In this document: positions 1-64,000 of the stretch, piece after piece
Layout of the letters: each line of letters begins with the position of its first letter
How positions within the stretch are numbered: position 1 is the first letter of the stretch
Source: Candidatus Accumulibacter conexus
GTDB lineage: Bacteria > Pseudomonadota > Gammaproteobacteria > Burkholderiales > Rhodocyclaceae
Direction of reading: 5' to 3'
DNA: 64,000 bases
Assembly: GCA_017592775.1 (NCBI GenBank)
Contig: JAGFNJ010000021.1
Location: 1-64,000, forward strand
Translations under genes and position numbers: made by a program
Notes under the pieces: generated by a model
The model's database searches: none
What the model was told of the DNA's origin: nothing
What the model saw: the letters and a program-made list of their open reading frames with translations, nothing else

Positions 1-44
1 ACCATTTCTTTGTGCTTCTCCAGCTTCCGTTTCGCCTCACCCAT
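1..44 (-). CDS. Partial 5' end of an unidentified small protein, running off the left edge
   Basis: An ATG at 44 on the minus strand opens a frame reading MGEAKRKLEKHKEM before the window ends. An AGAGGT element just upstream could be its ribosome binding site. The short, lysine-rich, coiled-coil-like start resembles the first residues of several small hypothetical proteins, but 14 codons cannot identify a family. It would be transcribed away from vapBC. Sequence from beyond the edge is needed to confirm that the frame stays open. Confidence 0.35.
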   Translation of the reverse strand, partial: MGEAKRKLEKHKEM

Positions 45-220
45 TTGGTGACCTCTATCGTCCGTCAACAAGCCACACATTGCCTGAGGTTCAGCCGGTT
101 TGCACGCTGGCAACTGCGGTTTTTAGGATCATTGCGCAGTTGCTGGCCGAGGTCCTCTTCCTGCACCCTGTGGACAGCGCATCGTCAACGAAGCGCTGCA
201 GGCGATTTCCTGTCGACTGG
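45..220. other. Intergenic stretch, nothing recognised
   Basis: I see no supported gene, repeat or RNA between the partial gene at the left edge and the stop codon of vapC. Short plus-strand frames here have no recognisable protein features. Confidence 0.4.
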
Positions 221-658
221 TCACAGGCCTTGAGCCAGGCCGAGTTCCAGAGTCAGGCCGAGGCGCTGTGCGTTGACACCCTGCCTGCGATCCAGGGTAG
301 CAAATCGCCGAACGCCCAGGTCCTGCGCGACGGCAATGTGCAGGGCGTCTGCGCCGCGAAGCCCCTGCTCAAAATCATCCACCAGTACCGCCGCTGAGCG
401 GTAGGCAACCCGCGAGACGGGTACCAGCGTCAGGCCACCGGCAGCGAGTCGTTCGAACAAAGCCAGCACGTCACTGGCCTGCCGGCGGAGCAGTTGACCG
501 GTCCGGGTCTTGAGGGCAATGGCGCTGTGGAACTCGGTCAATGTCCAGTCGGCACTGACCGGTGTCTCGGAGAGATCTTCGAACCACCGTTCCACCCGGG
601 CCGTTCCTGTCTCCGGTGTCAACAAGGCCACCCAGACGCTGGTGTCAGCGTAGATCAT
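221..658 (-). CDS. vapC: VapC-type PIN-domain toxin (ribonuclease)
   Basis: This 145-residue protein has the PIN-domain layout: D5 in the opening IYADTSVW strand, E42, D104 in the GADALH motif and D123 in TLDRR. These are the usual four acidic Mg2+ ligands of VapC ribonucleases, and the length is typical. VapC toxins cut tRNA or rRNA when their antitoxin is degraded. The start codon shares one base with the stop of the upstream antitoxin gene (TGATG), so the pair is translationally coupled. The cut RNA cannot be read from sequence. Confidence 0.88.
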   Translation of the reverse strand: MIYADTSVWVALLTPETGTARVERWFEDLSETPVSADWTLTEFHSAIALKTRTGQLLRRQASDVLALFERLAAGGLTLVPVSRVAYRSAAVLVDDFEQGLRGADALHIAVAQDLGVRRFATLDRRQGVNAQRLGLTLELGLAQGL

Positions 659-912
659 CAGAAACGATCGGATTCCCGCATGGCCTCGACAACCGGTTCG
701 CCCATCGGCAGATGGGCGCGCAGTGCCTGCACCTGTTGCACGAACGCCGCCTTGTCAAACAGCTCCATTGCCATCGGTCGCAGGCGCAGATCGCCCGTCG
801 CCGTGACTTCGATTTCCAGAGCGTCGCCGGCCTTGACATGCGCCTGACGGGCGCACTCGCCAGGAATGCGTACCGCCAGGCTGTTTCCCCATTTGGCGAG
901 ATGTACTTTCAT
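658..912 (-). CDS. vapB: VapB-type AbrB/MazE-fold antitoxin
   Basis: This 84-residue protein starts MKVHLAKWGNSLAVRIP, the classic swapped-hairpin AbrB/SpoVT DNA-binding signature of MazE/VapB antitoxins. The C-terminal half (FDKAAFVQQVQALRAHLP and onward) would wrap and block the toxin. I chose the ATG at 912 rather than longer upstream starts because the AbrB motif begins there and a strong GGAGGAG lies 6-7 bases upstream. It overlaps vapC by one base. VapB proteins usually repress their own operon together with VapC; an imperfect inverted repeat upstream fits this. Confidence 0.87.
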   Translation of the reverse strand: MKVHLAKWGNSLAVRIPGECARQAHVKAGDALEIEVTATGDLRLRPMAMELFDKAAFVQQVQALRAHLPMGEPVVEAMRESDRF

Positions 913-929
913 GCACCGCTCCTCCGCGA

Positions 930-949
930 TGTATAGCCGCGTATCTACA
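930..949 (-). promoter_or_regulatory. Imperfect inverted repeat upstream of vapB, possible autoregulatory operator
   Basis: On the minus strand this reads TGTAGATACGCGGCTATACA, with TGTA/TACA ends and partial internal symmetry, 18 bases upstream of the vapB start. AbrB-type antitoxins often bind such elements over their own promoter. The symmetry is imperfect and no clear -35 box was identified, so this is inference. Confidence 0.35.
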
Positions 950-1061
950 ATATCATGCCGGGCCGTTCCTGAACATGATCCGGCGCGAGAACGTTTTCGG
1001 TCGCTTGCTCTGGCTGTAGCCGACGGTCGACCCGGCGGCGTCCGGCGATGCGATGACGCAT

Positions 1062-1086
1062 GAAAAAGCCCCGCCGCAGCGGGGCT
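1062..1086 (-). terminator. Rho-independent terminator of the PEP-CTERM gene
   Basis: On the minus strand an 8-bp perfect stem AGCCCCGC/GCGGGGCT with a 4-base loop is followed by TTTTT. It lies 23 bases after the stop codon of the PEP-CTERM gene and is a textbook intrinsic terminator. Confidence 0.88.
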
Positions 1087-1108
1087 CAATGGAGCGGCAG
1101 AGGTTCGC

Positions 1109-1843
1109 CTACTGCTTGCGGCGCGAAGCCACCATGCCGATGAGGCCGAGACCGAGGATCGCCAGCGTGCCCGGCTCGGGAACGTCGAATTCCTGCTTGA
1201 TCTTGCCCTCCAGGGCGGCCTGGAATTCTGCAAAGTTCAAGGCGCTGCCGAAGTCGGTCCCGGCGCCGGCAACCCAGGCGCAGCTGGCTGCGGCGCCGAT
1301 GCCAAGGCAATTGACCGAGTCGACGGGGCTGGGCGTGACGGCGTTGGCGGCGACATTGGGGTCGGAGCCGCTGTTGTTGAATCCGTCGGTGGTGACGTCG
1401 ATCAGCAACTTGATGTCGGACTGGAGGGAGTTCTCATAGGCGACCAGAGCGTTTGCGGAAGCGGTGACCGCATCGCCGATCGCCGTCGCGCCGGTGTTGA
1501 TGCCGCCGCGACCAGGATTGAGGCCACTGATGGCCGCGGTCAGGTTCGCCAGAACGCCGGCATTGGTGATCTCCTGCGTCGCGAAGAACTGCGAGAAGTT
1601 GGCGCCGAAGATGCCGCCACCAATCGCCACCTGGCCAAAGAGGGACGGGGTCGCGGCGAAGATATTGTTCAGCGCGTTGACGTAGGAGTTGACCTGAGTC
1701 GTAAAGTCGGCGCCACTGATGCTCCCCGAGCCGTCCATCGTCAGGTACAGGGCGGTGGTCGGGGCGGCCTGCGCGCTGCTGACGCCGAAGGCGAGTACGG
1801 CTGTGGCGAGGATGGACTTGACTGCATGTTTGATGGGTTTCAT
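1109..1843 (-). CDS. Secreted PEP-CTERM protein with von Willebrand factor A-like domain
   Basis: This 244-residue protein has an N-terminal signal peptide (lysine-rich start, hydrophobic core, SAQA cleavage region near residue 27). The body resembles a VWA domain, with a DGSGSI metal-site-like loop near residue 37 and a LLIDVTTDG strand. It ends VPEPGTLAILGLGLIGMVASRRKQ-like: PEP motif, hydrophobic helix, basic tail, which is the exosortase/PEP-CTERM sorting signal. Such proteins are processed by EpsH/XrtA exosortases and are associated with extracellular polysaccharide and floc formation. The ATG at 1843 was chosen for its GGAG upstream and for the signal peptide directly after it. The exosortase gene is not in this window. 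Confidence 0.85.
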   Translation of the reverse strand: MKPIKHAVKSILATAVLAFGVSSAQAAPTTALYLTMDGSGSISGADFTTQVNSYVNALNNIFAATPSLFGQVAIGGGIFGANFSQFFATQEITNAGVLANLTAAISGLNPGRGGINTGATAIGDAVTASANALVAYENSLQSDIKLLIDVTTDGFNNSGSDPNVAANAVTPSPVDSVNCLGIGAAASCAWVAGAGTDFGSALNFAEFQAALEGKIKQEFDVPEPGTLAILGLGLIGMVASRRKQ

Positions 1844-1920
1844 GTTCTTTCTCCGCAATGGCGAGTGGTCGGTCTGGGTTGAAGTGGGCTGGGAAAGACT
1901 CCTTTGCCTGCGAGCACCAA

Positions 1921-1936
1921 AGCACGATCCGTGCCA
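1921..1936 (-). promoter_or_regulatory. Sigma-54 (RpoN) type -24/-12 promoter for the PEP-CTERM gene
   Basis: The minus strand reads TGGCACGGATCGTGCT, which has the GG-N10-GC spacing and a perfect TGGCACG -24 element of sigma-54 promoters; the -12 element is GTGCT rather than TTGCA. It lies about 78 bases upstream of the start codon. A TTGCGCAA palindrome at 1968-1975, further upstream, could belong to an enhancer site. RpoN with the PrsK/PrsR two-component system is known to control PEP-CTERM genes in related floc-forming betaproteobacteria. Confidence 0.65.
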
Positions 1937-2180
1937 TGCAACGTATGCGATTGATCCAAAAAACTTATTGCGCAACAGAGAGAGTGCCGCATAGCATCAA
2001 TGTAAGTTATGTCGACAGCCGGTAGCTGCAGCGGGAACCATGCAGGGCGATCTGAGCGAAGCTGCAAGGCCGATCGGCTGCTGCCGCCCGGCCCATGAGA
2101 AGCGCATGCGCCGACCCGTCCGGTGCGCCAGCCGGAAAGGGGTCGCCGCCTCGGCCAATGATCGCTGCCCTTTGCCTGGC

Positions 2181-2361
2181 GGGTCAGCGCCATGAACAGC
2201 TCCGGCAGCCGCTGCGGCAGCCGTTCGTTGCGGTCGATCACCGAGTAGCGGTGACCGAAATCGTGCACCTCGCCGTCAGCGCAGCCGTGTTCGCCGTAGA
2301 GCAGCGCGCGCGACAGCTCGGCCGAGCGATCGCGCAGCTGCGGGTCGCAGGCGCCGGCTAG
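2181..2361 (-). pseudogene. cbbO: Scar of cbbO: internal fragment fused to the 3' end
   Basis: Read on the minus strand, one frame first gives AGACDPQLRDRSAELSRALL-YGEHGCADG, matching an internal part of CbbO encoded near 23205-23295 (AGACDPQRFSCLRHRLAMLS, GEHGHADG). It then jumps to FGHRYSVIDRNERLPQRLPE and LFMALTR, matching the extreme C-terminus of CbbO encoded at 22027-22120. By eye the 3' part is about 93 percent identical at DNA level over 80 bases and the internal part about 80 percent. The stop codon is lost. The rest of the 1844-2418 interval holds the PEP-CTERM promoter and no other recognisable gene. Confidence 0.82.
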
Positions 2362-2418
2362 GTCCGGGAATGCCGGATCCGTTGGCGAATCGCCTGTCCC
2401 GGGAGCCGGATGGCCCCG

Positions 2419-3114
2419 TCAGCCACCCATCGCGACATGATCCAACCGGTTCCATTGCAGCGCCCGCTGCCGCCAGTGCCCGGCAATTTGCTGCGTGAAA
2501 TCCGCCCGCACCAGCTTGGCCCTCGACTGCAGCCAGGAATCGTCCTCGCGCCGGACGATGACGCCCTCCAGCTGTCCGTCGCGAAAGGCACTCCGGCCAT
2601 CCATCACCAGTTGCTGCAACGCCTGCAGGCAGCACCGGCCACGCAGCAGCGAGGGAACGGTACACAGGCCCAGGCTCCCGGCCCATCGGTCACGCCGCTC
2701 GGTGCTCCAGAAGCGGCCGGCTTGGACGTCGTAAACATCGAAGAGCAACCACCAGTCGGGCAGGGCCGTGTAAGCAAGTGAGTGGCGCGCCGCGCACCAC
2801 TCCCCGAAGGCGACAAGATGTTCGCCAAGTGCATCGAACAATGCCTCCTCGCGCGGCGCCAGCCACTGAACCAGACGCGCGAACTGCCCGGCATGGGGTG
2901 CATCGAGGTAATGCCCACGGTTCTGAGCGCGGAGGACGCCATCCGGAGAAACCGAGAATCCGAGATTGGCGCCATCGAGCTTTTCTTCCACCACCACCGG
3001 CTCTGCGAGCAGAGCATCAGCCTCGACGACAGACAGCACCTTGTCGTCGCGCGGGATGCCGCCTCGCATCCAAGCCAGGTGCGGCGTGTGCGGAAAGCGG
3101 AAAAAGGCGCTCAT
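2419..3114 (-). CDS. RNA ligase-family nucleotidyltransferase
   Basis: This 231-residue protein carries the covalent nucleotidyltransferase motifs in order: motif I EEKLDG with nucleophile K45, motif III FGEW near 103-106, motif IIIa WLLFDVYDV at 122-130, motif IV EGVIVRR at 183-189 and motif V KLVRADF at 200-206. It has no extra DNA-ligase domains, so it is closest to Rnl2/DRB0094-like RNA ligases that seal nicked or broken RNA with ATP. It overlaps the PIN gene by 4 bp (ATGA) and is the last gene of a three-gene operon with an AAA ATPase. An RNA-repair role, for example resealing RNA cut by the PIN protein or by phage attack, is inferred. Confidence 0.8.
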   Translation of the reverse strand: MSAFFRFPHTPHLAWMRGGIPRDDKVLSVVEADALLAEPVVVEEKLDGANLGFSVSPDGVLRAQNRGHYLDAPHAGQFARLVQWLAPREEALFDALGEHLVAFGEWCAARHSLAYTALPDWWLLFDVYDVQAGRFWSTERRDRWAGSLGLCTVPSLLRGRCCLQALQQLVMDGRSAFRDGQLEGVIVRREDDSWLQSRAKLVRADFTQQIAGHWRQRALQWNRLDHVAMGG

Positions 3115-3650
3115 GGCCTGGGTGGCAAAGCCGGCAGATCACGTTCCGGAAACTTCTTCGCGTAGAACCGCTCGACGTCGGCCGGACAGAGAAAATGGAC
3201 CAGAATGCCTTGGGCTGCCAGTTGCGGCCACCAGTCCAGCCACTTGCTGTCGGCCCCCTGCCAGATCGGCGGCTTGTCGGGATGCGCGTTCGCCACGGCG
3301 GCGAATTTCCTGTCGGGAGGGTCGAAACGCTCCTCCAGCAACGGATCGGGGAACTCTACGAAACGGTCCGGCCCGGTCTCCGTGATCGGCACACGGCACA
3401 CGCGGCTGGTATTGGAGTGATTCTGCAGCAGCCACTTGAGGAAGGCGTCACCCACCCCCTTTGGCTCATTCGGATACGTCCTGTTTTGGTACTCGCCGAG
3501 AATGCGGTAACCATCGTCGATCACCACCATGCCGGACCGCTGCCTGGCCAGCAGCGCGCTGACGCAAGCTTCACGGCAGTTGCAGGAGACGTCCTGATGC
3601 CTGCCGTTGGCTACCAGCAACACGTTGGTATCGATCACCACCGGCGTCAT
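3111..3650 (-). CDS. PIN-domain putative ribonuclease coupled to an AAA ATPase
   Basis: This 179-residue protein opens with VVIDTNVLL (D7), followed by E53 in GEY, D113 in PDRKFAAVA and D134. This spacing of acidic residues matches a PIN-fold nuclease, although the protein is longer than VapC toxins and the pattern differs from the VapC at 221-658. It is coupled by 4-bp overlaps to the AAA ATPase upstream and the RNA ligase downstream, and no AbrB-type antitoxin is adjacent. The arrangement suggests a nuclease effector controlled by the ATPase. DNA rather than RNA cutting cannot be excluded. Confidence 0.72.
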   Translation of the reverse strand: MTPVVIDTNVLLVANGRHQDVSCNCREACVSALLARQRSGMVVIDDGYRILGEYQNRTYPNEPKGVGDAFLKWLLQNHSNTSRVCRVPITETGPDRFVEFPDPLLEERFDPPDRKFAAVANAHPDKPPIWQGADSKWLDWWPQLAAQGILVHFLCPADVERFYAKKFPERDLPALPPRP

Positions 3651-5026
3651 GCCGTCTCCCCCGCGGCCTGACGCCTGATCGCCTCAAGAGTGCGCGCCGC
3701 GATGTCGCCCATTTCGTCGCCAAAGAAGTTGACTGGCCAGTTTTCGATCTCACCGAAGACATTGAGGCGCAATGCCTCCAGATCCGCGCTCGCACCTTCG
3801 CGCTTGACGAAATACACCGCGACGTCGCTCGCCTCGATCCGGCGCTCCGCGACCCGGCGCTGCAGACGCGTGAGGAAATGCTCGGAGTGCGTCTCGATGA
3901 TCAACTGGGTGCCGCGGGCGCTGCCGCTCTCGTTGGACTGCACCGCGCTGATGAAGGCATCCGCCAGGTTGGCCTGGGCCGAAGGATGCAGATGGATTTC
4001 CGGTTGCTCCATCCAGACCACCGAATTGGGCGGGGAGTAGAAAGCCTGGACCAGCGCGGGCAGCACCTGCGAGACACCCACGCCGACGTCCGTCAGCTTG
4101 ACCACTGGCGACCTGGCATGGGTCCGTACCAGAACCTCGTATTCCTTTCGCCCCTCGGCCACCGGGTGGACCGCGAAACTGTCGATGACCCCCAGGTCGC
4201 GCAACCAGCCAGCGATGAACACGTCAAACGGCTGCAGCAACTGCCTCGGAGCGCGGTTCAGCTTGCGCCCCTGCCCGGTCGCCGCCAGCAGCGCGGCGAT
4301 CGCATGCTCACCAAGCGCTCCGACATGCGGCGGCGTCTCGCCCGACCACTGGTAGACACGGCGTGCCGGCTCGCGCAGCGGTCCGAGGTAGTACAGCCGC
4401 TCCAGCATTTCTTCGGCCTGCAACGCAAAGTCGGCCAGGAAGTCGGCATTCTGATAGCGAAGGAGCGTGCGGTCGGCAAAGCGGTAAAACTTCTCCGGTG
4501 GTTCCAGCGGCCACTTGCGGCCCATTGCCATCACCAGCTTCAGCGGTTCGCAGTCGAGCGACGTCCTGTCGCCACGCCGATGCGTCACCGCCAGTGACTC
4601 GGCGTCGCCCTGCAACAGCCGATACGCAAACGACTCGGTCTCGGGCTGGGCGTTCTTGTCCGCGCGCAGCGTCGACGACAACTCCAGTTCGCTACCCTTG
4701 AACACTTCCGACGAATTCAACGGGTTCCTGACGGTCAATACCTGCCGCAGCCGCCAGCGGAGGGAAAACATGATCTTCTGGCCCAGATCATGTCCATGGA
4801 CGCAATCGGCGAAGGTGCCCAAGTCGATCAGGGAATTCTGGTCCCCCAGGTGCAAGGCGCGCTTGCGGTCAGCCAACTGCACCGTCTGCTTCAGGGCCAG
4901 CAGAAGGTGGCCAAGGCTCGACTTGCCGGAACTGTTGGTGCCGAAGATCACGGTCAAGGGTGCGAGCGGAACCATCTCGGTGTCCTTCCACGCCTTGAAG
5001 TTCTGAATCTGCATCCGGGTCAGCAT
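3647..5026 (-). CDS. AAA15/21-type ATPase with C-terminal DUF3696
   Basis: This 459-residue SMC/OLD-like ATPase has Walker A GTNSSGKS at 29-36, a signature-like VGVGVSQVLP segment, and Walker B VVWMEQPEIHLHP. A LIIETHSEH switch follows. The C-terminus (NVFGEIENWPVNFFGDEMGDI) is typical of DUF3696. An AGGAG sits 6 bases before the ATG at 5026. OLD-like ATPases paired with a small nuclease are a recurring anti-phage layout in which the ATPase senses the infection and releases the effector. Here the partners are a PIN protein and an RNA ligase. No TOPRIM domain is present in this protein. Confidence 0.82.
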   Translation of the reverse strand: MLTRMQIQNFKAWKDTEMVPLAPLTVIFGTNSSGKSSLGHLLLALKQTVQLADRKRALHLGDQNSLIDLGTFADCVHGHDLGQKIMFSLRWRLRQVLTVRNPLNSSEVFKGSELELSSTLRADKNAQPETESFAYRLLQGDAESLAVTHRRGDRTSLDCEPLKLVMAMGRKWPLEPPEKFYRFADRTLLRYQNADFLADFALQAEEMLERLYYLGPLREPARRVYQWSGETPPHVGALGEHAIAALLAATGQGRKLNRAPRQLLQPFDVFIAGWLRDLGVIDSFAVHPVAEGRKEYEVLVRTHARSPVVKLTDVGVGVSQVLPALVQAFYSPPNSVVWMEQPEIHLHPSAQANLADAFISAVQSNESGSARGTQLIIETHSEHFLTRLQRRVAERRIEASDVAVYFVKREGASADLEALRLNVFGEIENWPVNFFGDEMGDIAARTLEAIRRQAAGETA

Positions 5027-5065
5027 GACGGCTCCTTTCGTTCAGCGGGCATTATGCAGCGCATC

Positions 5066-5150
5066 TCACACCGCCCGCATTGGGCAGCGGTTGCGGTATT
5101 CGCCGAGTTCGCGGGTTTCATTCCTGTCGAGGACGCACAGCAGCTTCGGC
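5066..5150 (-). pseudogene. Scar of the adenine methylase 3' end
   Basis: On the minus strand this reads KLLCVLDRNETRELGEYRNR and then a stop. It matches the end of the intact methylase encoded at about 8215-8290 (TFRVLKNNETRQFGEYRTRR). At DNA level roughly 79 percent identity is visible over the core (compare 5091-5137 with 8227-8273). No start or upstream methylase sequence remains, because the HNH gene stops at 5194. The scar lies directly ahead of the AAA-PIN-ligase operon, just as the intact methylase lies directly ahead of the AAA-DUF4276-HNH cassette. Confidence 0.72.
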
Positions 5151-5193
5151 GCTTGCCGACCGCAAGAACGATGGCTGCGGGCAGAAGCTTCGT

Positions 5194-6339
5194 TCATCGA
5201 CGGAAGAGCTGCCGACGATGCCAGGCAAGGTAGCCGATGTGTGGCGCGGCCAACTCCGCCAGCCGCCAGCCCGGCTGCACCCCAAGCCGCACCTGCTGCT
5301 CGCCCGACAGTTCAGGGCTCACCAGCAGCCCGCCATCGTCGTCGAAGCTGATCCAGCCGCCATCGAACAGCGCATCCAGCTGCGGCGCCAGCAACAGGCC
5401 ATTGAACACGTCGAGACGCTCGGCGTCGCTGTCGCACTGCGCCCAGGGCCTGATGTGCGAGGCGCGCAACAGCGGCAGAACGTCGAGCCCGGTGACGGCG
5501 CAGCGCCCTTGCCAATAATCGATCAGCGACTGGCGGAAAATGTCCTGCCCGAGACGCTGGATGACCAGGCGCTCGGCTTCGGTCGTCGCCGGCAGCGCCT
5601 GCGTCTCTCGCCGGAAGGCCGCGGCGCCCTCGCCGGCCAGCAGTCGCGCCACCGCGCCGGCTCTCTGCAGCAGCGCGTGCAGGGCCTCGTAACCAGGCAC
5701 CGAGTCGAAAATAGCCGGCCAGTCGCCGGTGGACCGCAGCAGCGGCAGCCCGCGGTCGGCCGCCACCTTCTGCGCCCACGTGCGGGACGACAGGCCAACC
5801 CGAAACGTCTCCGCTGCCAGGACATGAACCGCCAGCGTGTCGGCGAAGGCGGTCGAGCGAAACACCAGCCAGCCGCCGTGCCGCTCCGGCGTGCGGTCGA
5901 AACCCCCGTCCTGCGCTGCCTTCTCGATGCGGGCCGCGACCAGCGCGCCGGGCGCGGCTACAACGGCGCTGGCCGTCTCCCTGTCACCCCGCCGAAACAT
6001 CTGCCAGGCGCCGAGGAAGGCTGCCAGGTCGCGGTGCGACCCGAAGGCCAGCCCGACCGGGTAGCTGCCGCGCTGGCCGGAAACGGTGCGCTCGCGCCGG
6101 GTGGCAGCATGGCCGCCCAGCCATTGCGACAGTTCACGTTCCGTCCGGCCGAGCAGCGGCGCCAGCGCCTTCGGCGCAAGGCCGATTTCCACCGCGTTGC
6201 CCGCCGCGTTGCCGGAAAAATACACGGCGCAGGTCTGGTTGGCGCCGGCGACCAGCCGGAAGTTGCCGTTGGCCATCGGGCGACGGCTGCCGAGCCCTGC
6301 GAAGGCATCGAGGATGAGGTTCTCCAGTTCGCGGCTCAT
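5194..6339 (-). CDS. HNH endonuclease (HNH_2-like)
   Basis: This 381-residue protein has an uncharacterised N-terminal region and an HNH module near residues 265-330: RCAVTGLDVLPLLRASHIRPW, then ERLDVFNGLLLAPQLDALFD. The first His, the central Asn and the following LDALFD are the hallmarks of this HNH subfamily, which is common in restriction and defence loci. It starts 6 bases after the stop of the DUF4276 gene, so it is very likely the third gene of that cassette and probably its DNA-cutting effector. The N-terminal half may hold a sensing or modification-reading domain, but I do not recognise it. Confidence 0.8.
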   Translation of the reverse strand: MSRELENLILDAFAGLGSRRPMANGNFRLVAGANQTCAVYFSGNAAGNAVEIGLAPKALAPLLGRTERELSQWLGGHAATRRERTVSGQRGSYPVGLAFGSHRDLAAFLGAWQMFRRGDRETASAVVAAPGALVAARIEKAAQDGGFDRTPERHGGWLVFRSTAFADTLAVHVLAAETFRVGLSSRTWAQKVAADRGLPLLRSTGDWPAIFDSVPGYEALHALLQRAGAVARLLAGEGAAAFRRETQALPATTEAERLVIQRLGQDIFRQSLIDYWQGRCAVTGLDVLPLLRASHIRPWAQCDSDAERLDVFNGLLLAPQLDALFDGGWISFDDDGGLLVSPELSGEQQVRLGVQPGWRLAELAAPHIGYLAWHRRQLFRR

Positions 6340-6345
6340 TGCGTG

Positions 6346-6942
6346 TCAGCCCGTCGTTCCGATCACCGCCAAGGCACGCTCGCACTCTTCGACGAACTTG
6401 CGGAACGATCGGCTGCCGGCAATTGCCGCTTCGATATCCAGCACGGCGGTCAACGCCGGCTGGTCGCTGACCTCGTGGTAACGCCCGTTCCGAATGCGCT
6501 GACAGAGCCAGCCTTTGGCGTCCCTGACCGCTTCGGCATCGCGCGGTGCCTGGAGATCATCCGGCAACCCGCGCCTGCCTGCGAGCGAATCCGCTCCAGC
6601 CAAGAGCCAGGCCTCGTACTCGTGATTGGCGATCACCACTGAAGAATGCACATGCGGAACAATCGCGGCGACGCGCGCAGCCAGCTCTTGAGCGAGTTCC
6701 ACCGGACAATCGTCATCAGCGTCGAGCAACACGAGGATAACGCCGTCGCCAGCCTTGGCAGCGGCGAGCAGGACTTGACGTCGAAACTCCTCGTCCCGCC
6801 GAATGAATCGGTCGCGATGGACGCGAATCGGAACCCCGACCTTCAGGTCGAACATCCCCCTCGCCAAGGCGATGCGCCGCAACAGGACCGGGACCGCCCG
6901 CACCTCGCCGTCGCCCTCGACGATGCAGACGACCGTCGTCAC
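6346..6942 (-). CDS. DUF4276 / TOPRIM-like protein
   Basis: The product is 198 residues from a GTG start that overlaps the upstream AAA gene by 4 bp (GTGA). It has IVEGDGE with E9 near the start and VLLDADDD with D74 and D76, the E and DxD pattern of TOPRIM folds as seen in DUF4276 proteins. Much longer upstream extensions of this frame run antisense-like through the AAA gene and were ignored. OLD-family systems pair an ABC-type ATPase with a TOPRIM nuclease, and here the two are separate coupled genes. Nuclease activity is inferred from the fold. Confidence 0.75.
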   Translation of the reverse strand: MTTVVCIVEGDGEVRAVPVLLRRIALARGMFDLKVGVPIRVHRDRFIRRDEEFRRQVLLAAAKAGDGVILVLLDADDDCPVELAQELAARVAAIVPHVHSSVVIANHEYEAWLLAGADSLAGRRGLPDDLQAPRDAEAVRDAKGWLCQRIRNGRYHEVSDQPALTAVLDIEAAIAGSRSFRKFVEECERALAVIGTTG

Positions 6943-8141
6943 GGCTCGGCTCCGAACAGCCGCAACTGTCGTCCTTCCGGGTCGCCGAAGCGCGTCGGAT
7001 CGGGCTCCAGTTGATTCAGCGTCAGCAACTCGCCGGCGGTGAACAACCCATCCCGAATGGCCTGCCGCGAGGCCTCGTCGGCCGGCGCGATCCGCGTCAC
7101 GCCGGCATTCGCCGAAACCGCCAGCAGGGTCTCCACGGCAATCGAGGCATCGTCCAGCAGTTCCGGGCTGTGGCTGGTGACCAGAATCTGGCTGCGCGTC
7201 GACGCGCGGGCCAGCGCGTCGCGCACGACGGCCGCTGCGGCGGGATGCAGAGCCACCTCGGGCTCTTCGATACCGATCAGGCTTGGCCGCCCGGTCTCGC
7301 CGCCCTGATACAGCGCCACCAGAATGCCCAGCGCCCGCAGCGTGCCGTCCGACATGCTGTTGGCCGGGAAGCGCCACGGGTGCTTGGCGCCGGCAATTTC
7401 CTGACGGAACTCCAGCGTTTCCATATGGCCGACGGGGGTACGCTCCACCCCGTGCACCGACGGCACTACCAGCCTCAGGTAGTCCTCGACCAGTTCCTTG
7501 TCCAGCGGTGCGTAACGCTCCATGAAGGACAACACGCTGGCGATGTTTTCGCCCAGCGATTTCAATTCGGAACCGTCCTGGGGCCTCTGCAGGTCGCGGA
7601 TCACGCGTGGATTGAGATTGTAGAAGCTCATCCGGCTCAACGCATCGAAGACTGGCCGGAATACCGGCAAGCCGCCCGCGTTCACCAGCGCCAGCCGGTC
7701 CGGCGTGCTGACCGGGAACACCTCTTCGCTGGTCTTTTCCGGCTTTCCCTGCACCACCACATAGTTCGACACGCCGCCCGCACCGCCGACGACGCACTCC
7801 TCGCGCTGCACCTCGAAGCCACCGGCCGGCCGGGCACCAATGTTGAAAGCGTAATGGCCCTCTCGCCCATCGGGCAACCGAAAATCCAGCCGCACGCCGA
7901 AATGGGTTGGATGCCCACCCGAGCGACGACGCACTTCCGACAGGCCGCCGCGCAATTGCAGGGCATTTTCGAGCGAACTCTGCAGCGCATCCTTGACGAA
8001 GTGCAGAACATCCAGGAAGTTGCTCTTGCCCGAGCCGTTCGGACCGACCAGATAGGTCAGCGGCCCCAGTTCGACGTCGCAGGCGGCGATGCTCTTGAAG
8101 TTCTTGGCCCTGACCCGGCGGATAAAAACGGTCGTGTCCAT
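6939..8141 (-). CDS. AAA_21-type OLD-like ATPase
   Basis: This 400-residue ATPase has Walker A GPNGSGKS at 33-40, a signature SMSDGTLRALG, Walker B LIGIEEPEVALHP and a LVTSHSPELLD switch histidine region. I prefer the ATG at 8141, which has AAAGGG 7 bases upstream and places the RAKNFKSI strand near the N-terminus. An ATG at 8165 is the alternative. It begins within 40 bases of the methylase stop and overlaps the DUF4276 gene by 4 bp, so all are probably co-transcribed. The likely role is a DNA- or damage-sensing ATPase controlling the TOPRIM-like and HNH partners. Confidence 0.83.
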   Translation of the reverse strand: MDTTVFIRRVRAKNFKSIAACDVELGPLTYLVGPNGSGKSNFLDVLHFVKDALQSSLENALQLRGGLSEVRRRSGGHPTHFGVRLDFRLPDGREGHYAFNIGARPAGGFEVQREECVVGGAGGVSNYVVVQGKPEKTSEEVFPVSTPDRLALVNAGGLPVFRPVFDALSRMSFYNLNPRVIRDLQRPQDGSELKSLGENIASVLSFMERYAPLDKELVEDYLRLVVPSVHGVERTPVGHMETLEFRQEIAGAKHPWRFPANSMSDGTLRALGILVALYQGGETGRPSLIGIEEPEVALHPAAAAVVRDALARASTRSQILVTSHSPELLDDASIAVETLLAVSANAGVTRIAPADEASRQAIRDGLFTAGELLTLNQLEPDPTRFGDPEGRQLRLFGAEP

Positions 8142-8179
8142 CGAAAAACCCTTTACGTCACTCATCGGTGTGCACGTTA

Positions 8180-11100
8180 TCAGCCGCCGCCGGCCAACGC
8201 ATCCCAGGCTTCCAGCACCAGGCGGCGGGTGCGGTATTCGCCGAACTGGCGGGTTTCGTTGTTCTTGAGGACGCGGAAGGTTTCGGAGGGGTAGTCGGCG
8301 CCCATGACGTCGGCGGGGTCGAGGATGTAGCGCAGTTCGTCACGGGTGAGGCCGTAGAGGCGGGCGTAGGTCGCGTCGAGTTCGGCGCGCAGGCGGGCGC
8401 GGCGGCCCAGGTCCCAGGTAAAAGGCGGGCCGGCGTGGCCGAGGTCGGCGGCCCAGGGCGCGAGGTCGTGCGCGGTGTAGGTCAGTTCGAGGACGCGTGG
8501 GACGATGAAGGCAAGGTCGGCTACGGTGTAGCGATCGGGCGGGAGGACGGGCAACTGCTTGTAGATGAAGTAGTTCATGTGCGTGCCGCCGGTCTTGTGG
8601 CGGGCGGCGAAATCGAACGCCAGTGCAGAAAGATTCCCGAGCAGGGCCGCGCACAGACGCCAATCTTGGCGCGGCGAAAAAAACATCAGCGGCAGGTTGT
8701 TCCCCACTCCCAGTCGCGGCACCACTGCCGCGATCACCGTGCGCTCAACTGAACGCAACGCAATGTCCCGCCAGCCCATTAACCAGCCACGCGCCCAGCC
8801 TTTAGCGGCAAGGCGTGTTTCAACCTCGTCAGCTTCGACCCAGTAGCGCGGCGTGACACTGAAGTTCGGGTCTGTCTTGGCGTCGAGCGCAACATCGCTG
8901 ATAGAACCGTCGGCGCTATAGGTCGCCCAGCGGTGATCGAATTGGTGGACCATCTTGGCTTCGTACAGAGGCAGCCGGCCGGGCGCCGGGGTATCGCGGA
9001 ACAAGTTGCTGTCGTTTGCCATGTGGAACATAGTCATGAAACGGATGCTCCACGGATTGCGCTCGGGCAGCCCCTCCGCGATCAGCACCGGCGCGACGCG
9101 GTAGAGCTTCTTGGTCAGTTCGGCATCACGTTCGCTCCGGAAGACCGGGCAGGTCAGCGTGTTGGGGTTAAGCAACCGAAAATCGTCGGCTGATAGCTGG
9201 AACCACTTCTGTGGCTGCGTAAAGTCGGCGACTGTCTTCGCATCGAACAAGAATTCTGCGAAATTAGTTCCCCCTAAAGTCAGAAGGCAGAAGGGCTTTC
9301 GGTCATCTGTGCTCTTGAACCAACCACGAATTTCATAAAGACTGAGAAGCCGACAAAGCCGCTTCGCCGAAACTAGATCAGAAAAAAACGCCTTGGTGCT
9401 GTCGTCCGTAGCGATACCGGTCGGCACGATGAAGCCGGCCCGCCCTTCGCCGCTGACCAGTTGCGAGAAGGTTTCGGCGAACAGCGCGTAGGTGTTCACA
9501 TCCCCGACGCCGGTCAACGGGTAGCGCCCGGAATCGTGGGCGAACAGGCTGGCCGCCTCGGCAATGCGGCGGGCAACGATGAAGTCGGCGTGCAGGGCCT
9601 GCTCGGCGACGTTCGGCGGCGTCATTCCCTGCGCCGCTTCGACTTCCGGATAGAGCGTGTGCAGCAGCATGCCATCGCGAAGCAGTTCGATGCGCCGGCC
9701 GCGCTCGGCTTTGTGCGGTGCTTCGGCGATCAGCGGGCTGCGGCTGGCAAAGAATTCCTCCTCCTGCAGCTTGATCCGTTCCCATGGCGGGTTACCGAGC
9801 AATACATCGAAGCCACCCTTCGCCCGCACCTGCGGAAAGGCCTGCCACCAGTGAAAGGCCAGTGCCGTTTGCGCGGCACTGGCGGCCTCTGCCGCGACGC
9901 CTGGGCGCGGAGCGCTCCCGTTGAGCACCAGCCAGAGATCCTGAGTGGTCGGCACGCTCGCCATCGTCTGTGGCGCCTTGGGCAGGACGAAGGCGGCGAC
10001 GAAAAGATCGGCGGCCAGCCGGACGCGCGAGGCGGCCCTCTTCGCTTCGGCCTCGACAAACGCTGCGCGCTTGGCTTCGAGCGCGGCCAGCGTGTCGTCG
10101 GGCAGGGCGTCGAGCGCTGCGGCCTCGGGCGCGGCGTCGAAGCCAAGGGCAAGGTTGAAGGCGGCGCGCGTTTTCGCCTTCTCGATCGCCTTCAGGGCGT
10201 CGCGATTGGCCTTCCTGAGCGCGGTGACGACGGCCTTGTCGTCGCCGGAGAGCGCGTTGAAGGCCTTGTCGGGGATGCCGGCTTCGAGAATCACCGGGTC
10301 GAGGATGCCGAGCAGCGCGTCGCCGCAGCGCAGGTGGTGGTCGAGGAAGGTCAACGGCCGGTCGGGAGTGTAGGCTTCGAGCCAGAGCGCGGTGCGGGCA
10401 AGTTCGACGGCGAGCGGGTTCTTGTCCACACCGTAGATGCAGTGGGCGACGACGTCGCGCAGCGCGTGGCGGTAGTCGGCCGGCAGCGGGTTGCCGTCGG
10501 TGGCTGACAGGCGGGCGACTTCCTCGGCGATGCGGCGGGCGGCGGCAAGCAGGAAGTGGCCGGAACCGCAGGCCGGGTCGCAAACGCTCAGTTCGAGCAG
10601 CGCCTGCACCGGCCGCTGCGGGTGGGTGGCCAGCGCTTGCGCGATCACCGGGTCGAGCGCGCTCTTGATCAGCTCCTGCACCAGGCTGTCGGGCGTGTAA
10701 TACGAGCCACTGAGCTTGCGGGCGTTGCCCTTGGTGCTGCCACCCGCGTGCTCCTCCGCGTCGCCGATGAAGCCAAAGCGGCGGACGCTGGCGCTCAGGC
10801 TCAGTTCGGGTACCAGTTCGAGCAGGCTTTCGTAGACGCTGCCGAGTTCCTCGGAATCCATGTCGCGGTAATTGACGCGCGACAGCGCGGCGCCGTCGCG
10901 GAAGAAGCAGAGGCCGAAGAGCGCGCTGAGCAGCGACTGGTTGTCGAGCTGGGCGGCGTCGAGGTCCGCGCATTGCGCGGCGTCGAAGAGGCCACCGAGC
11001 GCCGGCAGGCCAAGCGCTGGCTGGCCACCACCGAGGCCGGCGAAGGTGATGGCCAGTGCCTGCCAGAGGTCGGCATGGCGATCGTAGCTGCGCCGCCGGG

Positions 11101-12112
11101 CGGCCAGCCGGCGCAGGCGGGCGAGGCTGTAGCCGGCGAGGTAGCGCGCCCTGGCCTCGCCGCTGGCCTCGGGCGCGAAGACGAGTTCGCGATCCTCGAT
11201 GGTGGCGAGGAAGATGAAGCGGTAGACGAGGCGCAGCAGTTGCTCGAAGTAGGTTTGGGTGCCCAGCTCGCCGCTTTCGATGCGGCGGCGCAACTCGCCG
11301 TTGGCGGGGTGGGCGAGAAAGCCGGTACCAAGCACACGCAGGGCAGCGGCGACGCCTTCGCGCAGCCGGTCGCGGACGCGGATGCCGTCTTCCTGGGCGG
11401 TGTTGCGCCAGTGTTCGAGCGGGCAGTCGGCCGGCTCGGCGCCGGCCTGACCGAAACGCGTGGCGTGGGCGAGCAGCCAGAGAGCGGCGAAATCGGGGTA
11501 GAGCCCTTCGCTGAAGACGGCTTCGAGATCAGCCTCGATGTAGGCGGGCCGGGTCAGACTGGCGTTGTCGCGCAGGACGCGCAGCTTGAGGCCGTTGCTG
11601 ACGATGGCCCAGAGCGAGGCGTGGCTGGCATTGAGAACCTCCTGGGCGAGCAGGAAGGGCGAGCGACGGCGCGTGCCGTCGCCGTGCCGGCTGCCCGGCT
11701 TGTCGAGCGGCTGGTCGTGACCGGCGAAAACGAGCGGCACGCGGCCGTCGACCGCGGCATGACCGATGGGGAAGCTGCGCTCGCCGATGGCCACCGGGCC
11801 GACCCGCTTGATGTCCGCGAAGCCAAGCACATGGCGGCAGAAGGGTTCGAGGAAGTCGTGGGCGCTCACCTTGCAGGCGTCGAGATCGGCGCGTTCGCGG
11901 CGGGCGGCGAAGTCCTGCCAGAGGTTCTGCGCGATCTTCCAGTAGCGGCCGATCTCGTCGCGCAGCTTGAGGCCGCGCGGGATGTCGTAGTCGCTCTCCG
12001 ACTGCTCCTCGGCTTCGAGGTGGGCGATCCGGTTGAGGAAGTCGGGCGCCAGCAGCCCGCCCTCGATGGTCAGGGCGGTGAAGGCAAGTTCGGTGCTCGA
12101 GCGGCGGGCCAT
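8180..12112 (-). CDS. Adenine-specific DNA methylase, Eco57I/DrmMI type
   Basis: This large protein of about 1310 residues has the N6-adenine methylase motifs DPACGSGHFL (motif I, near residue 517) and GNPPW (motif IV, near 774). A long N-terminal region and a C-terminal target-recognition-like half surround them. Size and motifs match the class 1 DISARM methylase DrmMI and other Eco57I-like methylases of phage-defence loci, which mark host DNA as self. The ATG at 12112 (MARRSSTEL) was chosen because it starts 7 bases after the stop of the preceding ATPase gene; the longer start at 12181 overlaps that gene. No separate specificity subunit is seen. Confidence 0.83.
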   Translation of the reverse strand: MARRSSTELAFTALTIEGGLLAPDFLNRIAHLEAEEQSESDYDIPRGLKLRDEIGRYWKIAQNLWQDFAARRERADLDACKVSAHDFLEPFCRHVLGFADIKRVGPVAIGERSFPIGHAAVDGRVPLVFAGHDQPLDKPGSRHGDGTRRRSPFLLAQEVLNASHASLWAIVSNGLKLRVLRDNASLTRPAYIEADLEAVFSEGLYPDFAALWLLAHATRFGQAGAEPADCPLEHWRNTAQEDGIRVRDRLREGVAAALRVLGTGFLAHPANGELRRRIESGELGTQTYFEQLLRLVYRFIFLATIEDRELVFAPEASGEARARYLAGYSLARLRRLAARRRSYDRHADLWQALAITFAGLGGGQPALGLPALGGLFDAAQCADLDAAQLDNQSLLSALFGLCFFRDGAALSRVNYRDMDSEELGSVYESLLELVPELSLSASVRRFGFIGDAEEHAGGSTKGNARKLSGSYYTPDSLVQELIKSALDPVIAQALATHPQRPVQALLELSVCDPACGSGHFLLAAARRIAEEVARLSATDGNPLPADYRHALRDVVAHCIYGVDKNPLAVELARTALWLEAYTPDRPLTFLDHHLRCGDALLGILDPVILEAGIPDKAFNALSGDDKAVVTALRKANRDALKAIEKAKTRAAFNLALGFDAAPEAAALDALPDDTLAALEAKRAAFVEAEAKRAASRVRLAADLFVAAFVLPKAPQTMASVPTTQDLWLVLNGSAPRPGVAAEAASAAQTALAFHWWQAFPQVRAKGGFDVLLGNPPWERIKLQEEEFFASRSPLIAEAPHKAERGRRIELLRDGMLLHTLYPEVEAAQGMTPPNVAEQALHADFIVARRIAEAASLFAHDSGRYPLTGVGDVNTYALFAETFSQLVSGEGRAGFIVPTGIATDDSTKAFFSDLVSAKRLCRLLSLYEIRGWFKSTDDRKPFCLLTLGGTNFAEFLFDAKTVADFTQPQKWFQLSADDFRLLNPNTLTCPVFRSERDAELTKKLYRVAPVLIAEGLPERNPWSIRFMTMFHMANDSNLFRDTPAPGRLPLYEAKMVHQFDHRWATYSADGSISDVALDAKTDPNFSVTPRYWVEADEVETRLAAKGWARGWLMGWRDIALRSVERTVIAAVVPRLGVGNNLPLMFFSPRQDWRLCAALLGNLSALAFDFAARHKTGGTHMNYFIYKQLPVLPPDRYTVADLAFIVPRVLELTYTAHDLAPWAADLGHAGPPFTWDLGRRARLRAELDATYARLYGLTRDELRYILDPADVMGADYPSETFRVLKNNETRQFGEYRTRRLVLEAWDALAGGG

Positions 12113-12119
12113 GGGCGAG

Positions 12120-13571
12120 TCAGGTGCGGAAACGGAGCAGGTTGCGGGCGATGGTGTAGCAGTGCAGGGCAACCGGCGCAAACTCGACCGGCACGCCGTC
12201 GAGGTCGGCCGTGCTGGTCCAGGTGCGGGTGGTCACCAGCGGGCGGCGGGCGAGGGGATGCCGGCTGGCCAGGGCCTTGATGCCGCGCAGTTCCTGCAAC
12301 TGGTGGGGAATGCGGTCGGACCACTTGATTTCGACGGCGAAACGGGGCTTCTGGGTACGCGGGTCGAGCGAGACGATATCCACTTCCAAGTCCTGCCGAC
12401 CGGCCTTCCAGCGGGCGTAATGGAGCGAGTGGCTGGTCGAGGTGTCGTGCAGCCACTGGCTCCAGACGGCGGTTTCGGCGAGATTGCCCATGGCGCGGTC
12501 TTCTGCCCCGACAAACCCGAAAAGGGCGGCGCGCACCGACGGGTTGGTGAGGTAGACCTTGAAGCTGCGGGCGCGCTGGAGCCGCAAGGCGCTCTCGTCG
12601 ATGCGATGGACGCGGCGGATGAGGAAAGCCGCTTCCAGGTATTCGAGGTATTCGGACAGGCGTTGCTTGCCGATATTGGCATGTTGCGAGAGCGCCTCCA
12701 GACCGACCTCGTCGCCGGTGTTGAATGCCAGCACGTTGAAGAAGCGGTTGAGTTCCTGGGTGTCCGAAATGCCGTAGAGGCTGGGCAGGTCCTTGAGCAG
12801 CACCTTGTCGATGATGTCCTGCCGCAGGAAACGCGCCGGGTTGGCACGCACGGCCGGGCTGGTGACCGCTTCGGGAAAGCCGCCGAAGTTCAGGTAATTG
12901 AGGAATTCATCGTTGAGGCTGTGGATGTCGGTGGCGAGGTAACGGGAGGGGCCGCCAGCCTCGTCTTCCCGCTCGCTGATCAGGCTTTCGTCCCGGCCGG
13001 CAAAGCGCAGGTACTCGGCGAAGGTGAGGGGCGGCAGGACGAATTCGGTGAAGCGCCCGGCACCGGATTCCCGGCTCTTCATGCGCAGGGTGGCCGCGGC
13101 CGAGCCGCTGGCGATGAAGCGGATGTGAGTGTAGGTGTCGACCAGGGACTTGAGATGCACTTCCCAGTCCTTGAGGTACTGCACCTCGTCGAACAACACC
13201 CAGTATTGGCCGGCCGCCGGGTGCTGGTGCTGTTCCATGAACAGGCGGACCAGGCTTTCCAGGCTGCGCCCGGAGTACAAGGGAGTATCCAGTGAAACGT
13301 AGAGGATCGCCACGCCGGGGACGCCGCCATCGAGCAGCCGCTGCACCAGGTGCTTGAGCATGACGGTCTTGCCCACCCGCCGCGGCCCGATGAGCACGAC
13401 CGCCCGCCGCACCCCGGTTTCCTGTACCAAGTGAGCGAAATGGGGAAAGTAGTCGCGCCGGGGCCAGCCCGCCTCGTCGGCATCAATGCCAGCGCCCCCT
13501 TTCCACCACGGGTTATCGACGCTCAGACGGCGCTGGACTTCCTGGAGGGGGATTTCGAGTGCTGACGACAT
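12120..13571 (-). CDS. AAA_14/DUF4143 ATPase
   Basis: This 483-residue protein has Walker A GPRRVGKT at 62-69, Walker B YWVLFDEV at 123-130 and a C-terminal DUF4143 region. The C-terminus has LEVDIVSL and FAVEIKWSD, a D...ExK pattern like a PD-(D/E)XK nuclease core. Such ATPases are widespread and poorly understood; many look mobile. It interrupts the helicase-methylase series, is preceded by an AT-rich 197-base gap with a perfect 14-bp inverted repeat, and has no clear ribosome binding site. It may therefore be a later insertion with its own promoter rather than a core part of the defence operon. Confidence 0.82.
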   Translation of the reverse strand: MSSALEIPLQEVQRRLSVDNPWWKGGAGIDADEAGWPRRDYFPHFAHLVQETGVRRAVVLIGPRRVGKTVMLKHLVQRLLDGGVPGVAILYVSLDTPLYSGRSLESLVRLFMEQHQHPAAGQYWVLFDEVQYLKDWEVHLKSLVDTYTHIRFIASGSAAATLRMKSRESGAGRFTEFVLPPLTFAEYLRFAGRDESLISEREDEAGGPSRYLATDIHSLNDEFLNYLNFGGFPEAVTSPAVRANPARFLRQDIIDKVLLKDLPSLYGISDTQELNRFFNVLAFNTGDEVGLEALSQHANIGKQRLSEYLEYLEAAFLIRRVHRIDESALRLQRARSFKVYLTNPSVRAALFGFVGAEDRAMGNLAETAVWSQWLHDTSTSHSLHYARWKAGRQDLEVDIVSLDPRTQKPRFAVEIKWSDRIPHQLQELRGIKALASRHPLARRPLVTTRTWTSTADLDGVPVEFAPVALHCYTIARNLLRFRT

Positions 13572-13595
13572 AAGCAGTCAAGTGCAACCCTAAGA

Positions 13596-13633
13596 TGTCA
13601 CATTAAGCATCATGGTAACTGCTTAATGTGACA
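13596..13633 (-). repeat. Perfect 14-bp inverted repeat, probable operator of the DUF4143 ATPase gene
   Basis: TGTCACATTAAGCA at 13596-13609 and TGCTTAATGTGACA at 13620-13633 are perfectly complementary arms around a 10-base spacer. They lie 25-62 bases upstream of the ATPase start in unusually AT-rich sequence. No T-run follows on either side, so an operator for a dimeric repressor is more likely than a terminator. The rest of the 13572-13768 gap shows only AT-rich DNA. Confidence 0.7.
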
Positions 13634-13768
13634 ACGACCAGCAATTTCAACAAATACAGAGCGTTGGGTGGTAACGATTGCATTCGTGGCTTTTGTGCAA
13701 CTTTTCTTGCGCTATCGCATGTGGCAATCGAATTGTTATATAAAACAGATGGTTGGACGAAAATTGCG

Positions 13769-16609
13769 CTACGCCGGCACGAGTACGAAGACCCCCATCA
13801 CATCCACCGGCAGGCTCGGGATGACGCGGTATTCGCCGCTGCCGCGCGCGGCTTCGCGGACGCGGCGGTGATCGTCGAGGAGCGTCTGGGCGCGCCCGCG
13901 GGCCAGCTTTTCCAGGGCAGGCTGCAGGGCGGGCAGACGGTCGAGCTGCTGCTGCAGGTGATGGTCGCGCAAGGGCGGCGGCATGTTGCGCGCCGGTTCG
14001 GCGTCAAGTAACTGGCGCACGGCATCGCCGGCCAGCAGCCCGTCACCCTGCCCTTCGGCGACTGCGACCGTGACGGTTTCCTCGCACAGCAGCAGGCGCG
14101 AGTGCCCGCGGTGGGTGACGGTGAGCTGGTGGCGCAGACGCAGGAGCAGAACGGCGGTGCGCGTGCTCACGGCCACGGTGAAGATGGCCCCGGCACGGGC
14201 GATGTCGGCAGCGGCATCGGCGACGGCCTGGTCATCGAGCGCGTTCTCGAGCAGGTGGTCGGCGAGGCAGGCGACGAGCGGATGGGTGCGGTGGATGAAG
14301 AGCGTGCCGGGCGCCGGCGGCTGGTGGAAATCGATGCGCAGCGTGCCTTCCAGTCCTTCGCCGGCCAATCGTTCGCGCAGGGCGCCGGAGCTCAGGCTGC
14401 CGGCGTGCAGTTTCCAGTGGCCGGCGGCGGCGCCGGTCGTGACCTCCAGCGGGGCGCCAAGACGGGCGGCGGCGCGGCGGACGAAGCGGGCAACGTCTTC
14501 TTCGCCGCCGAGCACGGCGAGGGTCTTCTGCCATTCGGGCAGGACGTCCTCGGGCTTGAGGCGGCGCTGGGCGAACAGGGTGCGGTTGCGCGCCGCCCGC
14601 TCGCGGGCCGACTGCCAGGCGGTCTCGATCTCGACCGCCGGCTGGCCGAAGTCGAGGGACTGCTGTCGGGAGACCGTGGCGACGCTGCCCTTCCTGAGCA
14701 GCACGGCGCCGACCAAGGCCTGGGTGAGCTTGCCCTCGTCGTCGGGCATCGGCACCAGAACCCCGAGTTCCTTGCGGATGCTTTCGGCCTTGCGCAGGAT
14801 GACGTGCAGCACGGCGCCATCGACCGGGTTGTCGCGGCCGAAGAGCATGGTCGTGCGGACTTCGCGCGCCTTCTGGCCGAAGCGGTCGACGCGGCCTTCG
14901 CGCTGCTCGTGGCGGGTCGGGTTCCACGACAGGTCGTAATGGACGACGGCGGTGAACAGGTGCTGCAGGTTGATGCCTTCGGAGAGGCAGTCGGTGGCGA
15001 CGAGGATGCGCCTTTCCGCCTCGCCCATGGCGTCGACCGCAGCTTCGCGCTCGGACGGGGCCGATTCGCCGGTGACGGCCTGCACCCGATGGTTCCTGAA
15101 GGCCTTGCGCAGCGCGTCGGCGACGTAGTGCGCGGTGGCGATGTAACGGCAGAAGACGACCGGCTGCAAGCCGGCGGTGGTGAGTTCGTCGAGGTGTTCG
15201 AGCAGGCGCTTGAGCTTGGGGTCCTGCGCTGGCCCGGCGAGCGCCTCGGCCTTGGCGATCAGCTCGCCGAGCAGCTGGCTGTCCTCGGTGCAGGCGGCGG
15301 GTTCGATGTCCTGCGTCGTCAAGTCGTCCTCGGCGCCATCGAGGACGCGTTCGCGGCCCTGCGCCTCGGCCTCCTCCAGACTCTGCGCCTCGTCAACGCC
15401 CTCGCCCAGCGCGCCGCCGGCCAGCCGGGTGCGCAGCGCGTTGACCGCCGCCGCGGGCGACGACGAGATGCAGCGCAGCAGCGCCAGCGCCGCCCACCAG
15501 CTCATCCGCTGGCGCAACGCGCCCTGGCCCTCGGCACGTTCGACCAGCGTGCGGGCATAGGTCAGCACTTCATCGAACAGGCGGCCCCAGGCGCCGGTGA
15601 GCTGGTAGGTGATTTCGGCGGTGAGGCGCTCCGGGAAGACCTGGCGGTCCTGCCATTCCTCGATGTCCGGCCGGCGGCGCTGGACGAAGTGGCGGGCCAG
15701 CCGCGCGCGCAGCGGCTGGCGGGCGTCGGCGGGGGCGTCCTTGAGTTCGCGGAACTGCGGGTCGAGCAGGCCAAGCAGGTTGAAGAAGGCTTCCTCGTCG
15801 CCCGAGTGCGGCGTCGCGGTGAGCAGGATCAGGTGTCGCTCGGGGTTTTCGGCGAGGCCTTTGAGCAGGGTGTAGCGCTGCTGGCGCCCCTGGCCGCTGA
15901 CCGTGCAGGTGTGCGCCTCGTCGACGATGACGCACTCGGGGCAGGCGCGCTGGAATTCGTCGCGCCGGCGGTCGGACTTGATGTAATCGAGGCTGACCAC
16001 CGTGTACGGGTAGGCCTCGAAGACCGACTGGTTGGCCGGCAGGCCGCGCTCGAGGCGGCCGGCGGTGGTGCTGCGCACGACGACGGCGTCGATGTGGAAG
16101 CGATCCCTGAGTTCGCGCTGCCACTGTTCGCACAGGTGCGGCGGGCAGAGGACGGACAGGCGGGCGATCTCGCCGCGGTCGATCAGCTCGCGGACGATCA
16201 GCGCCGCCTCGATGGTCTTGCCGATGCCGACGTCGTCGGCGACGAGCAGGCGCACCACCGCCTGCTTGAGCGCCATGAGCAGCGGCACGAGCTGGTAGGC
16301 GCGCGGCTCGACGGCGAGGTTGCCGAAGCTGCGGAACGGGCCGGCGCCGCTACGCAGCTTGAGTTGCAGTGCGTCGCGCAGCAGTTGTCCGGCGGCGTGG
16401 TTGGACGCCTGGCCGACCGTCGGCCACGGAAAGCTCGCCGGAGTGACTGGCTGGCGCTCGACCGGCAGGTAGATCAGCGTGGCATCGTCTGCGGCGGCGC
16501 CAAGCGGGCGCAGGTGCAGGGTGTCGCCGTCCGACTGTGGCAGGACGATCCAGTCGCGACCGCGGGCGGAGACGAGGCTGCCGGGTTGAAAGTGGACTTG
16601 GGCAGTCAT
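13769..16609 (-). CDS. SNF2-family helicase, DrmD-like
   Basis: This 946-residue protein has SNF2/superfamily 2 motifs: DDVGIGKT at 125-132 (motif I), VDEAHTC near 229 (motif II), LLTATPHSG (motif III) and QREGRVDRFGQ (motif VI). The size and the family match DrmD of class 1 DISARM, which also sits beside an adenine methylase. The gene starts 3 bases after the stop of the large helicase gene, with GGGAG upstream, so the two are coupled. Role inferred: ATP-driven movement on DNA during recognition of unmodified invading DNA. Confidence 0.8.
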   Translation of the reverse strand: MTAQVHFQPGSLVSARGRDWIVLPQSDGDTLHLRPLGAAADDATLIYLPVERQPVTPASFPWPTVGQASNHAAGQLLRDALQLKLRSGAGPFRSFGNLAVEPRAYQLVPLLMALKQAVVRLLVADDVGIGKTIEAALIVRELIDRGEIARLSVLCPPHLCEQWQRELRDRFHIDAVVVRSTTAGRLERGLPANQSVFEAYPYTVVSLDYIKSDRRRDEFQRACPECVIVDEAHTCTVSGQGRQQRYTLLKGLAENPERHLILLTATPHSGDEEAFFNLLGLLDPQFRELKDAPADARQPLRARLARHFVQRRRPDIEEWQDRQVFPERLTAEITYQLTGAWGRLFDEVLTYARTLVERAEGQGALRQRMSWWAALALLRCISSSPAAAVNALRTRLAGGALGEGVDEAQSLEEAEAQGRERVLDGAEDDLTTQDIEPAACTEDSQLLGELIAKAEALAGPAQDPKLKRLLEHLDELTTAGLQPVVFCRYIATAHYVADALRKAFRNHRVQAVTGESAPSEREAAVDAMGEAERRILVATDCLSEGINLQHLFTAVVHYDLSWNPTRHEQREGRVDRFGQKAREVRTTMLFGRDNPVDGAVLHVILRKAESIRKELGVLVPMPDDEGKLTQALVGAVLLRKGSVATVSRQQSLDFGQPAVEIETAWQSARERAARNRTLFAQRRLKPEDVLPEWQKTLAVLGGEEDVARFVRRAAARLGAPLEVTTGAAAGHWKLHAGSLSSGALRERLAGEGLEGTLRIDFHQPPAPGTLFIHRTHPLVACLADHLLENALDDQAVADAAADIARAGAIFTVAVSTRTAVLLLRLRHQLTVTHRGHSRLLLCEETVTVAVAEGQGDGLLAGDAVRQLLDAEPARNMPPPLRDHHLQQQLDRLPALQPALEKLARGRAQTLLDDHRRVREAARGSGEYRVIPSLPVDVMGVFVLVPA

Positions 16610-16612
16610 CGA

Positions 16613-19600
16613 TTACTCCCGGTGATCGGTTCCGGGGCCAAAAAGCCCCACATGGGCAGCAAAGATTTCCCGCCAGCACCCCTGGTCCTTCGGAAAGCGC
16701 ACGACATAGTGGCCGGCGGCCTCGAGGGCGCGGGTGATGGCCGCGTCCCGTTCGTGTTGCGCCGGCTCGTCGTGGTGCGGACCATCGACATAGATGGCGG
16801 CCTTCCAGTCGGCGTAGAAGAAATCGGCGCAGGTGTTGCAGGCGGGGATGCGCTCCTGCCCACGATCCGGAGGCCGGTAGCCATGGGCATCGACGTGGGC
16901 CAGCCAGGCCTGTTCGAGGCTGCTGCCGGAAATGCGCGACAGTTCCCCAGCCTGCTGTGCCGGTGTACGGCCGAAACTGCCGGTGGTGCCGCGGGCGCGG
17001 GTCAGGCGGCAGAGGATGTCGAGCGCCCTGCCCTGGTTCCCGGCGTCCTGGCGGTCGATGACCGTGTGGTCGGGCTGGTTGTAGTAGGACAGCAGGCACT
17101 TGTAGCAGCCAGCCTCGCAGAGGGGGCTGCCGGATTCGTCGACCTCCTGCGCCAGAGTCGCCCGGTCCCAGATTCCGTTGGCAGGCCGACGGAAATGCAT
17201 GATGCGCAACGCCTCGTCGGCAACGCGGGCAAGCGCCTCCGGCTCGGTGGCGAGGCGGGTCAGTACGCCGGCCCCGCCTTCGGCCGACTCATAGAACAGG
17301 ATCGCCTGGCGGTTGTCGCGGCCGGGCAGTGGTTCGGCCATCAGCTCGCTTTCCTCGAGCTGGTAGACCGCCTCGATGCCGCGCTTCAGGGCGTACTGCA
17401 GTGTGGCCATGGTCGCTTCTTCGAGGGTTTCCGGCGGGCGCGCGATCAGCACGTTGCGGCGGTCTTCGACATAGGGAACGATGCGCTGCGGCGGCGTGCG
17501 GTCGGGCGGCGCGTCGGCGTCCGGCTCGCCGCTCTCGTCCGTCCCGCCGACCCAGTGGCCCGTGACCGGGTTGATCATGAAGCCGAGGATGGTCTTTTCC
17601 TTGCGCCGGCGCCAGCCGAAGTTCATCCGCCAGACGGTGGCGGCGGCGCCGTATTGCAGCGTCAGCACCGTGCCCTCGCCGTCGGCGAACGCCGTGTCGC
17701 TGCGCTGCAACTGGCCGTCCGCCTCGGCGAACTGGATCGTCGTCTGCATTTCGTAGCCCTGGCGGGTGCGCTCCTCCTCGTTGGCGGTGATGCGCTCGGC
17801 GCGGCGGGTCGAGACGTTCTCGATGCGGTAGAGGTTCTGCACCGCCCTGGCGTCGGCCAGCGGCGCGTCGCAGGAAACACAGCGGTCGGCTTCGCGCTGG
17901 GTGCGGAAATGACCATAACCGCAGGCCGGGCAGAGCCGCGCGACCTCGGTCGGCAGGACGGCGCCCTGCTTGACCTGGTCGTCACCCGACACCGCCAACA
18001 TGGCGCGGACGACACGGTACTGGCTGCCCTCGTGGTAGATCAGGCTGTACGGGCCGAACTCGCTCAGGGCGAGGAAGCGCGGGCGGCTGAGGAAGTTTTC
18101 GCGGCCGATCTTGCCCTTGCGCGCCGGAATGTAGGCCATCAGCGGCAGGCGCGGGAAGTTGTAGCCAGGCAGGAAGCCCTGGCTGGCAAGGTAGCGGTAG
18201 GTATAGAAGTCCGAGTTGGCGCTGCCTGATTCCTGCAGCAGCAGCGATTGCTGGCGGAAGGCTTCGTCGTGGCGCTGCTTGGCGTCGCGCCGGTCGCGCT
18301 CGCTGGCAGCCGGGTTGTTCATGACCCGCTGGTTGATTTCCATCTGCCGCCTGGTGGCGGCAAAGAGGCCGCGCCAGCGGTTCAATGCGTTGTCGAAGGA
18401 GGCAAAGGCGGTGGCGAAGACGCGCGCGGGGAACTGCTCGTCGTACCAGGGTGCGCTTTGCGGCGTGAGTTCGCCGGCGAGCATGCCGAGGATGCGCAGG
18501 CCACGTTCGTGCGCCCGGCGCTGCGGCGCGTCGGCGTCGAGCCCGTCGCGCAGGTGCTGCGCCAGCGGGGCGTCCTCGCTGTTCATGTCGAGCAGGCCGC
18601 GGATGCTGCTGTCGAGCTTGACGCCGGTTTCGGCGAGCCAGACGGCATGCAGGTGGCTCTGGATCAGTTCGCGGTTGGCGAGGTCGAGGGTCGGCGGATT
18701 GACCTGGCCATGGACCATGCGCACCGGTTCGCGGAAGAAATACTGGTCGTGCGGCGATTGGGCGGCGCAGTAGGTGATGACCAGCGCCGGTTGACCCGCC
18801 CGCCCGGCCCGGCCGCTGCGCTGCGCGTAGTTGGCCGGCGTCGGCGGCACATTGCGCAGGTAGACGGTGTTCAGCGACGCGATGTCGACGCCGAGTTCCA
18901 TCGTCGGCGAACAGAACAGCACGGGCAGCCATTCGAGCGGCTTGCCGGTCTGCTCGAGCCAGTCGTCGCGGTCCTTGCGCGTGAAGCGGAAGCGCGCCTC
19001 GCGTTCGAGGCGGTCGTCCTGCTCGACCTGCGCCGTATGCTCGCGCGCCTCGAAGTCGAACAGTCGGTGCACCGGGTTGGCGAGCAGCGCGGCGACATTG
19101 CCGTAGAGGCCGCGGAAGAACGGGTTGTCGTCGGCGCCCCGGTTGCTCTGGCCACCGGCCGCCCGCCAGACGATGCCGCTGCCGTTGAGCTGGTAGCCGG
19201 TCATGCCGAACTCGGTTTCTTCGGCAACCACCAGGCCGTAGGTCCTGGCCGCCCTGAGCAGCGCCGTGACGATTTCCTGGTAGTGCTCGTCCCTGATCCG
19301 GGCGGCATGGGGATTGTCGGTGCCGTTGTCTTCGCTCCAGGTGCCCGGCTGCTTGAGCAGGCGGCCAAGCTTGGAGCGGGCGCTGCCGGACACCAGGTAC
19401 TCGACGTTGCGGCGATCCTCGTCGCGCGGCTTGCCGACGGTAATGAACCAGTTGGCCGCGACTGGCACCTCGTCCTCGCTGAAGCCCCAGGGTTCGCGCA
19501 GGTTGGCGTAGCTGGCGGTCTTCAGGCGGTCGAGCTCGGCGCGGTCGAGGTAGCGGGTGGCGAGGCAGAGCCCTTGGCGCATGGCTTCGAAGACGTTCTC

Positions 19601-21925
19601 GAGAACCCGCTGGCGCACTGCCGGCGACGCCGCCTGCAGGATCAGCGGGGCTTCCTGCCACATGTCCGGCGCGGCGGCGAGTTCTTCGATGTCGCGGTAC
19701 GCGATAAGCACCAGTCCCAACTGTTCGAGGTTCGGATTGTTGAAGCGCCAGCCGCGGCGCAGGTCGTAATGGATCCGGTAGCCGAGGATGCTGCGCAGCG
19801 TGTCGTGCACCTGGCGCCGCGCATTGCCGCGCACCTCGGGGTCCTGCATGTACTCGGCGCGAACGCCGGGGTCGTCACGGTCGAAGCCGAGCGCCGAGAA
19901 CACCGCGCCGGCAATGGCGCTCTCGTCGATTTCGCCAGCCGGGCTGCCGTGCACCGCAGCCAGCAGTGCGGCCCGCTGCAGCAGGATCTGCAGGAAGTCG
20001 TTGAAGTGGCCGACCTGGAGCGCCGCGTCCTGCCGGTTGTCGGAGAAGCCGAGAACCTTCCTGGCTTCCGGGCTCAACCGGGCGTCCTGCTCGTAGAGGT
20101 AGCGCAGCGAGGCGAGCGTGAGCATGGTCGTCGCCGAGCTGCGCCCCTCGCCGGAGAGACCGGCGAGGCGCAGGTAATCCCGGCCCGCGGTGTTGTGCAC
20201 GACGCCGCAGTTCAGGCAGAAGGCGAAGCTGCCCGGGATGTACCAACCGGGAACGCCCGCGTCATCTGGCGCACCCTCGCGGCCGAGCCGGACGTGGACC
20301 GGCTGCCGGCGGCGATGGGTCGATTTCAGCCGATGGTTGTCACCGGAGCGCTCCAGCCACGATTCCGGATAGCGCTCGAGCGCATCCTCCCAGATCCCGG
20401 AGGTGTCGGGCATGAAGAAGCCGTTGTGGACCTCCTCGTCTTCGTGCGCGCGGTCTTCGAGGTTGCGCGGGGTGAACTGGCGGCCGGCGGCGGTGTTTTC
20501 GTCCCAGACCGGAAGGTATTCCTGGCCGCAATCCCGGCAGAAATGGACCGAATACAGCCTGCGCGCCCGGTCGCCGGGAACATACTGGCTGCCGTCGAGC
20601 GTCAGGAACCGCTTGCCGGGCGCTTCCAGCGTCGTGAACACCTTGCCTCCACCGGAAATGAACTGGTGCAGCTTGAAGGCAAACAGGCTGCGTCCCCCGT
20701 CCTCAGGCGGCTTGTCGGTGGTGTGGTAGGCGAGCAGCAGGAAATCGGCAAGGATTCTTTTCGCCGCTGCTTCCGCCATGCCGGCATCGGCTGCGAGGCG
20801 GGCGCCTGCCGCCTCGAGGGTCATCGGCCGCGCCCGGCGCCACTTGCCCTCCTCCCGCGTCAGGCCGAGGGTGAGTTCGGTCCACACGGCCAGCGGATGT
20901 TTCGCCAACTCGGCGAAAGCAGGGTTCTCGGGCAGACCCGCCCCGATGACCACAGCCAGGGGCTCGCGGATATGTTCGACGAGGATCTGTTCGGGGGTGA
21001 TGCGCTGCAGTGTTTCGGTGATCACATGCGCGGGCGAGATCGCGGTGCCGAACAGCCGCGTGGCGACTTCCGCAACGACCGCACTGCGATCGGCTGCCGT
21101 GCCTTCCGTCGCCATCGTTGCCGAGGTACCGATGCACTGCAGCCGATCGGCCAGCGCCTCGCGAACGCGTCGCACCAGTAGCGCCACGTCGGCACCCTGA
21201 CGTCCGCGGTAGGTGTGCAACTCGTCGAGCACCAGGAAGCGCAGGCCTCTGGCGTTGCGGATGACGGCCTTGTCCTTGTCGTCCTGGCGCGTCATCAGGA
21301 GTTCGAGCATCATGAAGTTGGTGAGCAGGATGTCCGGCGGGTGCGTCGCCAGCCGCTGCCGCTCCGCGTCGTCCTCCTGGCCGGTGTAGCGGCCGAAAGT
21401 CACCGGCGGTTGATCGCCGTAGTCACCCAGGAACTTCCCGAGTTCCTCGAGCTGGCTGTTGGCCAGCGCGTTCATCGGATAGATGACGATGGCGCGAGTC
21501 CGCGGAGCGGGTTCCGCGGCCCTCTCCTTGAGGACGGCATCGACGATCGGGATGAAGTAGGCGAGCGATTTGCCCGACCCGGTACCGGTGGTCAGGACGT
21601 AGCTGGCTCCCGTCTGGGCGAAGCTGATCGCCTCTTGCTGGTGCTGGAAGAGTCTCAGCGAGACGCCGGCTGCAGTGAGGCTCTTGCCCCCTCGGAAAAT
21701 CCGCGCACATTCCGGGTGCAGGCTGCCGGCCGCGACCAGTTCCTCGACGGAGTGCCCGGTCTTGAAGTTGGGATTGACCTGGACGAGCGGTGCGGGCCAG
21801 TAGCGCTGCGACTCGTAGGCGGTGGTGACGAAGCGCGCGATGTCCTCTGACCTGATGCGCGTGAAGCTGCGGGTGAACTGGCCGTACTCGCCGACCAGCC
21901 TCTCCCGAAACTCGAAAACGTCCAT
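16613..21925 (-). CDS. Giant DEAD/DEAH helicase-DUF1998 protein with C-terminal nuclease-like domain
   Basis: The product is 1770 residues. Helicase motif I GTGSGKS is at 114-120, motif II DELH at 234-237, and motif VI QRSGRAGR lies further on. Two CxxC pairs (FCRDCG, FCLNCG) and a late CPACG...CVSCD ribbon suggest zinc sites. GCYKCLLSYYNQ is the DUF1998/MZB signature. The last 100 residues (SSLEQAWL, then ADFFYADWKAAIYVDG) resemble a Vsr/DUF559 PD-(D/E)XK nuclease. Length and domains resemble DruE of Druantia, or a fusion of DISARM DrmA and DrmB; which is closer needs a profile search. It is the first gene of the operon, with GGGAGAAGGG upstream. Confidence 0.82.
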   Translation of the reverse strand: MDVFEFRERLVGEYGQFTRSFTRIRSEDIARFVTTAYESQRYWPAPLVQVNPNFKTGHSVEELVAAGSLHPECARIFRGGKSLTAAGVSLRLFQHQQEAISFAQTGASYVLTTGTGSGKSLAYFIPIVDAVLKERAAEPAPRTRAIVIYPMNALANSQLEELGKFLGDYGDQPPVTFGRYTGQEDDAERQRLATHPPDILLTNFMMLELLMTRQDDKDKAVIRNARGLRFLVLDELHTYRGRQGADVALLVRRVREALADRLQCIGTSATMATEGTAADRSAVVAEVATRLFGTAISPAHVITETLQRITPEQILVEHIREPLAVVIGAGLPENPAFAELAKHPLAVWTELTLGLTREEGKWRRARPMTLEAAGARLAADAGMAEAAAKRILADFLLLAYHTTDKPPEDGGRSLFAFKLHQFISGGGKVFTTLEAPGKRFLTLDGSQYVPGDRARRLYSVHFCRDCGQEYLPVWDENTAAGRQFTPRNLEDRAHEDEEVHNGFFMPDTSGIWEDALERYPESWLERSGDNHRLKSTHRRRQPVHVRLGREGAPDDAGVPGWYIPGSFAFCLNCGVVHNTAGRDYLRLAGLSGEGRSSATTMLTLASLRYLYEQDARLSPEARKVLGFSDNRQDAALQVGHFNDFLQILLQRAALLAAVHGSPAGEIDESAIAGAVFSALGFDRDDPGVRAEYMQDPEVRGNARRQVHDTLRSILGYRIHYDLRRGWRFNNPNLEQLGLVLIAYRDIEELAAAPDMWQEAPLILQAASPAVRQRVLENVFEAMRQGLCLATRYLDRAELDRLKTASYANLREPWGFSEDEVPVAANWFITVGKPRDEDRRNVEYLVSGSARSKLGRLLKQPGTWSEDNGTDNPHAARIRDEHYQEIVTALLRAARTYGLVVAEETEFGMTGYQLNGSGIVWRAAGGQSNRGADDNPFFRGLYGNVAALLANPVHRLFDFEAREHTAQVEQDDRLEREARFRFTRKDRDDWLEQTGKPLEWLPVLFCSPTMELGVDIASLNTVYLRNVPPTPANYAQRSGRAGRAGQPALVITYCAAQSPHDQYFFREPVRMVHGQVNPPTLDLANRELIQSHLHAVWLAETGVKLDSSIRGLLDMNSEDAPLAQHLRDGLDADAPQRRAHERGLRILGMLAGELTPQSAPWYDEQFPARVFATAFASFDNALNRWRGLFAATRRQMEINQRVMNNPAASERDRRDAKQRHDEAFRQQSLLLQESGSANSDFYTYRYLASQGFLPGYNFPRLPLMAYIPARKGKIGRENFLSRPRFLALSEFGPYSLIYHEGSQYRVVRAMLAVSGDDQVKQGAVLPTEVARLCPACGYGHFRTQREADRCVSCDAPLADARAVQNLYRIENVSTRRAERITANEEERTRQGYEMQTTIQFAEADGQLQRSDTAFADGEGTVLTLQYGAAATVWRMNFGWRRRKEKTILGFMINPVTGHWVGGTDESGEPDADAPPDRTPPQRIVPYVEDRRNVLIARPPETLEEATMATLQYALKRGIEAVYQLEESELMAEPLPGRDNRQAILFYESAEGGAGVLTRLATEPEALARVADEALRIMHFRRPANGIWDRATLAQEVDESGSPLCEAGCYKCLLSYYNQPDHTVIDRQDAGNQGRALDILCRLTRARGTTGSFGRTPAQQAGELSRISGSSLEQAWLAHVDAHGYRPPDRGQERIPACNTCADFFYADWKAAIYVDGPHHDEPAQHERDAAITRALEAAGHYVVRFPKDQGCWREIFAAHVGLFGPGTDHRE

Positions 21926-22026
21926 GCGTACCCTTCTCCCGGCGATTGCTGCGGCGCTGCGGCAGCGGCCGCAGCGCGAGCACGTAATCTACTTGAGATT
22001 GGGCGTGTGTGCGCGGCCGCGGGCCG

Positions 22027-24324
22027 TCAGCGCGTCAGCGCAATGAACAGCTCCGGTAGCCGCTGCGGCAGCCGTTCGATGCGGTCGATCACCGCGTAGC
22101 GGTGACCGAAGATGTGACCGACGTAATCGTCCGCCTTGGCGTCGAGGCTGATGCAGTAGCTGAAGATCCCTTGCCGGTCAAGCTCGCCGACCGCCTTGCG
22201 CGCGTCCTCGATCAGCAGCCGGTCGTCGGATACGTCGACGTCCGACGGCCGGCCGTCGGTGAGGACCAGCAGCAGCTTCTTCTCCGCCCTGCTCCCCGCG
22301 AGGTAATGCGCCGCGTGCCGCAACGCGGCACCGATGCGCGTCGAATAGCCGGCCTGCATCGCCGCCAGGCGGCGCTTGACGGCGTCGCCCCAGGGCTCGC
22401 TGCTGCCCTTGAGATGCAGGTAGCGGACGTCATGCCGGGTATCCGAATGGAAGCCGGCGATGGCGAACGGGTCGCCGAGCTGGTCGATCGACCAGGCGAG
22501 CAGCGACACCGCCTCCTGGCTGAGTTCGAGCACCGTCTGCTCAGCATTGCCACCGCCGACCTTGTCGGCCAGCGACTCGGAAAGATCGAGGAGCAGCAGG
22601 ACGGCGAGGTTGCGACCGTTGCTGCGGTGGCTCATGTTGATCCGCGGATCGGGCGTGACGCCGCTGCGCAAGTCGATCAGCGAGCGGACGGCGACATCGA
22701 GGTCGAGTTCGCTGCCGTCCTCCTGATGGCGCAGGCGAACCCGTTCCTGCGGCTTGAGGATGTCGAGCAGGCGCTTGAGCCGGCGGGCGAGTGCGGCGTG
22801 CCGGTCGAGCAGCCGGTCGATCAGCGCCGCGTCGCCCGCCGGGTGCAGCGATTCATAGAGGCTCACCCAGTCGGGACGGTAGCTCTGGCTGTGATGGTCC
22901 CACTCCGGGTAATGACGCGGCGGCAGGCGGTCGATTTCGGCGCTGGCGCTCGCCGGACGGTTTTCGGCGAACATCTCCTCGTCGTCGGAGAGTTCGTGGA
23001 AGCGCCAGAGATGGCGGTTGTCGTCGCGGTAGTCGACCAGCGTATCGGTGAAGTACACCTCCGGCAACTGGTCGCTCTGCCGGCGCGTTCGCGCCACGTA
23101 GGCGAGCGCCAGCTCGGCCATCGCCTGGCTGCTCGCCTCGCCATCGGCCAGCGCCCGCCGGAAGCGGGCGACGAATTCGCGCAGGTCACCGTCGGCGTGG
23201 CCGTGTTCGCCATCGAGCAGGGCGCGCGACAGCATGGCCAGGCGATGGCGCAGGCAGGAGAAGCGTTGCGGGTCGCAGGCGCCGGCAACGGGGCGCGGAT
23301 GCAGCGCGCCGAAGATGCGCCGCATGCCCGGGTAGCGGCGGACGACCAGCGTGTCGATGCGGCTGTCCTCGAAGGTCTCGACCGCCAGGCGCTGCATCGG
23401 GCTGAGGTTGTCGGCGAAGAGGGGCGTGCTCCAGCGCCGGTGGCCGGCGATGTGTGCCAGTGCGGCGCGGTAGCGGTCGATGCCGCTGACGCCATGCGCA
23501 TCGTCGAGGACGTCGGGCAGGCGGATGCCAGCCGCGTCGTCGTAGGGCTGCGCGGGCGGTATCGGCGACGCCGGGTTGGCGGCTTCGCTGCCGACGGCGT
23601 ACGGGACGAGCAGCGCCCGCTCGCCCCAGAGGCCCCGCAGATAGAGGTCGAGCAGGCGCTCGTGGTCGACCAGCAGGGTACCGTGCCGTTCGCGCTGGAA
23701 GACGGCGCGGCTGTCGGCCGACTGCAGGCGGAAGTAGTCACGCTGACGTTCGGGGTGGCTGGCGTAGTTGCGCACGCCGTAGTCGACCCAGTTCGTCAGG
23801 CCGACGATGCTCAGGCTGGCGAGCAGCGTCGGCGCCCGGACGAGGAATTCGGGCAGGCAGGGGCTGGCGAAGGTCTTGTGGATGCCGTGGATCGACCCCG
23901 AAGTCTGCTCCATCAGGCGCAGTGTCAGGTCGAGATAGCGCTGCAACTGCCCACCGGCGGCAAGCCGCCGCGACACGGCGGCGAGGCTCTGCAGGAACGG
24001 GGCGATGGCCTTGCCATTCGGCGACTTGTGCAAGCGCTGCAGCGTCGCGACCACCGCCGGCAGGGTCTCTTCGCCGACGCTGCGCGCGACTGCCGGCCAT
24101 TCCTCGAGGAAGGCCAGCAGCGGTTCGGCGCCACGGCCGATGCGTCCGAGGAAGCGGGCGCAGTCGAGGTAGGCGTCGACGCCCGCCGGCGTGAGGACGG
24201 CGATGGCTTCGCGCAGGCAGTCGGCGAAGACGCCGTCGACCTGTGGCAGCCGACAGTCGAGCCGCGCACGGCAGGCGGCCAGACGGTCCGCCGCCAGCGC
24301 CGGGGGAGTCTCGCTGCCGCGCAT
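22027..24324 (-). CDS. cbbO: CbbO, RuBisCO activase subunit with von Willebrand A domain
   Basis: The 765-residue protein ends in a VWA domain with the MIDAS motif DLSES and a LTDGRPSDVDVSDDR segment. CbbO works with the hexameric AAA+ CbbQ as a RuBisCO activase: the VWA domain anchors the complex to form II RuBisCO while CbbQ supplies ATP-driven remodelling that removes inhibitory sugar phosphates. It follows cbbQ by 14 bases, in the order cbbM-cbbQ-cbbO. NorD proteins are close relatives, but the neighbours decide for CbbO. Its 3' end is duplicated as a scar at 2181-2361, across the defence island. Confidence 0.9.
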   Translation of the reverse strand: MRGSETPPALAADRLAACRARLDCRLPQVDGVFADCLREAIAVLTPAGVDAYLDCARFLGRIGRGAEPLLAFLEEWPAVARSVGEETLPAVVATLQRLHKSPNGKAIAPFLQSLAAVSRRLAAGGQLQRYLDLTLRLMEQTSGSIHGIHKTFASPCLPEFLVRAPTLLASLSIVGLTNWVDYGVRNYASHPERQRDYFRLQSADSRAVFQRERHGTLLVDHERLLDLYLRGLWGERALLVPYAVGSEAANPASPIPPAQPYDDAAGIRLPDVLDDAHGVSGIDRYRAALAHIAGHRRWSTPLFADNLSPMQRLAVETFEDSRIDTLVVRRYPGMRRIFGALHPRPVAGACDPQRFSCLRHRLAMLSRALLDGEHGHADGDLREFVARFRRALADGEASSQAMAELALAYVARTRRQSDQLPEVYFTDTLVDYRDDNRHLWRFHELSDDEEMFAENRPASASAEIDRLPPRHYPEWDHHSQSYRPDWVSLYESLHPAGDAALIDRLLDRHAALARRLKRLLDILKPQERVRLRHQEDGSELDLDVAVRSLIDLRSGVTPDPRINMSHRSNGRNLAVLLLLDLSESLADKVGGGNAEQTVLELSQEAVSLLAWSIDQLGDPFAIAGFHSDTRHDVRYLHLKGSSEPWGDAVKRRLAAMQAGYSTRIGAALRHAAHYLAGSRAEKKLLLVLTDGRPSDVDVSDDRLLIEDARKAVGELDRQGIFSYCISLDAKADDYVGHIFGHRYAVIDRIERLPQRLPELFIALTR

Positions 24325-24338
24325 GCCGAGAACCGTCC

Positions 24339-25142
24339 TCAGGCGAAGATGGCGTCGATCGCGTGCTCGAGCGTCTCGCGGATGTCGCGGTCGTCGGTGA
24401 TCGGGCGCACCAACGCCATGCGACAGGCGTCGCCGGCAGCGACCCCGTTCCGGATCAGCGTCGCGGCATAGACGAGCAGGCGCGTCGACACGCCTTCGTC
24501 GAGACCATGCCCCTTGAGGCGGCGCGCGGCAGCGCCGACGGCGACCAGTTGCGTCGCCAACGCGCGATCAATGCCGCTTTCGCTGGCAAGGATCGTCGCT
24601 TCGAGTTCGGCCTCCGGGTAGTCGAAGTCGAAAGCGGCGAAACGCTGCTTGGTCGACTGCTTGAGATCCTTCATCAGGCTCTGGTAGCCGGGGTTGTACG
24701 AGATGACGAGCTGGAAGTCCGCATGCGCGCGCAGCAGTTCGCCCTTCTTGTCGAGCGGCAGCGTCCGCCGGTGGTCGGTCAGCGGATGGATGACGACGGT
24801 CGTATCCTGCCGCGCCTCGACGATCTCGTCGAGGTAGCAGATGGCGCCGATGCGCGCGGCGGTGGTCAGCGGACCGTCGAGCCAACGTGTGCCGCCCGCT
24901 TCGAGGAGGTAGCGACCGACCAGATCCGAGGCGGTCATGTCCTCGTTGCAGGCAACCGTGATCAGCGGCCGGTCAAGCTTCCAGGCCATGTATTCGATGA
25001 AGCGCGACTTGCCGCAGCCCGTCGGCCCCTTCACCATCACCGGCAGCCGGGCGGCGTAGGCCGCGGCATAGAGCGCGACCTCGTTGCCCTGCTGGCGGTA
25101 GAAGGGTTCCTGGCGAACCCGGTACTGCTCGCTGTCGGTCAT
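24339..25142 (-). CDS. cbbQ: CbbQ, AAA+ RuBisCO activase ATPase
   Basis: This 267-residue MoxR-like AAA+ protein has Walker A GPTGCGKS at 39-46 and Walker B ICYLDEIVEA. The length is typical of CbbQ/NorQ. With CbbO it forms the activase that reactivates inhibited RuBisCO. A longer frame reaching to 25538 runs into cbbM and was rejected; MTDSEQYRVRQEP fits known CbbQ N-termini. It lies 83 bases downstream of cbbM and is probably in the same transcript. Confidence 0.92.
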   Translation of the reverse strand: MTDSEQYRVRQEPFYRQQGNEVALYAAAYAARLPVMVKGPTGCGKSRFIEYMAWKLDRPLITVACNEDMTASDLVGRYLLEAGGTRWLDGPLTTAARIGAICYLDEIVEARQDTTVVIHPLTDHRRTLPLDKKGELLRAHADFQLVISYNPGYQSLMKDLKQSTKQRFAAFDFDYPEAELEATILASESGIDRALATQLVAVGAAARRLKGHGLDEGVSTRLLVYAATLIRNGVAAGDACRMALVRPITDDRDIRETLEHAIDAIFA

Positions 25143-25225
25143 TGCCTGCCCCTGCCCTGCCGGCGTCGGGCCGCCGGCGTGCCGTTGTCCGTCATCGGTC
25201 GGCCCGTGACCGCCGGTCGTTGGCC

Positions 25226-26605
25226 TCAGCGATGCACGCCGAGCCGGTCGCGCCAGCCCGGATGCAGCATGTCGGCATCGCCAGGGAAGGATTCGAAGGC
25301 GCGCGCGAACTCGCGGTGCTGACGCGCCCATTCGATCGGGTCGGCGCCGGCCTTCCAGCACTCGTAGGCCTGCCGCAGCGAGACCGCGCCGGCGGCCGGG
25401 CTGTCGATGTGGCCGTACGAGCCGCCACCGGCGGTGTTGATGACGTTGCCGTGACCGAGGTTGGCGAAGAATCCCGGCAGGCGCAGGGCGTTCATGCCGC
25501 CCGAGATGATCGGCGTCGTCGGCTTCATGCCGTACCATTTCTGGTAGTAGGCGGGACCCTGGTACTCGTCGCGTTCGATGATGTAGGCGATCGCCCGGTC
25601 ATCGGCGTCGCCTTCCATCTTGCCGAAGCCCATCGTGCCGACGTGTATTCCCGAGGCCCCCTGCAGTCGCGCCATCTTCGCCAGGACATAGGCGGTGTAG
25701 CCGCGCTTCGAGCTGGGCGAGGTGATGGCGCCATGGCCGGCGCGATGGTAGTGCAGATACTGGTTCGGGTACTGGCGACGGGCGGTGGTGACCATGCCGG
25801 GGCCACCGACATAGCCGTCGACGAGAAACGCCACCTTGTCGGCATCCGGACCGAAAGTCTCGAGGATGTAGTCGGCACGTGCGCACATCTCGTAATGGTC
25901 ATCGGCGGTGATGTTGGCGGAGAAGATCTTGGCCTGCCCGGTTTCGTCCTGCGCCCGCTTCATGGCGTCGTAGACGAGCGGCATGACCTTCTTCATCGGC
26001 GCAAAGACCTGGTTGCCCTGTGGCTCGTCGTTCTTGATGAAGTCGCCACCGAGCCAGAACTGGTAGGCGGCGGCGGCGAATGGCTCCGGGCGCAGGCCAA
26101 GCTTCGGCTTGATGATCGTGCCGGCAATGTAGCCACCGTCGCGGATCGGCCGGCCGAGGATGCGCCAGAGATCGGAGATGTCCTTCGCCGGCCCATCGAA
26201 GAGTTGCAGCGCGCGCTCCGGGACGTAGAAGTCGTAGATCTTGGCGTGCTCGATGTCGCCCATCCCCTGGTTGTTGCCGATGCACAGCGTCAGGAAGGAG
26301 ACGATCATCATGCGACCGTCGGTGACATTGCGGTCGAAGAGTTCGACCGGATAGGCGATCCGCATTTCCTCGCTGGCTTCGTCGATGTGGTAGACGAGCG
26401 CGTCGACGCCACGCGTGAAGTCGTCCGTCGTGCTCACCTCGACGTTGGTACCGGTCGATGATTCGGCGGCAAAGTGCGCGGCTGCCGGCAGGTAATCGTA
26501 GCCCGCCTTCGGCTTCATCTTGTAGGCGACGAGGATGTGCCGGCCACCCTGGATCAGATCCTCTTCCCGGAGGCTGAGGTCGGCGTAACGATTCGATTGG
26601 TCCAT
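25226..26605 (-). CDS. cbbM: Form II ribulose-1,5-bisphosphate carboxylase/oxygenase
   Basis: This 459-residue form II RuBisCO large subunit needs no small subunit. All key residues fall at Rhodospirillum rubrum numbering: K166 (GTIIKPK), carbamylated K191 with D193 and E194 ([12 protein letters not shown]), H287 (HYHRAGHG), loop-6 K329 (GFGKM) and S368 (ISGG). It should be fully active, fixing CO2 on ribulose bisphosphate in the Calvin-Benson cycle. AGGGAGA lies ahead of the start. The low CO2/O2 specificity of this form suits low-oxygen conditions. No LysR-type cbbR gene is adjacent; the divergent neighbour is transketolase. Confidence 0.98.
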
Positions 26606-26802
26606 GCTGGTCTCCCTTGCGTAGATGTGAAAAAGAGCGATCCTTCAGGCACGAATCGACGGTGATCAGCGCCGGCACCCCGGCGGCCGTGGCGGCGACC
26701 AGACCTGGCCGCGAACCCTCGATTGCCGCCACGAGGCCCGCGATCATGGGTAATGGTCTGTGGATCGGAGTGCGAGCAGTTTAGGTGGCAGAATAGATTA
26801 TT

Positions 26803-26817
26803 TAAAGTTAAACTTTA
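26803..26817. promoter_or_regulatory. Palindrome in the cbbM-transketolase divergent control region
   Basis: TAAAGTT-A-AACTTTA is a perfect palindrome in an AT-rich patch about 200 bases upstream of cbbM and 240 bases upstream of transketolase. CbbR, a LysR-type regulator, binds T-N11-A-like palindromes in such cbb promoters, so it is a candidate CbbR box. The rest of 26606-27056 is GC-rich, with a short imperfect direct repeat at 26858-26893 and no recognisable gene. Confidence 0.45.
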
Positions 26818-27056
26818 TGCGCCATATCATTAGTTATCCCTTTCGTGTCAGACCTGCGGGCGGCGCCACCTTGACGGGCGGCGCCACCATGACGGACGCC
26901 GCCGACCCGCCGCGGTAGCCGGCCCCGTCTGCCGCGCGCCTGGCGCGGCTGGCGCCCCGTTGGCGGGGCAGCGGCGAGGAAGGTGGCAAAAGAGCCGCTT
27001 TTGGCGGATAATCCACGCATGCGATTGAACCTCCTCTCCCGGATCCGCGAAGCATC

Positions 27057-29039
27057 GTGCCCACACCATTTGCCCCCCTGACCAGCGCCATCCGCGCCCT
27101 CGCGATGGACGCGGTGCAGCAAGCCAACTCCGGTCACCCAGGGATGCCGATGGGGATGGCCGAAATCGCGGAAGTACTCTGGCGCCGCCACCTGCGCCAT
27201 GACCCGGCCGATCCCGGCTGGCCCGACCGTGACCGCTTCGTCCTCTCGAACGGACACGGCTCGATGCTGCTTTACGCCCTGCTGCATCTCAGCGGCTACG
27301 ACCTCTCGCTCGACGACCTGAAGGAGTTCCGCCAGTTCCGCTCGCGGACTCCGGGCCACCCCGAGGTCGGCCACACTGCCGGCGTCGAAACGACGACCGG
27401 CCCGCTCGGGCAGGGGCTGGCCAACGCCGTCGGCATGGCGATCGCGGAACGCATGCTCGCCGCCGAATTCAACCGGCCCGGGCACGAGATCGTCAACCAC
27501 ATGACCTACGTCTTCGTCGGCGACGGCTGCCTGATGGAGGGGATCTCGCACGAGGCCTGCTCGCTCGCCGGCACGCTTGGCCTTGGCAAGCTGGTCGCCA
27601 TCTACGACGACAACGGCATCTCGATCGACGGCCAGGTCGCGGGCTGGTTCACCGACGATACCCGGCAGCGCTTCGAAGCCTATGGCTGGCGGGTGATCGC
27701 CGGCATCGACGGCCACGATGCGCAGGCGATCGACGAGGCGCTGCTTGCCGCACGGACCGATGGCGAGCGACCGACGCTGCTCTGCTGCCGGACGCAGATC
27801 GGCTTCGGCGCACCGACCAAGGTGGGCAGCCACGACGCGCACGGCGCGCCGCTCGGCGCCGCCGAAGTGGCGGCGACGCGCGCCCATATCGACTGGCCAC
27901 ACGCGCCTTTCGATATTCCGGTCGAGGTCTACGCACAGTGGGACGGCCGCGTCCGCGGCAGTTTCTTCCACAGCAACTGGCAGAAGCGCTGGGCCGCCTA
28001 CGCAACAGCCTTCGCCGATCTCGCCGCCGAATTCAGTCGCCGCATGCAGGGCGAGCTGCCGGCCGGCTGGCAGGATGCCGTTGCGGGTTGTCTGGCCGGC
28101 GCCGCCAATGCCGGCGGCGTCGCCACGCGCAAGGCCTCGCAGAATGCGATCGCTGCCCTGGCGCCGCAGTTGCCGGAGCTGGTCGGCGGATCGGCGGACC
28201 TGACCGGATCCAACCTGACCTGGTGGCCTGGCGCGCGGGCGATCACTTGCCACGCGGGCGGCAACTACATCTACTACGGAGTGCGCGAGTTCGCCATGAC
28301 GGCGATCGCCAACGGATTGGCACTGCACGGTGGCGTGATTCCCTACACCGCCACCTTCCTGGTGTTCTCCGATTACGCGCGCAGCGCCATCCGTATGGCA
28401 GCGCTGATGAAGCTGCGGCAGATCATGGTCTACACGCATGACTCGATCGGCCTCGGCGAGGATGGACCGACACACCAGCCGATCGAGCATCTCGCCTGCC
28501 TGCGGTTGATCCCGAACGTCGACCTCTGGCGGCCGGCCGACGCCGGTGAAACCGCGGTCGCCTGGGTGGCGGGCATCGAGCGCCGCGACGGGCCGACGAT
28601 TCTCGCCCTCTCGCGGCAGAATCTGCCCGTCGTCAGCAGCGCCGCAGCCGCTTCCGCGGTCCGCCGTGGCGGCTACGTGTTGGCGGACTGCCCGGCGCCG
28701 CGCGTCATCCTGATCGCCACCGGCTCGGAGGTGGGCCTGGCGCTCGATGCGCAGCGGGCGCTGGCGACCGACGGTATCGCCGCACGCGTGGTGTCGATGC
28801 CCTGCGTCGAGGCTTTCGACCGCCAGGAGCCTGACTATCGCGACGCGGTTTTGCCGCGCGCCGTACCGCGGCTGGCGATCGAAGCCGGGGTGAGCGGCTT
28901 CTGGCACAAGTACGTTGGACTCGATGGTGCCGTGCTCGGCATCGATCGATTTGGAGAGTCGGCACCCGCCGACCAGTTGTTTGACTCTTTCGGTTTCACC
29001 GTGGCCAATGTGGTCAGGATCGTGAAATCACTGCTGTAA
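27057..29039 (+). CDS. tkt: Transketolase
   Basis: This 660-residue thiamine-diphosphate enzyme moves two-carbon units between sugar phosphates in the Calvin-Benson and pentose phosphate pathways. The N-terminus ([19 protein letters not shown]-like), [10 protein letters not shown] ThDP-binding motif, and [12 protein letters not shown] pyrimidine-domain motif are all present. The start is GTG at 27057; a nearby ATG at 27019 is out of frame. It is divergent from cbbM and followed 21 bases later by gap, so it likely serves CO2 fixation (cbbT role). No strong ribosome binding site is visible. Confidence 0.95.
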
Positions 29040-30059
<1,020 letters not shown>

Positions 30060-30070
30060 GCGAGTGTCGA

Positions 30071-30090
30071 GGGGCGCCTGCGGGCGCCCC
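30071..30090 (+). terminator. Stem-loop between gap and pyruvate kinase
   Basis: GGGGCGCC-TGCG-GGCGCCCC is a perfect 8-bp stem with a 4-base loop, 11 bases after the gap stop codon. There is no T-run, so it may be a partial terminator or an mRNA-stabilising hairpin that lets gap be expressed more than the downstream gene. Confidence 0.5.
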
Positions 30091-30130
30091 GCTTGCTGCA
30101 GCGGACAACACAATGGGCAACAGAAAGAAC

Positions 30131-31570
30131 ATGTCACGAGATACCAAGATCGTCGCCACCCTCGGGCCGGCATCGTCGAGCAGCGAAGTCCTCGAGCGGA
30201 TGATCCGCGCCGGCGTCGATGTCGTCCGCCTGAACTTCTCGCACGGTACGGCCGACGACCATATCGCCCGCGCGCAACTGGTACGCGAAGTGGCGGCCCG
30301 CGTGCAGCGGCCAGTGGGTATTCTCGCCGACCTGCAGGGACCGAAAATCCGCGTCGGCAAGTTCGCCGAAGGAAAGGTCTGGCTCGAACAGGGCGCGCGT
30401 TTCATCCTCGACTCGCGCTGCGAGCTGGGCGATGGTGATCGCGTGGGACTCGATTACAAGGATCTGACGCGGGATGTTTCCGCCGGCAGTGTCCTCCTGC
30501 TCGACGATGGCCGCATCGTCCTCGACGTCGAACGGGTCGTCGGCAGCGAGATCTTCACCGTCGTCCGGCACGGCGGCGAACTCTCCAACAACAAGGGAAT
30601 CAACCGCCAGGGCGGCGGCCTTTCGGCACCGGCGCTGACCGCCAAGGACATGGACGACATCCGTACTGCGGCGAGCATCGGCGTCGATTTCGTCGCCGTC
30701 TCGTTCCCCAAGAGTGCCGCCGACATGTACATGGCCAAGCAGCTGATCCACGCTGCCGGCGGCCAGGCGCTGACCATCGCCAAGATCGAGCGGGTGGAGG
30801 CGGTGGCTGCGCTCGAGGAGATCATCGCCTCGTCGGACGGCATCATGGTCGCGCGCGGTGACCTGGCGGTCGAGGTGGGCGATGCGGCCGTGCCGGCACT
30901 GCAGAAGCGAATGATCCAGATGGCGCGGGAAAAGAACAAGCTGGCGATCACCGCGACGCAGATGATGGAGTCGATGATCCTCTCGCCGACGCCGACGCGT
31001 GCCGAGGTTTCGGACGTCGCCAACGCCGTCCTCGATGGCACCGATGCCGTGATGCTGTCGGCCGAAACGGCTTCCGGCAGGTATCCGGTCGAAACCGTCG
31101 AAGCGATGACCAGAGTCTGCCAGGCGGCCGAAAGATCGGCCGAGGTCACTCTCGACAGCGCCTTCCTCAATCAGATCTTCACGCGCATCGACCAGACCAT
31201 TTCGCTGGCAGCGATCTGGACGGCGCACCACCTCAAGGTCAAGGCGATCGCTGCCCTCACCGAATCCGGAGCAACGGCGCTCTGGATGAGTCGCCTCAAC
31301 TGTGGCGTTCCGGTCTACGCGCTGACCCCGCGCCCGGAGGCGCTGACCAAGATGTGCCTTTACCGGGCGGTCTATCCGCTGTTCATGACGCAGCGACCGA
31401 CCACCCGCGATGAACTCCTGCACGACGCCGAGGAACTGCTGACCAACGCCGGCATCGTCGAAAAGGGCGACTTCATCGTCCTCACTGCCGGTGACCCGAT
31501 GGGCAGCAGCGGCAGTACCAATACGCTGAAGATCGTCCGCGTCGGCGATCGACAGGCTTATCAGGTCTGA
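30131..31570 (+). CDS. pyk: Pyruvate kinase
   Basis: This 479-residue enzyme makes pyruvate and ATP from phosphoenolpyruvate and ADP. It starts MSRDTKIVATLGPASS. It has the NFSHG motif, IAKIERVEA, the MVARGDLAVE active-site motif and ATQMMESM. The C-terminal allosteric domain ends GSSGSTNTLKI. ATG at 30131 gives the family-typical N-terminus; an in-frame ATG at 30113 adds six residues. It is placed between gap and the aldolase gene. Confidence 0.95.
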   Translation: MSRDTKIVATLGPASSSSEVLERMIRAGVDVVRLNFSHGTADDHIARAQLVREVAARVQRPVGILADLQGPKIRVGKFAEGKVWLEQGARFILDSRCELGDGDRVGLDYKDLTRDVSAGSVLLLDDGRIVLDVERVVGSEIFTVVRHGGELSNNKGINRQGGGLSAPALTAKDMDDIRTAASIGVDFVAVSFPKSAADMYMAKQLIHAAGGQALTIAKIERVEAVAALEEIIASSDGIMVARGDLAVEVGDAAVPALQKRMIQMAREKNKLAITATQMMESMILSPTPTRAEVSDVANAVLDGTDAVMLSAETASGRYPVETVEAMTRVCQAAERSAEVTLDSAFLNQIFTRIDQTISLAAIWTAHHLKVKAIAALTESGATALWMSRLNCGVPVYALTPRPEALTKMCLYRAVYPLFMTQRPTTRDELLHDAEELLTNAGIVEKGDFIVLTAGDPMGSSGSTNTLKIVRVGDRQAYQV

Positions 31571-31687
31571 CGGGAGCGGCAAAGCCTCGACCAATCCTGC
31601 ATGCTCCGGCCGGACCACCCCTGCAGGCAAGCCGCTCGCGCTGCCTGCCCTGCCCGCCGCGGCGGGCGACAACTGGAGAAACCAATC

Positions 31688-32752
31688 ATGCCAATCGTAT
31701 CGATGCGTCAATTGCTCGACCACGCCGCCGAGAACGGCTATGGTCTACCCGCTTTCAACGTCAACAACATGGAACAGGTGTGGGCCATCATGGAGGCCGC
31801 CGCCGAGGTCGACGCGCCGGTGATCATGCAGGCCTCGGCCGGTGCCCGCAAGTACGCTGGTGAGCCCTTCCTCCGCCACCAGATTCTGGCCGCACTCGAA
31901 GCCTATCCGCACATCCCGATCGTCATGCACCAGGACCATGGCCAGTCGCCCGCCGTCTGCATGTCCGCCATCCGCTCCGGCTTCTCGTCGGTGATGATGG
32001 ACGGCTCGCTGATGGCCGACGGCAAGAGCGTCGCCTCCTATGAGTACAACGTCGAGGTCACCAGCAAGGTGGTCGAATTCGCCCATGCCATAGGCGTCTC
32101 GGTCGAGGGTGAACTGGGCGTCCTCGGCTCGCTCGAAACGATGCGCGGCGACAAGGAGGATGGCCACGGCGCCGAAGGCACGATGACCCGCGAGCAACTG
32201 CTGACCGACGTCGAGCAGGCAGCCGATTTCGTCAGGCAGACGCAGTGCGACGCGCTGGCGATCGCCATCGGCACCTCGCACGGCGCCTACAAGTTCACCA
32301 AGAAGCCAACCGGCGACATCCTGGCGATCGACCGCATCCGCGAGATCAACCAGCGCATCCCGAACTGCCACCTGGTGATGCACGGCTCGTCGTCGGTACC
32401 CCAGGAACTGCTCGAGGAGATTCGCCAGTTCGGCGGTGACATGAAGGAAACCTACGGCGTGCCGGTCGAAGAGATCGTCACCGGCATCAAGCACGGTGTG
32501 CGCAAGGTCAATATCGACACCGACATCCGTCTGGCGATGACCGGCGCGATTCGTCGCTATTTCGCCGAGAACCCAGCCAAGTTCGATCCGCGCGACTACC
32601 TCAAGCCGGCACGTGAGGCGGCGAAGAAGATCTGCCGCGCCCGCTACGAGGCCTTCGGTACCGCCGGCCAGGCGAGCCGGATCAAGGTCATCCCGCTCGA
32701 CCGGATGGCCGAACGCTATCGCAGCGGTGAACTCAAGCAGACCGTCGTCTGA
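31688..32752 (+). CDS. fba: Class II fructose-1,6-bisphosphate aldolase, Calvin-cycle type
   Basis: This 354-residue zinc-dependent aldolase condenses dihydroxyacetone phosphate with glyceraldehyde-3-phosphate (or erythrose-4-phosphate). Zinc and substrate motifs are [27 protein letters not shown] and MHGSSSVP. The length and sequence style match the CbbA/FbaA group linked to cbb operons. ATG at 31688 matches [19 protein letters not shown]; upstream codons are not family-like. It completes a plus-strand tkt-gap-pyk-fba run. Confidence 0.95.
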
Positions 32753-32804
32753 TTGATGCTCCGGCCGCTGCGGTGCTCCCGCGCACCGCGGCGCCTCCTG
32801 ACCG

Positions 32805-34127
32805 ATGACGATACCGCCTGAGCAGCCGCGTGCCGATCTCGCGCAGCATCCGCTGCGCCAGTTGCTCAGCGACGAGTTCCATGCCCGCCCGGCGCCGCCC
32901 CTGGTGGCGCCGGCCCTGGTCTCGCACCTCGTGTTCACGCACGAGGCCACCGCGCTCGCAGGCGAACGCCAGCGCCTCGAACACGCGACCGGTCGCGTCG
33001 GCCTGAACCGGCTGAACGGCTCGGACAACGCGATCCTGTTCGCCGGCGCCGACTTCATCCTGCGCTGGGAGCGGCACACGGAGTTCTCCAGCTACACGGT
33101 GTTCTGCTCGCCGGCCATTGCCGGCGAGACGGCGGTGACCGTCAGGGCGCTCGACCTGCTGCCGCGCGAATGCCTGCAGGGAATACCCGGACAACTGATC
33201 GCCGCCACCCACGTCGAGCTGCGAGCGGCAGCCGAGGTCCCGCCGCAATCGGTCACCGCCAACCTGTCGCCAACCGGTCGGCAGATGGTCGCGGCACAGG
33301 TTGCCGACCAAGCCGCCTGGGTGTTCACGGATTTCATGCCGGACCAGGGCGCGACAAACTTTCTCGTCCTCGACAGCTCGCTGACGCCGCGGCAGGCGGG
33401 GCGCACGGTCCAGCGGCTGCTGGAGATCGAGACCTACCGCCTGCTGGCACTGCTGGCGCTGCCGGTTGCCCGGGAGATCGGCGCCTGGCTGCACGACGCC
33501 GAGGAAGAACTCGCGACGATGGTCGACCACATCGGCGATGCCAGTTCGCCGGCCGACGAAAGCCGGGTCCTCGGCGAGCTGACGCGGCTCGCGGCGAAGG
33601 TCGAGCATTCGCTGGCGCGCACCACCTTCCGCTTTGGCGCCGCGCGCGCCTATCACGAACTGGTGATGCAGCGCATCAGCGAACTGCGCGAGACGCGCGT
33701 CAGCGGCTGCCCGACCTTTCACGAGATCATGCAGCGCCGGTTGCTGCCGGCCATGCAGACCTGCAAGGCGATGGCCAGCCGGCAGGACGAGCTGTCGGAT
33801 CGACTGGCGCGCACCAGCCAGTTGCTGCGCACGCGCGTGGACGTCGAGGTCGAAAGGCAGAACCAGGAGTTGCTGATACAGATGAACCGACGCGCCCACC
33901 TGCAACTGCGGCTGCAGGAGACCGTCGAGGGGCTGTCGGTGGTCGCCATCACCTACTATGCCTCGCAACTGGTGCATTATCTCGCCAAGGGCGGCGCGCA
34001 CCTGCTGCCGCAGATCTCGCCCGAACTCGCGACCGCCGCGTCGATTCCGCTGATCGCCACCTGCGCCATGCTCGGCATCCGCCGCCTGCGCCGGCGGCTG
34101 CAGCAACGGGAAAACACCGCGCATTGA
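32805..34127 (+). CDS. DUF3422 family membrane-anchored protein
   Basis: The 440-residue protein begins with the family signature HPLRQLLSDEFHARP and SHLVFTHEA. Long helical, coiled-coil-prone segments follow near 200-390. Two hydrophobic segments lie near the C-terminus (LSVVAITYYASQLVHYL and ASIPLIATCAMLGI), then a basic tail. DUF3422 proteins are common in proteobacteria; their function is unknown. The final 12 bases of the gene are also part of the duplicated block shared with the purC leader. Confidence 0.85.
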   Translation: MTIPPEQPRADLAQHPLRQLLSDEFHARPAPPLVAPALVSHLVFTHEATALAGERQRLEHATGRVGLNRLNGSDNAILFAGADFILRWERHTEFSSYTVFCSPAIAGETAVTVRALDLLPRECLQGIPGQLIAATHVELRAAAEVPPQSVTANLSPTGRQMVAAQVADQAAWVFTDFMPDQGATNFLVLDSSLTPRQAGRTVQRLLEIETYRLLALLALPVAREIGAWLHDAEEELATMVDHIGDASSPADESRVLGELTRLAAKVEHSLARTTFRFGAARAYHELVMQRISELRETRVSGCPTFHEIMQRRLLPAMQTCKAMASRQDELSDRLARTSQLLRTRVDVEVERQNQELLIQMNRRAHLQLRLQETVEGLSVVAITYYASQLVHYLAKGGAHLLPQISPELATAASIPLIATCAMLGIRRLRRRLQQRENTAH

Positions 34128-34369
34128 GATGCGCCGCAGCGGCACGGATCGACGTGGCCGCCGCTGTCGTACGCCGGCAGCGCCGCAGCAGCGCTGCGGC
34201 AACTGCCCGCAACGGCCGGGCCGCGCGCTTTCTGCCCGATGAGCGCCGGCTGCGACGCTCTCTCCCGCCAACGCTGCCCCGGAACAGGCACGTGCGCGCA
34301 GCCCTGTTCGAATAGAGCAGCACCAGTCTGCCGCTGCCCGGCCGCCGCAGGCTGCGCGACATCCACGCC
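34128..34369 (+). pseudogene. purC: Scar of purC: promoter region and first ~25 codons
   Basis: This stretch aligns with 39073-39297, the leader and 5' end of intact purC. Shared blocks include CGCTGTCGTACGCCGGCAGC, GCCCTGTTCGAAT and CACCAGTCTGCCGCTG. Translation runs AALFE then stops (GAATAGAGC), whereas intact purC reads [16 protein letters not shown]. The TATAAT of purC is lost (CCCGATGAG here). By eye identity is about 75-80 percent with small indels. No other gene lies between DUF3422 and the kinase gene. Confidence 0.8.
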
Positions 34370-34410
34370 GATGGAGACGCGGGATGTGGCCTATCTCGGA
34401 AAGTTGAAAC
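34370..34410 (+). pseudogene. prlC: Scar of prlC: internal fragment fused to the purC scar
   Basis: GATGGAGACGCGGGATGTGG and CCTATCTCGGAAAGTTG closely match an internal part of prlC at 42056-42103 (DNA for TMEAWDVAYVSEKLLQ). They include a 14-base exact block GGGATGTGGCCTAT and an 8-base exact block CTCGGAAA. The fragment joins directly to the purC scar, so everything from purC codon 26 to prlC codon 333 is missing from this copy. Confidence 0.65.
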
Positions 34411-34443
34411 AGCGCGAGCACATTCGCGTCATCGTCCGCGGCG

Positions 34444-36855
34444 TCATCGTGCCGAGAGTCTGAGGCCGGATTCCAGCAACGCCCGCAGCGCGCGCGGCTC
34501 GACCGGCTTGTGCACCAGTGCAAACGCGCCGGCCGCTTTCGCATCGACCTCCGTCAGGCCCTCGGAGTAACCGGTGTAGAGAATGACCGGCAGGCCGGGT
34601 CTGACGGCAAGCAGCTCGCGCGCAAGGGCGAGGCCCGTCAGCCGCGGCATTGTCTGGTCCGTGATCACCGCATGGAACCGGCTCGGGTCGCGCGCGAAAG
34701 TGTCCCGCGCCTCCACTCCGGTCAGCGTCACCGTGACCCGCAGCCCCCAGCTCTCCAGCAGCTCGCGCATGAACTCGCCCACCATCGGCTCGTCGTCGAC
34801 GACCAGCACGTGCCCGCTCAGTGACGGCCCTCTCGAACGACTGGACTTCGGACTCGCAGCGTCCGCGCCACCATCGCGTTGGGCGCGGTCCAGAGCCGGA
34901 AAGAGTACCCGAAAACGGGCGCCGCGCCCCGGCGTGCTCTCGACCAACATGTGTCCGCCATGCTCGTGCACGATGCCGTGCACGGTGGAAAGTCCCATGC
35001 CGCTGCCCTTTCCCACATCCTTGGTGGTGAAGAAAGGCTCGAACATCCGCTCCATCACGCCAGGTGCGACCCCCGGTCCGGTGTCCTCGACCACGAGCTC
35101 GGTAAACTCGCCCCGCACCGGCTGCCGGCAGCTCGCGCAGACGACGCCGTCCAGCACCACGCCGCACACCGCCAGGCGAACGGTTCCGCTGCCGGCGGTC
35201 GCGTCGCGCGCGTTGATGCACAGGTTGAGCAGCACCTGCCCCGCCTGCACGGGATCGAGCATCGCGGGCGGCGCGTTGGCGTCGAGCTCGCTGGCGAGTT
35301 CGAGCGTCGCGGGCAGCGACGCGCGCAGCAGGTTCTCGGACTCCCCGACCAGGCGTGCAAGGCTGACGGACTGGCGATCGCTCTTGCGGCCACGACTGAA
35401 GGTGAGTATCTGCTGGATGAGGTCGCGCGCCCGCTGACAGGAAAGATCTGCCTGCTGGAGGTACTTCGCGAGCTTTTCGTCGCCAGCGGCGGCGTCGCGC
35501 TCGGTTGCGAGCGCGATGTACCCCATGATGCTGGTCAGGATGTTGTTGAAGTCGTGTGCGATGCCGCCCGCGAGGTGACCGATTGCCTCCATCTTCTGCG
35601 CCTGGCGGAGTTGCGCCTCGAGCGGGGCGCGCTCGCTCGCGGCACGTTTCGCCTCGGTGATGTCGCGCATGATGACGAGCGCGTGCGGCCGGCCCCGGTA
35701 CTGCATCGGCACGCCATGAATCTCGATATCGAACGCGGTGCCGTCGCGGCGCTGCGTCCATGCTTCGATATGGCACGGCTCACCAGCGAGAATTCCGGGC
35801 AGCAGCGTGTCGCAACGCGCCTGCAAGGCGGCGGGAATGAACGCCGAAAGCCGTTGTCCGATCAGCTCGTCGCGGCGGTACCCGTGCATCGACAGGAAGG
35901 CCTCGTTGACGTCGACGATCCGGTGGTCCGAGTCCTTCAGCAACAGTCCATCGACCGAGGCGTTGAAGATCGCTCGGTACTGCTCCTCCCGGGCGCGCAG
36001 CGCGGCTTCCGCTCGGCCGCGCTCGATCTCCGCGGCGGCGCGTACGGCGAAGATCTTGAGCGTCGACTCGGTCAGCTCGGCGTTGGCAAGCGGCGAGCGC
36101 GACAGGACAACGACGATTCCCAACGGCGTGCCCGCGGCATCGTTGAGGGGATAGCCCGCGTAGCTCTCGACGGCCAGCCCCTGAATCATCGAATCGCCGG
36201 GAAACTGACTGCCCACCTGCGCCGGGTAGTAGCGAAAATCGCGACCGACGACATCGGCGCAGGGTGTGCCCGCGATCCCATACTCCACATTCGCTACGAT
36301 CTGCCGGTCGAGGCAGACGCCAACCGTGCGCAGCCGCTCCCCCGAGGCATCCGCGAAGACCGCGATGAATGCCGCATCCACCTTGAGGATGGTGGCGAGC
36401 GAGCGGACCAACTGGTCGAAGATGTTGACTCCCTCCGCCCCCGACACCGCCAGCGCGGCGTGCCGCAGGATCTCTTCGTTCCAGAGGTGCGACACGTTGC
36501 GGGCCCGGGTGACGAGGCAGTCGTTGCCGTCGAAGCGCTGCGCTTCGAGTTGAGCGAGGGTCGCGACGAGTTCGCCGTCGGCGCGGCAGAACTGCCACTG
36601 GAACCACTGCGGCTGGCCGGCACGCGCGCTGTCCATGCGCCGCCGCAGGGCTTCGGCAGAGGGCTCGCCGTCGGGCTGAACCGGCGGCGAGAAAGCGAAC
36701 GGCGAGCGCCCGTGCAGCGCATCGCGGTCGACACCGAGCATGCGGCACGCTGTCGCATTGCAGGCCTCGAAATCTGGGGCGTGCACGAACACCGCCACTT
36801 CCTCGCTGTCGAGGAGGACCTGGAGAGCCGGGTGGTGAAACACGATCCCATTCAT
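34444..36855 (-). CDS. Hybrid sensor histidine kinase, PAS-GAF-PAS-HisKA-HATPase-REC
   Basis: A protein of about 803 residues with no clear membrane segments. An N-terminal PAS-like region is followed by a GAF-like domain (near 140-280), a second PAS (near 290-405), an H-box GGIAHDFNNILTS with the phospho-accepting His, an ATPase domain (NARDAT; DTGPGV; GMGLSTVHGI), and a C-terminal receiver with VLVVDDEP and ITDQTMP. It resembles NtrB-like PAS kinases. ATG at 36855 is preferred over an in-frame TTG at 36888; neither has a strong ribosome site. It sits 110 bases downstream of the OmpR-type regulator gene on the same strand, so they are likely partners. Confidence 0.85.
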   Translation of the reverse strand: MNGIVFHHPALQVLLDSEEVAVFVHAPDFEACNATACRMLGVDRDALHGRSPFAFSPPVQPDGEPSAEALRRRMDSARAGQPQWFQWQFCRADGELVATLAQLEAQRFDGNDCLVTRARNVSHLWNEEILRHAALAVSGAEGVNIFDQLVRSLATILKVDAAFIAVFADASGERLRTVGVCLDRQIVANVEYGIAGTPCADVVGRDFRYYPAQVGSQFPGDSMIQGLAVESYAGYPLNDAAGTPLGIVVVLSRSPLANAELTESTLKIFAVRAAAEIERGRAEAALRAREEQYRAIFNASVDGLLLKDSDHRIVDVNEAFLSMHGYRRDELIGQRLSAFIPAALQARCDTLLPGILAGEPCHIEAWTQRRDGTAFDIEIHGVPMQYRGRPHALVIMRDITEAKRAASERAPLEAQLRQAQKMEAIGHLAGGIAHDFNNILTSIMGYIALATERDAAAGDEKLAKYLQQADLSCQRARDLIQQILTFSRGRKSDRQSVSLARLVGESENLLRASLPATLELASELDANAPPAMLDPVQAGQVLLNLCINARDATAGSGTVRLAVCGVVLDGVVCASCRQPVRGEFTELVVEDTGPGVAPGVMERMFEPFFTTKDVGKGSGMGLSTVHGIVHEHGGHMLVESTPGRGARFRVLFPALDRAQRDGGADAASPKSSRSRGPSLSGHVLVVDDEPMVGEFMRELLESWGLRVTVTLTGVEARDTFARDPSRFHAVITDQTMPRLTGLALARELLAVRPGLPVILYTGYSEGLTEVDAKAAGAFALVHKPVEPRALRALLESGLRLSAR

Positions 36856-36965
36856 CGGCAAGAACCGTCGCAGGTACGATGCAGCCAAGTTTAAAGCGAT
36901 TGGGGCGATCGTGCGCGGGAGTTACCCCGCGGTTACCTGCTGAAACGAAGCGGTTACAAGCGGCT

Positions 36966-37676
36966 CTACGGCACGAACATATAACCCGCGCCGCGCACGG
37001 TGCGGATCACCCTGGGCGCGCCAGGATCGTGCTCGATCTTCTTCCGCAGCCGCGCGATGCGGATATCGATCGAGCGGTCAAACGGCTCCCATTCGCGGTT
37101 GCGGGTGAGCGTGAGCAGGCGGTCGCGCGACAGCACCTCGTGCGGGTGCTCGGCAAACGTGCGCAACAGATCGAACTCCATCGCCGTGAGCGGCACCTCG
37201 GCACCGCTGTCATCGCAGAGGCTGTGGGACTGGAGATCCAGCAGGCACTGCCCCATCGCAATGCGTTTCGGTTCCGCGCGCGCGGACGGCGACACGGTCG
37301 TTGCGCCGCGCTGCAGACGCCGCATGACACTCTTCAAGCGCGCCCGCAACTCGCGCGGATCGAACGGCTTCGCGATGTAGTCGTCCGCGCCCATCTCGAG
37401 ACCGACGATGCGGTCGATGAGTTCACCGGCGCCGGTCACCATGATGATTCCGAGATCGTAGTGCTCGCGCAGGTAGCGGGCGAGCGTGAGGCCATCCTCG
37501 CCCGGCAGCGCGAGATCGAGCAGCACGACATCCGGCACCACACGCGCCAGCTCACCGCGCATCGCGACCCCGCCATCCGCTTGCGCGACCGCGTAGCCGT
37601 GCGTCGAGAGGTACTCCGAGAGCATCTCGCGCACATCGCGGTCATCGTCGACGATCAGTACTTTTCCGCTGCTCAC
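36966..37676 (-). CDS. OmpR/PhoB-type response regulator
   Basis: This 236-residue regulator has an N-terminal receiver (VLIVDDDRD, phospho-acceptor D54 in LLDLALPGEDG, MVTGAGE, AKPFDPREL) and a C-terminal winged helix (LTAMEFDLLRTF, RSIDIRIARLRKKIE, IRTVRGAGYMF). GTG at 37676 has GGAGGG at ideal spacing; a frame extending to 37823 would run into the divergent promoter. It faces the diiron protein gene and is a likely regulator of it. Confidence 0.9.
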   Translation of the reverse strand: MSSGKVLIVDDDRDVREMLSEYLSTHGYAVAQADGGVAMRGELARVVPDVVLLDLALPGEDGLTLARYLREHYDLGIIMVTGAGELIDRIVGLEMGADDYIAKPFDPRELRARLKSVMRRLQRGATTVSPSARAEPKRIAMGQCLLDLQSHSLCDDSGAEVPLTAMEFDLLRTFAEHPHEVLSRDRLLTLTRNREWEPFDRSIDIRIARLRKKIEHDPGAPRVIRTVRGAGYMFVP

Positions 37677-37840
37677 GTCGCCCTCCGTTGCGGCTGAATT
37701 ATAGAACGCTGCTTGCCGGTTACACATCGATACAAGGTGTTTCGCGGGCGAAAGAGCCGCGTTACAGCCGGCGCGTAGAGTTCGCTTCGACGACGGAGCA
37801 CCCGTCGCTTGCAACGCAACCATCAGAAAGGAGACACACC

Positions 37841-38776
37841 ATGCAAACCGCCCAATACGAGGTCGACACTCCCCGCTACGCCCGCTGCGTCGAAATCTCC
37901 AAGCGCATCCGCTGGGAGATCGAGCGCGATGTGATCCGCGGCCGCGGCTTCGACTTCTCGAAGAAGTTCCTGCCCGATGGGCTGTCGAAGATCGACCGAC
38001 TGTCGTTCCTCTCCGAGGATGAACGACGTTTCCTCTCCCAGATCCAGGGCCGTACCTACGCCAACATGTTCGGGCTGGTGGAGCGCTTCATCGGCGCCAA
38101 GATCCTGGAGGTGAGTCGCGATCACTGGCTCGGCGACCAGACCGCGCTGGAGGCCCTGGTGCGATTCAGCGACGAGGAGCTGAAGCATCAGAAGCTCTTC
38201 CGCCGCATCGAGGGCCTGGCCGCCGCGGGCATGCCTGAAGGCTACAGCTTCCTGCCGCAGCCGAACGACATCGCATCCGTCGTGCTCGGCAAGTCCACCT
38301 GGGCGGTACTCGCACTCACCTGCCTGATCGAGTTCTTCACCCAGGTCCACTACCGCTCGAGCATCGAACCCGACATGCACCTCTCCGAGTTGTGGAAGGA
38401 CGTGTTCCAGTATCACTGGCGCGAAGAGTCGCAGCACGCGATTCTCGACGAGCTCGAATGGCAGCGCGAGGATGCGAAGCTGACAGCCGAGGCACGCGAC
38501 CGCGCAGTGGACGAGCTCATCGAGCTGGTCGGAGCGGTGGACGGGCTGTTGCAGCTGCAAGCCACCGCGGATGTCGACTACTTCGTGCGGACCGCTGGCC
38601 GCTACTTCGGCGGCGACGAGGTACAGCAACTACGCGCGGTGGTACTCGGCGCTTACCGCTGGCAGTACATTCTTTCGGGCGTCGAGGAGACGCGTTTCAA
38701 CGAGATCCTCGCCCGCATGATCGACGACGCGCAGGGCCGGCGGATCGGCGAAGCGCTCGCGCCGATCGTCGCCTGA
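37841..38776 (+). CDS. Ferritin-like diiron protein
   Basis: This 311-residue, mostly helical protein has two E-x-x-H motifs, E113/H116 (DEELKHQ) and E196/H199 (REESQHA). Further glutamates in ERFIG (E81) and LIEFFTQ (E164) complete a dinuclear metal site like that of ferritin-like oxygenases. AAAGGAG sits upstream of the ATG. The substrate is not deducible; a role in iron/oxygen stress or a specific oxidation is possible. It is divergent from the two-component genes and part of the block flanked by the purC/prlC duplication. Confidence 0.75.
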   Translation: MQTAQYEVDTPRYARCVEISKRIRWEIERDVIRGRGFDFSKKFLPDGLSKIDRLSFLSEDERRFLSQIQGRTYANMFGLVERFIGAKILEVSRDHWLGDQTALEALVRFSDEELKHQKLFRRIEGLAAAGMPEGYSFLPQPNDIASVVLGKSTWAVLALTCLIEFFTQVHYRSSIEPDMHLSELWKDVFQYHWREESQHAILDELEWQREDAKLTAEARDRAVDELIELVGAVDGLLQLQATADVDYFVRTAGRYFGGDEVQQLRAVVLGAYRWQYILSGVEETRFNEILARMIDDAQGRRIGEALAPIVA

Positions 38777-38820
38777 CGGGCCTCGTTTCGGAGAGAGCCT
38801 CATGCGGCTTGCAGAGGCTC

Positions 38821-38854
38821 GCGTAGCGGAGCACCCCGGGTGCTTCCGCTACGC
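38821..38854 (+). terminator. Strong stem-loop downstream of the diiron gene
   Basis: GCGTAGCGGAGCACC pairs with GGTGCTTCCGCTACGC apart from one bulged base. It lies 45 bases after the diiron stop. No T-run follows, so termination is plausible but not certain. Confidence 0.5.
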
Positions 38855-38919
38855 CTCGGCCGAGGCGAAAGCCGCAAAGGGTCTGCCGTTGCATGCGGTC
38901 GACGTCTGCGCGCGACCAT

Positions 38920-39045
38920 TGCGAGGACGGTGCTCCTGACCACCCTCGCAGTGGTCGCGTTTGCCGCCAGTTCGATCCTCTGCCGCCTTGCACTGCACGA
39001 TCCAACGATCGACGCGGCAAGCTTCTGCACCATCCGCTTGCTGCC
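38920..39045 (+). pseudogene. Truncated N-terminus of an EamA/DMT-family transporter
   Basis: One frame reads [41 protein letters not shown]. This is the first membrane helix and the following IDAASF-TxIRLLSG-type motif of EamA drug/metabolite transporters. It stops matching exactly at RLL and passes into the purC leader. About 250 residues of a normal EamA protein are missing, so this is a broken gene at a recombination joint. The rest of 38777-39219 holds the stem-loop above and the purC leader. Confidence 0.65.
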
Positions 39046-39165
39046 CTTCGAGGCCTGCGGCACCGCCGCGCATTGGACTGCATCGCAGCGGCACGCATCG
39101 ACGCCTCTGCCGCTGTCGTACGCCGGCAGCGCTGCGGCGACCGCCGGGCCGCCCGCTTTCTGCCC

Positions 39166-39171
39166 TATAAT
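39166..39171 (+). promoter_or_regulatory. -10 box of purC
   Basis: A perfect TATAAT lies 48 bases upstream of the purC GTG start in GC-rich surroundings. No convincing -35 box is seen. The corresponding position in the scar copy at 34128-34369 has lost this box. Confidence 0.6.
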
Positions 39172-39219
39172 CGCGGGCTCCGACCCTCTCTCCAACCATC
39201 GCAGCCCCGGAACAACAAC

Positions 39220-40158
39220 GTGAGCGCAGCCCTGTTCGAATCGAGCATCACCAGTCTGCCGCTGCTCGGCCGCGGCAAGGTGCGCGACATCTACGCCGTC
39301 GGCAGCGACCGGCTGTTGATCGTCACCAGCGACCGCCTGTCGGCGTTCGACGTCGTCCTCCCCGACCCGGTGCCCGACAAGGGCCGCGTGCTGACGCGCC
39401 TCGCCCGCTTCTGGTTCGATCGCCTTGCGGCGATCATCCCCAACCAGCTCACCGGCATCGACCCGGAAGCGGTCGTCTCTGCCGACGAGCGCTGGCAGGT
39501 CCGCGGGCGGGCGCTGGTCGTCAAGCGCCTGCGGCCGCTGCCGATCGAGGCGGTGGTGCGTGGCTACCTGATCGGCTCCGGCTGGCAGGACTACCAGGCG
39601 ACCGGCGCCGTCTGCGGCATCGCCCTGCCCGCCGGACTGCAGCTCGCCAGCCGCCTGCCGCAGCCGATCTTCACGCCGGCGACCAAGGCGGCGATCGGCG
39701 ATCACGACGAGAACATCGCCTTTGAACGCGCTGCCGCCGAATGCGCGCGCGCACTCGCCGACCTGCTGCCGGCCAGCGGACGCAGCGGCGAGGAGGTTGC
39801 CGGCGAGGCACGTGTGGCAGCCGTCGCGCTGTACACTGCCGCCGCCGCGCATGCGGCCGACCACGGCATCATCATCGCCGACACCAAGTTCGAGTTCGGA
39901 CTCGACGCCAGCGGCGTCCTGCACCTGATCGACGAGGCGCTGACTCCCGACTCGTCACGCTTCTGGCCAGCCGACGCCTATCGCGAGGGCATCAGCCCGC
40001 CGTCCTTCGACAAGCAATACGTGCGCGATTACCTCGAGACCCTCGCCTGGAACAAGCAGGCCCCCGGCCCACACCTGCCGGCCGAGGTGCTCGCCGGCAC
40101 GCGCGCCCGGTACGTCGAAGCCTGTGAACGGCTGACCGGCGAGAAGTTCAGCGACTGA
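39220..40158 (+). CDS. purC: SAICAR synthetase (phosphoribosylaminoimidazole-succinocarboxamide synthase)
   Basis: This 312-residue enzyme joins aspartate to CAIR with ATP in purine synthesis. The motifs [56 protein letters not shown] and [12 protein letters not shown] are all present. The start is GTG at 39220; a frame extending left enters the leader and the EamA fragment. The 5' end exists a second time as a scar at 34128-34369, beyond the kinase/diiron block. Confidence 0.96.
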
Positions 40159-40219
40159 TCGACCGCCCGGCGCACCGCGCATCGCCGCGGTCTGCGCCCT
40201 TCTCTCACAAGGAGTGCGC

Positions 40220-40996
40220 ATGAGTGTGGAGACAAGCTCAACAACCGAGCGCAATGATGCAGCGCCCGCGGTGCGCAGCGTCGGCACCGGCAGGCCGTTC
40301 GCCTGGCTTGCCGCCGGCTGGCGGGATCTGTGTGCCAACCCGATTGCCAGCCTCGCCTATGGCCTGCTGTTCGCCATCGCCGGCGACCTGATCACGATCT
40401 TTGCCTGGCGCAACGGACAGATCTTCATCGTCGCCACATCGGGCTTCTTCCTCGTCGCTCCCCTGCTCGCCGGTGGCCTCTACGAGATCAGCCGGCGATT
40501 GGAAAACGGCCAGAAGTCGACCTTCATCGGCTCGCTGGCCGGCGGCCGACGCAACGCCATCGAACTGGCCAAGCTGGGACTGCTGCTGGGATTCTTCGGC
40601 CTCGCCTGGGAACGCATCTCCAGCTTCCTCTTCGCTTTCCTGGCGCCCGGAATCGCTCCCGACCTGCTGGCCCTGCTGGCCGAGATCCACCTCTCGGTCG
40701 AGCACCGCGACCTGCTGCTGATCTGGATTCTCGTCGGGGGAATCCAGGCGCTGCTGGTGTTTTCGCTGACCGTGGTCTCGGTCCCCCTGCTGCTCGACCG
40801 GCCGGCAAGCGTCGGCACCGCCATCCGCACCAGCCTGCGCGCGGTCGATGCCAACCTCGTGCCGATGCTCGTCTGGGGCGCGACCGTCGTCGCCCTGACG
40901 GCACTGGGCTTTCTCACCCTGTTCTTCGGCCTCGTCGTCCTCATGCCGCTGCTCGGGCACGCAACGTGGCACGCCTATCGCGACCTAGTAGAATGA
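40220..40996 (+). CDS. DUF2189 integral membrane protein
   Basis: This 258-residue protein has about six hydrophobic segments (for example PIASLAYGLLFAIAGDLI, FFLVAPLLAGGLY, LLLGFFGLAW, ILVGGIQALLVFSL and LTALGFLTLFFGLVVLMPLL) and the FLVAPLLAGGLYEISRR motif of DUF2189. ATG at 40220 follows AAGGAG. The function is unknown; members often sit near respiratory genes. It lies between purC and prlC. Confidence 0.82.
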   Translation: MSVETSSTTERNDAAPAVRSVGTGRPFAWLAAGWRDLCANPIASLAYGLLFAIAGDLITIFAWRNGQIFIVATSGFFLVAPLLAGGLYEISRRLENGQKSTFIGSLAGGRRNAIELAKLGLLLGFFGLAWERISSFLFAFLAPGIAPDLLALLAEIHLSVEHRDLLLIWILVGGIQALLVFSLTVVSVPLLLDRPASVGTAIRTSLRAVDANLVPMLVWGATVVALTALGFLTLFFGLVVLMPLLGHATWHAYRDLVE

Positions 40997-41060
40997 GGGC
41001 TTCGTCTCCGGCGCCGGCAACCAGCGCCGGCAAGGCCCCCTTCGCAAACCGGAAACACCG

Positions 41061-43154
41061 ATGACCCACCACACCCCGCAGGACAACCCGCTGCTTGATT
41101 TTTCCGGCCTGCCGCGTTTCGACCTGCTCTCGCCGGAGCATGTGCAACCGGCCATCGGCGAGTTGCTCGCCCGTTGCCGCAGCCTCGTCGAAACACTCGC
41201 TGCCGATACCGTCGCCGCCACTTGGGCGGACTTCGCTGCACCGCTCGCCGACGGTTTCGAGCAACTCTCGCGCGCCTGGGGGATCGTCGGCCATGTGCAT
41301 TCGGTCAACGATGTGCCGGCCTGGCGGGACGCCTACAACGAAATGCTGCCTGAAGTCTCGCGCTTCTATGCCGAAGTCGGCCAGAACCTGCAACTGTTCG
41401 CCAAGTACCGGGCGATCGCCGAAGGCAGCGAGTTCGCCACCCTCTCGCCAGCGCAGCAGCGGGTCGTCGAACACGAGGTGCGCGACTTTCGCCTGGCGGG
41501 AGCCGCGCTGCCAGCGGCCAGCAAACCGCGCTTCCAGGCGATCAGCGAAGAACTCGCGCAACTCGCCGCCAAGTTCTCGGAGAACCTGCTTGACGCCACC
41601 AACGCCTACGGCGAACTCGTGACCGACGCCGGCGAACTCGCCGGCCTGCCGGACGACGTCCGCCAGGCCGCCCGCGAGGCAGCCGAGCGCGCCGGCGCAA
41701 GCGGCTGGAAGTTCAGCCTGCACATGCCCTCCTACCTGCCGGTGATGCAGTACGCCGACAGCCGGCGGCTGCGCGCCGCGATGTACCGGGCTTACGCCAC
41801 GCGTGCGGCCGAGTTCGGCCCCGCCGACCTCGACAATACGCCGCTGATCCGGCGGCTTCTCGAGCTGCGCCGGGAACAGGCCCAGTTGCTCGGCTACCAG
41901 AACTTTGCCGAGGTCTCGCTGGTGCCCAAGATGGCCGAGTCGGTGGCCCAGGTACTCGCCTTCCTGCGCGATCTGGCAGTCCGGGCACGGCCGTTCGCGG
42001 AGGGGGACATCGCCGACCTGCGCGACTTCGCCAGCCGCGAACTCGGCCTGCAGACGATGGAGGCCTGGGATGTGGCCTATGTCTCGGAAAAGCTGTTGCA
42101 GGCCCGCTACTCCTTTTCCGAGCAGGAGGTGAGACGGTACTTCACCGAGGACAAGGTGCTTGCCGGCCTCTTCTCCGTCATCGAGACCCTGTTCGAGGTC
42201 CGCCTGCGGCCCGACGCGGCACCCGTCTGGCACGAGGACGTTCGCTTCTTCCGCATCGAGAACCCGGCCGGCGAACTCGTCGGCCAGTTCTACCTCGATC
42301 TCTACGCGCGCGACACGAAACGGGGCGGCGCCTGGATGGACGAAGCGATCGGCCGCCGCCGCGTCCGCATGCAGTCAGTGGCCGGCGGCAGCGACGACAT
42401 CCAGAAGCCGGTCGCCTACCTCAACTGCAACTTCTCGCGTCCGGTCGGCGAGAAGGACGGGCGGCCGCGACCGGCGATGTTCACCCACGACGAAGTCAGC
42501 ACCCTCTTCCACGAGACCGGTCATGGCCTGCACCATCTGCTGACGCAGGTCGATGAACCGGGCGTCGCGGGAATTCACGGCGTCGAATGGGACGCCGTCG
42601 AGCTGCCGTCGCAGTTCATGGAGAACTACTGCTGGGAGTGGCGCGTCCTGCAGGGAATGTCCGCCCACATCGACACTGGCGAAAGCCTGCCACGCGCGCT
42701 CTTCGACAAGATGCTGGCAGCCAGGAACTTCCAGAGCGGCATGCAGATGCTGCGGCAGGTGGAGTTCTCGCTCTTCGACCTGCTGCTGCACAGCGACTTC
42801 GATCCAGCCGGCGAGCGCGGCGTGCTCGACTTGCTTGCCGACGTGCGACGCGAAGTCGCGGTGCTCGTGCCGCCCGCCTGGCACCGCTTCCCGAACAGCT
42901 TCTCGCACATCTTTGCCGGCGGCTATGCTGCCGGTTACTACAGTTACAAGTGGGCCGAAGTCCTCTCGGCCGACTGTTACGGCGCTTTCGAAGAGGCGGG
43001 AAACCCCTTCGACCAGACCACCGGCGACCGCTTCCTGCGGGAGATCCTGGCGGTTGGCGGCAGCCGGCCGGCGATGGATAGCTTCCGTGCCTTCCGTGGC
43101 CGCGAGCCGCAGGTCGACGCGCTGCTGCGCCACTGCGGCATGATCGCCACCTGA
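41061..43154 (+). CDS. prlC: Oligopeptidase A (M3 zinc metallopeptidase)
   Basis: This 697-residue cytoplasmic peptidase has the HETGH zinc motif near residue 484 and the M3 context STLFHETGHGLHHLL. EWDAVELPSQFMENYCWE and YSYKWAEVLSAD motifs follow. It degrades oligopeptides, including cleaved signal peptides. Length and start (NPLLDFSGLPRFD) match the family. Part of its coding DNA (42056-42103) recurs in the scar at 34370-34410. Confidence 0.95.
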   Translation: MTHHTPQDNPLLDFSGLPRFDLLSPEHVQPAIGELLARCRSLVETLAADTVAATWADFAAPLADGFEQLSRAWGIVGHVHSVNDVPAWRDAYNEMLPEVSRFYAEVGQNLQLFAKYRAIAEGSEFATLSPAQQRVVEHEVRDFRLAGAALPAASKPRFQAISEELAQLAAKFSENLLDATNAYGELVTDAGELAGLPDDVRQAAREAAERAGASGWKFSLHMPSYLPVMQYADSRRLRAAMYRAYATRAAEFGPADLDNTPLIRRLLELRREQAQLLGYQNFAEVSLVPKMAESVAQVLAFLRDLAVRARPFAEGDIADLRDFASRELGLQTMEAWDVAYVSEKLLQARYSFSEQEVRRYFTEDKVLAGLFSVIETLFEVRLRPDAAPVWHEDVRFFRIENPAGELVGQFYLDLYARDTKRGGAWMDEAIGRRRVRMQSVAGGSDDIQKPVAYLNCNFSRPVGEKDGRPRPAMFTHDEVSTLFHETGHGLHHLLTQVDEPGVAGIHGVEWDAVELPSQFMENYCWEWRVLQGMSAHIDTGESLPRALFDKMLAARNFQSGMQMLRQVEFSLFDLLLHSDFDPAGERGVLDLLADVRREVAVLVPPAWHRFPNSFSHIFAGGYAAGYYSYKWAEVLSADCYGAFEEAGNPFDQTTGDRFLREILAVGGSRPAMDSFRAFRGREPQVDALLRHCGMIAT

Positions 43155-43172
43155 CCAGCGGGAACTGCACGC

Positions 43173-43703
43173 ATGCGCACATCGAGAAACCGCAACCGCA
43201 GCCGCATCCTGCTCGCCCCGGCCCTGCTCGGGCTGCTGCTGGCCGGCACCGGCGCCACTGCCGAAACCACTTACCGCTGGGTTGACCCGAACACCGGCGG
43301 CACGGTGATCTCGGACATGCCGCCACCACCGGGCGCGAGGAACGTCAGCCGCTACACGACGAGCGGCAGCAGTGCCGACGAGCGCCCCCTGCCCTATGCA
43401 GTGCGCCAGGCGAGCGAGAAGTTTCCCGTCGTCCTCTATGCCACCGAACGCTGTGAAACATACTGCCAGGAGGCGCGTGAGCTGCTCAAGCAGCGTGGCG
43501 TTCCGTTCACGGAGAAGATCCTCAGGACCGAGGAGGAATTTGCCGAACTCACCCGTCTGCTCGGCAGGGAAGCGGCCTTGCCCAGCGTCAGCGTCGGCCG
43601 CGAGTACCTGCGCGGTTTCGACGCGGCAAGCTGGAATTCCCTCCTCGACGCCGCCAGCTACCCCGCCCGCCCAGGCCGGCCGGCAGCGACACGCGGCCCG
43701 TGA
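43173..43703 (+). CDS. Exported DUF4124-glutaredoxin-like protein
   Basis: This 176-residue protein has a signal peptide (basic start, LLAPALLGLLLAGTGATA), then a DUF4124 module (TYRWVDPNTGGTVISDMPPP), then a thioredoxin-fold glutaredoxin-like domain with CETYC (spaced CxxxC) and a LPSVSVGREYLRGFD segment equivalent to the cis-proline region. It likely acts in the periplasm on protein or peptide thiols. The CxxxC spacing differs from classic CxxC glutaredoxins, so redox activity is uncertain. Confidence 0.75.
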   Translation: MRTSRNRNRSRILLAPALLGLLLAGTGATAETTYRWVDPNTGGTVISDMPPPPGARNVSRYTTSGSSADERPLPYAVRQASEKFPVVLYATERCETYCQEARELLKQRGVPFTEKILRTEEEFAELTRLLGREAALPSVSVGREYLRGFDAASWNSLLDAASYPARPGRPAATRGP

Positions 43704-43737
43704 TGTCAGGCGCCGGAGCCGCCGCCGCGCGAGCCCC

Positions 43738-44694
43738 TCAGAGCAGGTTGTCGGCCGTGCCGCCGCCACGCCGGATGATGCGCCGCAACTGATCGAGCGC
43801 TTCGATCTGGATCTGACGCACCCGCTCGCGCGTCAGGTTCATGTCGAGGGCGATCTCCTCGAGCGTGCACGGCTCGATCCCGGCGAGTCCATAGCGACGC
43901 TGCAGAACCTCCTGCTGCTTGTCGCCAAGCTGCCCCAGCCAGCGGCGCAGGAGATCGCCGATCTCGTTCGCTTGCAGCAATTCGTCGGGTTCGAGCAGTT
44001 GCTCGTCGGGAATCACATCGCCCATCGTTCGGCCCGGATCGACCTGCAGCGGCGCATCGAGTGAAGCGATCCGCTCGTTCAGCGCCATCACGCGCCGCAC
44101 CTCGTCGCCAGTCCGGTCGATCAGGTGGGCGATCTGGTCGATGCAGAGGTCACGACCACTGGCGGCCTCGAGGTGGCGAATCGCACGCAGGACGAGGTTG
44201 ATCTCCTTGACGACATGCACCGGCAAGCGGATCGTCCGCGACTGGTTCATGATCGCGCGCTCGATTCCCTGCCTGATCCACCAGGTCGCATAGGTCGAGA
44301 AACGAAAGCCGCGCTCGGGATCGAACTTCTCGATGGCGTGAATCAGGCCGAGGTTCCCCTCCTCGATCATGTCCAGCAACGGCAGGCCCCGGTTCAGGTA
44401 GTGCTTGGCGATGTTGACCACCAGCCGCAGGTTGTGCTCGATCATCTTCTGCCGCGCCAGGAAGTCCCCGGCGCGTGCCCGGCGCGCCCACGCTCCTTCC
44501 TCGGCCGGCGAAAAAAGCGGCTTGGCGCCGATCTCGTTGAGGTAATGCTGCGTCACGTCGTTGAGGAGTTCAGCCTCGGGTGACGGCAGTGAATCAACGA
44601 CTTCGGCTACCGGCTGCGATTCGCCGGCGGCCCACTCGCCCGGCTCGACCTCGTCGGCGAAAGGATCGAACTCGGCGTCGTAGGAGGCCGACAT
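43738..44694 (-). CDS. rpoS: RNA polymerase sigma factor RpoS
   Basis: This 318-residue sigma-70-family factor has region 2 ([54 protein letters not shown]), region 3 and region 4 ([20 protein letters not shown]). Size, lack of a long region 1.1, and position after nlpD identify RpoS, the stationary-phase and stress sigma factor. It starts 2 bases after nlpD. Promoters inside nlpD usually drive it. Confidence 0.95.
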
Positions 44695-44696
44695 GA

Positions 44697-45734
44697 TCAG
44701 CGTCCGGGCAGCAGCTTCAGCGGGTCGACCGGCTTGCCCTGGCGCCTGATCTCGAAGTGCAGCTTGACCTGATCGGCGTCGCTGTTGCCCATTTCGGCGA
44801 TCTTCTGCCCCTTGCCAACCGACTGGCCTTCCTTCACGAGCACGTTCTGGTTGTGCGCATAGGCCGTCAGGAAGGTATTGTTGTGCTTGACGATCACCAG
44901 CTTGCCGTAACCGCGCAGCCCGGTGCCACTGTACACGACCTTGCCGCTGCCGGCAGCCACGACGCTGTCGCCAGCCTTGCCGGCGATGTCGATTCCCTTG
45001 TTGCCGCCCTCGCTGAAGGTGCCGATCAGTTTACCGCTCGCCGGCCACATCCAGCTCACATCATCGTTGCCTGAGCCATCAGCGGTGCGCGCCTCGCTGT
45101 CGGCCTTAACCTCCGGCTTGGCCTCGGTACGGGCCTCGGGCTTGACTTCCGGCTTCGCTTCCGGTCGCATCTCCGGCTTCACCGCCGTCGGCGCAACCAC
45201 CGCCACCGGCTCGACTGCCTGCGCCTGCGCGCGCGCCAGGGCCTGCTCCGAGTAGGGCTCCTTGCCCGCCAGCGGCGAACGCTTGAACGCGTCGACCGCT
45301 GCGGCCGGCGAACGCTGTTCGCCGGCCGGTGATACCGTGGCCGTCAGCGGTCGCTGCTCGACCGTCGCGCCGGCGGTGATCGGCCGCACGACGACGCCCT
45401 CGGCGGCGGTGGCGGTGGCGGCACCCGGCGCCCGGACCCGCAACACCTGCCCGACGAGGATCCGGTTCGGATTCTCGATGTTGTTCCACGCCGCCAGTTC
45501 GCGGTAGTCGAGCCCGTGGTCGAGGGCGATCGAGTGCAGCGTATCGCCCCGCTTGACGACATAGCCGTCCTTGCTGCCGGGCGCCAGCGGGCCAGACTGC
45601 TTCGCCGGCACCCTGGCGGCTTCTTCGGTCGGCGCCGATCCCTTGCCGGCGCAGCCCGCCAGCGCGAGCAGGAACGTCAGCAGGAGGGCCGTTCGATGCG
45701 CTGAAAGAGCTGTGAGAGGCGCCTGGTCCTTCAT
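44697..45734 (-). CDS. nlpD: NlpD-type lipoprotein activator of amidases (LysM + LytM)
   Basis: This 345-residue lipoprotein has lipobox LALAGC, a LysM domain ([20 protein letters not shown], near 55-100), a proline/lysine/glutamate-rich linker with repeated EAKPEVKPE units, and a LytM/M23 domain (near 230-340) lacking the full HxH catalytic set in the part I can read. This fits a non-enzymatic activator of cell-wall amidases at division. ATG at 45734 overlaps the pcm stop by 4 bp. It is the classic neighbour of rpoS. Confidence 0.92.
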
Positions 45735-46390
45735 TGAACTCCCGACAAGAGCGGAACGAAACGTACGGCATCGAGACGCTTTTCGACCAGCCCCTCGCGA
45801 CATCGTTCGATCAGCACGAGTTGCTGCGCGGTCGCGCCGAGCGGCAGGATGAGGCGGCCATTCTCGGCCAGTTGCTGCAGCAGCGGACGCGGCACGCGTG
45901 CCGCCGCCGCCGCGACGATGATCGTATCGAAAGGCGCCGCCTCCGGCAGACCGAGCTGTCCGTCGGCATGCTTGAGGCGAACCTCGGGCTTGCCGATGGC
46001 GCGCAGGTTGGCCTTCGCCTTGGCGAGCAAGGGCCCGATCCGCTCGACCGCATAGACCTCGTCGGTCAGTTGCGCCAGAACCGCCGCCTGATAACCGCAG
46101 CCGGCGCCGATCTCCAGCGTCCTGCCGAGTTCGTCGCGACCGGCACGCAGCGCCTCGATCATCCGCGCCACGACATAGGGTTGCGAAATCGTCTGCGAAA
46201 AGCCGAGCGGCAGTGCCGTATCCTCGTAGGCACGCGACGCCAGAGCCTCCTCGACGAAGACATGCCGCGGCACGGCGGCAATCGCCGCCAGCACCTCCTC
46301 ATCGGTGATTCCCTGTTCGCGCAGGCGCTCGATCATGCGCGTTCGCGTGCGCTGCGAGGTCATTCCGAAGCCGGCAACGGCGCCGCTCAT
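45731..46390 (-). CDS. pcm: Protein-L-isoaspartate O-methyltransferase
   Basis: This 219-residue repair enzyme methylates isoaspartyl residues in aged proteins with SAM. Motifs [37 protein letters not shown] (SAM motif I) and [12 protein letters not shown] are present. ATG at 46390 overlaps the surE stop by 4 bp (ATGA) and gives the usual length; a start at 46402 is the alternative. It is coupled to nlpD in the same way downstream. Confidence 0.93.
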
Positions 46391-47130
46391 TGCGCCAGCC
46401 ACGAGCGCACCAGCGACAGTTGCGCCGTATGCGTGAGGTAGATCTGCAACGGCGTCAGCGAAACCTGGTTGTTCTGCACGGCGAAGAAGTCCGTACCCTC
46501 GCCGGCATCCTGCGCCTCGCCGGCAGCGCCGACCCAGAAGACCGTCTCGTTGCGCGGCGAGATCGTGCGCACCACCGGCTCCGCCTTGTGACGCTTGCCG
46601 AGACGGGTGACGACGATGCCCGCCAGCTCTTCATGGCTGACGTCGGGGACATTGACGTTGAGCAGGACGGGAGCACTCAGCGGCTGCCGCTGCAGCAGCA
46701 GGACCAGTTCCCGCGTGACCCGGGCGGCGGTGGCGAAATGACCGCCGACCTTGCTGCACAGCGAAACCGCCAGCGACGGCACGCCGAGCAGGAAACCCTC
46801 GGTGGCGGCGGCGACGGTTCCGGAATAGATCGTATCGTCGCCCATGTTGGCGCCGATGTTGATGCCCGAGATCACCATGTCTGGCAGTTTCTCGAGCATG
46901 CCGGTGACCGCCAGATGAACACAGTCGGTCGGCGTCCCGTTGACGTAGTAGAAGCCGTTCGCCGCCTGCTTCAGCGACAGCGGACGATCGAGCGTCAGCG
47001 AATTGCTGGCGCCGCTGCGATCACGCTCGGGCGCGACCACGGTGATCTCGGCGACGTCGGCCAGCGCCCGCGCCAGGTGTTCGATTCCTGGCGCGAAGTA
47101 ACCATCATCATTGCAAAGAAGGATCCGCAT
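46387..47130 (-). CDS. surE: SurE 5'/3'-nucleotidase
   Basis: This 247-residue metal-dependent phosphatase acts on nucleoside monophosphates under stress. Motifs [37 protein letters not shown] and [21 protein letters not shown] are present, including the metal-binding DD pair. It is the first gene of surE-pcm-nlpD-rpoS, with all four genes touching or overlapping. Confidence 0.95.
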
Positions 47131-47454
47131 CTCTATTCAGGAAGGGTCTCGAACACCGGCAAGGCATACAGCAACCGGCACGTCGCCGGCCGCGACGGAG
47201 AGGATGCCCGAATACCCGCCAAGCCGCCAACCATTATAGCGACCTGCTGCGTTTGCTCAAAGCGCGCGCAGCGGTCGCGCGCCAGGGCGACTCTTGCCCG
47301 AGTTGGCCGGGCAGCGTAGCCGCCGCCACCCGAACGTGAAATCGGTCACGGATTCGTCGTCGTTCAAGCTGAATTCCTCTTTACTTTCTCCCGCCACTCG
47401 CTTAGAGTCGAACCGTTTTTCGGTGGGTGCGAGTCTGGCCGCTTCGGTCAGCAC
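47131..47454. other. Intergenic region between surE and the riboswitch
   Basis: This divergent interval should hold the surE promoter (minus) and the promoter of the riboswitch-RTX transcript (plus). I see no convincing -35/-10 pair, gene or repeat. Confidence 0.4.
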
Positions 47455-47550
47455 TTGCACCCTGTCAATGGCAAACGGAGGGAGACCTCCGGACGCAAAG
47501 CCACGGACCCTACCCCGAGTTGCCTCATTGGCTCGGACGGGTGGCCGGGT
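47455..47550 (+). ncRNA. Cyclic di-GMP-I (GEMM-I) riboswitch
   Basis: The aptamer core is clear. TGTCAATGGCAAAC leads into a 5-bp stem GGAGG/CCTCC (47477-47481 and 47486-47490) closed by a GNRA loop GAGA. This is followed by the conserved block GGACGCAAAGCCACGG at 47491-47506. A second helix then forms, with CCGAG at 47515-47519 pairing with CTCGG at 47532-47536. This matches the class I c-di-GMP aptamer (GGCAAACC...GAAA...GGGACGCAAAGCC) in order and spacing. It sits about 80 bases ahead of the RTX protease gene and should tie its expression to c-di-GMP. Outer boundaries are approximate. Confidence 0.87.
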
Positions 47551-47627
47551 TGCCCGAATGGCGCGCGCCCTTTGCGCTGATCGAGTGCCTCCTCCAGCTT
47601 TGCGTCCACGCGGCAGAAGGAGTCGAT

Positions 47628-50600
47628 ATGGCACTCGCATCGTGGACCAAGCAACAGATCCTGGACCAACTGATTTCCGGATACAGTTGGAGCGGGTCGA
47701 CCATCACCTACGCTTTTCCGACGGCGCCCTCCGGGATGTACGGCGGCAACAATGAGCTGCCCGGTTTCGTCGGCCTCAATACGACGCAGCAGGCAGCCGC
47801 CGAGCGGGCGTTGCAGACCTGGGACGACCTCATCGCACCCAACCTCGTACGCACCAGCGCGGGCAACTCCAACATCGAGGTCGGCACCTCGAGCACCGGC
47901 GTCAGCTACGCCCATGCCTACTATCCATCGATCGGCAGTGTCTGGTTCAACCGCGCCTCTCCCGATCTGATGGCGCCGCAGGTCGGCCAGTACTCCTTCC
48001 AGGTCTATGTTCACGAGTTCGGACACGCCTTCGGCCTCGACCACATGGGCAACTACAACGGCGCCGGCAACTGGACGCCGTCGTCGTTCGAGGACAGCCA
48101 GGTGTACTCGGTGATGTCCTACTTCGGCCCCAACACCGGCCGCGGCAGCAGCAGCCAGATCGCCTGGGCCGACTGGGTTGGTCGCGACGGCCGTACCTAC
48201 TCACCGCAGACGCCGATGCTCAACGACGTCCTCGCCATCCAGACGATCTACGGTGCCGACACGACCACCCGCACCGGCGACACGGTCTATGGCTTCGGCA
48301 GCAACGTCAGCGGCTCGCCGGCGGCGATCTTCGACTTCACGGTCAACGCCAATCCGATCCTGACGATCTACGACGCCGCTGGCGTCGATACGCTCAACCT
48401 CAGTGGCTGGGACACGAACTGCACCATCAACCTGGCGCCGGGCTCGTTCTCCTCCGGCAACAGCATGACCAACAACATCGCCATCGCCTACTCGTGCTTC
48501 ATCGAGAACGCAGTCGGTGGTTCGGCGGCAGACCAGATCAGCGGCAATGCGCTGGCCAATCGGCTCGATGGCGGCGCCGGCAACGACAGCCTGTTCGGCG
48601 GCGACGGTGACGACATCCTGATCGCCAGCCTCGGCGACGACCTGCTTGACGGCGGCGACGGCAGCGACAGCGTCGTCTTCGGCGGCAGCTATGGCAGCTA
48701 CACCTACAGCTACACGGAGAACGTAGGCTTCAACTTCTACAGCACCGTCAGCGGCTCGGATACGGTCCGCGAGATGGAGATCTTCGTCTTTGCCGACGGC
48801 AGCAAGTCGGTCAGCGAACTCCTCGGCGGCAGCTCGCTGCGCTCGCTGGTATCGATCAGCGCCGACATCGCCCAGCAGCTCGAAGGCCATAGCGGGACAA
48901 CGGTCTTCACCTACAAGGTGAAGCTGAACACCGCCAGCTCGTCGGTGCAGACACTCAACTGGAGCCTGCAGGGCACGGGCACCGCGCCGGTCAGTCCGGC
49001 GACCGACTTCTCCGGCGCGACCTCGGGCAGCATCACCTTCGCGATCGGCGAAACCGAGAAGACGATCGCGGTCACGGTGCAGGGCGACCGCGTGGTAGAG
49101 GCCAACGAGACCTTCGTCGTCAGCCTGTCGAACCCGTCGTCCGGCCTCGGCTTCAGGACATCGAGCGCCACCGGCACCATCCTCAACGACGACGCTGCGA
49201 ACAGCGACGACTACGGCGCCACGCCTGCGACTGCCGGCAGCTTGACCGTCGGCGGCGGCCCGCTGACCGGCTGGCTCGAGCGCACCTCCGACAGCGACCT
49301 GTTCGCCGTCAGCCTCAGCGCCGGAACGACCTACGTCTTCGATCTCCGGGCTCCGGGATCGGCGGTGGACGCGTACCTGTCGCTGCATGGCCCGACCACC
49401 ACGACCAGCCTGCCGTCGCCGATCGCCAGCAACGACAACGCCGCTGCCGGCAGCGGCAATGCGCAGATCATCCATGCCGTCAGCAGCAGCGGCACCTACT
49501 ACCTGCTCGCCCGCGACGCCCGCGGCGGCACCGGCAGCTACACGCTGCAGGCGGCGACCTTCGCCGGCAGGACGCTGACCGGCGACGAGAGCGGCAACCA
49601 GCTCACCGGAACGCCGGGCAACGACGAACTCTACGGCCTCGGCGGTGCCGACAACCTGTCCGGCGATGCCGGCAACGACCGCCTCGATGGCGGCGCCGGT
49701 GCCGACGTGATGTATGGCGGCGCCGGCAACGACAGCTACGTGGTCGACAACGTCGGCGACGTGGTCAGCGAGAGCAGCGCCAGCGGCGGCAGCGACCGGG
49801 TCTACTCGTCGGTGAGCTTCGTGCTGGGCAACAACCTCGAGGAACTGCTGCTGACCGGCGAGGCAGCCAGCAACGCCACCGGCAACGCCCTGGCCAACCG
49901 TCTGAGCGGCAACAGCGGCAACAACATCCTCGATGGCCAGGCCGGCATCGACACCTTCGCCGGTGGCCTTGGCGACGACACCTATGTCCTCGATGCCGCG
50001 GCCGAGCTGGCCAACGTCAGCGAGAGCGCCGGTGAAGGCAACGACAGCTTGCGCATCGTCTTCGCCAGCTCGGCGCCGCCAGCCATCAGCCTGACGGGCA
50101 CCCTCGCCCATTTCGAGAACGTCGAACTACGCGGCACCGGACCGTTCAGCGTCATCGGCAACAGCGCCGCCAACCTGCTCCGCGGCAACGCCCAGGGCAA
50201 CCGGCTCGAGGGCGCCGCCGGCAACGACACGCTCGACGGCCAGAGCGGTGCCGATCAGCTCGTCGGTGGCGACGGCGACGATGTCTATCTCGTCGACCAC
50301 ATCGGCGATGTCGTCACCGAGGCAGCCGACGCGGGCACCGACAGCGTCCTCGTCGCGATCAACACCAACGGCGCCAGCTTCGTCCTCGGCGCCCACGTCG
50401 ACAACGCCAGCGTCGTCGGCACCTTCGCCAACAACCTGATCGGCAACGATGTGGCCAACGTGCTGACCGGCAACGCACTCGCCAACCGGCTCGACGGCGG
50501 CGCCGGAATCGACACGCTGACTGGCGGCAGCGGCGGCGACACCTACGTCGTCGACCACGCCGCCGACACGATCATCGAGACCTCGACGCTGGCGAGCGAG

Positions 50601-52655
50601 ATCGACACGGTTGTCAGCAGCGTCAACTGGACGCTCGCCGCCAACCTCGAGAATCTCTCGCTCGTCGGCAGCGCCGACCTGGTCGCCAGCGGCAACACGT
50701 TGAACAACGTGCTGACCGGCAACGGCGGCGCCAACCGCCTCGACGGCGGCGCCGGCGCCGACACGATGCTCGGTGGTGCCGGCAACGATACTTACGTCGT
50801 CGATAGCGCCGGCGACATGGTCTTCGAAACCGCGAGCGCCAGCAGCCGTGTCGATGCCGGCGGTATCGACACGGTCGACAGCAGCGTCAGCTGGACGCTC
50901 GGCAACTTCGTCGAGAATCTCGTGCTCGGCGGCAGCGGCAACCTCGGCGGCACCGGCAACGCACTCGCCAACACGCTGCGCGGCAACGCCGGCAACAACG
51001 TTCTCGACGGCAAGGCCGGTATCGACGTGCTCGACGGCGGCGAGGGCTCGGACATCCATCTGATCGCTGCGGCGAGCGATCACCCGGCGGCCGAGATCGC
51101 CGACAGCGGCACGAGCGGCATTGACGAAGTCCGTTTCGCGGCGACCGCCGCCAGCACGCTGACGCTCTTCGCCGGCGACGTCGGCATCGAGCGCGTGGTC
51201 ATCGGCAGCGGGCTCGGCGAAGTCGCGAACAGCAGCGGCACGGGCGCGCTGAACATCGACGCGTCGCTCGTCGGCAATTCGCTGTCGATCGTCGGCAACG
51301 CCGGCGCCAACGTCCTCACCGGCACCGCGTTCGCCGACCGCATCGACGGCGGCGCCGGCGCCGACCGGTTGATCGGCGGTGGCGGCAGCGACACCCTGAT
51401 CGGCGGCGCAGGCAACGACACCTACGTCGCCGATGCGAGCGATTCGGTCATCGAGACGTCGACCCTGGCGAGCGAGATCGACACGATCGAAACGAGTTCC
51501 TCCTGGACGCTGGGCGCCAACCTGGAAAACCTCCGGCTGCTCGGATCCGCTGACCTCGTCGGCACCGGCAACGCGCTGAACAACATGCTGACCGGCAACG
51601 GCGGCGCCAATCTCCTGGACGCTGGTCTTGGCGCCGACACGATGTTCGGTAGTGCCGGTGATGACACCTACGTCGTTGACAACCTCGCCGACAAGGTCTT
51701 CGAAACCGCTACAGCCTCCAGCCCGGTCGATAGCGGCGGCAACGACACCGTTCGCAGCAGCGTCAGCTGGACCCTCGGCAACTTCGTCGAGAACCTCGTC
51801 CTCGTCGGCAGCGACCATCTCGGCGCCACCGGCAACGCCCTCGCCAACACGCTGCGCGGCAACGCCGGCAACAACCTGCTCGACGGCAAGGCGGGCATCG
51901 ACGTACTCGACGGCGGCGAGGGATCGGACCTCTATCTGATCGCTTCGGCGAGCGATCATCCGGCGGCGGAGATCGCCGACAGCGGCACCAGCGGCAACGA
52001 CGAAGTCCGTTTCGCGGCGACCACCGCCAGCACGCTGACGCTGTTCGCCGGCGACCGCGGCATCGAGCGGGTGGTCATTGGCAGCGGGCTGGGCGCAGTC
52101 GCCAGCAGCAGCGGCACGGCGGCGCTGAACGTCGATGCCGCGGCGGTCGACAACGCGCTGGCGATACTCGGCAACGCTGGCGCCAACATCCTCACCGGCA
52201 CCGCGCACGCCGACACGATCAGCGGCGGCGGCGGCGCCGACCGGCTGCTCGGCGGTGGCGGCGATGACCGGCTGCTCGGCGGCGCCGGCAACGACAGCCT
52301 GACTGGCGGCGCCGGCGCGGACCGCTTCGTCCTTGACCAGGCCCTCAGCGCGACCAGCAACCGCGATCTGCTGACCGACTTCCTGCCGGACAGCGACACG
52401 ATCGAGTTGAGCCTGGCCGTCTTCCGCGCCCTCGGCGGAACCCCGGGCGTACTGAGCGCGGAGCAGTTCTGGTCCGGTGCTGGCGTCACGCGGGCACACG
52501 ACGCGAGCGACCGCCTGATCTACAACACGACGACCGGTGACCTCTACTACGACGCCGACGGCAGCGGCAGCGGTGCCGCAGTCGCCATCGCGGTGATCGG
52601 GGTGGACGCGCATCCGCAACAGCTCAGTCACGCCGATTTTGCGCTGATCGCCTGA
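47628..52655 (+). CDS. Giant RTX metalloprotease/adhesin (serralysin-like M10)
   Basis: This 1675-residue protein has no signal peptide, as expected for a type I secretion substrate. The N-terminal 210 residues are an M10 peptidase: HEFGHAFGLDH at 129-139 and Met-turn SVMSYF at 161-166. A Calx-beta domain (near 406-521) and a PPC-like domain (near 525-645) follow. Then come many GGxGxDxx RTX calcium-binding repeats to the end, where LTDFLPDSDTIEL and the last 60 residues resemble the secretion signal. AAGGAG lies before the ATG at 47628. Two tandem 292-residue repeats make up its C-terminal third. No type I exporter genes are adjacent. It likely acts outside the cell in matrix adhesion or turnover. 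Confidence 0.88.
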   Translation: MALASWTKQQILDQLISGYSWSGSTITYAFPTAPSGMYGGNNELPGFVGLNTTQQAAAERALQTWDDLIAPNLVRTSAGNSNIEVGTSSTGVSYAHAYYPSIGSVWFNRASPDLMAPQVGQYSFQVYVHEFGHAFGLDHMGNYNGAGNWTPSSFEDSQVYSVMSYFGPNTGRGSSSQIAWADWVGRDGRTYSPQTPMLNDVLAIQTIYGADTTTRTGDTVYGFGSNVSGSPAAIFDFTVNANPILTIYDAAGVDTLNLSGWDTNCTINLAPGSFSSGNSMTNNIAIAYSCFIENAVGGSAADQISGNALANRLDGGAGNDSLFGGDGDDILIASLGDDLLDGGDGSDSVVFGGSYGSYTYSYTENVGFNFYSTVSGSDTVREMEIFVFADGSKSVSELLGGSSLRSLVSISADIAQQLEGHSGTTVFTYKVKLNTASSSVQTLNWSLQGTGTAPVSPATDFSGATSGSITFAIGETEKTIAVTVQGDRVVEANETFVVSLSNPSSGLGFRTSSATGTILNDDAANSDDYGATPATAGSLTVGGGPLTGWLERTSDSDLFAVSLSAGTTYVFDLRAPGSAVDAYLSLHGPTTTTSLPSPIASNDNAAAGSGNAQIIHAVSSSGTYYLLARDARGGTGSYTLQAATFAGRTLTGDESGNQLTGTPGNDELYGLGGADNLSGDAGNDRLDGGAGADVMYGGAGNDSYVVDNVGDVVSESSASGGSDRVYSSVSFVLGNNLEELLLTGEAASNATGNALANRLSGNSGNNILDGQAGIDTFAGGLGDDTYVLDAAAELANVSESAGEGNDSLRIVFASSAPPAISLTGTLAHFENVELRGTGPFSVIGNSAANLLRGNAQGNRLEGAAGNDTLDGQSGADQLVGGDGDDVYLVDHIGDVVTEAADAGTDSVLVAINTNGASFVLGAHVDNASVVGTFANNLIGNDVANVLTGNALANRLDGGAGIDTLTGGSGGDTYVVDHAADTIIETSTLASEIDTVVSSVNWTLAANLENLSLVGSADLVASGNTLNNVLTGNGGANRLDGGAGADTMLGGAGNDTYVVDSAGDMVFETASASSRVDAGGIDTVDSSVSWTLGNFVENLVLGGSGNLGGTGNALANTLRGNAGNNVLDGKAGIDVLDGGEGSDIHLIAAASDHPAAEIADSGTSGIDEVRFAATAASTLTLFAGDVGIERVVIGSGLGEVANSSGTGALNIDASLVGNSLSIVGNAGANVLTGTAFADRIDGGAGADRLIGGGGSDTLIGGAGNDTYVADASDSVIETSTLASEIDTIETSSSWTLGANLENLRLLGSADLVGTGNALNNMLTGNGGANLLDAGLGADTMFGSAGDDTYVVDNLADKVFETATASSPVDSGGNDTVRSSVSWTLGNFVENLVLVGSDHLGATGNALANTLRGNAGNNLLDGKAGIDVLDGGEGSDLYLIASASDHPAAEIADSGTSGNDEVRFAATTASTLTLFAGDRGIERVVIGSGLGAVASSSGTAALNVDAAAVDNALAILGNAGANILTGTAHADTISGGGGADRLLGGGGDDRLLGGAGNDSLTGGAGADRFVLDQALSATSNRDLLTDFLPDSDTIELSLAVFRALGGTPGVLSAEQFWSGAGVTRAHDASDRLIYNTTTGDLYYDADGSGSGAAVAIAVIGVDAHPQQLSHADFALIA
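50577..52320 (+). repeat. Tandem duplication of a 876-bp (292-residue) unit inside the RTX gene
   Basis: The unit beginning ETSTLASEIDT at 50577 recurs at 51453. Both copies run through SWTLGNFVENL, GNALANTLRGNAGNN, LDGKAGIDVLDGGEGSD, SDHPAAEIADSGTSG and GIERVVIGSGLG. The period is 876 bases. The copies are highly similar but have diverged at many codons, so the duplication is not very recent. Confidence 0.85.
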
Positions 52656-52677
52656 TCAGCGTCCGGCCAAGGCCCAT

Positions 52678-52714
52678 CGCCGGCATGTCGCGGAAGCCCC
52701 GCGGCATGCCGGCG
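52678..52714 (+). terminator. Stem-loop after the RTX gene
   Basis: CGCCGGCATGTCGCGG and CCGCGGCATGCCGGCG form a 16-bp stem with one G-T mismatch and a 5-base loop, 22 bases after the RTX stop. No T-run follows. It is a probable transcription or mRNA end structure. Confidence 0.55.
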
Positions 52715-52919
52715 AGACCCGATCCGCCGGCAGACCCCCCCCACCCCGCCGACCGGCAGGGGACGGACGACGGCCGCATCGCCGCCGCCCCCGGCATCGG
52801 CACGCCAGCTTGCTGCGCCCCCGCAGCAGCCCACCTTGCCGCCGAACGAGGCCATGACCCTCAACTTCCGCCATGCCGTGCCGCTAAGAAACTCATACGC
52901 CCGGCTGCTGGAAAATCAC

Positions 52920-52946
52920 TAAAGTTCCTTCGCGGCAGGTCGTTAC
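52920..52946 (+). promoter_or_regulatory. Sigma-28 (FliA) promoter of fliC
   Basis: TAAAGTTC, then 11 bases, then GTCGTTAC, compared with the FliA consensus TAAAGTTT-N11-GCCGATAA. The spacing is exact and 7 of 8 bases of the -35 element match. It lies about 100 bases upstream of fliC. The rest of 52656-53045 shows only the stem-loop above. Confidence 0.75.
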
Positions 52947-53045
52947 AGGAAGTGTCAGCGAGCAAAACTCGCTACCAGGGATGGACCGGGAGACGCAGGG
53001 GTCGCCGGGAACCGAAGTCAATCTGATCTCGATAGGAGAAGGACA

Positions 53046-54800
53046 ATGCCGCAAATCATCAATACCAACGTCGCGTCGCTCAACTCGCAACGCAGCCTCA
53101 ACGTTTCGCAGAACTCGCTGACGACCTCGCTGCAGCGCCTTTCGTCGGGCCTGCGCATCAACAGCGCCAAGGACGATGCCGCCGGCCTCGCCATCTCGGC
53201 CCGCATGACCTCGCAGATCAACGGCCTCAACCAGGCCTCGCGCAACGCCAACGACGGCATCTCGCTGGCGCAGACGGCCGAAGGCGGCCTGCAGAGCGTC
53301 ACCGAGTCGCTGCAGCGGATGCGTGAGCTGTCCGTGCAGGCTTCCAACGCCACCAACACCGCCACCGACCGGGCCGCGCTGCAGCAGGAAGTCGATCAAC
53401 TCGTGCAGCAGATCAACACCGTCGCCAGCCAGACCGCCTTCAACGGCGTCAAGCTGCTCGACGGCACCTTCAATTCGCAGTCGTTCCAGATCGGCGCCAA
53501 CACCGGCGAGCAGATCTCGATCAACACCATCGCCAGCGCCAAGGCCGATTCGCTGGGCGTCGGCACCAACTCGTCCTTTGTCACCTCCCTTTCGGCAACG
53601 GTCAGCAATGGCGCCATCTCGACCGGCGGCATCACGGTCAACGGCTACGGCGTCGGTCCGTCGGTGAGCGACGCCGTATCGAGTTCGGTGAGCATCAATA
53701 GTGCCGCGGTCACTGCCACCGGCGGTCTGGCGGATGGCGACCTCAAGATCAACGGCGTCTCGGTCGGCTCGGTCACGGCCGGCGCAGATACCACCGCACA
53801 AGCCACCGCCGTCGCCACGGCAATCAACACCCAGTCGACGACGACCGGCGTCGTTGCCACGAGCAGTGGCGGTGTGCTCACACTCGCTTCGATCAATGGC
53901 CGCGATATCAAGGTCGAGCTCGCGGGCACCGCCACGGACACGGAAACCGGCCTGACCGCCGGAACGACCAAGGTCGGTTCCGACAGCGCGATCGCCAAGG
54001 CTGCCGCATTCAACACCGTCACCGGACAGACCGGCGTTTCCGCGATGGCCACGGCAAGTACCGTCTCCGGTGCCGGAATCACGGCCAACGCCGGCATCGA
54101 CGGCGGTACGACGAACTACATCAGGATCAACGGCGTCAAGCTCGGGGCGATCGCCGCCGGCACCGCGGGCGATTTCACCGACCAAGGGAACAACGTCGTC
54201 GCCGCGATCAATGCCGTGTCGAACCAGACCGGCGTCACCGCATCCTTCGACAGCAGCAGCATGAAAGTCAGCATGACGGCTGCCGACGGGCGCACGATCA
54301 CCGTCCAGGCGGCGGGTACGGCGGACGCGAGCAACTTCGGCTTCGCCACCGGTACCGTCAGCAACACCTACGGCGGCATCAAGCTGTCGTCGACGAGCAG
54401 CGCCGGCATCAACCTCGGTGGCGCCAACATCGCCTCGACGAACCTGACGGCCGGCTACACGGCGGCAACGGCGACCTTCGGCTCCGGCATCGCGAGCGTC
54501 GATCTGCGCACCGCCAGCGGCGCCCAGCAGGCGATTTCGACGATCGACTCGGCTCTCGCCAACATCAACTCGAGCCGAGCGAACCTGGGTGCGGTGCAGA
54601 ACCGCTTCAGCAGCGTCGTCAGCAACCTCGCGGCGACGTCCGAGAACCTGTCGGCATCGCGCAGCCGGATTCTCGACGCCGACTTCGCGACCGAAACCGC
54701 CAACCTGTCGCGGGCGCAGATCCTGCAGCAGGCCGGCACGGCGATGCTGGCACAGGCGAATGCACTGCCGCAGAACGTTCTCTCGCTGCTGCGCGGCTAA
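53046..54800 (+). CDS. fliC: Flagellin
   Basis: This 584-residue filament protein has the conserved D0/D1 N-terminus (PQIINTNVASLNSQRSLN, LSSGLRINSAKDDAAGLAIS) and C-terminus (LSASRSRILDADFATETANL, ending NALPQNVLSLLRG). The long variable middle (about residues 180-480) is rich in serine, threonine and alanine, with IN-motif-like repeats (RINGVKLG; NVVAAINAVSNQTGV). It is the likely substrate for the glycosyltransferase encoded downstream. AGGAGAAGGAC lies before the start and a sigma-28 promoter upstream. Confidence 0.96.
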   Translation: MPQIINTNVASLNSQRSLNVSQNSLTTSLQRLSSGLRINSAKDDAAGLAISARMTSQINGLNQASRNANDGISLAQTAEGGLQSVTESLQRMRELSVQASNATNTATDRAALQQEVDQLVQQINTVASQTAFNGVKLLDGTFNSQSFQIGANTGEQISINTIASAKADSLGVGTNSSFVTSLSATVSNGAISTGGITVNGYGVGPSVSDAVSSSVSINSAAVTATGGLADGDLKINGVSVGSVTAGADTTAQATAVATAINTQSTTTGVVATSSGGVLTLASINGRDIKVELAGTATDTETGLTAGTTKVGSDSAIAKAAAFNTVTGQTGVSAMATASTVSGAGITANAGIDGGTTNYIRINGVKLGAIAAGTAGDFTDQGNNVVAAINAVSNQTGVTASFDSSSMKVSMTAADGRTITVQAAGTADASNFGFATGTVSNTYGGIKLSSTSSAGINLGGANIASTNLTAGYTAATATFGSGIASVDLRTASGAQQAISTIDSALANINSSRANLGAVQNRFSSVVSNLAATSENLSASRSRILDADFATETANLSRAQILQQAGTAMLAQANALPQNVLSLLRG

Positions 54801-54826
54801 ACATCGACCGCCAATTGGAGGTAAGA

Positions 54827-54864
54827 TCGGGGGCGTGGACGTGGCGACACGAAGACGCCCCCGA
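54827..54864 (+). terminator. Stem-loop between fliC and flaG
   Basis: TCGGGGGCGT pairs perfectly with ACGCCCCCGA around an 18-base loop, 26 bases after fliC. There is no T-run. It may partly stop transcription or stabilise fliC mRNA, allowing far more flagellin than the downstream chaperones and cap. Confidence 0.5.
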
Positions 54865-54888
54865 AGTCACTTGCCGAAGGAGTGAAAG

Positions 54889-55260
54889 ATGAACATCCAG
54901 CCTACCGGCGCTTCGCTGCCCACACAGGCACAACCGATGGTCAACCTGGCAGAACGTGAAACGCGGCGGACCGGCGAGAGCGCAGGCGTCGCGGTCGCCC
55001 GCGCGCAGTTGCCGGCGGAGAACCTGCAGCCGACGACACGCGAGCAGCTCGAGGCGGCAACCGCGAGCGTGCGCAGCTTTGTCCAGCCGATCAACAACAA
55101 CATCGAGTTCAGCGTCAACGAAGACACCGGACAACTGGTGGTGAAGATCATCGACCGCAACACCAAGGAAGTGATTCGACAGATGCCGTCGGACGAAATG
55201 ATCGCCATTGCCAGGACGCTCGACAGCATCAAGGGGCTCTTCGTCAAGCAATCGGCCTGA
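54889..55260 (+). CDS. flaG: FlaG family protein
   Basis: This 123-residue protein has a variable N-terminus and the FlaG core IEFSVNEDTGQLVVKIIDR, then TKEVIRQMPSDEMIAIA. FlaG influences flagellar filament length or number in polarly flagellated bacteria. GAAGGAG lies ahead of the ATG. It is in the usual place between fliC and fliD. Confidence 0.9.
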   Translation: MNIQPTGASLPTQAQPMVNLAERETRRTGESAGVAVARAQLPAENLQPTTREQLEAATASVRSFVQPINNNIEFSVNEDTGQLVVKIIDRNTKEVIRQMPSDEMIAIARTLDSIKGLFVKQSA

Positions 55261-55303
55261 ATACGGCGGTCCGGACGCGAACGGAGTAGCACGGGAGAAA
55301 CCG

Positions 55304-56731
55304 ATGGCGATTTCATCACCGGGCCTGGGCTCGAATCTCGATGTGAACAGCATCGTCAGCCAGTTGATGGCGCTCGAGCAGCGTCCGCTGACCGCGCTGG
55401 CAAAGAAAGAGGCGGGATTCCAGGCCAAGATCTCGGCCCTCGGATCACTGCAGAGCGCCGTCTCGGCGCTGCAGACGGCAGCCGGCAACCTCGTCCCGGC
55501 GACCGGATCGACGCCGCTGCAGAAGTTCTCGGTCTTCCGGACGGCGCTCAGCGACGCCACGATCGCTTCGGCGAGCGCTTCGTCGGGCGCCGTCGCCGGC
55601 AGCTACCGGCTCGACGTGACGCGCCTCGCCAGCCAGCACGTCATCGCCAGCGCCACCGGAGCCGCCAGTCCATTCTCTGGTGCCGGCACGACTTTGCCGA
55701 CCGGCGGCACGCTGACGCTATCGCTCGACAGCGCAGGCGGCAGCAGCCCGCACAAGAGCACGGCGATCACGATTGCCGACGGCGCGACGCCGGAGAATGT
55801 TCGTGATGCCATCAACTCTGCCAGTGCCGGCGTTTCGGCAGTGGTGATCAACGGCACGGCCGGCAAGCAACTGGTGCTGACCAGCGATGCCGCGGGCAGC
55901 AACCAGATCGTCACGCTGGCAGGAATCCCCGGCCTCGCCTACGACCCGAATGCGACGCCGGTCCCGGCCACCGATCCTTTCGCCCAGACGCAGACCGCGC
56001 AGGGTTCCGCCTTCAAGCTCAACGGCATCACCGTCGAAGCCAGCAGCAACAGCGTGACGACGGCGATCGACGGCGTGACGATCAACCTGCTCAAGGGTCC
56101 CGAGCTGCCGGCGACCTCAGTCAGCACGACGCTGACGATCAGCCGCGACACCGCCAGCCTGAACAGTGGCGTCAACGCGCTCGTCAAGGCCTTCAACGAA
56201 TTCCACACCACCGCCAGCAGCCTCGGCAGCTACGACGCGGCAAGCAAGCGGGCTGGCGCGCTCAACGGTGACGGTACGCTGCGCACGGCGCAGGAGAACG
56301 TCCGTACGGCACTCGGCAAGGTGCCGACGGAACTGGCGGGCGCCAGCCTGCAACGCCTGACGGACATCGGCGTCACGCTGCAGAAGGACGGCAAGCTGAA
56401 CATCGACTCGGCGAAGCTGGGCAAGGCGATCGGCGACGACCTCGCCGGCGTTGCCAACCTCGTTTCTGCCTATGGCAAGGCGTTTCGTACCGCCACCGAG
56501 GGACTGACCGGCAGTGGTGGCCTGATCGCCGCGCGCAGCGAGGGACTGAGCACTTCGATCAAGGGTCTCGGTCAGCAGTCCGAAGTCATCTCGGCCCGCC
56601 TGACACAGATCGAGGCCCGCTATCGCAAACAGTTTACTGCGCTCGACACGCTGATGGCCGGCATGACCAAGACCAGCAGCTTCCTGCAGCAGCAACTCGC
56701 CAACCTGCCCACCTACAACCAGGGGTCCTGA
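55304..56731 (+). CDS. fliD: Flagellar filament cap protein FliD
   Basis: This 475-residue protein starts AISSPGLGSNLDVNSIVSQL, the FliD N-terminal motif, and ends with a coiled segment (QLTQIEARYRKQFTALDTLM, SFLQQQLANL). FliD forms the cap at the filament tip where flagellin subunits assemble. ATG at 55304 has GGGAG upstream; the earlier start at 55208 lies inside flaG. It is directly abutted by fliS. Confidence 0.95.
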   Translation: MAISSPGLGSNLDVNSIVSQLMALEQRPLTALAKKEAGFQAKISALGSLQSAVSALQTAAGNLVPATGSTPLQKFSVFRTALSDATIASASASSGAVAGSYRLDVTRLASQHVIASATGAASPFSGAGTTLPTGGTLTLSLDSAGGSSPHKSTAITIADGATPENVRDAINSASAGVSAVVINGTAGKQLVLTSDAAGSNQIVTLAGIPGLAYDPNATPVPATDPFAQTQTAQGSAFKLNGITVEASSNSVTTAIDGVTINLLKGPELPATSVSTTLTISRDTASLNSGVNALVKAFNEFHTTASSLGSYDAASKRAGALNGDGTLRTAQENVRTALGKVPTELAGASLQRLTDIGVTLQKDGKLNIDSAKLGKAIGDDLAGVANLVSAYGKAFRTATEGLTGSGGLIAARSEGLSTSIKGLGQQSEVISARLTQIEARYRKQFTALDTLMAGMTKTSSFLQQQLANLPTYNQGS

Positions 56732-57145
56732 ATGTTCGCCAATGCCCGCAATGCGCTTTCAGCCTACCGCAAGGTCGGCGTGGACGCCGCCATCGAGGTG
56801 GCTGATCCGCACCGCCTGATCCTGCTGCTCTTCGCCGGCGCCCAGGCGGCGATCGGCAACGCGCGCGCCGCGATGCAGCAGCAACAGATCGCCGCCAAGG
56901 GCGAGGCCATCTCCAAGGCCATCGACATCATCGGCAACGGCCTCAAGCTCAGCCTCGACCTGGAAAAGGGGGGCGAGATCGCGCAGCGGCTGGACGCCCT
57001 GTACGACTACCTGGTCGTGCGCCTGCTGCGCGCCAACCTAGACAATGACCTGCCGGCGCTCGAGGAGGTCGCGGGCCTGCTGGAAGAGATTCACGGCGCC
57101 TGGCGCGAGATCGCTCCCGAGCGCCTGCAGCAATCGGTCGCATGA
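56732..57145 (+). CDS. fliS: Flagellin export chaperone FliS
   Basis: This 137-residue helical protein has AYRKVGVDAAIEVADPHRLILLLFAGA and a YDYLVVRLLRANLDND segment typical of FliS. It binds the C-terminal end of flagellin and stops it polymerising before export. Its ATG immediately follows the fliD stop, and its end overlaps the next gene by 4 bp. Confidence 0.94.
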   Translation: MFANARNALSAYRKVGVDAAIEVADPHRLILLLFAGAQAAIGNARAAMQQQQIAAKGEAISKAIDIIGNGLKLSLDLEKGGEIAQRLDALYDYLVVRLLRANLDNDLPALEEVAGLLEEIHGAWREIAPERLQQSVA

Positions 57146-57477
57146 ACCCTGCCCTGGGTGCCCTCGAACAGTTGCGCTCACTCTCGCAAGTGATGCTGGA
57201 TGCTGCCCGTGACAGCGACTGGCAGTCGCTGCTGGACCATGAAGCGCAAAGGCGGGCGCTGGTCGAAACCCTGCCCGCCGACCTTGCCTGCAGGCTGACG
57301 GCGGCTGCCGAGGACGAAGCCCGTGCGCTCATCGAGACCTGCCAGCGCTGCGATGCCGGCATCCGTGCACTGGTCGCCCGCCGTCAGTGCGAGCTGCGCG
57401 TCGTGCTGCGCCAACCGGCAGCCGGGATGCGTGGCGACCCGGCGCCGGCCGCCTGGCAGCGCCCAGACGCCGGGTGA
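57142..57477 (+). CDS. fliT: FliT-like flagellar chaperone
   Basis: This 111-residue, mostly helical protein has sparse sequence conservation. Its size, helical pattern (LEQLRSLSQVMLDAARDSDW, ALIETCQRCDAGIRALV) and position directly after fliS, with an ATGA overlap, point to FliT, the chaperone of FliD. The identity rests mainly on synteny. Confidence 0.7.
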   Translation: MNPALGALEQLRSLSQVMLDAARDSDWQSLLDHEAQRRALVETLPADLACRLTAAAEDEARALIETCQRCDAGIRALVARRQCELRVVLRQPAAGMRGDPAPAAWQRPDAG

Positions 57478-57533
57478 GGAAGGTCGCCGCACCCATCCGC
57501 CCCGCCCGCGCCGAACCATGACTTGCGGTATCG

Positions 57534-58667
57534 ATGATTCGCACTGATTTCGCCCACCGGCTGCAGCCGGCAGCCGACCTGGCGCTGCGGCCGACGCCGC
57601 CGGCACAGGAGATCACCGACCGACTCGCCGGGCTGGTCGTCGGCCAGCGACTGCTGGCCGAGATCCAGACCCTGCTGCCCAACGGCAGCTACCGGGCCGT
57701 GATCAACCAGCGCAGCGTGACGCTCGCGCTGCCCTTTGCCGCCCAGACCGGCGACGCGATCGAACTCGAAGTGACGGAGAGCGACGGCAGGCTGACGCTG
57801 GCGGTCGTTGCCGGCGGCAAGCCCGTCGCCAGCGATGGGGAATCGACCGCGACCAGCCTGAGTCGCACCGGGCAACTGATCGGCAGCCTGCTGCTCGATG
57901 GCGCCCGCGCGGGCAGGAACGGATCGCAGGCTCTGCCGCTGAACGAGAACCAGCCGCTTGCCGCCACGCCCCCACGGCAGGGCAACGAGTTGCTGCCGCT
58001 GCTGCAACAGGCGATCAGCCGCAGCGGAATGTTCTACGAAGCGCACCAGGCGCAATGGGTCGACGGGCGCCAGACGAAGGCGCAATTGCTCGCCGAGCCG
58101 CAGGGCAGACTGAGTCCGCTGCAGCCCGTGCCGGCAGCAGCCACGCCGAGCGCATCTGACGCGGACGATGCCGTGCGCATCAGCACCGGCAGCCTGCCGC
58201 CAGCGCCGACTCACGAAGGCGGCGGCAGCACGGCCCCGCTCAGCCAGACCTCGCCGCCACCGTCGCCAGTTGCGCCACAGGCGCAGGCGATCGTGCAGCA
58301 GCAGCTCGAAGCCTTCGCGACGCAGGTCTATTCGTGGCAGGGTCAGGTCTGGCCCGGGCAGGACATCCGCTGGGAGATCGAGAGCCCGCCCGAACGGACG
58401 GCTGCCGCTGGTGCCGACGATGACGCGCGCTGGCAGACCCGCCTGCTGCTGACCCTGCCTCTGCTGGGCGAAATGGAAGCCCGACTGTCTCTTGTCGGCA
58501 CACAGCTCAGTGTCGCAGTCACTGCCGCGAAACCGGAGGCGATGGCGCTCCTGCGCAGCGGATCGGCGGTACTCCGGCAACAACTGGAGCAGGCTGGAGT
58601 CGTCCTGAGTGCGGTTTCCTTCGCCGAGCGGACGGCAACGAACGAGCATGCGCAGCCTGCCGTCTGA
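57534..58667 (+). CDS. FliK-like flagellar hook-length control domain protein
   Basis: This 377-residue protein has an N-terminal part with a beta-rich segment (LAEIQTLLPNGSYRAVI), a proline/alanine-rich linker, and a C-terminal FliK/Flg_hook domain (LLLTLPLLGEMEARLSLVGT and onward). FliK acts as a molecular ruler and export switch. Its presence in the filament/glycosylation operon rather than with hook genes is less usual, so it may be a second FliK-like paralogue. It overlaps the next gene by 20 bp. Confidence 0.72.
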   Translation: MIRTDFAHRLQPAADLALRPTPPAQEITDRLAGLVVGQRLLAEIQTLLPNGSYRAVINQRSVTLALPFAAQTGDAIELEVTESDGRLTLAVVAGGKPVASDGESTATSLSRTGQLIGSLLLDGARAGRNGSQALPLNENQPLAATPPRQGNELLPLLQQAISRSGMFYEAHQAQWVDGRQTKAQLLAEPQGRLSPLQPVPAAATPSASDADDAVRISTGSLPPAPTHEGGGSTAPLSQTSPPPSPVAPQAQAIVQQQLEAFATQVYSWQGQVWPGQDIRWEIESPPERTAAAGADDDARWQTRLLLTLPLLGEMEARLSLVGTQLSVAVTAAKPEAMALLRSGSAVLRQQLEQAGVVLSAVSFAERTATNEHAQPAV

Positions 58668-61596
58668 GCAGGGCGCGACTGCGCCCCAGGCCAGCGAGCC
58701 GCCGGTCGCCACGCTCGATGAAGCACTGGCGCAGGCGCTGGCGAAGGCCCGCCAGTGTCATGAGGCGGGCCAGCTGCGCGCAGCCGAGGAACTCTACCGC
58801 GCCATCCTGCAGGCGCAGCCTGGTCATGCAGCGGCCAACCACGGTCTCGGCCTCCTCGAGGTCGAACGGGCGCAACCGTCCGCCGGGTTGCCGCACTTCA
58901 TCGCCGCGCTGGAAGCAGACCCGCAGTCGCCGCATCACTGGCTGGGTTACGTCGACGCACTACTGCGCAGCGGGCAAGCCGCCCTGGCGCGCGACGTGCT
59001 TGCGCTCGGCGAGCAGCATGGACTCGACGGAGCAGAAGTCGAGCGGCTCAGACGCGAACTGGGGCCGGCGTCGGTCCCTCGCGGCAAGGGGAACAAGACG
59101 CCGCGCGGGCACGACAAGCGGGCGGCCGCGCGTGCTGCTACACACCCGGCAGCGCGTACGGACGCCACCGGCGAGCCGGGCGCGACCGAGGTCGATGCGG
59201 TGATCACTCTCTACCAGCGCGGCGAGTACGCGGCCGGCGAAGTTGCCGCACGCCGTCTGACGGAACGTCATCCGCAGGATGGTCGCGGCTGGAAGATCCT
59301 CGGCGCTCTGCTCAAGGCGCAGGGCGACGATGGCCAGGCATTGCTCGCGATGCGACGCGCCGTGGAACTGCTCCCGGATGACGCGCAGGTCCTCAGCAAT
59401 CTCGGCCTCGTCCTCGCCGATCTCGGTCAACTGGCGGAGGCCGAGGGCTGCCATCGACGTGCGCTGGCAATCCGGGACGATTTCGCCGAGGCGCACTACA
59501 ATCTCGGCAATACCCTCCTGGCGCAGCGGCGGCACGAGGAAGCCGCCATCAGCTACCGGCAGGCAACGCAGTTGCGGCCCGACTTCGCCCTCGCCCACTG
59601 CAATCTGGGCAATGCGTTGATGGAGCTCAACCGACTGCCGGAGGCCGAGGCTGCGTACCAGCGTGCACTGGCGCTGCAGGCGAATCTTGCCGAGGCCCAC
59701 AACAACCTCGGTCGCAGCCTGAAGGCGCAGGGCCGTCTGCCGGAGGCGGAAACCAGCTACCGGCGCGCGCTGGCACTGCGGCCGGACTATCCCGAGGCGT
59801 TCAGCAACCTCGGCGAAGTGCTGACCGCTCAGGGCCGGCTCGGCGAGGGTGAAGCCGTCCTGCGGCAGGCTCTGCTGCACAAGCCGGATCTCCCCGCCAC
59901 CCACTACAACCTGGGCAACAACCTCGACGAGCAGAAGCGCACGGCGGAAGCGGAAAGCGCCTGGCAATCGGCGATCGACTGCCAGCCGGATTTCGCCGAG
60001 GCGATGGTCGTCCTCGCGGCGTCGCTGCGCGCACGGCGTCGGCTCGACGACGCCGAAGCGGGCCTGCGGCGGGCCATCGCCTGCCGCCCGGATTTCGCCA
60101 TAGCGCATTACAACCTGGGCAACGTGCTCAATCAGGCCGATCGACTCGACGAAGCCGAAGCCAGCTATCGCGCAGCAATCGCCCGCGCCCCCGATCTCGA
60201 GAATGCGCATCTCAATCTCGGCGTCGTCCTGACCGCACTCGGACGCTACGCCGAAGCCGATGCAGCGTTGCGGCAAGCCATTCGACTCAAGCCCGATTAC
60301 CCGCTGGCACACAGCAACCTGCTCTACACTCTCAGTCACCATCAGGCGGTCGACGCCGCGATGCTGTTCTCCGAGCACCGGAACTTCGGCGAGATGATCG
60401 AGGCACCGCTGCGCGACACCCGCCAGCCGCACGACAACCGGCGGGATCCCGAACGCCGCCTGCAGATCGGTCTTGTCTCCGCCGATTTCCGCAACCACGC
60501 CGTCGCCAGCTTCATCGAGCCGGTGCTGGCCGAGCTTTCCGGCTACCCGAGCATGGAGCTGCATGCCTACTACAATCATGCGCAGGAAGACCACGTCACG
60601 CAGCGGCTACGGCAGCGCTTCGCACACTGGCAGCAGGTGGCCGACCTGAGCGACGCCGATCTGGCGGGGCGGATCCGTGCCGACGGCATCGACATCCTGA
60701 TCGACCTCAGCGGGCACACCGCGCACAATCGCCTGCTCACCTTCGCCCACAAGCCGGCGCCGATTCAGGCGAGCTGGATCGGCTACCCCGGGACCACCGG
60801 CCTGCAGTCGATCGACTATTTCCTCGCCGACCGCTTCTTTCTCCCGGCCGGGGAGTTCGACGACCAGTTCACCGAGCAGATCGTCCGCCTGCCGGCCAGC
60901 GCACCCTTTCTGCCCTTTGCCGGCGCACCGGACATCGCGCCGCCACCCGCGCTCGCCCGCGGCTACATCACCTTCGGCAGCTTCAATCGACCGACCAAGA
61001 TCAGTCCGCAGGTCGTCGCGCTATGGAGCCGGCTGCTGCGCGCCGTTCCCGAGGCGAAGATGCTGCTCGGCGCGATGCGGCCGGACAGGAACGCCGAGCG
61101 TCTGGCAGACGAGTTTGCCGCGAATGGTGTCGCGCGCGAACGACTGATCTTTCAGCCACGTTGTGACATGCCGACCTATCTCGCGCTGCATCAGCAGGTG
61201 GACATCTGTCTCGACACCTTCCCCTACACCGGCGGCACCACCACCCTGCATGCCTGCTGGATGGGCGTTCCGACGCTGACCCTCGCCGGCACCACGGTTC
61301 CCGGACGCGCGGCAGCCTCGACTCTCGGACATGTCGGGTTGCCCGGATTCATCACCGACGACGCCTGTGAATTCGTCGCCCGCGGTTGCGAATGGGCGGC
61401 CGACGCGGGCCGGTTGGCGACGCTGCGTGCCGGACTGCGGGAACGTCTGCGGCAATCGGCGCTCGGTCGCCCGGACCTGGTTGCCGCCGGCCTCGAACGG
61501 GCCTTGCGGATCATCTGGCAACGCTGGTGCCAGGGGCTCATGCCCGGCTCCTTCGAGATCAGCGTGCAAGATCTGGCCGTACCAGCCGCAACATGA
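58648..61596 (+). CDS. TPR-repeat O-GlcNAc transferase-like glycosyltransferase
   Basis: The 982-residue protein consists of about 14 tetratricopeptide repeats (AEAHYNLGNTLLAQ, AHNNLGRSLKAQGRLPEAE and similar) up to about residue 570. A SPINDLY/OGT (GT41) catalytic domain follows: IGLVSADFRNHAVASF, DILIDLSGHTAHNR, GSFNRPTKISPQVVALW and TFPYTGGTTTLHACWMG. GT41 enzymes put a sugar on serine or threonine; beside fliC, the flagellin is the probable target. ATG at 58648 overlaps the FliK-like gene, indicating coupling. Confidence 0.88.
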   Translation: MRSLPSEQGATAPQASEPPVATLDEALAQALAKARQCHEAGQLRAAEELYRAILQAQPGHAAANHGLGLLEVERAQPSAGLPHFIAALEADPQSPHHWLGYVDALLRSGQAALARDVLALGEQHGLDGAEVERLRRELGPASVPRGKGNKTPRGHDKRAAARAATHPAARTDATGEPGATEVDAVITLYQRGEYAAGEVAARRLTERHPQDGRGWKILGALLKAQGDDGQALLAMRRAVELLPDDAQVLSNLGLVLADLGQLAEAEGCHRRALAIRDDFAEAHYNLGNTLLAQRRHEEAAISYRQATQLRPDFALAHCNLGNALMELNRLPEAEAAYQRALALQANLAEAHNNLGRSLKAQGRLPEAETSYRRALALRPDYPEAFSNLGEVLTAQGRLGEGEAVLRQALLHKPDLPATHYNLGNNLDEQKRTAEAESAWQSAIDCQPDFAEAMVVLAASLRARRRLDDAEAGLRRAIACRPDFAIAHYNLGNVLNQADRLDEAEASYRAAIARAPDLENAHLNLGVVLTALGRYAEADAALRQAIRLKPDYPLAHSNLLYTLSHHQAVDAAMLFSEHRNFGEMIEAPLRDTRQPHDNRRDPERRLQIGLVSADFRNHAVASFIEPVLAELSGYPSMELHAYYNHAQEDHVTQRLRQRFAHWQQVADLSDADLAGRIRADGIDILIDLSGHTAHNRLLTFAHKPAPIQASWIGYPGTTGLQSIDYFLADRFFLPAGEFDDQFTEQIVRLPASAPFLPFAGAPDIAPPPALARGYITFGSFNRPTKISPQVVALWSRLLRAVPEAKMLLGAMRPDRNAERLADEFAANGVARERLIFQPRCDMPTYLALHQQVDICLDTFPYTGGTTTLHACWMGVPTLTLAGTTVPGRAAASTLGHVGLPGFITDDACEFVARGCEWAADAGRLATLRAGLRERLRQSALGRPDLVAAGLERALRIIWQRWCQGLMPGSFEISVQDLAVPAAT

Positions 61597-61633
61597 GACC
61601 GAGCACAGGAACTTCCCTACCGAGGAACGTCGC

Positions 61634-62356
61634 GTGCGACTGGCGATAATGCAGCCCTACTTCATGCCCTACATCGGCTACTGGCAACTCATCGCCGCAG
61701 TCGACCGGATGATCGTCCTCGATGATGTCGCCTTCATCCGGCGTGGCTGGATCAACCGCAACCGCATTCTCGTCGGCGGTGCCGCACACCGGTTCAGCCT
61801 GCCCTTGCGGCAGGCGTCGCAGAACCGCCTGATCAACGAGATCGAGCTGGCCACCGACACGAGCTGGTGGCAGCGCTTTCGCTTGACTCTCGCACAAAGC
61901 TATCGCCGTGCCCCGTTCTACGAGGAAACGCAGGCCTTCCTCGAACCGATCGTCAGCGATGGTCGCGGCCCGTTGCTGCCCTTCCTGCTGCGGAGCATCA
62001 ACGCAGTTGCCGCCCATCTCGACATTCACACACCACTGCTCACGTCGTCGGCGATCGATCCCGAGCGTCGCAGCCGCGGCCAGCAGCGCATCCTCGTGCT
62101 GTGCTGCCACGCGGGTGCGGCGGAGTACCTCAACCTGCCGGGCGGCCGCGCGCTGTACGACCCCCTGTTGTTTCGCGAGAGCGAGACAGAGCTGCGTTTC
62201 CTCGTTCCCCGCGAGCAACCCTATCCACAGATCGGTGGTCGCTGGAGCCCGTGGCTGTCGATCATCGACCTGCTGATGCATCTCGGGCGGCAGGCGACGC
62301 GTGCCGAACTGGCGCGTTGCGACATCGAGACGCCGCGCGCGGACCAGGGATCATGA
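61634..62356 (+). CDS. WbqC family protein
   Basis: This 240-residue protein starts VRLAIMQPYFMPYIGYWQLI, the WbqC signature, and continues VLDDVAFIRRGWINRNRIL. WbqC-like proteins occur in O-antigen and glycan gene clusters and are thought to act in amino-sugar modification; the reaction is not settled. GTG at 61634 has GAGGAA upstream. Its end overlaps the methyltransferase gene by 4 bp (ATGA). Confidence 0.85.
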   Translation: MRLAIMQPYFMPYIGYWQLIAAVDRMIVLDDVAFIRRGWINRNRILVGGAAHRFSLPLRQASQNRLINEIELATDTSWWQRFRLTLAQSYRRAPFYEETQAFLEPIVSDGRGPLLPFLLRSINAVAAHLDIHTPLLTSSAIDPERRSRGQQRILVLCCHAGAAEYLNLPGGRALYDPLLFRESETELRFLVPREQPYPQIGGRWSPWLSIIDLLMHLGRQATRAELARCDIETPRADQGS

Positions 62357-63459
62357 ACGTCCGTGCTGCGTCACCGGCAACGCTGATCTTCCCGGCCGTC
62401 AATCGTCTGGCGACCGACTACTGGCGAGCGGCGCGGCTGGTTGGCGAACCGACGCTCCTCGCCGCCTCGGTCGCCGGCGATGCGGCCCAGTTCGACGGCC
62501 AGACGGTACTGCGTCTGCCGATGATTCATGAAGCCGGCTTCGACAGCGGCTTCCGCGACCTGATCGAGAAACACGCGATCGGCCGCATCTTCTGCCCGGT
62601 GGCCAGTGTCTACAGCCATCTGCAGACCTGGCTTCCCGAGCACGGCCAGGGCGTCGAGCTGCTGGGCGATTCGCCCATTCGCCGGCAGGTCGACCAGCAC
62701 CGCGAACTGATGGCGCAAGCCCGCTGCCTGCGATCCTGGATGTCGACCTGCGCCACCGACGCCGAGGTCCTGCCGGAGATCGAAGTCGCCGGCCTGCTGC
62801 GGCAGGCGGGACTGGTCCATGGTGAATCGAGCGACGAAAAGCTGGCCGCCATGATCGCCATTGCCGCCAGCGCTCCAGCCGGCGACCTGGTCGAGATCGG
62901 CGCACTGATGGGGCGGACGGCCCTGGTGCTGCTGTACCTCGCGCGGCGCTACCACATCGGCCCGTTGCTGACCGTCGATCCTTGGCAGGCAGCGCACGCC
63001 ATCCATCATGACTCGCCGGCGAACATCGGCCGGCTGGTCGACGAGTGGGACTACGAGCTTCTTGCCGAAGCCTTTTTCGTCAACCTGGCGCCCTGGTCGG
63101 GCGCCGATCACGCGCATTTGCGCCTGCCGTCCGACCAGGCGTTCGCCGTGTACTCGGCAGGGTTGCCGATCGCGACGCGCGCATCGGTCGTCGTGCCCTT
63201 TGCGCGCCGGATCGCCATTCTGCACGTCGACGGCAACCATGATCACGCGGCCGTCAAAGAGGACTGCGCGCTCTGGCTGAGCCGCCTGCTGCCGGGCGGC
63301 TGGCTGATCCTCGACGACTATCAGTGGGCGCATGGCGACGGCCCGCGGCGCGTCGGCGACGAGTTGCTCGAGACCTGCAGCCAGCGGATCGAGCGCGCGT
63401 TCGTCTGCGGCAAGGCGATGTTCATCAGGCTGGGTGCCGAACCAGCCAGGGAGGAATGA
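62353..63459 (+). CDS. Class I SAM-dependent methyltransferase, glycan cluster
   Basis: This 368-residue protein has an unfamiliar N-terminal part of about 150 residues, then a Methyltransf_24-like domain with LVEIGALMGRTALVLLYLAR (SAM motif I), LTVDPW (acidic motif II), ILHVDGNHDHAAVKED and GGWLILDDYQW. Genes of this type methylate sugars or sugar nucleotides in surface-glycan clusters. It is coupled to the WbqC gene, suggesting modification of the flagellin glycan. The substrate is unknown. Confidence 0.78.
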   Translation: MNVRAASPATLIFPAVNRLATDYWRAARLVGEPTLLAASVAGDAAQFDGQTVLRLPMIHEAGFDSGFRDLIEKHAIGRIFCPVASVYSHLQTWLPEHGQGVELLGDSPIRRQVDQHRELMAQARCLRSWMSTCATDAEVLPEIEVAGLLRQAGLVHGESSDEKLAAMIAIAASAPAGDLVEIGALMGRTALVLLYLARRYHIGPLLTVDPWQAAHAIHHDSPANIGRLVDEWDYELLAEAFFVNLAPWSGADHAHLRLPSDQAFAVYSAGLPIATRASVVVPFARRIAILHVDGNHDHAAVKEDCALWLSRLLPGGWLILDDYQWAHGDGPRRVGDELLETCSQRIERAFVCGKAMFIRLGAEPAREE

Positions 63460-63463
63460 GCTG

Positions 63464-64000
63464 ATGAGGCTTGGCGAAGCTGAAGTGTATGTCTGCCCCG
63501 CCTGCAAGCAACGGCTGCAGTTGCGGATCGTGCAACAGCGGGGCGACGAAGTGCTCGAAGGGATGCTGGCATGTCCCTGCGGCGCAGAGTTCCCGATTGC
63601 CGACGGAATTCCCGATCTCGTCTTTCCGCGTCAGCTCGCCGCCAGTGATCTCGAGGCGAAGCTCTGGTACGACGCCAATGCCGACGTCTACGACGAGAAT
63701 CTGCATCTGACCTTCGACACCTTCCGCGAAGACGAGCAGCGGGTGCGAAGCCGACTGGTCGACCGGCTGGAACTGCTGCCGACGCAGCGGGTCCTCGAAC
63801 TCGGTGCCGGCTCGGGACGCGATTCGGTCGTGATCGCCGACCGCCTGGGGGCAGCAGGCCGTCTCTACCTGCAGGATCTGTCGCTCGCCATCCTGCGCCA
63901 CAGCTTGCCGAAGATGGCGACAAAGCAGGTGCCGACCGAGTTCCACGTCGGCAACGCCTGCCATCTACCGTTTGCCGATGGCGTTTTCGACGCGGTCTTC
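63464..64000 (+). CDS. SAM-dependent methyltransferase with N-terminal zinc ribbon (partial)
   Basis: The gene runs off the right edge after 179 codons. It has a Trm112-like zinc-binding start (VCPACKQRL, CPCGAEFPIADGIPDLV), then a class I methyltransferase core with VLELGAGSGRDS (motif I) and FADGVFDAVF at the edge. GGGAGGAA lies upstream of the ATG, 4 bases after the preceding gene. It continues the glycan-modification operon. Confidence 0.82.
   Translation, partial: MRLGEAEVYVCPACKQRLQLRIVQQRGDEVLEGMLACPCGAEFPIADGIPDLVFPRQLAASDLEAKLWYDANADVYDENLHLTFDTFREDEQRVRSRLVDRLELLPTQRVLELGAGSGRDSVVIADRLGAAGRLYLQDLSLAILRHSLPKMATKQVPTEFHVGNACHLPFADGVFDAVF

What the first reader, a model, noticed from the sequence alone, without database searches (positions are those of the whole stretch)
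2419..5026. Candidate new system: AAA(DUF3696) ATPase, PIN nuclease and RNA ligase in one coupled operon
The three genes overlap by 4 bp at each junction and follow a strong ribosome site. The PIN protein has the metal-binding acidic residues for cutting RNA, and the third protein has all core RNA-ligase motifs. A cutting and a sealing enzyme under an OLD-like ATPase suggests either reversible RNA damage as a defence response, or repair that protects the host from its own effector. I know of no named system with this exact trio.
Basis: partly seen in the sequence, partly recalled or inferred. Interest (0 to 1): 0.8.

Follow-up and report, generated by a model that had tools for sequence, protein, structure and literature searches.

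The report
RNA-cutting defence operon with resealing ligase
A widespread three-gene bacterial operon, probably an anti-virus alarm, pairs a predicted RNA-cutting enzyme with a predicted RNA-sealing enzyme that moves between different cutters, which suggests that these cells carry their own repair kit for the damage they inflict.

Summary
The operon is real: DUF3696/AAA_15 ATPase, PIN-like nuclease and RNA_ligase-family protein, minus strand, 4-bp overlaps. It is no one-off. With the ligase as query, 64 of the 80 genome loci examined hold the full trio and 76 of 80 a PIN directly upstream. With the PIN as query, 24 of 24 loci have the ATPase, 19 the ligase and one more its start at a contig end. 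ATPase+PIN match a catalogued PADLOC candidate, HEC-03; no PADLOC model matches the ligase, and my searches found no paper on the trio. New here: the ligase behaves as a portable part. PIN and ATPase diverge together (rho 0.88-0.91); the ligase follows them weakly. Similar ligases sit beside PINs only 20-30% identical; one locus pair shows a PIN replaced between conserved ATPase and ligase; two PD-T4-4 loci carry trio-type ligases of separate origin. One clade keeps PIN+ligase without the ATPase. Best reading: a PARIS-like ATPase sensor holds an RNase whose cuts (expected 5'-phosphate/3'-hydroxyl) the ligase can reseal, making the ligase an enzymatic antidote. Phage defence, target RNA and ligation are inferred, not shown. 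New variant of a known kind.

The parts
3647..5026 (-). ATPase (459 aa), AAA_15/DUF3696, HEC-03B-like; predicted sensor that holds the nuclease
   Evidence: Walker A GTNSSGKS (G34, K35, S36 in 95 of 95 rows that cover them); Walker B region MEQPEIHLHP: E340 in 98 of 98, next residue Q in 59, E in 38, H in 1 of 98; H380 in 98 of 98. Motif names recalled.
3111..3650 (-). PIN-like nuclease (179 aa), HEC-03A-like
   Evidence: PADLOC HEC-03A 4.3e-25; profile-profile match to PIN_3; D7 in 103 of 105, D45 107 of 107, E53 107 of 107, D110 and D113 108 of 108, position 134 D in 101 and E in 7 of 108.
2419..3114 (-). RNA ligase-family protein (231 aa; about the size of the nucleotidyltransferase core alone)
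   Evidence: Pfam RNA_ligase 3.1e-32 over profile positions 1-170 of 171; PHROG RNA ligase 1.4e-18; no PADLOC or NCBIfam match at E up to 1.
5032..5038 (-). ribosome-binding site AAAGGAG before the ATPase start
   Evidence: Read from the sequence.

Best explanation
A three-gene defence module of the 'ABC-type ATPase plus RNase' kind with a built-in antidote. The ATPase senses an infection cue and holds the PIN protein inactive (inferred from PARIS AriA/AriB). Once released, PIN cuts a cellular RNA, probably a tRNA (inferred from VapC-like PIN enzymes), leaving 5'-phosphate and 3'-hydroxyl ends (chemistry of PIN nucleases, recalled). The RNA ligase joins exactly such ends without end-healing (chemistry of ATP-dependent RNA ligases, recalled), so it undoes leaky or false-alarm cutting and lets cells recover; only strong activation outruns it. 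Shown here: the operon, conserved active-site residues, co-conservation, modular exchange of ligase and PIN, the same ligase family behind a different nuclease system in two loci of separate ligase origin, and a clade with PIN+ligase alone. Inferred: every biochemical step.
For: Ligase-drawn loci: PIN upstream in 76 of 80, full trio in 64 of 80; by clusters at 95% identity over all 112 ligases gathered, full trio in 74 of 94. PIN-drawn loci: ATPase in 24 of 24, ligase in 19 plus one cut by the contig end. In a draw of 398 phylum genomes the 11 close ligases (E below 1e-60) are all in trios. Coupling: PIN stop to ligase start within 30 nt in 75 of 76 measured loci. PIN and ATPase diverge together (rho 0.875, n 81; 0.908, n 18), ligase with PIN much less (0.12; 0.40). 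L086/L101: ATPase 91% and ligase-side 88% identical DNA, the PIN between 30% identical as protein. Ligases 84-85% identical beside PINs 22-25% identical. Ligase behind PD-T4-4 in two loci of separate ligase origin and beside a PDC-S46/AAA_13 protein in one. PIN+ligase without ATPase: nine loci, ligases in one clade (100/99), eight in the same chromosomal place, acidic PIN residues kept in nine of nine. PARIS as mechanistic analogue: PMC12409363, passages. Trios on plasmids of Aeromonas, Azotobacter, Tistrella and Rhodococcus.
Against: No experiment. Four of 24 PIN-drawn loci lack the ligase, with no clear remnant, among them the two that score highest as HEC-03A, so the ligase is not needed for the pair. 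Ligase and PIN diverge only weakly together, which speaks against a dedicated protein-protein antitoxin; but in the fairer PIN-drawn set they do correlate beyond shuffles (0.40, P 0.004; 0.49 without PIN class 5), so exchange is partial. One ligase stands alone (L096) and viral contigs carry relatives with no PIN or ATPase found (L185, L188-L191), so the family has uses beyond PIN. The 231-aa ligase leaves no room for the C-terminal domain of T4 Rnl2 (recalled), so sealing of ordinary 5'-phosphate RNA is not assured. PD-T4-4 could also have gained a ligase once and had it replaced.
Confidence: 0.5

Rival explanations
1. General RNA repair cargo: the ligase mends RNA breaks of any origin (phage RNases, other toxins of the island) and rides beside nucleases because all are defence-island genes; it does not act on the PIN product in particular.
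For: Ligase exchanged among different nuclease genes; a solo copy in a bacterial contig (L096) and relatives without PIN or ATPase on viral contigs (L185, L188-L191).
Against: Position is far from random: directly downstream of a nuclease gene, overlapping or within 30 nt in 75 of 76 measured loci; in nine loci PIN+ligase persist with no ATPase, eight of them at one shared chromosomal place (those flanks were not scanned for defence genes).
Confidence: 0.2
2. RNA processing or splicing pair: PIN cuts and ligase joins defined RNAs as part of normal maturation; the ATPase and the defence neighbourhood came later.
For: PIN+ligase pair kept in one clade at one chromosomal site (8 of 9 loci; clade support 100/99).
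Against: Patchy distribution (ligase in 14 of 200 relatives; PIN in 15 of 398 phylum genomes), plasmid carriage, decayed copies in two relatives of the same genus (G024, G016), exchange of PIN types.
Confidence: 0.12
3. The ligase is part of the weapon: cut RNA is joined to wrong partners or circularised, making damage worse or permanent.
For: Strict operon coupling with the nuclease.
Against: ATPase+PIN occurs without it (L108, L116, L120, L130); viral contigs carry relatives without PIN, which fits a protective role better.
Confidence: 0.08
4. DNA-directed pair: PIN nicks DNA and the ligase seals DNA.
For: The best, weak, PDB match of the ligase profile is named DNA ligase (3qwu, E 0.0026) and two further rows are DNA ligases; the ligase also sits beside PD-T4-4_B, which looks to me like a PD-(D/E)xK nuclease (my reading of the sequence; Pfam gave no hit) and may cut DNA.
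Against: Pfam and PHROG matches are RNA ligase, with no DNA-ligase Pfam family at E up to 1; most other ligase rows are named RNA ligase; stand-alone PIN effectors of this size are mostly RNases (recalled).
Confidence: 0.07

Closest known systems
HEC-03 (PADLOC candidate; the HECs trace to the preprint Payne et al. 2024, seen only as a reference entry)
   Same: ATPase and PIN match HEC-03B and HEC-03A over most of their length.
   Different: PADLOC models an A and a B protein and has no match for the ligase. The two loci scoring highest as HEC-03A (L108, L120) lack the ligase and form their own PIN and ATPase classes.
PARIS (AriA/AriB)
   Same: AAA_15-type ATPase with a separate RNase effector; AriA profiles match the ATPase (3.2e-25, far below HEC-03B). 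In PARIS the ATPase senses and sequesters, and the nuclease cuts tRNA (PMC12409363, passages).
   Different: Effector is PIN, not Toprim; a ligase is added.
PD-T4-4
   Same: ATPase plus nuclease; followed by the same ligase family in two loci (L052 by PADLOC; L016 by 75% identity of its nuclease to that of L052).
   Different: Different ATPase and nuclease families; PADLOC models an A and a B protein, no ligase.
Menshen (Nsn)
   Same: NsnB ATPase profile matches (1.9e-54).
   Different: Neither PIN nor ligase matches any Nsn model.
Repair of tRNA cut by host nucleases: T4 Pnkp/Rnl1 against PrrC (recalled); RtcAB (passages in PMC11090510)
   Same: Ligase undoes RNase damage.
   Different: There the ligase belongs to the phage or to a separate operon and, for RtcB, joins other ends (2',3'-cyclic phosphate to 5'-OH); here it is encoded with the nuclease and no end-healing gene lies in the three-gene operon.

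Membership tests
HEC-03 (PADLOC candidate) | HEC-03B ATPase and HEC-03A PIN in adjacent genes | tested here: met
   2.8e-126 and 4.3e-25, overlapping genes.
HEC-03 (PADLOC candidate) | System made of two genes only (inferred from the A and B model names) | tested here: not met
   A ligase is the third gene here, in 19 of 24 PIN-drawn loci and, by its start at a contig end, in a 20th.
HEC-03 (PADLOC candidate) | Antiviral activity | not testable with these tools
   A paper says several HECs, naming HEC-06, were active (PMC12988326, passage); that passage does not name HEC-03.
PARIS | AriB Toprim effector | tested here: not met
   The effector matches HEC-03A and no other PADLOC model at E up to 1 and aligns with PIN_3.
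Menshen | NsnA, NsnB and NsnC together | tested here: not met
   Only an NsnB-like ATPase; PIN and ligase match no Nsn model.
OLD / Gabija | ATPase fused to a Toprim nuclease (recalled) | tested here: not met
   459-aa ATPase ending in DUF3696; no Toprim family in Pfam at E up to 1.
PD-T4-4 | PD-T4-4_A and _B proteins | tested here: not met
   PIN and ligase match no PD-T4-4 model, and none is among the best 25 of 118 for the ATPase.
ATP-dependent RNA ligase family (PF09414) | Nucleotidyltransferase motifs (KxDG lysine, motif III and IV glutamates, motif V lysine; labels recalled) | tested here: met
   Pfam 3.1e-32, positions 1-170 of 171; K45, D47, G48, E105, E183, K200 without exception in the rows that cover them.
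ATP-dependent RNA ligase family (PF09414) | Ligase activity on RNA | not testable with these tools
   No assay.
PIN nucleases | PIN fold with acidic metal site | tested here: met
   By sequence profile only: 94.9%, E 4.6e-8; acidic residues conserved.
Toxin-antitoxin | Toxic gene neutralised by its neighbour | not testable with these tools
   PIN never without the ATPase in the PIN-drawn set (24 of 24); suggestive only.

The most novel reading that the evidence does not exclude
The ligase is an enzymatic antitoxin: a kind of antidote, new as far as I know, that works by resealing the RNA that its neighbouring toxin has cut, portable enough to serve different nucleases (several PIN types, PD-T4-4, perhaps a PDC-S46 protein). 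In one lineage PIN+ligase live on as a stand-alone cut-and-seal pair without the sensor.
Probability: 0.4. Interest if true: 0.85.

Novelty: new variant of a known kind. Interest (0 to 1): 0.66.

Why it matters
Most RNase effectors in defence are treated as one-way switches, held by sequestration or antitoxin binding. A ligase encoded with the nuclease, and found behind more than one kind of nuclease, points to repair as a control layer: damage that can be reversed, a threshold for suicide, and recovery after false alarms. It is directly testable: cut RNA, add ligase, see whether the RNA is mended. It also gives a marker for finding further RNA-cutting effectors (look upstream of this ligase) and suggests what solo ligases of this family may do on phages.

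Tried and rejected
Search of solved structures gave nothing useful for PIN and only weak RNA- or DNA-ligase matches for the ligase (many other rows there are ADP-ribosyl cyclases, taken as chance). 'Menshen' by NsnB similarity was rejected (PIN and ligase match no Nsn model). 'PIN by Pfam' fails for the window protein itself (no hit). A search for PD-T4-4_B in 399 order genomes gave two weak matches and did not help; one plasmid record matches PD-T4-4_B and its neighbourhood was not read. Of the two PD-T4-4+ligase loci only L052 was run against PADLOC. The correlation over 81 trios (57 ligase-drawn, 17 PIN-drawn, 6 from relatives, and the window) understates co-divergence, because most were picked for ligase similarity; the PIN-drawn 18, window included, are the fairer set. 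Rows dropped before counts: six loci that repeat a genome or near-copy already counted were left out of the correlations (L015, L037, L075, L100, L103, L113), and also L024-L027 and short rows from the tree. They were not dropped from the residue counts, which therefore hold near-copies. Papers: the 2016 review of RNA repair in conflicts (Burroughs and Aravind, recalled) is not held, so whether it mentions this pairing is unknown to me.
Full report
WHAT IS THERE. The three genes lie on the minus strand: ATPase 5026..3647 (459 aa), PIN-like protein 3650..3111 (179 aa), ligase 3114..2419 (231 aa), with 4-bp overlaps at both junctions and AAAGGAG 5 nt before the first ATG. The ATPase matches Pfam AAA_15 and DUF3696, the ligase Pfam RNA_ligase; the PIN-like protein matches nothing in Pfam at E up to 1. 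PADLOC calls ATPase and PIN HEC-03B and HEC-03A (2.8e-126, 4.3e-25) and has nothing for the ligase. The PIN assignment rests on sequence profiles: 21 of 65 relatives hit PIN_3 at E up to 1 (weak alone), and an alignment of the 65 aligns with 29 PIN_3 proteins (29 of the 30 loci fetched; one gave no usable frame) at probability 94.9%, E 4.6e-8, against 0.3% for the ligase alignment as control.

GENOME. The window is part of a 4.87-Mb genome. One genome of its genus, G001, has a contig of the same length and ligase place as one published as Candidatus Accumulibacter regalis (L037), so the host is most likely an Accumulibacter species (inference). The operon stands at one end of a defence island: HNH_2 gene, HEC-01 pair, IIG/DrmMI-like protein, PDC-S01 ATPase, DpdE/DrmD-like helicase, Druantia-E-like helicase.

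IS IT CONSERVED? (a) Of 200 relatives, the window's genome included, 14 hold a ligase match. Neighbourhoods: the window, G014, G001, G021 and G082 have the trio; G009 has PIN+ligase up to a contig end; G011, G182 and G062 have a trio with divergent ATPase and PIN; G010 has another nuclease system; G024 and G016 are decayed (in G024 most of PIN and the 5' half of the ligase are gone while the ATPase matches over 458 of 459 residues); G100 and G151 carry a longer ligase with no PIN or ATPase found. Of these 80: 64 full trio; 3 PIN+ligase cut by a contig end (L030, L050, L051); 9 PIN+ligase with no ATPase found; 4 without PIN: L052 (PD-T4-4), L095 (PDC-S46), L070 (contig end), L096 (ligase alone). 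Several are near-copies: over the 112 ligases gathered from all draws by then there are 94 clusters at 95% identity, 74 with the full trio, 11 with PIN only, 1 with ATPase only, 8 with neither. (c) The other way round, with the HEC-03A profile: 12 of 399 order genomes and 15 of 398 phylum genomes match, 24 different loci including the window. All 24 have the ATPase; 19 have the ligase, a 20th (L117) shows the first 12 residues of a ligase at a contig end; L108, L116, L120 and L130 have none and no clear remnant. (d) The ligase profile matches 19 of 398 phylum genomes. The 11 close matches (E below 1e-60) are all in trios; the other eight genomes hold a lone fragment (G513) or more distant matches, with no PIN or ATPase in the roughly 3.5 kb held. 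(e) Plasmids: 19 of 72,556 records hold a ligase match. I read seven neighbourhoods: five are trios (Azotobacter, two Aeromonas, Tistrella, Rhodococcus), two hold a longer ligase near another AAA ATPase. The records name the trio DUF3696 (AAA family ATPase in Tistrella), hypothetical protein and RNA ligase family protein. (f) Phage records: 3 of 50,697, at 25-30% identity; viral contigs: 9 loci, three with the full trio, one cut at a contig start, five with a ligase relative and no PIN or ATPase found.

ACTIVE SITES (rows include near-copies). PIN: D7 in 103 of 105, D45 107 of 107, E53 107 of 107, D110 and D113 108 of 108, position 134 D in 101 and E in 7 of 108. The only change at D7 is Gly, in L017 and L037, which are one genome. 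Ligase: K45, D47, G48, E105 in 111 of 111, E183 and K200 in 112 of 112. ATPase: G34, K35, S36 of Walker A in 95 of 95; Walker B E340 in 98 of 98, followed by Q in 59, E in 38, H in 1. Gln where ABC ATPases keep their catalytic Glu (recalled) suggests slow hydrolysis in many of them, which would suit a holding device more than a motor (inference).

THE LIGASE IS A PORTABLE PART. PIN and ATPase identities rise and fall together: rho 0.875 over 81 loci (57 of them ligase-drawn), 0.908 over the 18 PIN-drawn ones. Ligase against PIN: 0.12 (largest of 200 shuffles 0.138) and 0.40 (P 0.004 of 500 shuffles; 0.49 when PIN class 5 is left out). Ligase against ATPase: 0.15 (largest shuffle 0.173) and 0.35 (P 0.026). 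So the ligase is inherited with them only in part. Ligases 84-85% identical sit beside PINs only 22-25% identical (L081/L063, L112/L057). In Comamonas kerstersii (L086) and Thauera phenylacetica (L101) the ATPase DNA is 91% identical over 1285 bp and the DNA from the ligase start onward 88% over 1950 bp, but the PIN between them is replaced (30% protein identity) and the end of the ATPase changes with it (60% in the last block of up to 50 columns, 90-100% before). This hints that the ATPase tail fits its own PIN (inference). Two loci put the ligase behind PD-T4-4: L052 (PD-T4-4_A 4.9e-203, PD-T4-4_B 2e-93) and L016, whose nuclease is 75% identical to that of L052 behind an ATPase reading frame that is interrupted. 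Their ligases are 63% identical to each other but 80% and 77% identical to trio ligases, and in the tree they fall on either side of a starred branch (99/96), each among trio ligases; 12% of 200 bootstrap trees allow one origin by the tool's count. The simplest reading is two gains; one gain followed by replacement of the ligase is not excluded. A third context, seen once, is PDC-S46, an AAA_13 protein (L095).

PIN+LIGASE WITHOUT THE ATPASE. Nine loci, named as Burkholderiales, Aquabacterium or plain Proteobacteria, have PIN and ligase and no ATPase match. Their ligases form one clade (100/99; L051, cut by a contig end, falls inside it), eight of nine share two flanking gene families, and all six acidic PIN positions are kept in nine of nine. 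Their flanks were not scanned against PADLOC; by eye they look like ordinary chromosome. So the pair can live without the sensor.

MECHANISM. PIN nucleases leave 5'-phosphate and 3'-hydroxyl, the very ends ATP-dependent RNA ligases join (recalled biochemistry), so no healing enzyme is needed, and none lies in the operon. With PARIS as the model for ATPase plus tRNase (PMC12409363, passages), the simplest account is: sensor holds nuclease; nuclease cuts RNA; ligase mends what leaks or, after a false alarm, everything. That ATPase+PIN can do without the ligase, and PIN+ligase without the ATPase, reads as two layers of control over one dangerous enzyme. Weak ligase-PIN co-divergence suggests that the ligase recognises the broken RNA rather than the PIN protein.

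NOVELTY. ATPase+PIN is a catalogued candidate (HEC-03; the name occurs in one paper of the library, in passing). For the trio I searched: PIN + RNA ligase + DUF3696 (none); RNA ligase + PIN domain + ATPase + anti-phage + operon (four papers; passages of one, the rest as listing); RNA repair + biological conflicts + RNA ligase + PIN (15 papers; passages of two); HMA-embedded/PADLOC/HEC (106 papers, 20 listed; passages of two); Menshen + NsnC (none); PIN nuclease + RNA ligase + defense system (none); guilt-by-embedding (four papers; passages of one); RNA ligase + abortive infection + PIN + antitoxin (ten papers; passages of three); DUF3696 + RNA ligase (none). None of the passages seen describes this trio. 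bioRxiv preprints and most subscription journals are not held, so a prior description cannot be excluded.

Noticed in passing
window 2179-2361 (-) and 22027-24324 (-): Short stretches just downstream of the ligase encode pieces similar (46% and 86% identity) to the VWA protein at 22027-24324, as if a partial copy of that gene flanked the operon; similar pieces are seen in G014, G024 and G016.
   Followed up: no
window 6346-8165 (-): HEC-01-like pair: DUF4276 protein and AAA ATPase (PADLOC 3e-76 and 2.1e-170), next to an HNH_2 gene (5194-6339) and a IIG/DrmMI-like protein (8180-12181). Among the 80 ligase loci a IIG relative occurs in 23 and an HNH relative in 22.
   Followed up: partly
window 25226-26605 (-): A RuBisCO large-chain gene (Pfam 2.3e-123) lies beyond the defence island.
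   Followed up: no
window 221-658 (-): A separate PIN gene of the ordinary Pfam PIN family (1.1e-11).
   Followed up: no
L197 4956-6974 and L198 4956-7449: A longer RNA ligase (about 285 aa, 30-33% identical) near another AAA family ATPase on Pseudomonas and Variovorax plasmids; a different pairing worth a look.
   Followed up: no
L185 5998-6663: A viral contig of 80 kb carries a solo relative of the ligase (45% identity) among small genes, with no PIN or ATPase found: possibly a phage counter to RNA-cutting defences.
   Followed up: no
L052 9998-10150: A second, partial ligase-like stretch downstream of the PD-T4-4+ligase locus, at the start of an HNH match.
   Followed up: no
L017 6704-7243 (= L037 7465-8004): PIN whose first acidic residue is Gly while the ATPase and ligase frames are open: a naturally altered copy or a draft error.
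   Followed up: no
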